From contig WRNH01000005.1 in NCBI GenBank assembly GCA_009776745.1, forward strand, positions 15,566 to 50,550: 34,985 nucleotides of DNA, written 5' to 3'. This DNA comes from Endomicrobiia bacterium. GTDB lineage: Bacteria; Elusimicrobiota; Endomicrobiia; Endomicrobiales; Endomicrobiaceae. A model generated the notes under the pieces. That model was given only the letters and a program-made list of their open reading frames with translations. It was not told the origin of the DNA and did not search any database. Made by a program: the position numbers and the translations under genes. Shown in pieces: positions 1 through 34,985 of the stretch (position 1 is the first letter of the stretch; every line of letters begins with the position of its first letter).

Positions 1-3000
1 GGTATAATCAAGATACCAGTTCAGCCCGTTTGCGTTAAAGCTTTTGTTTGCGAACTCGCCTGTTATGGCAGTAGTTGTAGTTGACTCTATTATGACAAAC
101 TTTTCACCGCTGTATGTGCCTATGCCTATGTACATATTAAGAATGCTGTCTTCTGAAATTGAAATGCTGTTTGCAATAATCTTATCGTTGCTTTTGCTTG
201 TTCCGCTGCTGGCCTGAATTACTTCCATACGCAATGTTCCCGAAGAATTAAAATTCGTAAGGTTTACGGTATCGCTTTTGCTGTTACAGAGATTTAAAGT
301 TCCTTCATTTGAAAGATTAAGATTTCCGGCTGACAATAAACCGCCCTCTCTTACCGAAAACTCGCCTTTGTCGATATTTATATTTAAACCGACATTTCCG
401 TTAATACTGCCGCTGAGAATAAACTTGCCTGCGCCGGTTTTTGTTATAGTATTATTGCTGCCTAATGAAGAAAGTCCGTCCTTAAGAAAAACTTCTTTGT
501 CCTTGTCAATATCAAAAATAAGGCTTGTATTTCCGCTCAAATAAATAGATTCATCTCTGCCGTTTGATTTATTACCCTCAAAAACCGTTGCATTTGAATT
601 TATCTGGTGTATGGTCAATTCGGCAAGAGCCGATGGTGAGCTTCCCTGCATAAAAATTGCCGCGCCTGACGATGATGCATTATTGTATAGAAATTTCGCA
701 GAGCCGTTTATTGTAAGGCTGCTGTTCCCGTTTATATAAACCGCGCCGCCGTTTCCTGTTGTTGCGCCGATTGTTCCTCCTGCTGCTCTGGTTGCGCTAT
801 TGCCTGTAAAATCAACATTGCCGTTGAAGCTTATTTCTGAACCGGAAGCAGCACAAATTGCCCCGCCGTTTCCCGCATACGCAGAATTATTTTCAAATAC
901 GCTTGTGCCGCTGAATTGTATATTGTTACGTCCGTCACTGTAAATTGCCCCGCCGCTTCTGGTTGCGCTATTGCCTGTAAAACCACTATTGCCGTTGAAT
1001 TTTATTTCTGAACCGGAAACAGCATAAATTGCGCCGCCGTTTCTGCTTGCCGTATTGCTGCTGAATGCTGTTAAACTTGTGTAAGTTACCGTAGATCCGT
1101 TTAATAAAAATACTCCGCCGTTTGCCGTTTCCGATGATGCGTAAAAATTGTTAAAATTTATATTTGTAAACGTTGCGGATATGGCACCCAAATTAAAACC
1201 GAGATTTTGTATGCCCGCCGAATTGAGAGTAAACCCGCCTCCGTCTATTGTGATATTTGTGACGCCTGTTACGGGACCACCGAATCCGTTGTCTCCGGTT
1301 GTTGCAGTGCGGTTTTTGGCTAATTGTATTGTGCCGCCGGTTTGCATGTTTTTGTATGAATCCACAAAAGCATTCCATGGACTAAACGCAGCTAAAATAC
1401 CCTCAATTCCGCCGCCTGCGATTTCGGACCATTTAAGCGTATAATCTATTTCTTCGCTTCCCATATTTGCATCGCGTATATTGTTATTGCCGAACAATGT
1501 TCCGGCAATTTGGTTAGTTGAGGAAAAAATTGTTGTCTCTCCTTTAGTTGATGATACATTGTTGATGTAGAGTATGCTGTTCGGATCTGTTGCAATAGTG
1601 TCAAAAGAAAGTACGCTTGTAAGCGGACCTGCAAAATCAACGTCCAAAGTGAGTGTTCCGGCCGATCCTATGCTCAGATTTTTTATGTATGCAGGCGCTG
1701 AAAAATGCACATTCCCGCCGGTTATATTAAAGTTTCCTTCGAAATTCGTTTTTGAGCCGGCTTCAAAATGCACTTTTCCGGTTCCATCCTTGTAGATATT
1801 TCCGTTTCCTTCTATTCCGCCGCCGAATATTACGCTGCCGGCTCCGTTTATATTTATTGTACCGGTATTGTATATATCCTTTCCTAAACTTGCATCATTA
1901 CCGCTGAATGTTATTGTGGTTGCTAAAGCATTATTAAAATTTAGCGTTCCCGCATTATATATCGCACCGCCGGAGTCCTGCGCAGTATTGCTTGTGAAAG
2001 TAATATTACATGCATCGGCAAAACTAAGAAAGGAATTATTTCCTATGTAAATTGCTCCGCCGTTACCGTAATCTCCAAGGGTAGCAGCAGTATTACCTGT
2101 AAAATTCACATCACCGGCAAATGTTAAAGACGCTCTTTGAGCGGAGGGATTGCTTCCGGACAGATATATAGCTCCGCCGTTGCCGTTTGATACATTATTG
2201 GAATCAAAATCAGCTTCCCAAAAACTAAAAGAAGATTCGTTGGATATATATATAGCTCCACCGTAGAAATTCGCCGTATTGTTTGTAAAATTCACGCTTC
2301 CGTAAAAATCCGCATCGACATATTGATCAAAATATGCTCCGCCGCCGGAGGAGTTAGCACTCGTCGTAGCTTTATTATTATCAAAAGTAAGCATACTGCC
2401 GATTAAAGAGGTTATGTATGCTTTTCCCGTTGGCGCTGCTCCTTTGACATACAAACCGCCGCCTCCATTGATATCGCCGCCTCCGCCCGAATTTATTTCA
2501 TTATCGTTGAAATTTACATCTCCCGCAAAACTTACAGTTGAAGATGCAATATAAAAACTTGCAGCTCCTCCTACTCCTGACAAAGAGTTTCCGCTATCGC
2601 GGATAGTAATATTTTCTAAAGAAAAAAACACATTGCCTATTGAGTAAGAAGCACCGTAAGCATAAATAGCAGATCTTATCTGGCTTGATGGGTTGGATCC
2701 TTTTATTTCTAGATTTTTTATTGTTATCTCTTTACTGTTTGTTGAGCCTTCCAGTGTGTTTGTATCAAATCCAAGGCTACTTAAAGGTACTGATAAAGTA
2801 AAGATGTTGTTATCTCCTTCTATTAGTATTGATACCGCAGGAGATGACGGCACTTGAACGTACGCCAAACCGCTAAAAGTTATATCTGTTGAAATATTGA
2901 TAACTCTGTTGTCATCGGTATCCATTCCTAAAACCTCGTGTAATTTATCGAAAGAGCTGATATTGTAATCTCCGGCAACAGCCAACACGGCAATAAACGG

Positions 3001-3069
3001 TAAAAATAAAAATGAAAACAGCAGTTTTTTTAATTGTTTTTGGATTGGAAACAGTTTTGTGAAATTCAT
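1..3069 (-). CDS. Pmp-repeat autotransporter / polymorphic outer membrane protein, C-terminus cut off by the window
   Basis: The frame is open from ATG 3069 to the window edge (1023 codons, no stop). AGGAG lies 7 nt upstream of the ATG. A basic, hydrophobic signal peptide covers about residues 1-33 (ending near AVLAVAG). Roughly residues 200-790 carry about ten GGAIY-type motifs (GGAIY, GGAIC, GGAVY) alternating with FxxN motifs (FTNNTA, FTGNTA, FTGNSA, FENNSA). This is the signature of the chlamydial Pmp repeat, which forms a right-handed beta-helix passenger. The rest is Asn/Gly/Ser-rich beta-helix, and the last visible residues (NGLNWYLDYT) resemble the junction that precedes a type V autotransporter barrel. 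The barrel should therefore lie just outside the window. The role is probably surface display or adhesion; the ligand is unknown. It is separated from the helicase upstream by about 230 bp and probably has its own promoter. The family call is strong, the exact function is not known. Confidence 0.88.
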   Translation of the reverse strand, partial: MNFTKLFPIQKQLKKLLFSFLFLPFIAVLAVAGDYNISSFDKLHEVLGMDTDDNRVINISTDITFSGLAYVQVPSSPAVSILIEGDNNIFTLSVPLSSLGFDTNTLEGSTNSKEITIKNLEIKGSNPSSQIRSAIYAYGASYSIGNVFFSLENITIRDSGNSLSGVGGAASFYIASSTVSFAGDVNFNDNEINSGGGGDINGGGGLYVKGAAPTGKAYITSLIGSMLTFDNNKATTSANSSGGGAYFDQYVDADFYGSVNFTNNTANFYGGAIYISNESSFSFWEADFDSNNVSNGNGGAIYLSGSNPSAQRASLTFAGDVNFTGNTAATLGDYGNGGAIYIGNNSFLSFADACNITFTSNTAQDSGGAIYNAGTLNFNNALATTITFSGNDASLGKDIYNTGTININGAGSVIFGGGIEGNGNIYKDGTGKVHFEAGSKTNFEGNFNITGGNVHFSAPAYIKNLSIGSAGTLTLDVDFAGPLTSVLSFDTIATDPNSILYINNVSSTKGETTIFSSTNQIAGTLFGNNNIRDANMGSEEIDYTLKWSEIAGGGIEGILAAFSPWNAFVDSYKNMQTGGTIQLAKNRTATTGDNGFGGPVTGVTNITIDGGGFTLNSAGIQNLGFNLGAISATFTNINFNNFYASSETANGGVFLLNGSTVTYTSLTAFSSNTASRNGGAIYAVSGSEIKFNGNSGFTGNSATRSGGAIYSDGRNNIQFSGTSVFENNSAYAGNGGAICAASGSEISFNGNVDFTGNSATRAAGGTIGATTGNGGAVYINGNSSLTINGSAKFLYNNASSSGAAIFMQGSSPSALAELTIHQINSNATVFEGNKSNGRDESIYLSGNTSLIFDIDKDKEVFLKDGLSSLGSNNTITKTGAGKFILSGSINGNVGLNINIDKGEFSVREGGLLSAGNLNLSNEGTLNLCNSKSDTVNLTNFNSSGTLRMEVIQASSGTSKSNDKIIANSISISEDSILNMYIGIGTYSGEKFVIIESTTTTAITGEFANKSFNANGLNWYLDYT

Positions 3070-3099
3070 TGATAGCTCCTAAAGGTCTGTTCTATTTAT

Positions 3100-3128
3100 A
3101 AAATACCTAAATTTGATTGAAATTTCAA
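3100..3128 (-). promoter_or_regulatory. Weak candidate promoter for the autotransporter
   Basis: Read on the minus strand, TTGAAA (3123-3128) is followed after 17 nt by TATTTT (3100-3105), about 30 nt before the start codon. The region is very AT-rich, so chance matches are easy. Confidence 0.3.
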
Positions 3129-3207
3129 TTGAAAAACCCAAATTTTATTAATTTTTTGCAACAATATAAACGGCAGATAATAATTAATAGATAATAAAGT
3201 ATAGATA

Positions 3208-3279
3208 CGGCAGCGGCAATCGATTGCTTTTGCCTTCGGCGTTCGCAGTGACGGCAAAAAACCCTTTGCCGAGCTGCCG
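3208..3279. repeat. Branched intergenic inverted repeat downstream of the helicase gene
   Basis: Outer arms CGGCAGC-GGCAA and TTGCC-GA-GCTGCCG can pair. Inside lie a 12-bp perfect palindrome GCAATCGATTGC and a TTTTGCC/GGCAAAA stem. No clean T-run follows on either strand, so it is not a canonical intrinsic terminator, though it may stabilise the 3' end of the helicase transcript. Confidence 0.5.
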
Positions 3280-3299
3280 GACTTCCGAACTTCTGCCCT

Positions 3300-4568
3300 T
3301 CACACTATCTTTGCCGTTATAATATCGCGTTTTGTCAGCGGGCGCGACAGGCAGATGCCGTCGAAAGACGTGCAGCGGCTTAGCGCGACGTATAACTGTC
3401 CCGGGGCAAAAGCGCCGTACTCCATGTCTATTATTACATTGTCAAAAGTTTTGCCTTGGCTTTTATGTATCGTGACCGCCCACGAAAGTTTCAGCGGATA
3501 CTGTTTAAAAAAACCCGCGCTTTCAGTATCTATCTGCTGAAGATTTTCGTTCCATTTGTATTTAAAAAGTTCCCACTTATAAGGTTCAACCTGTTCGACG
3601 CGTCCGTTTTGAAATTCAACATATATTGCGGTTTTGTCGGAGTACATGTCATTTCTTATGTCTTTTACAATGCCGATGCTTCCGTTGACCCATCTGCCTT
3701 TCGCGTCATTGTTTACCATCATCACCTGCGCGCCTTTTTTTAGCACAAGATTATGCTCCGCGGGAAGCGCGCCGGATTCTTCGTCTATGTTTTCAGATTC
3801 CGCGGTAAAAACCGCATTTTCTTCTCTGATCTTTGAAAGATACGTATAATTTATCTGCGCGGCTTTTTTGTTTGTCGTAGTAAGATAAACCGCCATGGCT
3901 TTATCAATTGCCGCCGCAATGCTGACTTTTTTATTTAAAGCGGCAAGTTCCGCGTCGCCGGCAATTCCGTTTCTTACGGAGTTTAAAAGCGTGACGAAGT
4001 CACCTTCCTGCTGGCGGTATATTTTTTTAAGCTCCACCGTGTGAAGCATGCATTCGTTTAAAGAATATGCGCTGATAAAGTAAGGTGTTTTATATACCGA
4101 ATTAAAAATATGCGTTTCTTCTTTTTTTACTACCGGCGGAAGCTGCTGCAGATCGCCGATAAAAACCATCTGAACGCCGCCGAACGGTTCCCGATGAGCT
4201 TCCCTGTTAAGGCGTAAAAATTTGTCTATGCAGTCCAGAATATCGCAGCGGAGCATTGAAGCCTCGTCGATAATTATCGTTTCGGCTTGTTTGTATATCG
4301 ATTTATCCGAAAGTTTCTTTTTTTTGATTTTGGCAAGAGTCACGTCCGGTTTAAAATTGAAAAAAGAATGGACAGTTTCCCCGCCCGCGTTTAAAGCGGC
4401 AACGCCCGTCGGAGCGAGGATCACGGTTTTTTTATTTAATTTTGAAACGCAGTACTTTAAAAACGTAGTTTTTCCGGTGCCGGCATTACCGGTAACAAAA
4501 ACGCAGTCATTGGTTTTTGAAATAAGCTCAAAAGCCTGCTTAAACTCATTGTTGATTTCTATAGTCAT
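3300..4568 (-). CDS. Pif1/RecD2-like superfamily 1B DNA helicase
   Basis: This is a 422-aa P-loop helicase. Walker A GNAGTGKT is at residues 27-34, followed by a motif Ia-like segment (LAPTGVAAL). Walker B IIIDEAS is at about 98-104, motif III GDLQQLPPV follows, and the C-terminal part has VTIHKSQGKT and YVALSRC (motifs V and VI of SF1B). Such proteins unwind DNA 5'-3' in repair, fork progress or G-quadruplex removal. The length and the lack of added domains fit the small bacterial Pif1-like group. The ATG follows a TAAGGA stretch and sits 31 bp after the stop of the holin-like membrane gene, so the two are probably co-transcribed. There is no sign of a mobile or phage context around it. The helicase assignment is firm; the cellular role is inference. 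Confidence 0.9.
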   Translation of the reverse strand: MTIEINNEFKQAFELISKTNDCVFVTGNAGTGKTTFLKYCVSKLNKKTVILAPTGVAALNAGGETVHSFFNFKPDVTLAKIKKKKLSDKSIYKQAETIIIDEASMLRCDILDCIDKFLRLNREAHREPFGGVQMVFIGDLQQLPPVVKKEETHIFNSVYKTPYFISAYSLNECMLHTVELKKIYRQQEGDFVTLLNSVRNGIAGDAELAALNKKVSIAAAIDKAMAVYLTTTNKKAAQINYTYLSKIREENAVFTAESENIDEESGALPAEHNLVLKKGAQVMMVNNDAKGRWVNGSIGIVKDIRNDMYSDKTAIYVEFQNGRVEQVEPYKWELFKYKWNENLQQIDTESAGFFKQYPLKLSWAVTIHKSQGKTFDNVIIDMEYGAFAPGQLYVALSRCTSFDGICLSRPLTKRDIITAKIV

Positions 4569-4599
4569 TTTTTTCCTTACGGCAGCCGCTCCGCCGGTT

Positions 4600-5535
4600 T
4601 TATTTTAAAGACGTTTTAATTAACCAAGTCTGCGTATCTACTTTCATATAATTTATTCCCATATACGCGTTAAATCCGGAAAATACAATAGCGCCCATGT
4701 AGGCTGTTCCCAAATTTTTTGTATAAAATCCGGCTATAAACTCGGGAATAAAATAAAACAAAAACGCGCATATGCCAAAGCTTAAACACTCTAACAAAAC
4801 CGCCGACAATACGGGATAGCCCGTCTTATTTAAAATAGGCTTTGCCGTGGCGCTTAAACCGGTGATAATAAAAGCCAAAACCGGAAAGGCCGATAAAGCC
4901 GCAAGACTTTTTACATGTATATTAAAGCTCAGCGCCGCGGCAATAATAAGTATTATCAGCGTAAACACATATTTTACCAAAAAGGACGCTGTAAAAGTTT
5001 GAATTTTTTCCAATTCCGAAGATAATGTTTTCTTTTCATATGCAGCTGTCTTAAAATCCCCGTAATCTTCTTCATCCTTTATGTTGTACGGAAGTAAAGA
5101 TAAATCAACGTCTATAAAATTTACGCGGGCAGCAGCGTTTATGCAGCTGAAAAGCAAAGCTCCGTAAAAAGCGATATAAAGATTTTTCACATAGAAACCC
5201 GTTATAAAGCCCGGCGTAAAATAAATTAAAATGCCGCTCCCAATCCAAACAAAAAGAAACAAAATCAATTTTAACAAATCTTTTTTCAGCTTAAATATAT
5301 TTAAAATAATCTTTAACGAAAAAATCAAAATCGTAATAACGCAGGCTAATGCCGGAAAAGCCCGTAAATCGGAAAGATTTTTTATAAAAATAGCCGGCGG
5401 ATTCAAAAATATTACATTGGCGAAAGATATAGCCGTTACCGTCAAAAAAAGCAGCAGCGTATTTATCAGGCATTGCGCTAATAAAGCGGCTGCCGAATTT
5501 GCCGCGCGTTTTAATATTATGCTCAAAAATTCCAT
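4600..5535 (-). CDS. Tandemly duplicated membrane protein resembling the holin-4 (Phage_holin_4_2/YvlD) fold
   Basis: The start is set at ATG 5535 because a GGAGA Shine-Dalgarno precedes it by about 11 nt; an ATG at 5580 would add 15 residues with no such site. The 311-aa product is almost entirely hydrophobic and contains two homologous halves, about residues 32-144 and 190-300. Each half has the pattern AFP-[AV]-LA-x-x-IT (first helix pair), then YF-x-P-x-FI-x-GFY-x-KNL, GA-[LI]-x-FS and a final VD. In each half the order of hydrophobic segments and the P-x-F-x-x-x-F turn recall the four-helix YvlD/Phage_holin_4_2 family, whose function is unknown despite its name. A charged linker (about 150-185, KDEEDYGDFKT) joins the halves. 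It lies 64 bp after the giant glycosyltransferase gene and 31 bp before the helicase. The internal duplication is clear; the fold assignment is tentative. Confidence 0.65.
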   Translation of the reverse strand: MEFLSIILKRAANSAAALLAQCLINTLLLFLTVTAISFANVIFLNPPAIFIKNLSDLRAFPALACVITILIFSLKIILNIFKLKKDLLKLILFLFVWIGSGILIYFTPGFITGFYVKNLYIAFYGALLFSCINAAARVNFIDVDLSLLPYNIKDEEDYGDFKTAAYEKKTLSSELEKIQTFTASFLVKYVFTLIILIIAAALSFNIHVKSLAALSAFPVLAFIITGLSATAKPILNKTGYPVLSAVLLECLSFGICAFLFYFIPEFIAGFYTKNLGTAYMGAIVFSGFNAYMGINYMKVDTQTWLIKTSLK

Positions 5536-5599
5536 TTTTATTTCTCTCCTGCGTCCAAAACAAAGAAACCCGAAAATCAACAGGGTGTGCGGACAAATC

Positions 5600-8500
5600 C
5601 TAAGCCGCCTGTAAGAGCGCGTTGACGAAATTCGGATTTGAAGTTCCCGTAAAAGCGTTTATGTCCGGAATTTGCGCGTCAGGCATAAGAGCGGGCGGAA
5701 TATTTTCCGGATCTGCGGAAATAACGACCGCGCGGTCTGAGTTAAACATTTCGTCGAAATCTATGCGCGTCAAATTTATTTGTCCGGCAAGATTTGTCCT
5801 GCCTGCCGCTTTTGCAAAAGATTCCATATCAAAAACTATATTTCCGATATTGATTTCCAGAGCTTCGTTTATGCGATTGTTCAAATCGCCGGGTCCCGCA
5901 TTTTCGAAATTCATATCGAAAAAGCCGTCTTCAAACAAAGAAAATCCGCGATTTCTTATTTCCGAGACAAATGATTCGTCGTTTGAAAGCGCTGGATCTG
6001 CGCGCACGAACACCTGCATTTGTTTAATGCCGGCCAGAACATCAAGCGATTCTAAAATTTGCTCTTTGCTTGATCCCGCGTAATTTATGACCAGATTTTT
6101 TATGTTTTTATTTTCGGCCAAAGCCGCTATAAACGCTTCTCTGCCGGGTTTGAAATCCGCGCTTACGCTGACTCCCGTGTATCTGTTTTTCAGCCGTTTG
6201 GCCAGCCTTTCTATTTGCGCGGAGGTTATTTTATCGTTTTCAACGGATAAAAATATTTCATCGTAAACAGATTTTTTCAACAGGCGTTTGATTTGCTTCG
6301 TATCTCTGATCCTGAATTTCGCAATGACGTTTTTGTTTTTATTTTGCGCTAAAGCGGCGGCATAAGCCTGCGGTTCATAAATGCCGTCCTGATGATCGTA
6401 TAAAACCATCGAATCGCCAAAACTTATGTCCGAAAAATTTACCCCGTCCAAAATATTGTTTTGAGAATACAATTTTTTTACGGCAGCAGCGCTTTTCTTG
6501 TCCGCAGACAGGAAAGGCGAACCGCATAAAAGAAGTTTTATATTTTTCAGCGCTTCTTTGAGAGCTTCGTCTTTTTGCTTTTCAGTCAAATTTTCATTTG
6601 AAGATTTGACAAAAAAGCGCATTACTCCGTTTTCAAAAGCCGCGCTTATGCTGAATTCCGCGTCTATCCCGGCGACTCCGTATTTTGTTAAAAACTTTCC
6701 TTCTTTAGAATTATTTATTGCGATCACGGCATTGTTAAATCCTTGTTTCTGCAGCTTTAAAGCCGTTTCAGGCGTAAAATCGCCGTCTTGAGAAAGCCAA
6801 TAAATCGTTTTTCTCGCAGAATTTCCATAATAAGCGATATTATCGCGGAATTTTTTTGAAATTGGAGTTACTCTTAAAGAAGAATTAAAATAAACGGGAG
6901 CAAGCATAGTCAGAATGACATTAAGCGAACCTAAGCCGGCAAGAATTATAAAAACCGTAAGCGGAAAAGAAAAATATAAGGCTGCCGACAGTACCGAAGC
7001 CATGCCGGAAAAGTATATGAACCCCGCTCTGTATTGCACTTTCAATTCTTTTTTTACGTTTATTTTAACCTCAGCTTTAACGGTACCGTTTTCTCCGGTT
7101 ATTTTTTCTCTGCCGATTTGCGTAGCTCCGAAAGTCTGTCTTACTCCGCGCAATCTGTTTATTGTGCCGATTATCGAATTATGCATAACGCCCACGTTTA
7201 AAACGGCTTTTTCAATAAGCACGGGGAAAAGAGCCTTCCAGACGCTCTTGTCCGTGCCTCTGTTTTTTTTAATAATATCGGCTACGGCCGGAATATTGAC
7301 GGCAAGCATCGTAAACAGCATCAACGGAATAAAATCAAGCTTGAAAAACGCCGAGAACAAAGGAAACGGCGATAAAAGCGCGGCAAACACAAAAAGCGTT
7401 ATAATTAACGGATATAAAAACAATATAAAACCCATAGTCACATTCATTTTTGAAAAGAAACCTAAATGCTTTAAAGACAGGACTCCTTTATATAAAGGAG
7501 TGAACACTCCTTTTTTAAACCATTCTTTTACGGGATTAAGCCATAATTCCGCGGTCCCGTATCCGAATTTGGACATTTGCCTGATAGCCTCCAGCGGTTC
7601 TTCAGGCATGCCCTCCCCAAACAGCATCGTAGATTCAAGATAAATGTTCAGCATAATGTTTAAAGCTTTCAAAGGGTCTGTATTTTGCGCTTTTACGGTT
7701 TTGAGCAATTCGTTAAATTCTTTTTTCGCATAACCGAATACCGAAAGTTTTTCAATTATTTCGTCGTAAGTAAAATCTGTTTCCTGCAAAGCGATATTAT
7801 TTTCCCCTGCGTATGACAGAAGCTGTCCGATATTGAGCAAGGCAAGCTCTTCGAAGGTTATATGTTCGTATTGTATTTGCTTTCCGCGGTAGTTTTGTCC
7901 GGTGGTTTCTTCCCGCATCGTGATCATCTTCATAATCATAGCGAAATCTTCGGCCACATTGTCCTCAGACCACAGCCCCGATTTTTCAAGAGCCGTTTTT
8001 CTTATAAATCCGTTATGTCCTAAAAATTTTACGAATCCGTTTCTTGCGTCATAAGGAACGATGTATTCCCAAAGAAGAGATCCTTCATGAGCGCGCAGCT
8101 CGCTGGTTTTAGTGTTATTAGGATTATTTACGACAGTTTGATTTTGGGTGTATCCTAAAGCCGGATCAATTACAAATTCCGTCATTGATGCGACTATTCC
8201 GTTTGCAGGAACGGTCGAATCTTTATCTAAAAGCAAAATGACGTCACCCGCGGCAACGTCGCCCGACACATATGTATTTTCAAATATAGGCTTGTCATTT
8301 ACAAGCTGCTCTTTTAAGCTTTTTAACGCGTCTTCTTGCGTCATTCCTTCTTTTACAAGTTCTTCCAGTATTTTACTTATCATTAAAGAATGGTTTAAGT
8401 TGCTGGCTTTTTTAAACAACCCTCTTCTCTCAAACTCGCCCCATGAAGTTTTTGTTTTATGCTTCGGCCTTGCTATAAAGCCTATATCGTGTTCTCTGTA

Positions 8501-10783
8501 AAAAGAAACTCTGTCGTAAATCTGGCTTTCATCTTCGGTCAAAGGCAGATTATTTTGTTTTTTCAGTTCTATGGCGGCTAAAGCCGCGTCGATATCATTA
8601 TCCGCAAAAATCATTAATCCGTCGTCGCTTACTACGATATTGGCGTATTGCCCTCCGGCTTTTTTGTTATACCGGTCTCTTGCGTCAATAGCATATTCGA
8701 GAGTACGTTTAATTACCGGCCAAGGTTCGTTGTACACCGGTATTGAAGTGGTTTGTCTTAAATACTGCGCGCCTTCCGGCATTTCTTTAATGTGGGCGGC
8801 GTAATTTTGGGATTCGGGGGCAGGTGTAGAATCTTTAAAAATATAAACTGAAAGCACCAAAGCGTATATAGCCGGCAAGATCAACAATACCATAACCGGA
8901 GCTAATAGAAGCATGCCCAGAGTTACATTGTATATGTTTGAAAACAGCAAAAACGCCGCAAAAACCAATGTCGTTTTAAAAATATCTCTGGTATAATTGG
9001 GTCCGCTGAAAACAGGCAGCAGATTTTTTAATTTTTGTAAAAACGTTTTATTTTCGATTTCTCCGTTTTGAAGATTTATTTTACGGATTTTTCCGTCAAC
9101 ATACGTAAATATCAATTTGAAATTTTCCGAAGTTTCGAATTTTACTTCCAAACTTTTTAAAATCGGAATTTGTTCGGCGATCTCTTTAAGCTTGCCGTTA
9201 TATTGGCCGGGATAATCTTTCATAAGATCTCTGACGTTTTCCGCCGCAGACAGAATAATATTTTGTTTTTCCTTCTCGGGCAGAACGGACGAAGGCATTA
9301 AAGCGTAAGCATTGTTTAAAATTCCGGATTGCTTTTTAACATTGTGATCATAAACGGTCTGATCGTCTTTGCTTAAATTTACGTTCGGCGTTACGGTTAT
9401 AAAATTGACGCCGGAATCTTTAAATATCTCTTTCAATCCTTCCGTGTGAAACCCGCCGGATACAAGAACAATGTTTTTATAACCTTTCTCTTTTGCGCCG
9501 TTTAAAATTTTTTGCGCAAAAACGGAATTCCTTAAAACGTTGTTTGAAATAAACTTATCGAACAGATCGAAGTTATCAATAAAAAATTCCGGAATATCGC
9601 CGCCGCCGTAACGCGAATAAAGCGCGGCAAACGTTTTAAAGTTTTCCTTAAAATACGTATAGTCGTCAAAAGTTATGCTGTTATTAAAGAAATTATTAAA
9701 ATAAGAAGAAAAATCCTTAATGAAAGCCAGATCCTGCTTTACGACATTGTCGGAGGCGGACATTCTTAAAGCGCCGGTAAGATTGATTTCTTCGCTTCTA
9801 AGTTCAAAAACGTCTATAGATTTCAGGTTTTTCAAGCATGTGAGATAAGAAAAAAACTCATTATACTTCTGCGAAAGATCATACTTTTCCAAATATTCCA
9901 AATTTTTTTCAGAGCTGTCATCCGATTCAATATAAGCTTTATACTCTTTATACGACAAAAAATTTTTTATTGAATTATGGAACTCGGCATACTGTTTTTC
10001 GATTTTCCGTTTAGAAATTTTATCCATTTTTTGCGAATACGCGATAAAGGACTCTATATTCGGAAAAGGCCGTTCGGAATAATATCCCGCAATATTTAAA
10101 AAACTCCTCCCTCGGCGAAATTTATCGTACATCTTCATCAAGGCGGAATAATATTTTATCTGCGAAATTTTGCCTTCGTCATTGTCTTTTATTAAAGAGT
10201 CAAGTTTTTTTCCGTTTACAAACGATGCGGCGGTTTTATTGATATTTTCGTTAAAATTTTTCAATTGGCGCGAAGTTTCGTCTTTATGGCCGGTTATCCG
10301 GTCTAATAACAAAAAATTTTCAAAATAAACGCTTTCGTCTTCTATCCCGCAGATCCGCCCTCCGAAATCTTTTGCTGCCGCGTAATATTCGTATCCGGTC
10401 AGCTGCGAACTTGAAATAAGATAATCCAATACGTCTTGCTTAAGGCTGTCGCCGCCGATATCGCGTATCCAGCCGATATCCACTTCGCCTGCCGCGCCTT
10501 CGGCGTAAATCGCGTCTATTCCGATCTGTTTTTCTATGTTTTCAAGTATGGAAGATATATTTTTTTGAGCGGAAACATTGTAATGCAGATCTTGTACGCT
10601 TATAACCGAGATCTGATTATCCTCAAAAACGCTTGCGTCAGATATGAAACCGGCGGCTTTCGGGATTTGAAAATACGTTTCCCGCGCCGCAGCGGAAGAA
10701 GAGGCTGCATACGAGAGATCGCCGCAGACAAAAGATACAAATATTGAAAAACATAGAGTTGCGCATATATATTTTTTTATCAT
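5600..10783 (-). CDS. Giant exported/membrane fusion protein: TIKI/EreA/ChaN-like domain + GT2 glycosyltransferase
   Basis: The product is 1727 aa from ATG 10783, chosen because a signal peptide (MIKKYICATLCFSIFVSFVCG) starts there; the upstream ATG 10831 has no better ribosome site. Residues 60-520 form a domain with VQDLH (about 63-67), YAEGA and SGGFH (about 442-446), motifs expected of the TIKI/TraB/EreA/ChaN hydrolase superfamily. Two hydrophobic helices lie at about 600-650. A GT2 domain follows at about 677-960: IPVYNEP (about 680), SDDG (about 719), DKDS (about 852) and AEDFAM (about 944). No QxxRW motif was found after it, although processive synthases normally have one. Further membrane segments lie at about 1115-1175 and 1250-1305, and the last about 420 residues are an unrecognised alpha/beta region. 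It sits 61 bp after the 2127-aa giant, with which it shares the N-terminal domain and a similar C-terminal tail. The likely role is synthesis of an envelope glycan; the substrate is unknown. Confidence 0.8.
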   Translation of the reverse strand: MIKKYICATLCFSIFVSFVCGDLSYAASSSAAARETYFQIPKAAGFISDASVFEDNQISVISVQDLHYNVSAQKNISSILENIEKQIGIDAIYAEGAAGEVDIGWIRDIGGDSLKQDVLDYLISSSQLTGYEYYAAAKDFGGRICGIEDESVYFENFLLLDRITGHKDETSRQLKNFNENINKTAASFVNGKKLDSLIKDNDEGKISQIKYYSALMKMYDKFRRGRSFLNIAGYYSERPFPNIESFIAYSQKMDKISKRKIEKQYAEFHNSIKNFLSYKEYKAYIESDDSSEKNLEYLEKYDLSQKYNEFFSYLTCLKNLKSIDVFELRSEEINLTGALRMSASDNVVKQDLAFIKDFSSYFNNFFNNSITFDDYTYFKENFKTFAALYSRYGGGDIPEFFIDNFDLFDKFISNNVLRNSVFAQKILNGAKEKGYKNIVLVSGGFHTEGLKEIFKDSGVNFITVTPNVNLSKDDQTVYDHNVKKQSGILNNAYALMPSSVLPEKEKQNIILSAAENVRDLMKDYPGQYNGKLKEIAEQIPILKSLEVKFETSENFKLIFTYVDGKIRKINLQNGEIENKTFLQKLKNLLPVFSGPNYTRDIFKTTLVFAAFLLFSNIYNVTLGMLLLAPVMVLLILPAIYALVLSVYIFKDSTPAPESQNYAAHIKEMPEGAQYLRQTTSIPVYNEPWPVIKRTLEYAIDARDRYNKKAGGQYANIVVSDDGLMIFADNDIDAALAAIELKKQNNLPLTEDESQIYDRVSFYREHDIGFIARPKHKTKTSWGEFERRGLFKKASNLNHSLMISKILEELVKEGMTQEDALKSLKEQLVNDKPIFENTYVSGDVAAGDVILLLDKDSTVPANGIVASMTEFVIDPALGYTQNQTVVNNPNNTKTSELRAHEGSLLWEYIVPYDARNGFVKFLGHNGFIRKTALEKSGLWSEDNVAEDFAMIMKMITMREETTGQNYRGKQIQYEHITFEELALLNIGQLLSYAGENNIALQETDFTYDEIIEKLSVFGYAKKEFNELLKTVKAQNTDPLKALNIMLNIYLESTMLFGEGMPEEPLEAIRQMSKFGYGTAELWLNPVKEWFKKGVFTPLYKGVLSLKHLGFFSKMNVTMGFILFLYPLIITLFVFAALLSPFPLFSAFFKLDFIPLMLFTMLAVNIPAVADIIKKNRGTDKSVWKALFPVLIEKAVLNVGVMHNSIIGTINRLRGVRQTFGATQIGREKITGENGTVKAEVKINVKKELKVQYRAGFIYFSGMASVLSAALYFSFPLTVFIILAGLGSLNVILTMLAPVYFNSSLRVTPISKKFRDNIAYYGNSARKTIYWLSQDGDFTPETALKLQKQGFNNAVIAINNSKEGKFLTKYGVAGIDAEFSISAAFENGVMRFFVKSSNENLTEKQKDEALKEALKNIKLLLCGSPFLSADKKSAAAVKKLYSQNNILDGVNFSDISFGDSMVLYDHQDGIYEPQAYAAALAQNKNKNVIAKFRIRDTKQIKRLLKKSVYDEIFLSVENDKITSAQIERLAKRLKNRYTGVSVSADFKPGREAFIAALAENKNIKNLVINYAGSSKEQILESLDVLAGIKQMQVFVRADPALSNDESFVSEIRNRGFSLFEDGFFDMNFENAGPGDLNNRINEALEINIGNIVFDMESFAKAAGRTNLAGQINLTRIDFDEMFNSDRAVVISADPENIPPALMPDAQIPDINAFTGTSNPNFVNALLQAA

Positions 10784-10818
10784 ATTTATTTTGACCGTAC
10801 TGCTTCGTCCGTTTGCTG

Positions 10819-10839
10819 TGCGGAGAGTCATTCTCCGCA
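10819..10839. repeat. Perfect 8-bp stem-loop between the two giant genes
   Basis: TGCGGAGA-GTCAT-TCTCCGCA lies 5 bp after the stop codon of the 2127-aa giant and 35 bp before the start of the 1727-aa giant. No T-run follows on the minus strand, so transcription probably reads through. It could be an mRNA processing or stability element that uncouples expression of the two genes. Confidence 0.55.
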
Positions 10840-10844
10840 GCTTT

Positions 10845-13800
10845 TTACGCCGCTTTCAATATTGCGTTCACAGCTTCCAAATTAGGTCTCTTCTTAAAGT
10901 CGTCTTTATTGATCTTCACTTCGCTTTCGTAAGCAAAAATCATTTCAATCATAAGATCCGCAACAGCCGGCACGGCTCTGGGATTGGCGTTAACTGTGGC
11001 GGCTATTTCATTGCGGTAATTCGATTTATTGATCTCGTTGACTCTGTCCGTAACCAGTTTAACTTCGGCTTCGCCGGCCGCTTCATAAGCCATATATTTG
11101 GATGAAGCAAGCTTGCCTATAAGTATTTCCGCGTTTCTGTCTTTGAATCCTTTTTTTCTTTCCTGCTTTTTAAATTCAAGCGCGGCGGCAAATTTTTCAA
11201 GCAGTCCTTCAATGTAAGCTTGTTTTATTTTAATTATTTCCGCTTCAATATCAACATCAAGCTCGTCTTTAAACTCATCTCTGACTTTTTGTTCTATCGC
11301 CGTTAAATATTCGCTCATAAAATTTTTACCGGAAACAAATTGGGAAAGAATGTATTCGGCCGGCTCTCCGTCCGATAATAATTTGTACGCATTTTCAAGA
11401 AGCGAAGGGCTTATAGACAAAGCCGGAATATTCATATTTTCCACCGTGTAATTTCTCGCCGTTTCTCTCGCGCTGTCGGCGGTTATCGGCGCGGATTCAA
11501 AATATTTAAGGATTTTTATTGAAAGCAGATCTTCAAGAATTTTTCCTAGGCCGGCGTCGTTTTCGGCATATTCTTCCAAGGCCGACGCGTAAAGGACAAT
11601 ATCCTGTTTGGCATTCGCAAGAGAAGATTCGAGATTTTCGGCATTTTTCACTATATCGGTATCAAAAGTTTCTATGCCTCTGTTTACTGACGAAACCGTT
11701 TCGATTTTTCCGTTAACGGGGTCAAAAAGCCCGTCGAAAAGATTAAGCAGCTCCCCTGAAATCTTTGCTTTTTCCGTTTTTTCAACCATTACGCTTATTC
11801 CGTCTCTTCTGAACTGTTCCAAAAGCAAAGGAAGAGCAAGATTTCCTTCGGCGCCAAGAGAAAGCGCAAGCTCTTCGGTAAAAATAATATTTCCGTTGCT
11901 GGCATTTGAAAAGATTTTCATATATCTTTCCAAACCTTCCGCATCCGTGATACGGTCAAGAAATATTCTGACGCTTTTTGCCCGCTGCCAGCCTTCGGCA
12001 TTTCTGTTAATGCGGTGATCTCTGTAATCTCCCGCCGAAAAAGGCCTTGTGTATACCTCGTCGCCGGCATAGACTCTTAAATTTTTTGAAACGGAAAAAC
12101 CGGATTGTTTCTTTTCCGATACCGTATCAACTTCAATGATATCCGCCGTCATTTTATCGCTCAGATAAACCCCGTCTTCTCTAAGAGCGCCGGTAATAAG
12201 CTTTTCAAACTGTTTATTCTGTACCGCAGCGGCAATATCTTCATAAAAAGCGTCTTCGGCATAATATACAATTCCGTATTCCTGCGAATTTTTAAGAACA
12301 TAAACGGGTTCTTCGGTAAATACTATATCCGAAGGTTTATATTCCGAAAGCCTTGAAGAAGGTATTTTCTCTCCGGTAGTTTTTAGTCTGGCCGTTCTTG
12401 CCTTGATTCCCGAGTTTGAAAAATTATTGATATCAAATCCGAATAAATTATTTGTAATGAACACGTTTTTTGAAACCAGACCGCTGTTGTCTACCGTCGC
12501 TTTGCCGCCAAGATGTTTTGCGTGGATTATGTGCGGAACATACATTATATTTACCTGCACATTGCTGTTTACGGCAGCGTCGGGATTATTTAAGTTCCAT
12601 CTGAAATGGTTAGTTATATACACATAGAGATTCCCGATTACGGTAATGCCTATGTAAGCAATGGCAAGATATGCCGCGCATTGTCCCAACATAATCAAAT
12701 ATCCTGCGGTAAACCCGCTTAAAAGAAAACTCATCACGGTGATCAAAGCAACGAAAGCCGCAATAATTGCCAGTCCTTTGTAAATAGTTTCGTTGAAATA
12801 TAAGGCTTTGCGCTTCATTTCTTTGGCCGCGGCAAGCCTTTGCTCCGTTACCGAAGCAGGAGACAATCCGTGCATTCTTGTAAACTTTTCAGGCGATACA
12901 AACATTATTATGGGAGCTTCGAAGACGGATACTATTCCCGCTCTGAGTTTCGGGTATTTCTCTTTTGTTATTCCAAGCCGGTTTAAAAAGCGCGCGACAA
13001 ACGGAAGTTCAAGCCCTGCCGCGCGAATAGTTACTTCTTTGACCGTAATATTCGCGTTTTGCGTATTAAGTTTGCTTCCGCCAAAATCTTCTCCGACGCT
13101 GACAACTACTTCCAGGTCTTTCTTTGCGTCAAGCCCCGCAAAAAGCCTCTGCGGAATTACGATAGTGGTTTTGCCGCCCGCGTCGGCAATCTTATATTTT
13201 TCGGGAAGAAGTATATTGGAGGAGGCTATCGGAGCGCCGTTATCGTCGAGATTTCTCATTTCAATTCTCGCAAAAGAACCCGGAGCCGCGCTGATCGTTT
13301 CAATATCAAAAGCTATTTCGCCGTCTTTTTCAATATTTTCGGTTTTGATGCTGAACCAATACGCATTCCAGTTAGCCCCTCCTTCGTTTTGAAGATTATC
13401 AATTCTCATTGTCATTTCACGCGCCTGCTGCTGTACCTCTGTCGGCTGTACCTCCGCCTGCTGCGGCGCGGCCGGCTGCTCCTCTTCTGCCGGCTTAGGA
13501 AGCTGAACATTTTCAGGTAAACTGCTATAGTTCGTAAAAATCAGAAAAGGATGCACGACAGTTTCTCCGCCTAAATTTACGGTAATATTAATAAATATTG
13601 CCCAAGAGCTTGAAGCAAGACTCGGCAGAGGAGTCACTTGCCAGCTAAAAGCCGTAATAACTCTGCCGGTATTTACATAGTTCACTATTCCGCTGATGTC
13701 CTGGCTTGACCTTATATAAGCGTAAATACTGTCAACCGCGCCTTTAAGTTCCGCGTCGTCCGTATACAGAAGCGCTTCTTTTGCGGCTGCCAGCCAGCCG

Positions 13801-16800
13801 AGCGTCCATTCAAAACTTACGTATTGCGCTCTTTCGGTAAAATCCAAACCTATGTAGCTGCCGTTTTCTTTTACGCCGGCTAATCCAAGAGTCCTTTTTA
13901 AAATTTCAACGCTTGCATTTTTTATTCCGAATCTTGCTTCCATCTGCGCGTTAAAATCTTTCACGCCGAATACGGAAATAATCCAAGTTTGGCAGTCCGT
14001 GGCAAAAATGTTGTTTATGACATTAGTTTGTAAATTAACTCCGCTTAAAAAATATCCTTTTTCTTTGTCATACATTGAAAATAAAAAATTCGCCAATTTC
14101 GGCAAAGCTTTTTCTATTTCGCCTTTTAGTTCTTTGTCATCGGTAAAATTCTTTAAATTATCTAAAAATGAGTATGTCGAAACGATATTCTCAACGGAAA
14201 CGGTTTGATAATAATTGTCTCCCATATATTCATAATTTGAAATATTATCTCTGGGAGCCATTCTTATAGCTCCTGCCCACTGTCCGGATTCAACCTGCAA
14301 AGCAAGCATGGCTTTTGCCAATTCAACAGCCCTTTGATGCGCTCTGCTGCCCAGATCCGAACCTTTATATGCTTGCGACATGCTTACAAAAACATTCCCG
14401 ATCCATGCATTTTCGCCTGTGATCGGCTGGGACTGATTCTCAAGCCAGGCGCCCTGCGTGCTTAATATTTTCCAATAATATCCCTGCCCCTCGGGAATAT
14501 TGGTATCGTCGTATGTAAAATCCGCATTAGTGGTATTTGAATTTTTATTTACCTCTAAAGCATTAAACATTTTTTCTATCAAATCTCTGTTTTCTTCAGG
14601 ATACAAAAGCAAAGCTTTCATAAGAACCGCCATATCGTAAATGACTACGCCTTCTTCTACAATTTTTCTTTGATCCGCATCCTGTATAATGCTTGTATTT
14701 CCGATAAAACTTCTTGGCAAAGGTTTGCCTTCCATAAAATCTTGTGCAATTTGTCTTATATAACTGTTTGTCCGAACATCTGCGTATTCTTCCGTCTGCG
14801 TTATGCCCGGGGTTTCCGGAGGAACATAAGGCGTAGGGGTACCGCTTGACTCTGCGCTGCATGCGGAAAACATTATCATCAAGAGAGCGATCATGAGCAT
14901 GCTTTTTATCTTTTCCAATACGCTTCTCACGGCGCGCGGAGTTTTTTTGTCCGCCTCAGCTTTTTCAATTTGTTTTGCAAGCGCGGCTCTCTGGAAAAAT
15001 TCCGGCATTCTTGAAAAAAGTTCGTAAGAAATCCCGTCGATCAAAAGCGCCGCTTTAGTTTCTTCAAGAGTTGAACCTCTTTTTACCGTCGCTTTCGCAT
15101 ATTCTTCCGCCGCGGGAATAGCGCCGTCAACGCCCATGTCTGTGCCGTCGAAAGCTTTTTTCAGAAAAAAAGCTTTTGCCATTTCGTAAACCGGTTCGTT
15201 TTCAATATCGAGAACGGCCACGCCGTAAATATTTTTTAAAGCTTCCGGAACAAGAGTTTTCGCCATATCAAAATAAGCTTCAAGCAAAGATTTTTCTGAA
15301 ATTTTGATTTCGCCGGCAGTAACCGTTTCCGCGGCGCGCGACGCTTCGGCATCTACGGTTATTTCATTATTTGCGCCTCTTGAAACTGAGATCCTGGCTC
15401 CGTTGCTAAAGATTATTTCCGCGGCGTTATTGTCCGTTCTGTCTACCGTAAGAACGCCTTCGGCGCCGGTAATGTTATTAATTTCGTTGACCAATCCGTC
15501 AAGATCGTCAAAACTTATTTCTTTGCCCAAAAATGCCGCGCCTGCTTCCACAATACTTTTAAAACGTCCGGCATCAGCGGTTTGGGACGCGATCACAAAG
15601 GAGAGCGCTTCTCTGTAGATCCTGCTTTGTTCTATTATTGTCTGTCTGTAATTTATTTCCGCCATTCCGGCGCTTTCCGAAATTTTCGGAGTGATCGTTA
15701 TGTGGCTGATTTTTTTATCGGAGAGTATGCCGTTTATTCCGGCCGTATGGTATCCGCCGGTAACAATGACGATAATTTCTCTGGCGCTTTTCATAATATC
15801 TTCCGGAGAAATTTTTTTCGGCGCGATATCTTCATAAATTTCTTTTTGCGGCGCCTCATACTTGCCGCTGCCGCCGGAAATAAGCCGTTCATTTTCGTCT
15901 ATTTTACGTACAAAAATTTCATTTCTTTTATTGTTAACGCCGTAATAATCGTTTAAAAAAGCAAACTGCCCGCTGATTTCATTTATATGATTGACCGACG
16001 CGTATTTGGCGTACAGATTTATGAAATCGTTAAAGTTTCTTTTAAAATATTCTTCGTCTTTGGCCGTAAGTTTATTGGTAAGCCAGCCTTCAAACACGGG
16101 ATAAAAACGGCTTAAAAAAGAAATTTCTCTTTCCGTATCGTCCGCCGCGAGCGATCTTCTTATCTGCTCTTCAAGTTTTTGTTCCTGGGCGAATAACTCT
16201 AACGGATTTATCCGCGAATTAAGACTTTTCAGCTCCAAAAACGCTTTAAGTTCGGAATAACCTTTTTCGCCGGTCCCGTGTTCCGAAATATATTTGCAGA
16301 GCATGTCTATATCGCGCAGATTGTCAGTGGCTTCAAGCATCTTATGATATTGCGATATCGGCATGTTCTCTCTGATCGACGCCAAATATTTTTGAAGCTG
16401 CGAATTAATATGCTTGGCGTTCAATTTTTTTGACATATTGTCAATAGCAACGACTTTTTTCAGTTCGGTAAATTCTTCGGGGCCGATATTGAAAGCGTTA
16501 TAGTAATTTTGCGGAGCCGCGTTTATTTTTTCGGCGTAATCGAAAAGTGTTTTGTAATATTTGGCTGCCTCTATTTTATTGCCGCGGTAATCCGCGGAGG
16601 ATTTGGAAAATTTTTTCATTTCCGGACTGAGAATTTTATTCGCAAGATAACCGATCTCATTTTTTACGTTTGCCGCTATGCCGAGGTTTTTAGCTTCATT
16701 CTCATAAATATTTCCGAGCCTTACGATATTTTGATAATGAATTTTCGCGTCTTCCAAACCGAACAGATTGTCCTTATCATTTAAAAAAGCGAAATATTCC

Positions 16801-17228
16801 GCTCCCGTAAGAGCTCCGTTTTCAACCATTTGCGAAACAATTTCATTTTTCTGTCCTGAGTTGATGCCGGAAGAAAGCCATGAAACGTCTACTTTTCCGC
16901 TTGCGCCTTCCGAATAAACGCGTTTAATCGTATACTTTTCGTCGAGCGACTGCAGGATTGAAGCGATATTTCTTTGCGTCTGAGGATGCGCGTGCAGATC
17001 TTGGATGCTGACGATAACCTGCGGCGAATTATAGTCCGCCATTTCCGTTATTTTCCCGAAGCGTTCGGCGATAATGTCGGACTTTATTTCGTGAATCGGC
17101 GCATTATTTTTTTCCAGCATTACCGCCGCGCCGGAATTTTGTCCGAAACTTTGCGCAAAACTTTGTCCGGCAAAAGCCGTCAAAAAACATAATGCCGTTA
17201 AAACTGCCGTAAATTTTTTAAAAATCAT
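10845..17228 (-). CDS. Giant exported fusion protein: TIKI/EreA/ChaN-like domain + alpha/alpha-toroid (glycosidase-like) domain + membrane segment
   Basis: The product is 2127 aa from ATG 17228, which has AAGGAG 6 nt upstream and begins a clean signal peptide (MIFKKF...AFAGQSFAQ). Residues 60-560 repeat the first domain of the neighbouring giant: IQDLH (about 74-78), YSEGASG and TGGYH (about 490-494). Near residues 775-790 there is a lipoprotein-type hydrophobic stretch ending FSAC-SAESS (Cys about 790), inside the chain. Residues 810-1230 are helical with Trp/Tyr-rich motifs (QGYYWKILSTQGAW, DCQTWI, FEWTLGW) typical of six-hairpin alpha/alpha-toroid glycosidases. A Pro/Gln/Glu linker follows (about 1243-1270), then a beta-rich, carbohydrate-binding-like segment (about 1277-1400), two membrane helices (about 1480-1540) and a long, partly helical C-terminus. 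The likely role is glycan processing at the envelope, partnered with the glycosyltransferase encoded next. Catalytic residues could not be assigned. Confidence 0.75.
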   Translation of the reverse strand: MIFKKFTAVLTALCFLTAFAGQSFAQSFGQNSGAAVMLEKNNAPIHEIKSDIIAERFGKITEMADYNSPQVIVSIQDLHAHPQTQRNIASILQSLDEKYTIKRVYSEGASGKVDVSWLSSGINSGQKNEIVSQMVENGALTGAEYFAFLNDKDNLFGLEDAKIHYQNIVRLGNIYENEAKNLGIAANVKNEIGYLANKILSPEMKKFSKSSADYRGNKIEAAKYYKTLFDYAEKINAAPQNYYNAFNIGPEEFTELKKVVAIDNMSKKLNAKHINSQLQKYLASIRENMPISQYHKMLEATDNLRDIDMLCKYISEHGTGEKGYSELKAFLELKSLNSRINPLELFAQEQKLEEQIRRSLAADDTEREISFLSRFYPVFEGWLTNKLTAKDEEYFKRNFNDFINLYAKYASVNHINEISGQFAFLNDYYGVNNKRNEIFVRKIDENERLISGGSGKYEAPQKEIYEDIAPKKISPEDIMKSAREIIVIVTGGYHTAGINGILSDKKISHITITPKISESAGMAEINYRQTIIEQSRIYREALSFVIASQTADAGRFKSIVEAGAAFLGKEISFDDLDGLVNEINNITGAEGVLTVDRTDNNAAEIIFSNGARISVSRGANNEITVDAEASRAAETVTAGEIKISEKSLLEAYFDMAKTLVPEALKNIYGVAVLDIENEPVYEMAKAFFLKKAFDGTDMGVDGAIPAAEEYAKATVKRGSTLEETKAALLIDGISYELFSRMPEFFQRAALAKQIEKAEADKKTPRAVRSVLEKIKSMLMIALLMIMFSACSAESSGTPTPYVPPETPGITQTEEYADVRTNSYIRQIAQDFMEGKPLPRSFIGNTSIIQDADQRKIVEEGVVIYDMAVLMKALLLYPEENRDLIEKMFNALEVNKNSNTTNADFTYDDTNIPEGQGYYWKILSTQGAWLENQSQPITGENAWIGNVFVSMSQAYKGSDLGSRAHQRAVELAKAMLALQVESGQWAGAIRMAPRDNISNYEYMGDNYYQTVSVENIVSTYSFLDNLKNFTDDKELKGEIEKALPKLANFLFSMYDKEKGYFLSGVNLQTNVINNIFATDCQTWIISVFGVKDFNAQMEARFGIKNASVEILKRTLGLAGVKENGSYIGLDFTERAQYVSFEWTLGWLAAAKEALLYTDDAELKGAVDSIYAYIRSSQDISGIVNYVNTGRVITAFSWQVTPLPSLASSSWAIFINITVNLGGETVVHPFLIFTNYSSLPENVQLPKPAEEEQPAAPQQAEVQPTEVQQQAREMTMRIDNLQNEGGANWNAYWFSIKTENIEKDGEIAFDIETISAAPGSFARIEMRNLDDNGAPIASSNILLPEKYKIADAGGKTTIVIPQRLFAGLDAKKDLEVVVSVGEDFGGSKLNTQNANITVKEVTIRAAGLELPFVARFLNRLGITKEKYPKLRAGIVSVFEAPIIMFVSPEKFTRMHGLSPASVTEQRLAAAKEMKRKALYFNETIYKGLAIIAAFVALITVMSFLLSGFTAGYLIMLGQCAAYLAIAYIGITVIGNLYVYITNHFRWNLNNPDAAVNSNVQVNIMYVPHIIHAKHLGGKATVDNSGLVSKNVFITNNLFGFDINNFSNSGIKARTARLKTTGEKIPSSRLSEYKPSDIVFTEEPVYVLKNSQEYGIVYYAEDAFYEDIAAAVQNKQFEKLITGALREDGVYLSDKMTADIIEVDTVSEKKQSGFSVSKNLRVYAGDEVYTRPFSAGDYRDHRINRNAEGWQRAKSVRIFLDRITDAEGLERYMKIFSNASNGNIIFTEELALSLGAEGNLALPLLLEQFRRDGISVMVEKTEKAKISGELLNLFDGLFDPVNGKIETVSSVNRGIETFDTDIVKNAENLESSLANAKQDIVLYASALEEYAENDAGLGKILEDLLSIKILKYFESAPITADSARETARNYTVENMNIPALSISPSLLENAYKLLSDGEPAEYILSQFVSGKNFMSEYLTAIEQKVRDEFKDELDVDIEAEIIKIKQAYIEGLLEKFAAALEFKKQERKKGFKDRNAEILIGKLASSKYMAYEAAGEAEVKLVTDRVNEINKSNYRNEIAATVNANPRAVPAVADLMIEMIFAYESEVKINKDDFKKRPNLEAVNAILKAA

Positions 17229-17269
17229 GATAACTCCTTTTTGGGATCTGAAAAGTTCAGAAGACAGGG

Positions 17270-17332
17270 AAAATATAAAATGTAAAAACGACAAAGACTA
17301 AAAATTTGGAAATATTTTATATTTTACATTTT
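17270..17332. repeat. AT-rich inverted repeat in the leader region of the giant operon
   Basis: Arms of 18 nt (17270-17287 and 17315-17332) are inverted copies with two mismatches, built from TAAAATATAAAA-type words. It lies between the upstream terminator and the Shine-Dalgarno of the 2127-aa giant, so it may form a hairpin in the leader mRNA. A similar AT-rich structure occurs at 22711-22771. Confidence 0.45.
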
Positions 17333-17400
17333 CATTGCCGTTCTCTCCGCACTTTTTATTAGAACATCCCCTTTTTAACTGCAAACAGTTATTTCTGCGA

Positions 17401-17470
17401 AACCGGAATTTATTAACGGATTTCCGGTTTATAAATAAAAAATTCCGGTTTTATTGAAAAAACCGGAATT
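17401..17470 (-). terminator. Intrinsic terminator with an overlapping alternative hairpin, after the 161-aa secreted protein gene
   Basis: On the minus strand a 12-bp stem (17441-17452 pairs with 17459-17470, six-nt loop) is followed by a T-rich run (TTTTATTTAT), directly after the stop codon of the upstream gene. A second, weaker stem (17401-17408 with 17422-17429) uses the same CCGGAA/TTCCGG words, so four complementary arms can pair in alternative ways. Confidence 0.8.
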
Positions 17471-17472
17471 TT

Positions 17473-17958
17473 TTATGACCCTATTTGTTTTGTAAAAGAA
17501 TGATCTCCGCTAAAAAGACGCAATAAGCCTATATACCGCAGCATAAACCCTAAAATCAAAATGAAAAAGAACGCGTTTGCGGCGTTTGAAGCCACAGCAT
17601 TCCGAATACCCGCAAAACTGCCCGTAGTGAAAATGTTTTTTCTGGAAAATTGCTGGGAAACAAATGCGGCGGTAAAGTTTTTATCATGCGCGGCTTTTTG
17701 TAAGCTTAGCCGGCCTTTTCCGAAATCCAAAGAGATCGCAAGAGACATCACGTCATTAACAAAATTTTTGCATACATCGGTTATGACTTGGCTGTAATCG
17801 CGCGCCAAACGTATATCGTTGCCGATACAGTTTGTTTCTTTCGCCGAAATATTATTTAATATTATGCCCGAAAACGTTTTTATATCGGCAGAGGCAACAG
17901 TCGACCCCGATAAAATAAGCATAAAAACAAACAATAATGAAACCGATTTTTTAAGCAT
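17473..17958 (-). CDS. Small secreted or membrane-anchored protein of unknown function
   Basis: The product is 161 aa. It has an N-terminal signal peptide (basic MLKK, hydrophobic core LLFVFMLILSGS, likely cleavage after ASA at about residue 24) and one strongly hydrophobic helix near the C-terminus (about 127-147, AFFFILILGFMLRYIGLL) followed by a short polar tail. The middle has two cysteines (CIGND and VCKNF) and no recognisable family motif. The start has no clear Shine-Dalgarno; a TATAAT at 17977-17982 would give a very short leader. The gene is closed by a strong terminator and is thus a separate transcript upstream of, and in the same direction as, the giant operon. I do not recognise the family; the gene itself is supported by signal peptide, promoter-like sequence and terminator. 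Confidence 0.7.
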   Translation of the reverse strand: MLKKSVSLLFVFMLILSGSTVASADIKTFSGIILNNISAKETNCIGNDIRLARDYSQVITDVCKNFVNDVMSLAISLDFGKGRLSLQKAAHDKNFTAAFVSQQFSRKNIFTTGSFAGIRNAVASNAANAFFFILILGFMLRYIGLLRLFSGDHSFTKQIGS

Positions 17959-17976
17959 ATTAAAAGTCTAACTAAT

Positions 17977-17993
17977 ATTATAAGATTTGTCAA
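17977..17993 (-). promoter_or_regulatory. Candidate promoter elements for the 161-aa secreted protein gene
   Basis: The minus strand shows a TATAAT at 17977-17982, about 18 nt before the start codon, and a TTGACA at 17988-17993. The two are only 5 nt apart and so cannot be a pair; either the TATAAT works with a poor -35, or the TTGACA works with a TAGACT 17 nt further on. The first choice is more plausible. Confidence 0.35.
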
Positions 17994-18016
17994 TTTGCTA
18001 ATTTGGCGCAGATAAA

Positions 18017-18045
18017 TTGACATTAAACCAAAAAACAAATACAAT
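18017..18045 (+). promoter_or_regulatory. Strong sigma-70-type promoter of tRNA-Arg
   Basis: TTGACA (18017-18022), 17-nt spacer, TACAAT (18040-18045). Transcription would start near 18052, about 48 nt before the mature tRNA. Confidence 0.75.
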
Positions 18046-18099
18046 AGATTTCCGCCCGTTTATTTTATTTTGTAAGTTTTGCTTGTAAATTTTATTCGA

Positions 18100-18173
18100 G
18101 CGCCCATAGCTCAATTGGATAGAGCGTTTGACTACGAATCAAAAGGCTAGAGGTTCAACTCCTCTTGGGCGCG
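18100..18173 (+). tRNA. tRNA-Arg (anticodon ACG)
   Basis: A complete cloverleaf is visible: acceptor GCGCCCA/TGGGCGC, D-arm AGCTCAATTGGATAGAGC, anticodon stem TTTGA/TCAAA with loop CTACGAA (anticodon ACG at 18134-18136), and T-arm with GGTTCAACTCC. The discriminator base is G and CCA is not encoded. A34 would be expected to be edited to inosine by TadA to read CGN codons. Confidence 0.95.
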
Positions 18174-18519
18174 TTTTTGCACTCTCAATTAGTTCCGTAA
18201 ATTAATTATGGCGATTGAAACGGGACTTTTTAGGGCACTTATGAATAATTCTTTTACAGATTGTTTGCATTTTGTGTAATCATTTCAGCGTTAGGCTTAT
18301 CCAAAGGAGATGTTATAATAAAAAGTGTGGGGTTTGCAGTGTGGAGAGCGGAGTTAACTCAAAAAGATGCAGGGACGCGGGGATGCGGAGATGCAGGGTA
18401 ACGGCAAAAACACAAAGAGCGTGGAATTAAAGACGGATGTTTTTTTCTGTTGTTACTCTGCCTCTCTGCATCGCTAGAAGCTCCTCCCAACTTCTCATCT
18501 TCCAAAAAGGAACGGCATA
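18174..18519. repeat. Gene-free stretch with a long imperfect inverted repeat
   Basis: No convincing gene is seen between tRNA-Arg and the methyltransferase. Arms at 18382-18402 and 18452-18472 are inverted copies matching at 18 of 21 positions (GATGCGGAG... against ...CTCTGCATC). The left side also contains short direct GATGC-GG repeats. It is probably a stem-loop or the remnant of a small dispersed element. Confidence 0.5.
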
Positions 18520-19320
18520 ATGGGCAAAATTCGGCTGACAGAGGAAAAAGAGACATTGTTTATACCTCTTTACGGCAAAGCGGCGGACTATCGTTCAAAA
18601 AAATCTATTTTAAACGATAAAACCGCAAGCGATATAGTTGAGAAAGTTGATATTGATTTTACAAAGCATAAAAGAGGAATCGGCGAAAGAGTATTTGCCG
18701 CCCGTGCAAAACAATATGATGCATGGGCAAAAGATTTTATAGCAAAAAATCAAAATGCGGCAGTGGTTCATCTCGGCTGCGGATTAGACGCAAGGATAAC
18801 AAGAATACAGCCGCCGTCTTCCGTAATTTGGTTTGACGTTGATTACCCTGAAGTAATTGATTTGCGGAAACAATTTTATTCGGAAAACAGTCAATACAAA
18901 ATGATTTCAAGTTCTATTACCGCTCAGAATTGGCTTGAAACGATTCCCAGCGACAGACCTGCGTTGATAATAGCGGAGGGCGTGTTTACATATTTATCCG
19001 AAGCGGAAGTTAAAGCGCTTCTGCAGCGATTGACCGATTATTTCTCTCACGGGCAAATAGCTTTTGACGCAGTCAATTCCTCAATGGTCAATGCAAGGAA
19101 AGAAAAACTAAAAGAAATGGGAACTGCTTTCAGATGGGTAATTAAGGATATAAGCGAAGCTGATAAATTGAATCCCAAATTAAAAAGAATTGAAACGGTT
19201 TCTGTTTTTAAATCTGCCTTTATAAAAGAGCTTCCTCTAGACGTTCGTCTTGCCGTGGGATTGTTAGCGCTTTTTCCAAGATTCAAAAATTCATTTCAAA
19301 TGCTGCGCTATGACTTTTAA
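18520..19320 (+). CDS. Class I SAM-dependent O-methyltransferase of the LCM/PPM-type family
   Basis: The product is 266 aa, with AAAGGAA upstream of the ATG. The SAM-binding motif HLGCGLDAR lies at residues 84-92, after an N-terminal stretch typical of the leucine carboxyl methyltransferase (LCM, PF04072) family (ERVFAARAKQYD, about 56-67). The acidic ribose-binding strand VIWFDVDYPEVIDLR and the motif LIIAEGVFTYL follow, again as in LCM/Tcm-type O-methyltransferases of secondary metabolism. The partner substrate cannot be read from the sequence. It is the first gene after a gene-poor stretch, just upstream of the decayed restriction-modification genes, and stands alone with no visible biosynthetic cluster. 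The family is fairly certain; the substrate is unknown. Confidence 0.85.
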   Translation: MGKIRLTEEKETLFIPLYGKAADYRSKKSILNDKTASDIVEKVDIDFTKHKRGIGERVFAARAKQYDAWAKDFIAKNQNAAVVHLGCGLDARITRIQPPSSVIWFDVDYPEVIDLRKQFYSENSQYKMISSSITAQNWLETIPSDRPALIIAEGVFTYLSEAEVKALLQRLTDYFSHGQIAFDAVNSSMVNARKEKLKEMGTAFRWVIKDISEADKLNPKLKRIETVSVFKSAFIKELPLDVRLAVGLLALFPRFKNSFQMLRYDF

Positions 19321-19368
19321 ATAATAGCATAGCTTTCATACGCCCGTAAGATTTGGCAAGGAGCGAAG

Positions 19369-21159
19369 ATGAAAATTATCGGATTTATCGCAAGTCCGCT
19401 AATTATATTTATCGGGCTTTTTTTGGGAAAGATAAAATAAGAGAAGATAAACTAAAAGACCGCTTAAAATTTTATAACGATTTGAACATAGATAAATACG
19501 GTAAAAATTATTTCTCGGATAATTTTTCTAATACATATTTTGATTCCAATAATGCAAAAAAATAGGGATTATAAGGGATGATATAGAAAAACTCTTTGAA
19601 GAAAAGATAATTACAAATCGCGAAAAAGCATATTTATTGACATCTTTGATATACGCGTTTGATAAAATAACTAACACCGTAGGGCATTATGATGCCTATA
19701 GAAAAGTTGACATCCCAAACAAAAGGTTGATTCTTTTGCCTCTTGCCATTAGAAATTCAAAATATAATTCTGAAATTTACAAAGATTGGTTAGAAAAATT
19801 AAAGCGGATATTGTTTATATAGACCCTCCGTATAACTCTCGTCAATATTGCGATTCTTATCACCTGCTTGAAAATGTTGCAGCTTGGAAAAAAGAACAAG
19901 TATATGGAACTGCGAAAAAAATAGATCGTTCACACATTAAAAGCCAATACAACATGAAGACAGCGGGAGTCGCTTTTTGCGATTTAATAAATAATATAAA
20001 AGCAAGCTATATTTTGCTTTCTTACAACGATATGGGAGATTTTGGAAATGCGCGTTCCCAATCTCGGATAAGTGACCACGAGATATTATCGGCATTAAAA
20101 AGAAAAGGCGAAGTTGAAATATTTGAAACCGATTTCAAGCAATTTACAACCGGCAAATCAAACAAAAATGACTTAAAAGAAAGGATTTTTTTATGTAAGG
20201 TAAATACCGGTGTAAAAACAAAAAGAACTGTTATATCGTCAAAACATAATCCTATAAAAGCCGGTTTTGTAAAGTCTCCTCTAAACTATACGGGCGGAAA
20301 GCACAAACTATTGCCTCAAATAACAAAATTCTTCCCAAAAAACATAGATACCTTTTACGATATTTTTTCCGGCGGAGCAAATGTCGGAATAAATGCCCAG
20401 GCAAACAAAATTGTTTGTATAGAAAAAAATCCCTATGTTGTAAGTTTATTAAAATTGATACAAAAAAATAATTTTGAGGACATACATCAAAAAATAATAA
20501 ATATTATTGACAGCTTTGGATTAAGTCAAAGCTATATTAAGGGCTACGGTTTTTACAAAGTTAACAGTTCTGACGGACTTGGACAGTTCAATAAAAAAGC
20601 TTTTTTAAAAATGAGAGAAGAATTTAATAAAGATAAAACAAGAATTGATTTATTATTGACACTTATCTTGTATTCGTTTAACAATCAAATCAGATTTAAT
20701 TCTGCAGGAGATTTTAATCTTCCGGTAGGCAAAAGGGATTATAACGGTAATTCTCGCAAAAATGTCGCAGCGTTTAATCAACTTTCTAATGAAAAGAGAA
20801 TAACCTTTAAAAGCTGTGATTTTAGAGAAATATTGAAATTGGATCCGACTCCAGAAGATTTTGTGTATTTAGATCCGCCCTATCTGCTGGGACTTGCAAG
20901 TTATAATGAGTTAAATGGTTGGAATGAGAAAGATGAAACAGATCTTTATTCGGTATTATCAAAGCTAAATAAAAAAAATACCAGATTTGCCCTGTCAAAT
21001 GTCTTACAGCATAAGGGCGCGATTAATAAGATTATGAAAAATTGGGCTAGTAAAGAAAAATTTAAAATTAATAAATTGATTTATAATTATAAAAATTCAA
21101 ACTATCATTCAACTGCAAAAAATAATAAAACAACTGAAGTTCTTATCACAAATTACTAA
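19369..21159 (+). pseudogene. Bifunctional type IIS adenine DNA methyltransferase (M.FokI/D12 type), N-terminal half broken by frameshifts
   Basis: The original start is probably ATG 19369, which has AAGGAG 5 nt upstream (MKIIG...). Reading continues only by changing frame three times, each a -1 shift: near 19400-19440, in an A7 tract at 19556-19562, and near 19790-19810. After the second shift the chain reads KIGIIRDDIEK and then DKITNTVGHYDAY, both typical of the first half of FokI-type methylases; after the third comes IDPPYNSRQY (catalytic motif IV). The segment that should carry the first SAM motif is missing or unrecognisable. The second half (about 20270-21159) is intact: NYTGGKHKLL (motif X), DIFSGGANVG (motif I), YLDPPYL (motif IV). 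An open frame starting at 19786 (457 aa) could still make the second domain. Such enzymes methylate adenines on both strands of an asymmetric site. An endonuclease fragment follows 17 bp later. Confidence 0.75.
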
Positions 21160-21161
21160 TT

Positions 21162-21170
21162 TGCTATAAT
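21162..21170 (+). promoter_or_regulatory. Extended -10 promoter giving a probably leaderless endonuclease mRNA
   Basis: TGC-TATAAT (21162-21170) ends only 6 nt before the ATG at 21177. Transcription would begin at or next to the start codon. It overlaps the space after the methylase stop codon, as is common for separately controlled restriction genes. Confidence 0.5.
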
Positions 21171-21176
21171 AAAATC

Positions 21177-21557
21177 ATGTTAAAACCTTGGTCAATTTCC
21201 ACTACTGTTCGCAACCCTGAACGATTAAGGGAATTTTTAATCGTTCTTCAGCAATTGCTTGATAAAAAATGGGATAATGCAATAAGATATTTTCGTTTAA
21301 CAAAATTTATTCGTATTCGCGGAAATGGATTTTATGTTGACTTAGAGCCTAATCGCCGCACAGAAATAGAGTCTTTGTTTGAAAAAGAGTTTTACAAACC
21401 CGGATTATTTACCGATAAAAAATCATATTTGAATTATATGGCAAATGACGGTTTGCCAATACTGCCGTGGCAGACAAAAAATAAACTTATAAAAGATGAT
21501 TGGGTAATAGGTATTCAAGATGTAATTTCTTCTTGGCAGAATACGTTGTTGAACTAA
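21177..21557 (+). pseudogene. Truncated AlwI-family type IIS restriction endonuclease (N-terminal fragment)
   Basis: The first residues, KPWSISTTVRNPERLREFL, match the characteristic N-terminus of AlwI-family endonucleases (RE_AlwI, PF09491), which cut outside an asymmetric site such as GGATC. The product is only 126 aa and ends with SSWQNTLLN, while family members are usually several hundred residues long, so recognition and nuclease parts are missing. The following 300 bp show no continuation in another frame that I could recognise, which suggests a deletion rather than a single frameshift. With the damaged methylase just upstream this marks a dead or dying restriction-modification locus. 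A short functional protein cannot be excluded, because the start and codon use look normal. Confidence 0.65.
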
Positions 21558-21881
21558 AGCTCTTATCACAGAATCGCGGACACAAAATATCTTATCTTCA
21601 TAAATCTTTTTTTTCTCTTCAAAGCGCCTTCTCTAATTCTCTAAGTTCTTAATCTTGGCAGTTTCTGAATGTTGGGAATATCAACTAACGGCGCCTCCTT
21701 GCTTGAAAACATCCTCACGATAAAACATTTCTTAATGTCTTATTTAGGCAATATTTCCGGCTCATATTTGCATGCTCTATCACGCACTACTTCTTTACAT
21801 AACATTATTTTTGATATAATATGCAATGAAAAAATATATAATTACCGTTATTATAAAAGAAAAAGAGAAAGGAGTAAAAAT
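21558..21881. other. Intergenic stretch without a recognisable gene
   Basis: This 324-bp AT-rich region holds no gene that I can support. An upstream ATG at 21669 in frame with the NifU-like gene would add 71 residues that look non-coding and has no ribosome site. An extended -10 promoter for the NifU-like gene lies at 21812-21820. The first part may be eroded endonuclease sequence. Confidence 0.5.
21794..21820 (+). promoter_or_regulatory. Extended -10 promoter of the NifU-like gene
   Basis: TGA-TATAAT (21812-21820) is a consensus -10 with the TGN extension; a TTTACA at 21794-21799 sits 15 nt upstream. The start codon at 21882 is about 55 nt downstream of the expected transcription start. 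Confidence 0.6.
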
Positions 21882-22109
21882 ATGAGTTTGAAAGAAAGAG
21901 TGGAAATCGCTTTGGAAACTGTAAGGCCACATTTGCAGGCTGACGGCGGAGATGTTGAATTAGTAGACGTTACGGAAGACGGCATTGTAAAAGTCAAACT
22001 TACCGGCGCGTGCGGATCTTGTCCGATGGCGGCAATGACGCTTCAATATGGCGTGACAAATGCCATAAAACAGGCTGTCCCTGAAATTAAAGAAGTGCTG
22101 TCCGTGTAA
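21882..22109 (+). CDS. NifU-like C-terminal-domain Fe-S cluster scaffold protein
   Basis: The product is a 75-aa stand-alone NFU domain (PF01106). AAAGGAG lies 8 nt before ATG 21882, which fixes the start. The chain has the expected RPHLQADGGDVELVDV segment and the cluster-binding CxxC (C44-G-S-C47-P-M). Two subunits would hold a [4Fe-4S] cluster between them and pass it to target apoproteins in the cytoplasm. The size equals that of other free-standing NFU proteins. No other isc/suf genes are adjacent, so it acts as a solitary carrier here. The identification is very secure; the particular client proteins are unknown. Confidence 0.95.
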   Translation: MSLKERVEIALETVRPHLQADGGDVELVDVTEDGIVKVKLTGACGSCPMAAMTLQYGVTNAIKQAVPEIKEVLSV

Positions 22110-22114
22110 TAACG

Positions 22115-22197
22115 GCAATCGGTAATGAATAATGCGTAGTTATTGCGCCGCCTATTAACAGGCGCGCAAAGCGTGCGCGGAAATTATTACTGATTGG
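22115..22197. repeat. Intergenic stem-loop between the NifU-like and phosphodiesterase genes
   Basis: Imperfect outer arms (22115-22130 and 22182-22197) enclose a GC-rich inner hairpin GCGCC-GCCT-ATTAAC-AGGC-GCGC at about 22145-22167. It may end the NifU-like transcript, although no long T-run follows. Confidence 0.45.
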
Positions 22198-22208
22198 CTA
22201 ACTAATTT

Positions 22209-22697
22209 ATGTTAATCGGAGTTATTTCAGATACTCATAATGATATTGGAAGCATTCGGAACGCGGTTGATTTTTTTAATCTCCGCTGCGCGGATCTCGT
22301 TCTGCATTGCGGAGATATTTTTTCACCTTTTGCGGCAAAAGAATTTGCCGGATTAAGATGCGGATTTAAAGCTGTTTTCGGCAATAATGATATTGAACAT
22401 GCGGAACTGGATAACATTATTTCCGAATTCGGCATGATTGCGCAGGCGCCTTTTGAATTTAAAGTTTCCGGAAAACTTTTTGTAATGGTGCACAAGCCTT
22501 TTAATTTGGGCACAATGGCAGCAAGTGGCAAGTATGATTTTATTTTGTACGGGCATCTTCACCGCGCCGGTATAGAAAAGCGTGACAAAACCGTAATTTT
22601 AAATCCCGGCGAAGCAAGCGGTCAGCGTTTCGGCAGAAAAACCGTAGCTTTGATAGATTTGCTTACTGACCACAATGAAATTTTTGAACTGCTTTAA
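22209..22697 (+). CDS. YfcE/MJ0936-type metallophosphodiesterase
   Basis: This is a 162-aa calcineurin-like phosphoesterase of the compact YfcE/MJ0936 group. The metal-binding motifs appear in order: SDTH (residues 7-10), LHCGDI (about 33-38), FGNND (about 57-61), MVHKP (about 96-100), and YGHLH (about 114-118). The segment ILNPGEASG near the C-terminus is typical of this group, whose members hydrolyse artificial phosphodiesters with Mn or Ni; the natural substrate is unsettled. It is cytoplasmic, with no signal or membrane segment. No clear Shine-Dalgarno precedes the ATG. It stands between two structured intergenic regions, so it is probably monocistronic. Confidence 0.92.
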   Translation: MLIGVISDTHNDIGSIRNAVDFFNLRCADLVLHCGDIFSPFAAKEFAGLRCGFKAVFGNNDIEHAELDNIISEFGMIAQAPFEFKVSGKLFVMVHKPFNLGTMAASGKYDFILYGHLHRAGIEKRDKTVILNPGEASGQRFGRKTVALIDLLTDHNEIFELL

Positions 22698-22710
22698 AAA
22701 AACAGATAAA

Positions 22711-22771
22711 AAATAAAATATAAAAAGTTAACGGCACAAAGCTCATTTTTTTACTCTTTTATATTTTATTT
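22711..22771. repeat. AT-rich inverted repeat after the phosphodiesterase gene
   Basis: AAATAAAATATAAAAAGT (22711-22728) and its near-complement (22753-22771) can form a long AU stem 13 bp after the stop codon. It resembles the structure at 17270-17332 and is followed, like that one, by a TTGCCGTT word. It could act as a weak terminator. Confidence 0.45.
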
Positions 22772-22789
22772 GCCGTTGCTGTTTGACGT

Positions 22790-22818
22790 TTGAAAGAAAC
22801 GGACAATTAATATATAAT
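22790..22818 (+). promoter_or_regulatory. Strong promoter of tRNA-Glu
   Basis: TTGAAA (22790-22795), 17-nt spacer, TATAAT (22813-22818). Transcription would start near 22825, just before the mature tRNA. Confidence 0.7.
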
Positions 22819-22828
22819 AATCTCAAGT

Positions 22829-22902
22829 GCTGCCATCGTCTAGCGGTTCAGGACATCGCCCTCTCAAGGCGGAGATCACGGGTTCAAATCCCGTTGGCAG
22901 CG
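22829..22902 (+). tRNA. tRNA-Glu (anticodon CTC)
   Basis: The acceptor stem GCTGCCA/TGGCAGC, anticodon stem TCGCC/GGCGG with loop CTCTCAA (anticodon CTC at 22863-22865) and T-arm CGGGTTCAAATCCCG are all present. The discriminator is G and CCA is not encoded. The 3' part from 22886 onward is duplicated at 23111-23167. Confidence 0.94.
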
Positions 22903-23167
22903 TAAGATAAAAAATAAAATCCGGACGGCAGTTTGTCCGGATTTTTTCATTGACGTTTCGCTGACAGAGCAATGCCAACGATTTGGCATTGCGAAGGGAT
23001 TTGAAGGACGGAGCAAGGTTTTTGTTTGAGCAAGTTTGAAAAACTTGCGAAAGGCAAAAACAGCGAGTCCCGGCCTGGAGGAAAATTCCGTCAGGGATTT
23101 TACCGGAAGGAAATCCCGTTGGCAGCGTAAGATAAAAAATAAAATCCGGACGGCAGTTTGTCCGGAT
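22886..23167. repeat. 57-bp perfect direct repeat of the tRNA-Glu 3' end and terminator, flanking a 168-bp insert
   Basis: Copies at 22886-22942 and 23111-23167 are identical (57 bp, 225-bp period). Each contains the tRNA T-arm 3' half, acceptor 3' strand and the terminator stem. The intervening 168 bp includes two perfect hairpins (22969-22992, 9-bp stem; 23030-23048, 8-bp stem) and no coding capacity. The pattern is that of an attachment-site duplication at a tRNA 3' end. Confidence 0.9.
22919..22947 (+). terminator. Intrinsic terminator of tRNA-Glu
   Basis: The stem ATCCGGAC/GTCCGGAT with an 8-nt loop is followed by TTTTTT. The duplicate at 23144-23167 keeps the stem but has lost the T-run. 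Confidence 0.88.
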
Positions 23168-23215
23168 GATGATAGATTAATTGTAATTTATAGATAGAAT
23201 ATGCCAACCGAGATT

Positions 23216-23235
23216 AGGGTGTGCCGACACACTCT
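23216..23235. repeat. Palindrome AGGGTGTG-CCGA-CACACTCT after the histidine kinase gene
   Basis: A 20-nt hairpin that differs at only two positions from one at 27685-27704 next to the azoreductase gene. No T-run follows it, so it is a shared structural element rather than a classic terminator. Confidence 0.5.
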
Positions 23236-23252
23236 AGAGAGCAGTTCCTATC

Positions 23253-24950
23253 TCAATTACCATCTTTGATGATTTCCGCAGGAAGCCATTTGAAAAGCCT
23301 TTCCGCGAGCGCCTGCGACTCCAGCGGTTTGGATAAAAAATCGTTAAAACCGTTTGATAAAAACATTTCTTTGGCGCCGGATACCGCGTTTGCCGTTAAG
23401 GCAATTATAGGAATTTTTTCATATTTCCCGCCCATGCCGCGGATTTTTTCAGCCGCTTCAATACCGTCCATTTCGGGCATCATATGATCCATCAGTATAA
23501 GATCGTAATCTTTTATTTTAACTTTTTCTAAAGCGTCTCTTCCGTTTAATGCTGTATCCGGAATAATTCCAAAACCTTTCAGCATGGCTTCGGCAACCAT
23601 TAGATTTATTTCAATATCATCAACCAGCAGAATTTTTGCTTCCTCCGCCGTAAAATTATAAACGGGAACCGCCTCTCTTTTTAAATCGGATTCGGATCCG
23701 AAAGGAAGATGTATTCTTACGGAAAAACACGATCCCAAACCGTATTCGCTTTTAATGCCTATGGAACCGCGCATAAGCTCTACAAGATTTTTTGTTATCG
23801 CAAGACCGAGTCCTGTGCCTACGGTTTTTTTGTTTTTGACTTTATCAAACTGTTCGAACGATTTAAAAAGGCGGGGAATATCTTCCTGCTTTATTCCGAT
23901 CCCTGTGTCCTCAATATCAAAACAGATATCTTTTGTTTTTTCGCATACGTGCGCGGAAAAGATAATATGTCCTTCATTGGTGTATTTAAACGAATTATTA
24001 AGTATATTTGTAAAAATCTGCGTTATTCTTTTTTCATCGCCAAGCACAACGTCCGGCAAATTTCCGGAAAACCGGCACAAAAACTCAAGTTTTTTTTGCG
24101 TGAACATAATTTTAAAAATTGATTCTATTTTATAAAGGAGATGGTTAAAGTCAAAATATTCGTTTACAAGCTCGAATTTTCCGGCTTCTATCTTTGAAAA
24201 GTCCAAAATGTCATTGATAAGGTTTAAAAGAATGTGGGAGGAGTTTCGTATGTTTTGCATATATTCGCGCTGCTTGTCGTTCAAATCGGAGTTTTTCATT
24301 ATATCCGCGATCCCGACAATTACGTTCAGCGGCGTACGTATTTCGTGCGACATTGTGGCAAGAAAGTCGGATTTCGCTCTGTTTGCCTGCTCTGCCTGCG
24401 CTTTTGCTTTTAAAAGTTCGGTTAAATCGTGAAACAATGCCAATGTTCCGCTTATTTCGCCTTTTTCGTTCCTCATTGACGCGATCTGGATAGAATAATT
24501 GCCGGGATTTCCGCATCTGCGGAAATCAATGAGGGCGTCAAATGTCGCCGCCTGCTTATTTTGCTCGGTGAGTTTAAGAGCGTCTTCAAACTTTTTTATG
24601 AATTTATCGTCGGCAAATCTTTGAAAAACGTCATGATATGTTCTGCCGTTGATCAGCCCGAAATTAAGAATGTCCGCCTCTTTCAAAAAAGCGTCCGTGC
24701 AATAAGCGAATCGTCCGTGCTGGTCGAAAAGCATGATCACGTCAGGGGCGTTGGAAAGCAGAAGTTCCAAATACTTTTCCTGCTTTGATTTATTTGCCGC
24801 GATAACCGCCATCATGTTTGCCTGAGCGCCCGTAATGAGCTTATTTCGGTCAAAAATACTTTGCATATTAAGAAGCCTGCGGCTGAGTTTTGTATTTTCT
24901 CTCCGCAAAGATTCAAGCTCCGCTTTAAGCTGTTCGATTTCTTCAGGCAT
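23253..24950 (-). CDS. Cytoplasmic hybrid sensor histidine kinase (coiled coil - PAS - HisKA - HATPase - receiver)
   Basis: The product is 565 aa with no membrane segment. It begins with a coiled coil (about 1-35), then a PAS-like domain (about 60-190, including NAPDVIMLFDQHGRF). The phospho-accepting His is in SHEIRTP (about H202), the ATPase has the N-box NILNNSFKY, DTGIGI and GTGLGLAI, and the C-terminal receiver carries LLVDDIEINLM and MDHMMPEMDG (phospho-Asp about 488). It should pass phosphate from His to its own Asp and on to an unlinked partner; no separate response regulator or output domain is present here. The ATG has CGGAGA upstream and is 18 bp after the FIST gene, so the two form an operon in which FIST is the probable input partner. 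The domain call is firm, the signal unknown. Confidence 0.95.
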   Translation of the reverse strand: MPEEIEQLKAELESLRRENTKLSRRLLNMQSIFDRNKLITGAQANMMAVIAANKSKQEKYLELLLSNAPDVIMLFDQHGRFAYCTDAFLKEADILNFGLINGRTYHDVFQRFADDKFIKKFEDALKLTEQNKQAATFDALIDFRRCGNPGNYSIQIASMRNEKGEISGTLALFHDLTELLKAKAQAEQANRAKSDFLATMSHEIRTPLNVIVGIADIMKNSDLNDKQREYMQNIRNSSHILLNLINDILDFSKIEAGKFELVNEYFDFNHLLYKIESIFKIMFTQKKLEFLCRFSGNLPDVVLGDEKRITQIFTNILNNSFKYTNEGHIIFSAHVCEKTKDICFDIEDTGIGIKQEDIPRLFKSFEQFDKVKNKKTVGTGLGLAITKNLVELMRGSIGIKSEYGLGSCFSVRIHLPFGSESDLKREAVPVYNFTAEEAKILLVDDIEINLMVAEAMLKGFGIIPDTALNGRDALEKVKIKDYDLILMDHMMPEMDGIEAAEKIRGMGGKYEKIPIIALTANAVSGAKEMFLSNGFNDFLSKPLESQALAERLFKWLPAEIIKDGN

Positions 24951-24968
24951 TATTGAATCTCCGAGACT

Positions 24969-26129
24969 TCAAAATAAGCATGTTATGATGGTGTCATTGT
25001 GAAAACGGTTTACTGCTTTTCCTTCTTCATTATAAACCGGACAGATTTCGCCTCCGGAATAGCTTATAAAATACGGGATTTTACCGTCGATACTTTTTTG
25101 CACCGCTTCCATTTCCGCCATTACGTCAAACCCCAAAGCCAAATTGCGCACCAGACAGGAAAAAATGAAAAGCCCGTTATTCTTTTTTTGCGACAGCGCA
25201 TCGTTTATTGATTGAGTTGTCGTACGCAAAACTTCGTCATGGTCAATGTAGCCTATTCCTAATGTCGCGTTTACGGGCATTATTCCTCCGCAAACGGCGT
25301 ATCCTTCGGGGGTAATAGCAAAAATAGCCCTTGTCGCGGGTTTTGTTCCGTCGTTAAAGTATATTATAAACGGTATGGAGTTCAGCCCTTCAATTTTTTT
25401 ATTGGGCGCAAGTCCGATAGACTGCAAATAATCTATAACGGGCATTCCGTTTACGCCTTTGAGAATATTTTCGTCAGCTTCGGTTATTATGGCTTTTTGG
25501 CCGAAAATTTTTTCATTCGAAACCGACGCTATGGAAAACACGGGATCTATGTCGCCGTAAATAAGCATCATGGAGAGAGTATCGGGATATGATTTGCCGT
25601 TATATATCGTTTTTACGGTACTGTAATCAACCGTATGGTCAACCGCAAGAGTGCCGAACGCAGGCACTCCGCCGGAAACTTCGTCTATTGCTTCAACTAC
25701 ATGGTCTCCGGCAATATTAAATATCAAAGGCGCGCTTACAAATATAAACGCTGGTTTTTTTGAAAATGCCGACGCAGTTTTATCATAAGCTTCTTTAATC
25801 TTTTCTTTGTAAGATTCGATTTTAAGGGGTTCGGTAACTGCTCCCGAGAAAACAATATCATCGCTTGTAACTATTGTGAGAGTTAACGATACCTGCTCAA
25901 TACATCCCGGAACGGCCGTCATCAGCGTAGATGTTCCGGTTATGTCAAACGGAAAATTTTTGCATACCTCTTCAACAATGCCCAAACTTATAAATTCGGA
26001 ATGGCAGCTGATAATGCCGAAAGAATTTTTCAAAAGATTTTTTTCAGGCTCGATCTGTTTAAGTATTTCGGCGACGGCAAGTTCCACATTGTCAATTTCC
26101 GAAGTAAAAGCGGTTAATGTTTTTATCAT
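24969..26129 (-). CDS. FIST-domain sensory protein (FIST N + FIST C)
   Basis: The product is 386 aa from ATG 26129, which has GGAGG 5 nt upstream; an in-frame ATG at 26141 would place that site inside the gene. The chain matches the two-part FIST sensor: an N-terminal half starting with an elongated beta sheet (about 1-210, including GTSTLMTAVPG and AFGTLAVDH), then FIST_C (about 215-385, with CGGIMPVNATLG and ending FISYSGGEICPVYNE). FIST proteins bind small ligands, possibly amino acids, and signal through partners. There is no signal peptide or membrane helix, so it is cytoplasmic. The partner kinase is encoded 18 bp downstream. The ligand is unknown. Confidence 0.9.
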   Translation of the reverse strand: MIKTLTAFTSEIDNVELAVAEILKQIEPEKNLLKNSFGIISCHSEFISLGIVEEVCKNFPFDITGTSTLMTAVPGCIEQVSLTLTIVTSDDIVFSGAVTEPLKIESYKEKIKEAYDKTASAFSKKPAFIFVSAPLIFNIAGDHVVEAIDEVSGGVPAFGTLAVDHTVDYSTVKTIYNGKSYPDTLSMMLIYGDIDPVFSIASVSNEKIFGQKAIITEADENILKGVNGMPVIDYLQSIGLAPNKKIEGLNSIPFIIYFNDGTKPATRAIFAITPEGYAVCGGIMPVNATLGIGYIDHDEVLRTTTQSINDALSQKKNNGLFIFSCLVRNLALGFDVMAEMEAVQKSIDGKIPYFISYSGGEICPVYNEEGKAVNRFHNDTIITCLF

Positions 26130-26190
26130 GTTAACCTCCATTAAAGTAATAAAATGATTATAACTTAAATGGCAAATTCTTTCAATTATT

Positions 26191-26199
26191 TGCTAAAAT
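26191..26199 (+). promoter_or_regulatory. Extended -10 element of rtcB with a near-zero leader
   Basis: TGC-TAAAAT (26191-26199) ends 8 nt before the ATG at 26208, and no Shine-Dalgarno lies in between. A transcript starting at the usual distance would begin at or next to the start codon. Confidence 0.45.
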
Positions 26200-26207
26200 T
26201 TTCTGCA

Positions 26208-27620
26208 ATGAAGATAAAAAGAATTAATGATTTTAAATGGGAAATAGAAAAAACCGGCGATATGCGCGTTCCGGCGCGCATTTACGGCGTTTTTAATATT
26301 GTTGAATCTGCAGGCAAAGATAAAGCTTTGGAGCAGACGGCAAACATTGCCTGTTTGCCGGGAATTATCGAAAATTCTCTCGCGATGCCGGATATTCACC
26401 ACGGATACGGGTTTCCTATCGGCGGCGTGGCGGCGTTTTCCGTCTCCGAAGGAATAATTTCGCCGGGCGGCATAGGTTATGACATAAACTGCGGCGTCAG
26501 ACTGCTTTCTACAGAGCTTCGCTTTGAGGATATAAAAAATAATATTGCAGATATTGCCTTAAAAATTTTTCAAAAAGTTCCTTCGGGCATCGGCTCTTGC
26601 GGGGCCGTAAAAATACAAAAAAGAGATTTAAAAGAGATCGCCGAAAAAGGAAGCCGCTGGGCTTTGGAAGCCGGTTTTGCGACGGACAATGATTTGGATA
26701 AAACCGAAGAAAACGGCTGCATGAAAGGCGCTGATGTTGAAAACGTAAGCAAACGCGCTTTGGAAAGAGGTTTGGAACAGGTCGGCACGCTCGGAGCGGG
26801 AAATCATTTTATCGAAATACAAAAAGTCGCGGAAATTTTTGATAAAGAAACCGCAAAAATATTCGGGCTGGAAGAAAATTTTGCCGTAATAATGCTTCAT
26901 ACCGGTTCCAGAGGTTTCGGTTATCAGATATGCGACGACAATCTCGGTTTAATGCAAAAAGCCGTAAAAAAATACGGCATAGAAGTTCCTGACAGGCAGC
27001 TCTGCTGTGCTCCGATTGATTCACAGGAAGGAAAAAATTATTTTTCCGCCATGGCTTGCGGCGCGAATTTTGCGTGGGCAAACAGACAGATGATAACTTA
27101 TTTAATAAGGCAGGCTTTTAAAGAAAACGGTTTTGCGGGCGATAATATTAAAACGGTTTACGACGTAGCGCACAATATAGGTAAGTTTGAAGAATATAAG
27201 GGTGCGCAAGTACTTGTGCACAGAAAAGGCGCAACGCGCGCTTTTGCCGCAGGGCATAAAGATCTGCCGCCGGATTATAAAAATTTCGGGCAGCCGGTGA
27301 TCGTTCCGGGTTCGATGGGCACTGCGTCTTATGTTTTGCGCGGCACTCAAAAAACTATAAAGGAAACTTTCGGTTCGATTTGCCACGGAGCGGGAAGAGT
27401 TATGAGCAGGACGCAGGCTTTAAAATCCGTCAGCGGAAGAGAGTTAAAAAATCAACTTGAAAACGCGGGCATACATGTATTTACGGATTCCTTTAAAACT
27501 CTTGCGGAAGAAGCTCCGAGCGCATATAAAAATATCGACGAAGTGATAAATTCCTGCGTAGGAGCCGGCATTGCGGAAAAAATAGCGAAAATGACGCCTT
27601 TAGCCGTGATAAAAGGATAA
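26208..27620 (+). CDS. rtcB: RtcB RNA ligase
   Basis: The product is 470 aa from ATG 26208; an ATG at 26169 would add 13 residues that family members lack. RtcB joins RNA 2',3'-cyclic phosphate or 3'-phosphate ends to 5'-OH ends using GTP and Mn. All active-site segments are visible: GYDINCGVR with the metal-binding Cys (about C95), LGAGNHFIEIQ, HTGSRGFG, YDVAHNIGKFE, HRKGATRAF, PGSMGTASY and ICHGAGRVMSR, whose His (about H393) takes the GMP. The length is normal for the bacterial family. No RtcA, archease or RtcR is adjacent, so it is not in the usual rtc operon. The FIST operon diverges 78 bp away. Its substrates here (tRNA or rRNA repair) are unknown. Confidence 0.96.
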   Translation: MKIKRINDFKWEIEKTGDMRVPARIYGVFNIVESAGKDKALEQTANIACLPGIIENSLAMPDIHHGYGFPIGGVAAFSVSEGIISPGGIGYDINCGVRLLSTELRFEDIKNNIADIALKIFQKVPSGIGSCGAVKIQKRDLKEIAEKGSRWALEAGFATDNDLDKTEENGCMKGADVENVSKRALERGLEQVGTLGAGNHFIEIQKVAEIFDKETAKIFGLEENFAVIMLHTGSRGFGYQICDDNLGLMQKAVKKYGIEVPDRQLCCAPIDSQEGKNYFSAMACGANFAWANRQMITYLIRQAFKENGFAGDNIKTVYDVAHNIGKFEEYKGAQVLVHRKGATRAFAAGHKDLPPDYKNFGQPVIVPGSMGTASYVLRGTQKTIKETFGSICHGAGRVMSRTQALKSVSGRELKNQLENAGIHVFTDSFKTLAEEAPSAYKNIDEVINSCVGAGIAEKIAKMTPLAVIKG

Positions 27621-27660
27621 ATAAGACAAATGCAATTTGACGCATGTAAGCCGCAGCTCT

Positions 27661-27704
27661 GACTATATTAAATTAGTCTTCTATAGGGTGTGCTGACACA
27701 CCCT
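27661..27704. repeat. Solo arm of the serS-linked repeat joined to a 20-bp palindrome
   Basis: GACTATATTAAATTAGT (27661-27677) matches the right arm of the element at 32431-32528 at 15 of 17 positions. It is followed by the perfect palindrome AGGGTGTG-CTGA-CACACCCT (27685-27704), which overlaps the stop codon of the azoreductase gene. It sits between the convergent rtcB and azoreductase genes. Confidence 0.6.
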
Positions 27705-28299
27705 AAAAATTTTCAGCCAGTTCCACTGCTTTATCGGCAGTTTCTCTTACGATTTTTTCAATGTCCTGTCCTATCACGTCCAAGCCGTCGGCGTTTATCA
27801 GCGCATAATCTGAAATTCCGTAAAATGCCAAAATCGTTTTAAGGTAACGTTCGCCCATTTCAAATTCCGACATAGGCGGGATCGAATAAAATCCTCCGCG
27901 GGTCGTAATAAAAACGGCTTTCCGGCCGCCTAGCAGCCCGACGGGGCCTTGTCCGGTATATTTAAAAGAAAATCCTTTAACGGTTATATAATCTATGTAC
28001 GCTTTCAATATCGACGGAAGACCCAGATTCCATAAAGGCGCGGCAAAAACATATTTGTCCGCCAAAGCGAATTGTTTTGCGTATTTTATCATTATGTCGT
28101 TTTCATCCGTGCCCGCTGCATGTCCCGCAACCTGTCCGGAGTTCAGAAAAGCAATATTTTCTTTATACAAATCCAAAGTTATAATATTGTCCGCGGGATT
28201 TTTCTTTTTATAAGATTCGATAAATTTTTCGGAAATTTGAAAAGTCCTCGAAACATTATCGGGTTTCGGATTTGCCTTAATGTATAAAACCGTTTTCAT
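27703..28299 (-). CDS. azoR: FMN-dependent NADH:quinone/azo reductase (AzoR-type)
   Basis: The product is 198 aa. AAGGAGG lies 6 nt before ATG 28299, which is preferred over ATG 28305 (only one residue further, and directly on the site). The flavodoxin-like fold of the AzoR family is clear: N-terminal LYIKANPKPDNVSRTFQ (FMN phosphate-binding), FAAPLWNLGLPSILKAYID (FMN and quinone pocket) and TTRGGFYS (isoalloxazine loop). Dimeric AzoR enzymes reduce quinones and azo dyes with NADH and protect against thiol and redox stress. It is cytoplasmic and stands alone, convergent with rtcB. The function as a quinone reductase is inferred from the family; the natural substrate is uncertain. Confidence 0.93.
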   Translation of the reverse strand: MKTVLYIKANPKPDNVSRTFQISEKFIESYKKKNPADNIITLDLYKENIAFLNSGQVAGHAAGTDENDIMIKYAKQFALADKYVFAAPLWNLGLPSILKAYIDYITVKGFSFKYTGQGPVGLLGGRKAVFITTRGGFYSIPPMSEFEMGERYLKTILAFYGISDYALINADGLDVIGQDIEKIVRETADKAVELAENF

Positions 28300-28538
28300 T
28301 TGCATCCTCCTTATGAATATTGTCTTTTTACACTATAATAAATAAAAAGAAATGCCGCAATACCGCACAAAATCCCCTGTTTAGCTTGCTAATACAGCGC
28401 TTGCATTGGCAAGTTGAACAGAGGCGCCATGCAGGTTGTCTGTTTGAAGAGAAAATTGTAGAATATTACGGTAATATTTGCGCATACGAAGGGCAGATTT
28501 TTTGTGCCTTAAATAACTATTTTTGGTAAAGCAGAAAT

Positions 28539-29090
28539 ATGAAAACATGGCATGACTTTTATAAGAACCGCATTAATGATATGTATAAAAATCATATTAA
28601 CCGCCGGTATAAAGTTTTCATAGATTTCATAAAGGACAGAATAAATAAACTTTCAGACGAAAAAAATATTCACGAAGCTGCCTGCGGCTGCGCAAATATC
28701 TCATATGCGCTTAAAAATTTAGGAGCTTCCGTAAGCATAAGCGATATATGTCCCGATATGTTAAATCTTGCGAAACAAAATATGGACTGCGAAAGTTATT
28801 TGCTGAATGCCAAGGCTGATAAATTTCCTTCAGGCGCTTTAATGTATTCTCACGGTTTATTGGAGCATTTTAACGACGAAGACATCAAAGATATAATTAA
28901 AAACCAGCTGCGCTACTGCAAAGAGCTTGTCCATTATGTTCCGGGCGAAAAATATAAAAAGCCGAGTTTCGGAGACGAAAGGCTTTTATCTAAAAATTAT
29001 TGGGGCAGACTTTGCCGGCCGCACAAAATCATCGGATTTAATAATGGATATGATTTGATTTTATATTGGGATAATTCAAAAGCATTTTGA
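28539..29090 (+). CDS. Small class I SAM-dependent methyltransferase
   Basis: The product is 183 aa. The SAM-binding motif is IHEAACGCANISYALK (about 45-60; the usual E-x-G-x-G-x-G is changed to E-A-A-C-G-C-A), followed by the acidic ISDICPDMLNLAK and the motif SHGLLEHF (about 109-116), as in class I methyltransferases. The chain is shorter than most relatives and ends soon after the fifth strand, so it may be a compact member. The start ATG has only a weak ribosome site. It ends 26 bp before the start of the SPFH gene, and the two may be co-transcribed. The substrate is unknown, and the degenerate glycine motif leaves open the possibility of reduced activity. Confidence 0.75.
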   Translation: MKTWHDFYKNRINDMYKNHINRRYKVFIDFIKDRINKLSDEKNIHEAACGCANISYALKNLGASVSISDICPDMLNLAKQNMDCESYLLNAKADKFPSGALMYSHGLLEHFNDEDIKDIIKNQLRYCKELVHYVPGEKYKKPSFGDERLLSKNYWGRLCRPHKIIGFNNGYDLILYWDNSKAF

Positions 29091-29116
29091 CCGTTAAAAT
29101 GCAAAAGGAGTCTGAA

Positions 29117-30157
29117 ATGTTTGGCATAAGGCATGTAAGTTTTGACGCTATGACGTATGTTATACACTATTCGCGCGGACGTATTAAAAAAGAAGGAAAA
29201 GGGCTTTCTTTTTATTATTTTGCTCCGACAAGCTCTATTATGGCAATACCTCTGGGAAGCGGAGACATTCCGTTTATATTTAAAGAAAATACAAACGATT
29301 ATCAGACAATATCCGTACAGGGTCAGATCAGTTACAAAATACAAAATCCTAAGATGCTTGCCGACGTGCTTGATTTTACGGTTACCCGCGATTTGAAATA
29401 TAAAAAAAACGATATTGAAAAATTAAACCAGCGTATAGTTAACGAGGCGCAGACGTCAATAGCTTCGTTTGTCCATGAGATAAAACTCAGAGAGGCAATA
29501 CGGTCCGCAAAAGAAATAGAAATTAAAATTCTTGAAGGTTTAAGAAACGCTTCGGCAATAACGCTCTTAGGCGTTGAAATTTTGAGCGCAAGCATATTGT
29601 CCGTGCAGGCTTCTCCTGAAATGTCCCGCGCGCTTGAAACCGAAACGAGAGAAAAATTACAGCAGGAGGCCGATCAGGCAGTGTATGAAAGAAGAAATTT
29701 TGCCGTTGAACAAGAAAGAAAAATAGCCGAGTCGGAGCTTAATACCGAGATCGCTTTAGAAGAAAAAACAAAACACGTGGAACAGAAAAAAACGGAAACG
29801 CAGATACAAAAAGCCGAGGGCGACAGGCAGCTGAGGCAGCTAAAACTTGAAGCCGATATTTATATAAAAAGCAAAGAGCTTGAATCCCAAATTACGCTGG
29901 AAACGCAGAGAAAAAATTTGATAGAACAAAAAACTGTAAATGATAAAAAAGAGGCGGATTCCAAAGGCTATATTATAGAAACCACATTAAAACCGTATAA
30001 AAATATTGATTGGAAAATCATTGCGGCATTGCAAAACAGTTCCGACCCGCGTTTTAACATAGCCTTAGCTTTCAGAGAGCTGGCTGAAAATGCCGGAAAA
30101 ATAGGCAATATCAATATCACTCCCGAGCTTTTGGATTCTCTTTTAAAAAATAAATGA
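29117..30157 (+). CDS. SPFH/band-7 domain protein without a membrane anchor
   Basis: The product is 346 aa from ATG 29117, which has AAGGAG upstream (an ATG at 29087 overlaps the previous gene and has none). An SPFH domain occupies about residues 1-170 (FKENTNDYQTISVQGQISYKI, then NEAQTSIASFVHEIKLREAI), followed by a long charged coiled coil (about 170-280, rich in ETEIQKAEGDRQLRQ) and a short C-terminal domain (NISPELLDSLL-like ending). Unlike stomatins and flotillins it has no N-terminal hydrophobic anchor. Such proteins form rings or scaffolds. Its stop codon overlaps the next start (ATGA), a sign of translational coupling with the NAD-kinase-like protein, and I infer a joint function. Confidence 0.85.
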   Translation: MFGIRHVSFDAMTYVIHYSRGRIKKEGKGLSFYYFAPTSSIMAIPLGSGDIPFIFKENTNDYQTISVQGQISYKIQNPKMLADVLDFTVTRDLKYKKNDIEKLNQRIVNEAQTSIASFVHEIKLREAIRSAKEIEIKILEGLRNASAITLLGVEILSASILSVQASPEMSRALETETREKLQQEADQAVYERRNFAVEQERKIAESELNTEIALEEKTKHVEQKKTETQIQKAEGDRQLRQLKLEADIYIKSKELESQITLETQRKNLIEQKTVNDKKEADSKGYIIETTLKPYKNIDWKIIAALQNSSDPRFNIALAFRELAENAGKIGNINITPELLDSLLKNK

Positions 30158-31077
30158 GAATAAAACGCGCTATCATCGTAAGAAGCAAGACAAGGCTTGA
30201 AACTTTGCTTGAAAGATTTAATACGAAAATGCAGGCTAAGTTTTATATAGAAAAACAAGGCGCAGATTTCAGCGACTACGAATGCGAACACGAAACGTTT
30301 TACGATTCATTAAATCTTATACAGCGCAATATATCCGCGGCGGTCAAGTATAAAATCATAGACAGAGAATTTTTGCCGCATTTTATTTTTTCCGACGACA
30401 ATATAATATTGGCCGTAGGGCAGGACGGCCTTGTCGCAAATACCGCAAAATATTCAAAAAACGTTCCGATAGTTGCGGTTAATCCGGATAAAAAACGTTA
30501 CGACGGCGTTTTGCTGCCTTTTGATAAAAATGATTTTTTACAAGGAGTCCAAAGCGCGGTAAAAAACGATTACAGGAAAGTCAAAACCGTCGGGTTTGCA
30601 CAGGCGGCATTAAACGACGGACAAAAGCTGCTGGCGTTTAATGATTTGTTTATAGGAGTTTTCTCGCATATATCCGCAAGATATAAGCTTTCGTTTGGAA
30701 ACTTGACCGAAGAACAATCGTCAAGCGGAATAATAATTTCAACGCAAGCCGGCTCTACGGGCTGGCTGAGTTCAGTGTTTAATATGGCTAACGGCGTTTC
30801 GGCTTTATTGTCAAATAAATGCGTTAATAAATCGCTGGCAATGAGCGACAATCAGCTTGTTTTTGCCGTGAGAGAACCTTTTGTAAGCATAAAAACGCGT
30901 GCGGATTTGGTCGCGGGAGTTTTAAACAGCGGCCAAAAATTGGTAATAGAATCGCTAATGCCGTCGAACGGCGTAATTTTCAGCGACGGAATAGAAAAAG
31001 ATTTTTTAAATTTTAACAGCGGTTCAATCGCGGAAATAAGCTTGTCTTGCGAAAAAGCGTATTTGATCACAAAATAA
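30154..31077 (+). CDS. Divergent NAD-kinase-like protein (ATP-NAD kinase fold)
   Basis: The product is 307 aa. The fold of NAD kinases is recognisable from AVGQDGLVANTA (residues 87-98, matching the GGDG nucleotide motif but with Gln90 in place of the second Gly), VNPDKKRYDGVL (about 109-120), NDLFIG (about 163-168) and ISTQAGSTGWLSS (about 195-207, matching S-T-P-T-G-S-T). The N-terminal 80 residues are extra and lack a known motif. The altered GGDG motif makes NAD kinase activity doubtful; it may bind NAD or ADP-ribose-like ligands or phosphorylate something else. It overlaps the SPFH gene by 4 bp (ATGA), so the proteins are made together. The fold is fairly sure, the reaction not. Confidence 0.8.
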   Translation: MRIKRAIIVRSKTRLETLLERFNTKMQAKFYIEKQGADFSDYECEHETFYDSLNLIQRNISAAVKYKIIDREFLPHFIFSDDNIILAVGQDGLVANTAKYSKNVPIVAVNPDKKRYDGVLLPFDKNDFLQGVQSAVKNDYRKVKTVGFAQAALNDGQKLLAFNDLFIGVFSHISARYKLSFGNLTEEQSSSGIIISTQAGSTGWLSSVFNMANGVSALLSNKCVNKSLAMSDNQLVFAVREPFVSIKTRADLVAGVLNSGQKLVIESLMPSNGVIFSDGIEKDFLNFNSGSIAEISLSCEKAYLITK

Positions 31078-31109
31078 GGCGGATGTGCTGATTTTTAAAA
31101 ATAAAAAAA

Positions 31110-31118
31110 TGCTAAAAT
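31110..31118 (+). promoter_or_regulatory. Extended -10 element of serS
   Basis: TGC-TAAAAT, identical in its nine bases to the element before rtcB. A GGGAGG ribosome site follows 5-7 nt before the serS ATG (31155), so this mRNA has a leader of about 30 nt. Confidence 0.5.
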
Positions 31119-31154
31119 AATATTTTATAAATTTGAAAAACGGGAGGAATCGGG

Positions 31155-32435
31155 ATGCTGGACATTAAGCTTATAAGAGAAAATGTTAAAGAAATTATAA
31201 AAGCGATGGAATCCAGAAACCAGAACATCAACTTTGAACAGCTTCTGGATTGGGACAATAAAAGAAAAGCCGTGATTTTAGATATAGAACAGTTGAGGCT
31301 TAAAAGAAATAAAGAGTCCGAAGAAATCGGAAAACTTAAAAGAAACGGGAAAGAACCTTCGCAGGATCTTCTTGCGGAAATAAACGAAATCAGAGACAGA
31401 ATCCAGGAGCAGGAAAAACATCTTTTGATGATTGAAAGCCAGATGGAAGATTTTTTGCTCAGAGTGCCGAACATTCCGGACGAGAGCGTTCCCGCAGGCA
31501 AAAACGAACAGAATAATAAAATAACGCGCTTTGCCGGAGATCCGATAAAATTTCCGTTCAAAGCAAAGCATCACTGGGAAATAGGCGAGAAGCTCGGCAT
31601 TTTAGATTTTGAAACGGCGTCAAAAATTTCCGGTTCGCGTTTTGCCGTCTTAAAAAACGAAGGGTGCGCTTTGGAAAGAGCCATTATAAATTTTTTTATA
31701 GATACGCATAAATCAAGAGGGTACGACGAAATAATGGCGCCTTATCTTGTAAATCAGGCTTCGATGAGAGGGACGGGACAAATCCCTAAATTTGAGGAAG
31801 ACGCTTTTAAATGCGCAAATGACGAACTGTATCTTATCCCGACTGCCGAAGTTTCCGTGACGAATATTTACAGGGACGATGTTTTGGAAGAATCGGAACT
31901 GCCTAAAAAATACGTTTCATATTCCGCGTGTTTCCGCAGGGAAGCGGGTTCTTACGGCAAAGACACAAAAGGGCTTATCAGAAATCATCAGTTCAATAAA
32001 GTGGAAATAGTAAAATTCGTTAAACCCGAAGATTCGATGAACGAACTGGAATCTCTTGTTCTCGACGCAGGCAGCGTTTTGGAACTTCTTAGGCTTCCTT
32101 ACAGAGTTTCTCTTTTGTGCACGGGAGATATGGGTTTTGCTTCGGCGAAAACTTATGACCTTGAAGTCTGGATGGCCGGAGAGGGCGAATACAGAGAAAT
32201 TTCTTCGTGTTCGAATTTTAAAGATTTTCAGGCGAGAAGAATGAATATTAAAATGAAATATAAGGAAGGAAAAAAAAGAGAATTTCTGCACACGCTAAAC
32301 GGTTCCGGAGTTGCCGTCGGAAGAACGTTTGCCGCGATTTTAGAAAATTACCAGCAGGAAGACGGCAGCGTCGTAATACCGGAAGTTTTGAGAAAGTATA
32401 CGGGTTTCAATGTTATAAGATCTATAGCAAACTAA
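31155..32435 (+). CDS. serS: Seryl-tRNA synthetase
   Basis: The product is 426 aa, the normal bacterial length. The N-terminal two-helix coiled coil that grips the tRNA-Ser variable arm covers about 1-110 ([19 protein letters not shown]). The class II core follows: [12 protein letters not shown], motif 2 [21 protein letters not shown] (with the ATP-binding Arg) and motif 3 [16 protein letters not shown]. The enzyme charges tRNA-Ser, and also tRNA-Sec where selenocysteine is used. It has a GGGAGG ribosome site and its own extended -10 promoter. The last codons overlap the left arm of a 98-bp inverted-repeat element, so that element may supply the 3' end of the transcript. Identification is certain. 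Confidence 0.98.
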
Positions 32436-32528
32436 CTTAATATAGTCCTATTTCTCAGTGCTGTTTTCCGGTAAAATTAAAATTTCATCGAAAATCATTT
32501 CTGATAAACGAGACCATATTAAGTTAGT
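32431..32528. repeat. 98-bp MITE-like element with 17-bp terminal inverted repeats
   Basis: Left arm ACTAACTTAATATAGTC (32431-32447) and right arm GACCATATTAAGTTAGT (32512-32528) are inverted copies with one mismatch. The left arm overlaps the serS stop codon. A right-arm relative occurs alone at 27661-27677. The interior has no coding capacity. No clear target duplication was identified. Confidence 0.65.
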
Positions 32529-32623
32529 CTGCTATAAATAGCCGGTTTGCCGTGAAAGGCAATAGCGAATAATAAATTTTGAAAAATAAAATCAGCAATG
32601 ACAGACGATCAATTTCAAAAAAT

Positions 32624-32655
32624 AAAAAGACCGCCTCTTGCAAGGCGGTCTTTTT
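32624..32655. terminator. Bidirectional intrinsic terminator between serS and the histone H1-like gene
   Basis: AGACCGCCT (32628-32636) and AGGCGGTCT (32643-32651) form a 9-bp stem with a 6-nt loop, with A-rich sequence before it and T-rich sequence after it on both strands. It serves both convergent transcripts. Confidence 0.92.
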
Positions 32656-32669
32656 ATCAGGACAAAAAC

Positions 32670-32777
32670 TTATTTCTTTTTCTTAGGAGCAGCTTTTTTT
32701 ACAGCTTTCTTCTTCGGTGCAGCTTTTTTCGCCGCAACTTTCTTCTTCGGTGCTGCTTTCTTTTTGCAACAAGCCAT
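32670..32777 (-). CDS. 35-aa lysine/alanine/proline-rich histone H1-like protein
   Basis: The product, starting MACCKKKAAPKKK, is composed of Lys, Ala, Pro and Val apart from the initial Met and two Cys. AAPKKK units recur three times, spaced by VAAKK/AVKK. About half of the residues are Lys. This resembles the C-terminal tails of eukaryotic H1 and of chlamydial Hc1/Hc2, which coat and compact DNA. AAGGAG precedes the ATG by about 9 nt, a near-consensus promoter lies 70 bp upstream and a strong terminator follows, so it is a real gene despite its size. Position and independent transcript suggest an abundant nucleoid protein. The Cys pair at residues 3-4 is unusual and might allow disulfide or metal linkage. 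Function is by analogy. Confidence 0.85.
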   Translation of the reverse strand: MACCKKKAAPKKKVAAKKAAPKKKAVKKAAPKKKK

Positions 32778-32810
32778 TGTTCGGCTCCTTTTGCCTCTCG
32801 GCATTTTTTT

Positions 32811-32826
32811 TTCCGCATGAGCGGAA
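32811..32826 (-). promoter_or_regulatory. 5' UTR hairpin of the histone H1-like gene
   Basis: TTCCGC-TCAT-GCGGAA on the minus strand is followed by nine A residues and lies between promoter and ribosome site. It may stabilise the short mRNA. Confidence 0.45.
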
Positions 32827-32843
32827 TGCAACTTCATATGCGT

Positions 32844-32872
32844 ATTATATAAATGAAAACAAAAAAATGCAA
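32844..32872 (-). promoter_or_regulatory. Promoter of the histone H1-like gene
   Basis: Minus strand TTGCAT (32867-32872), 17-nt spacer, perfect TATAAT (32844-32849). The predicted start near 32837 leaves a 60-nt leader. Confidence 0.7.
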
Positions 32873-32877
32873 TACTT

Positions 32878-33672
32878 TTATTTTAAATCATCCGGAATTT
32901 CTCTTGGAGGAAGTTTGATTCCTATCAGTTCAAAAGCGCCCGAAATTATTGCTCCGATAAAATAAATCACCCATATGTACGTGTAATAAGAACCGAAAAC
33001 GACCGCGGCTCCTGCGACGAGAAACGATACGGAAAATATCATGAGGCTCGCTTCAAGATATTTCCATTTTTTCGGCATGAGATTGTAAATATGCGCGAGC
33101 TGGTAATTGTGTCTCCTGTGCCTGACATAAGCCGCCGCCAAAAGAAAAAATCCTACCGGCGAAACAAGCTGGCATATCAAATGGATTATTACAAGCTGCG
33201 CTACAGGCGCTCCGGAAGCAAACCAAACCGGATCGTACATATTTATCGTTCCCCATGTGTAAATGATTTTTGAACTTGTCGCGGCAATACTGTTGACGAG
33301 AACAAATATAATTCCCATAAGTATTCCGATGGTGTAAGCCGCGAATGTCGACGACTTGGGCGCTCCGCTTGGAGTCGGGACCCAATGAAAAATCGCGACA
33401 AGGATCGACGGCGCTATTACGGCCATCAAAAAAAATTGTCTGACGGAATTGATTATCATCGGCCACGGATGAGGACCGATAATGTTTTGCAAAGGGCGGG
33501 TTAAAAAATAAATCCCGAACATTATAAAAGCGATCTCCAATTTTTTAAATCCGATTTCTCCGAACATTATCGAACGGAATTTGCTTGTGCGTTTTACTTC
33601 AAGAGCCATGAAAAAATATAAAAGCCCCGTTATCAGCGGCAGAAAAATTGTTGTTGCTAAATCTAAGTTCAT
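32878..33672 (-). CDS. Seven-helix membrane protein of unknown function
   Basis: The product is 264 aa with about seven hydrophobic segments (roughly residues 5-25, 45-60, 80-100, 108-130, 148-180, 205-225 and 228-250). AAGGTGA lies just upstream of the ATG. Conserved-looking features are a loop HWVPTPSGAPKSST, a basic cytoplasmic loop AYVRHRRHNYQLAHIY, and a polar tail IKLPPREIPDDLK. I could not place it in a family; the size and helix count recall stand-alone 7TM sensor-like proteins, but no kinase or cyclase domain is attached. It is transcribed in the same direction as folD, from which it is separated by a 184-bp structured region, so it is probably a separate unit. The gene call is good; the function is unknown. 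Confidence 0.75.
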   Translation of the reverse strand: MNLDLATTIFLPLITGLLYFFMALEVKRTSKFRSIMFGEIGFKKLEIAFIMFGIYFLTRPLQNIIGPHPWPMIINSVRQFFLMAVIAPSILVAIFHWVPTPSGAPKSSTFAAYTIGILMGIIFVLVNSIAATSSKIIYTWGTINMYDPVWFASGAPVAQLVIIHLICQLVSPVGFFLLAAAYVRHRRHNYQLAHIYNLMPKKWKYLEASLMIFSVSFLVAGAAVVFGSYYTYIWVIYFIGAIISGAFELIGIKLPPREIPDDLK

Positions 33673-33700
33673 TTAGTCACCTTTTAACGACAGAATGGAG

Positions 33701-33796
33701 AGTGAAAAGTGAAGAGCGGAGATAAAGCGTTTTCGCTTTGCGAAAACCTAAAGCAGATTTCGGCTTTGCCGAAACCCAGTATTTTCACTTTTCACT
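33701..33796. repeat. Cruciform-type intergenic repeat: outer inverted arms with two inner perfect hairpins
   Basis: Outer arms AGTGAAAAGTGAA (33701-33713) and TTCACTTTTCACT (33784-33796) are perfect inverted copies. Between them are GTTTTCGC-TTT-GCGAAAAC (33729-33747) and TTTCGGC-TTT-GCCGAAA (33758-33774). Together they form a three-way junction. It lies downstream of folD and before the 7-TM gene, with no coding capacity. Confidence 0.75.
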
Positions 33797-33856
33797 TTGT
33801 TTTCATATTTTTATTTTGCGTCGTCACGCAGTTCATCTTGTAAACGAAAGACGCCG

Positions 33857-34762
33857 TCAAACTTCTAAGCGTCCGGGTTTCGCCGCGCATTGCGCGGCTT
33901 TTCTGCCGACAAAAGCTTTCAATGTATTGTCAAGCAGCATGGTGATCGTCATTGGGCCGACTCCTCCGGGCACCGGTGTAATCGTAATATCCATGTCTTT
34001 AACGCTTTCAAAATCAATGTCTCCGCATAAACCTTCGGCCGTTCTGTTTATTCCCACGTCGATCGCGCAAGCCCCGTCTTTAATAAAATCTTTATTGATG
34101 AATTTCGGCTTTCCTATGGCGGCGATCACAATATCCGCGCTTTTGCATAATTCTTTTAAATTTTTCGTCTTTGAATGCGCCATAATGACCGTCGCGTTAT
34201 TTGCAAGAAGAAGCATTGAAAGAGGTTTCCCGACAAGATTTGATCTCCCTATGACAACAGCGGTTTTGCCTTCCATTTGTACGTTTGATTTTTGCAGCAA
34301 ATGAATAATTCCGGAAGGCGTGCACGAAACCAAAATATTTTTTTCTGTTATATCGTTCCGGTTTTTTGAAAGGTTCAGCAGTCCCGCATTGTAAGGATGA
34401 AGCCCGTCAACGTCTTTTGCAGGATCTATATTGTTGACGCATTCGTCTGCGAAACTGTTGTCCGGAAGAGGAAGCTGCAAAAGGATCCCGTCAATTTCCG
34501 GATCGGCGTTCAGTTTTTTTATTAAAGCGGCAATATCTTCTTTGGACGAATCCGCGGCAAGGCTGTGATGAAAGGATCTGATTCCCGCGTCCCGGCACGC
34601 CTTAATTTTTGATCCGATATAAACTTTGCTTGCGGGATCTTCTCCTACAAGTATTGTCGCAAGCCCCGGAACTTTGCCGGTTTCCAGCTTGATTTTTTCA
34701 ACCTTTTGTTTAATTTCCAGCCTCTTTTCCTCGGAAATTTTTTTTCCGTCGATCAAAATCAT
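33857..34762 (-). CDS. folD: FolD: methylene-THF dehydrogenase / methenyl-THF cyclohydrolase
   Basis: The product is 301 aa. FolD oxidises 5,10-methylene-THF to 5,10-methenyl-THF with NADP and hydrolyses it to 10-formyl-THF, supplying purine and formyl-Met synthesis. The catalytic Y-x-x-x-K is Y48-I-G-S-K52 within DPASKVYIGSKIKAC. QLPLP, DVDGLHP, the dinucleotide-binding GRSNLVGKP and the C-terminal PGGVGPMT follow in the right order and spacing. The start follows a GAGG and is 7 bp after the end of a PilZ-like gene, so both are in one operon. The C-terminus (KPGRLEV) is slightly longer than usual. Identification is certain. Confidence 0.97.
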   Translation of the reverse strand: MILIDGKKISEEKRLEIKQKVEKIKLETGKVPGLATILVGEDPASKVYIGSKIKACRDAGIRSFHHSLAADSSKEDIAALIKKLNADPEIDGILLQLPLPDNSFADECVNNIDPAKDVDGLHPYNAGLLNLSKNRNDITEKNILVSCTPSGIIHLLQKSNVQMEGKTAVVIGRSNLVGKPLSMLLLANNATVIMAHSKTKNLKELCKSADIVIAAIGKPKFINKDFIKDGACAIDVGINRTAEGLCGDIDFESVKDMDITITPVPGGVGPMTITMLLDNTLKAFVGRKAAQCAAKPGRLEV

Positions 34763-34769
34763 AAACGCC

Positions 34770-34985
34770 TCAATATAAATTAAAATATTTTAAAAGATAA
34801 TCGTTAAATTCCGTAAACTTTTTAACGTTTGTCTCGCAGTATCTTGCTCCGTAAAGAATTCCGAAACCGCCGGCAGACATGTATAAAATTTCAGTAAGTA
34901 TATTGTAGTTTTTTCCGTCCGGCGAAATAAAATGCAGCGTAAGTTTTTCTCCGGGGAGAAATTCTTTTTTTGATTCTATCCCGAT
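34770..34985 (-). CDS. C-terminal end of a probable PilZ-domain protein, cut by the window edge
   Basis: The visible 71 residues run from the window edge to TGA at 34770. They read KKEFLPGEKLTLHFISPDGK, ILTEILYMSAGGFGILYGARY and end with DYLLKYFNLY. The order of a basic/hydrophobic strand, a P-x-x-G strand turn and G-x-x-Y-G-x-x-Y fits the C-terminal half of a PilZ-type six-stranded barrel, which in many proteins binds c-di-GMP. The N-terminal part with the R-x-x-x-R ligand motif is outside the window, so binding cannot be judged. It is immediately upstream (7 bp) of folD. The call is tentative. Confidence 0.45.
   Translation of the reverse strand: MGIESKKEFLPGEKLTLHFISPDGKNYNILTEILYMSAGGFGILYGARYCETNVKKFTEFNDYLLKYFNLY

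What the first reader, a model, noticed from the sequence alone, without database searches (positions are those of the whole stretch)
5600..17228. Paired giant exported proteins joining a TIKI/EreA/ChaN-like domain to a glycosyltransferase and to a glycosidase-like toroid
Seen: two adjacent genes of 2127 and 1727 codons begin with the same domain (QDLH... about 380-415 residues later GG[FY]H) after a signal peptide, then diverge into an alpha/alpha-toroid module in one and a membrane-embedded GT2 module in the other. Known: cyclic beta-glucan synthases also combine glycosyltransferase and alpha/alpha-barrel parts in one giant chain, but not with this N-terminal domain. Inference: the pair makes and trims an envelope glycan, with the shared N-domain as a common anchor or metal-dependent hydrolase. 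I know of no described system of this layout.
Basis: partly seen in the sequence, partly recalled or inferred. Interest (0 to 1): 0.85.

Follow-up and report, generated by a model that had tools for sequence, protein, structure and literature searches.

The report
Exported giant proteins with enzyme cargo
The two huge neighbouring genes are not a dedicated glycan-making pair but two of about 18 giant exported proteins in one Endomicrobia genome (phylum Elusimicrobiota), all starting with the same enzyme-like domain and nearly all ending in the same short tag, with interchangeable enzymes in between that even include glycolytic ones; I found no description of such a family.

Summary
The genes exist exactly as described: window 10845-17228(-), 2127 aa, and 5600-10783(-), 1727 aa. 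Their shared head has a confident fold (pLDDT 93) and the catalytic spacing of the TIKI/erythromycin-esterase superfamily (D-x-H, Glu 28 residues later, distal His). The toroid ((alpha/alpha)6 barrel) and GT2 module are real.

The 'pair' is not. In two same-genus genomes the first gene keeps its neighbours without the second, which lies elsewhere in one genome and was not found in the other.

The genome has about 18 genes with this head, on chains up to >6,000 aa (7% of the genome). Endomicrobiales relatives have up to ~25; other Elusimicrobiota have 18-74 divergent copies. The middles are interchangeable: adenylate kinase, PFK, PGI, PGK, PGM, PPDK, phosphatases, glycosidases, glycosyltransferase. 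All 12 complete family members in this genome end in [I/L/M]LxAA-COOH or a close variant; 0 of 83 other ORFs do once three giant fragments are set aside. Tails hold 1.2 Cys per 1000 residues against 9.4 in neighbours, which fits export. Some members have a small membrane-protein gene immediately upstream.

I read this as an exported mosaic-protein system: hydrolase head, enzyme cargo, C-terminal recognition tag. Its biological purpose is inferred, not shown.

The parts
10845..17228 (-). giant 1 (P0001, 2127 aa from ATG 17228)
   Evidence: RBS-like AAAGGAG before the ATG; orthologs with 45-50% identity over the full length in G003/G004
17154..17228 (-). Sec signal peptide of giant 1 (MIFKKFTAVLTALCFLTAFAGQSFA)
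   Evidence: sequence; equivalent segment in nearly all family heads
15624..17078 (-). TIKI/Ere-like head domain of giant 1 (D-x-H at 16992-17000, Glu57 at 16908-16910, GGYH His at 15747-15749)
   Evidence: AF2 pLDDT 92.7; 13 invariant residues in 85 sequences; H to E spacing of 28 in 84 of 85
14859..14909 (-). internal lipoprotein-like signal (SMLMIALLMIMFSAC) before the cargo
   Evidence: hydrophobic peak 1.94; Cys kept at the equivalent place in all orthologs inspected except L062
13428..14855 (-). (alpha/alpha)6 toroid, AGE-epimerase/GH76/GH8-like; candidate acids E962, D1101, E1163 (stop-to-stop numbering)
   Evidence: circularly permuted copy in L060; slot holds a TIM-barrel glycosidase in L059
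12978..13427 (-). segment that looks like a beta-sandwich carbohydrate-binding module (inference from sequence)
   Evidence: conserved next to either glycosidase type; fold not tested
12609..12776 (-). hydrophobic hairpin
   Evidence: similar hairpins between modules of other giants
10848..12260 (-). C-terminal helical-looking domain shared with the C-termini of several other giants
10848..10862 (-). C-terminal tag ILKAA-COOH
5600..10783 (-). giant 2 (P0002, 1727 aa from ATG 10783; an earlier ATG at 10831 is possible)
   Evidence: 60-61% identical full-length orthologs in G003 and G005
9323..10669 (-). TIKI/Ere-like head domain of giant 2
7310..8743 (-). GT2 glycosyltransferase module with SDDG, DKD and AEDF motifs
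   Evidence: Pfam PF13632 E=4.7e-12; 75% identical across three genomes
8744..8971 (-). transmembrane segments before the GT2 module
6818..7432 (-). two hydrophobic stretches after the GT2 catalytic part
5603..5617 (-). C-terminal tag LLQAA-COOH
17473..17958 (-). small companion gene P0006 (signal peptide + C-terminal TM, YIGLLRLF)
   Evidence: 21 family members found, all 21 immediately upstream of head-bearing giants
4600..5580 (-). PF04020-type membrane protein following giant 2; similar genes follow it in G005

Best explanation
Both genes belong to a family of exported giant mosaic proteins found so far only in Elusimicrobiota. Shown by sequence: a Sec signal peptide, a common TIKI/Ere-superfamily head with a conserved catalytic constellation, a long swappable cargo of enzyme modules often separated by hydrophobic hairpins, and (in Endomicrobiales) a C-terminal [ILM]LxAA tag. 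Inferred: the chain is exported by Sec, the head is an active hydrolase (most likely a protease or esterase that processes the chain or its targets), the tag is read by an envelope factor (a PDZ-type C-terminal protease such as CtpA, or a secretion receptor), and the cargo works outside the cytoplasm. In giant 1 the cargo is a glycosidase-type unit; in giant 2 it is a membrane-embedded GT2. Their adjacency is a lineage-specific insertion, not a pathway.
For: About 18 heads in the window's genome; 35 of 60 relatives carry them, up to ~25 per genome, almost all within the order; 18-74 divergent copies per genome in ten other Elusimicrobiota. Head: AF2 92.7; H to E spacing 28 in 84 of 85, equal to EreC H50-E78 (PMC7979712), RRSP H3902-E3930 and BcR135 H85-E113 (PMC6254334); Foldseek rank 1 EreC, rank 34 BcR135 (2rad). 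Cargo swap: toroid replaced by a TIM-barrel GH in an ortholog with a 66% identical head. Captured metabolic enzymes. C-tag 12/12 complete family members against 0/83 other ORFs in own-genome loci after removing three giant fragments, 20/26 in relatives, plus 7/7 complete giants fetched later. Export: signal peptides, Cys 1.24 against 9.4 per 1000, p=6e-9. Embedded PGKs form one clade, keep the PGK motifs in 5 of 6 and have no Cys in 5 of 6. Companion gene 21/21 upstream.
Against: No expression or localisation data. ATP-dependent enzymes and a nucleotide-sugar GT2 outside the cytoplasm lack an obvious substrate supply. Foldseek to EreC is not significant on its own (E=0.19), and the first acid is Asp, not Glu. 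S41/CtpA occurs once in nearly every giant-bearing genome but also in G014, which has none, so it is not a specific partner. Low Cys could have another cause. The internal lipobox conflicts with a simple topology.
Confidence: 0.6

Rival explanations
1. Secreted multi-effector proteins, used like MARTX or polymorphic toxins: the TIKI head and the cargo enzymes act in or on a neighbouring cell (protist host, prey or competitor), with hydrophobic hairpins helping membrane passage.
For: TIKI domains occur as effectors in giant toxins (RRSP, PMC6254334); hairpins between modules; phosphatase, kinase-like, adenosine deaminase and SecA-like cargos; ATP-dependent enzymes would find substrate in a foreign cytosol; giant genes in this part of the tree have been read as surface weapons (PMC12057145).
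Against: The head is N-terminal and constant, not a variable effector; the C-terminus is a constant tag, not a toxin; no toxin-type family was recognised by Pfam; copies are few or absent in the small genomes of g8, the genus to which the flagellate endosymbionts probably belong, although those have the closest hosts.
Confidence: 0.25
2. Exported polyproteins: the chain is cut into separate enzymes after export, by the head itself or by signal peptidases at internal signals.
For: An internal lipoprotein-like signal with a Cys kept in most orthologs of a Cys-poor chain; whole-enzyme cargos; a protease-class head.
Against: No conserved cleavage site identified; the orientation of the internal signal after an exported head is unexplained.
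Confidence: 0.25
3. One reading: the two genes are a dedicated envelope-glycan synthase/trimming pair.
For: Adjacent on one strand; one GT2, one glycosidase-type module.
Against: Not neighbours in other genomes; G004 has P0001 but no P0002 hit; conserved synteny of P0001 lacks P0002.
Confidence: 0.05
4. Membrane-tethered metabolic assemblies or decaying fusions without an exported function.
For: Glycolytic set (PGM, PGI, PFK, PGK, ADK) repeatedly combined; one embedded PGK is degraded (L211).
Against: Cys depletion and signal peptides; open frames of up to ~11,800 aa without stops in relatives; embedded PGK clade kept across several genera.
Confidence: 0.1

Closest known systems
TIKI/Ere superfamily hydrolases (EreC, BcR135, RRSP, Tiki, ChaN)
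   Same: D/E-x-H, Glu 28 residues after the His, distal His at the end of a core strand; beta core with a helical insertion
   Different: About 280-residue helical insertion, Asp for the first Glu, fused N-terminally to giant exported chains
Giant ORFs of Omnitrophota and other PVC-related lineages including Elusimicrobia (PMC10066038, PMC12057145)
   Same: Very long exported or membrane chains with few annotated domains, in related phyla
   Different: Those reports describe adhesion, TMH and carbohydrate domains; the common head, C-terminal tag and captured metabolic enzymes are not mentioned in the passages read
MARTX toxins
   Same: Giant secreted multidomain proteins that can hold a TIKI endopeptidase
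   Different: Here: Sec signal peptide, head N-terminal and universal, short C-terminal tag, metabolic cargo; RTX repeats not noticed but not searched for
AGE epimerases / GH76 / GH8 (alpha/alpha)6 barrels
   Same: Fold of P0001 815-1290
   Different: 10-14% identity, no Pfam match, circularly permuted relative in L060
Cyclic beta-glucan synthases
   Same: One giant chain with GT2-type and barrel modules (from general knowledge)
   Different: Here the two modules lie in separate, non-co-inherited genes with a TIKI head
ssrA-type C-terminal degrons
   Same: End in -A-A-COOH; this genome's tmRNA frame ends ...MPIAA
   Different: Conserved Leu is at -4, not -3; tag is genomically encoded on one family

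Membership tests
TIKI/Ere superfamily | [D/E]-x-H ... Glu 28 residues on ... distal His | tested here: met
   83 of 85 heads show a single EG at +28 from the His, one more shows 23 and 28, in one the motif search failed; D27, H29, E57, H444 invariant; first acid is Asp, not Glu
TIKI/Ere superfamily | Core fold similar to solved members | tested here: inconclusive
   AF2 92.7; Foldseek best hit EreC 6xcs but E=0.19, probability 0.38
TIKI/Ere superfamily | Profile match to Pfam ChaN/TraB/Ere families | tested here: not met
   one member at E=0.12 to ChaN only; none among the listed families
TIKI/Ere superfamily | Hydrolytic activity | not testable with these tools
   needs biochemistry
(alpha/alpha)6 glycosidase/epimerase toroids | Fold | tested here: met
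   Foldseek E=2e-6, probability 1.0; model pLDDT only 66.5
(alpha/alpha)6 glycosidase/epimerase toroids | Family-level sequence signature and catalytic pair | tested here: inconclusive
   no Pfam match; conserved acids seen but not assigned
GT2 | Pfam GT2 profile and D,DxD,ED motifs | tested here: met
Cyclic beta-glucan synthase | GT and barrel in one chain | tested here: not met
   separate genes, separable in other genomes
MARTX | RTX repeats, C-terminal T1SS signal, cysteine protease domain | not tested
   no such domain among Pfam hits of the tails, but no targeted search
Polymorphic toxins | Constant N-terminus with a variable C-terminal toxin and a downstream immunity gene | tested here: not met
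   C-terminus is the constant tag; companion gene is upstream; downstream genes not surveyed
ssrA/ClpX degron | Aliphatic residue at -3, AA at the end | tested here: not met
   -3 is mostly S/A/T/K, Leu at -4; the -3 rule is from general knowledge

The most novel reading that the evidence does not exclude
Elusimicrobiota have a dedicated pathway for exporting giant mosaic proteins, marked by a TIKI-hydrolase head and a C-terminal LxAA tag, through which the cell displays or delivers captured, catalytically intact copies of its own central-metabolism enzymes (PGM, PGI, PFK, PGK, adenylate kinase, PPDK) outside its cytoplasm.
Probability: 0.4. Interest if true: 0.95.

Novelty: categorically new. 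Interest (0 to 1): 0.85.

Why it matters
It links giant genes with few annotated domains, known to be common in this part of the bacterial tree, to testable handles: a shared enzyme-like head, a five-residue C-terminal tag and a companion gene. It suggests a new export or processing route and raises the question of what intact glycolytic enzymes do outside the cytoplasm. In Endomicrobiaceae copy number rises with genome size (Spearman 0.72, 36 genomes), so the system may have been lost as flagellate endosymbionts shrank. The Endomicrobia comparative-genomics paper I could read (PMC11257099) has no occurrence of 'giant', 'large protein' or 'secretion system'.

Tried and rejected
HMMER of P0001, P0002 and the head profile against PDB sequences: nothing useful. 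Pfam and NCBIfam for the head: nothing. 'Functional pair': rejected by synteny. S41/CtpA as an exclusive partner: not discriminating. Spread by plasmids or phages: no hit for the head. Tag as a plain ssrA mimic: the Leu position differs, and ARAGORN's tmRNA tag call looks wrong. First alignment was too divergent for a collection scan, so a six-sequence subset was used. A PDB search for part of P0002 failed on my coordinates and was not repeated. I searched the head profile only within the phylum; the collection scan outside it was pattern-based.
Full report
Observation. Both giant genes are present as described. Giant 1 runs 17228..10845 on the minus strand (2127 aa), giant 2 10783..5600 (1727 aa). 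Each begins with a signal peptide and then the same domain; phmmer with giant 1's head finds giant 2's at E=3e-41.

Not two but many. A search of the window's own genome (2.29 Mb, 130 contigs) found the head in about 18 separate ORFs with open frames of 959 to 6,076 aa, plus fragments. Listed ORFs add up to about 56,000 residues, 7% of the genome, a minimum because many are cut at contig ends. Named relatives are Endomicrobium, Endomicrobiellum, Ruminimicrobiellum and other Elusimicrobiota from termite gut, rumen and other environmental samples. Among 60 anonymous relatives 35 carry the head: 17-25 matches in the genus, 0-24 elsewhere in the family, 5-20 in other families of the order, 0-2 elsewhere in the class. 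In a phylum sample 64 of 295 were positive; ten distant positives hold 18-74 divergent copies on chains up to 12,444 aa. No hit in plasmids or phages.

Head. 85 heads align with 13 invariant residues, among them D27, H29, E57, E94, N117, N382, R385, G441, G442 and H444. AlphaFold2 gives pLDDT 92.7. The His-Glu spacing is 28 residues in 84 of 85. EreC has H50/E78/H289 with E47 (PMC7979712); RRSP has E3900/H3902/E3930/H4030 and BcR135 H85/E113 (PMC6254334): the same 28. Foldseek's best PDB hit is EreC, with BcR135 at rank 34, but E=0.19 is not significant, probably because of the large helical insertion. I treat superfamily membership as likely, and activity as inferred.

Cargo. Pfam scans of the tails in the window's genome show two adenylate kinases + PFK + PGI (L013), PGK + PGI (L015), PPDK parts (L012), adenosine deaminase (L014), metallophosphatase + LMW phosphatase (L009), LMW phosphatase (L022), SecA-DEAD (L019), VWA (L021) and GT2 (P0002). 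Relatives add PGM/PMM, UDPGP, starch synthase, HD, M48 peptidase, AAA, ABC1/APH and others. L209 carries ADK + two PGM/PMM sets + PGK + PGI; L210 NUDIX + PGM + PGI + PGK; L208 PGK + PGI + ADK + methyltransferase. Most genomes of the order also keep ordinary stand-alone PGK and PGI genes. Embedded PGKs form one clade among 12 Endomicrobiales PGKs (support 0.974, unrooted, no outgroup), pointing to an old capture; five of six keep the catalytic motifs.

Export. Giant tails have 1.24 Cys per 1000 residues against 9.4 in 60 other ORFs of the same loci (p=6e-9); embedded PGKs have none in five of six, stand-alone ones 1-2. Eleven giants from other Elusimicrobiota show 2.4 against 7.2. With the signal peptides this argues for an extracytoplasmic location, though it does not prove it.

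C-terminal tag. All 12 complete family members in the window's genome loci (11 with the full head, one cut at its N-terminus) end in a pattern best written [ILM]LxAA; in relatives' loci 20 of 26 match the search pattern, and among the rest are near variants, a probable frameshift and a short truncated ORF. Seven further complete Endomicrobiales giants all match. Other ORFs of at least 200 aa match in 7 of 462 cases; all seven are cut at or lie near a contig or locus end, or continue a frameshifted giant, and look like giant fragments (my reading). The domain before the tag varies. Members from other Elusimicrobiota do not share it; five of the eight complete ones end in -QA.

Companion. A small protein like P0006 (signal peptide, C-terminal TM, 'YIGLLRLF') was found 21 times in fetched loci, always immediately upstream of a head-bearing giant, including three glycolytic giants. 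The fetched loci are centred on giants, so the absence elsewhere is weak, but the position is consistent.

The window's two members. Giant 1: head, linker, internal lipoprotein-like signal, (alpha/alpha)6 toroid, a segment resembling a carbohydrate-binding module, hydrophobic hairpin, shared C-terminal domain. In L059 (head 66% identical) the toroid is replaced by a TIM-barrel glycosidase (E=1e-5 to a reconstructed ancestral glycosidase) between the same flanks, and in L060 the toroid is circularly permuted. This supports a glycan-active slot. Giant 2: head, TM segments, GT2, TM segments, C-terminal region; the GT2 is its best-conserved part (75% across genomes).

Not a pair. In G003 and G004 the order small gene - giant 1 - PIF1 helicase - PMP-like protein is kept without giant 2. 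Giant 2 lies on another contig in G003 and G005, followed in G005 by relatives of the same membrane gene; G004 has no giant 2 hit. The simplest reading is insertion of giant 2 plus its follower between giant 1 and the helicase.

Interpretation. I favour an exported mosaic-protein family with a hydrolase head and a C-terminal recognition tag. Export is well supported, head activity likely, tag recognition plausible, and the use of the cargo (own envelope, environment or another cell) open. The effector and polyprotein readings remain live.

Noticed in passing
window 1-3069 (-): Polymorphic-membrane-protein (Chlam_PMP repeat) protein, running off the window; a relative follows PIF1 in G003 and G004 as well.
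   Followed up: partly
window 3300-4568 (-): PIF1-like helicase conserved downstream of giant 1 in G003/G004 (79-87% identity).
   Followed up: partly
L013:6832-7539 and L015:3-617: Two glycolytic giants of the same genome end at contig ends in an identical PGI-derived stretch, suggesting recent duplication or gene conversion that broke the assembly.
   Followed up: no
L092:14335-14344: A giant is split by a frame change with a 10-base overlap; the second part carries the ILxAA tag. Sequencing error or real frameshift not decided.
   Followed up: no
L180:1501-1901: tmRNA whose frame ends ...NINPMPMMGFGFMPIAA*; ARAGORN reported a different tag peptide.
   Followed up: partly
L218-L227: Giants of other Elusimicrobiota share a 'W.ER(R)'-like motif soon after the signal peptide, and several end in -QA.
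   Followed up: no
L009 3246-3330 and 3704-3790 (aa); L010 1525 (aa); L011 1358 (aa): Recurrent hydrophobic hairpin module ending in H..[ID]DY.Y in several giants.
   Followed up: no
G014 (one 1.6 Mb contig) and G026: High-completeness genomes of the family without the head, although genus mates of G014 have 14-21 matches.
   Followed up: no
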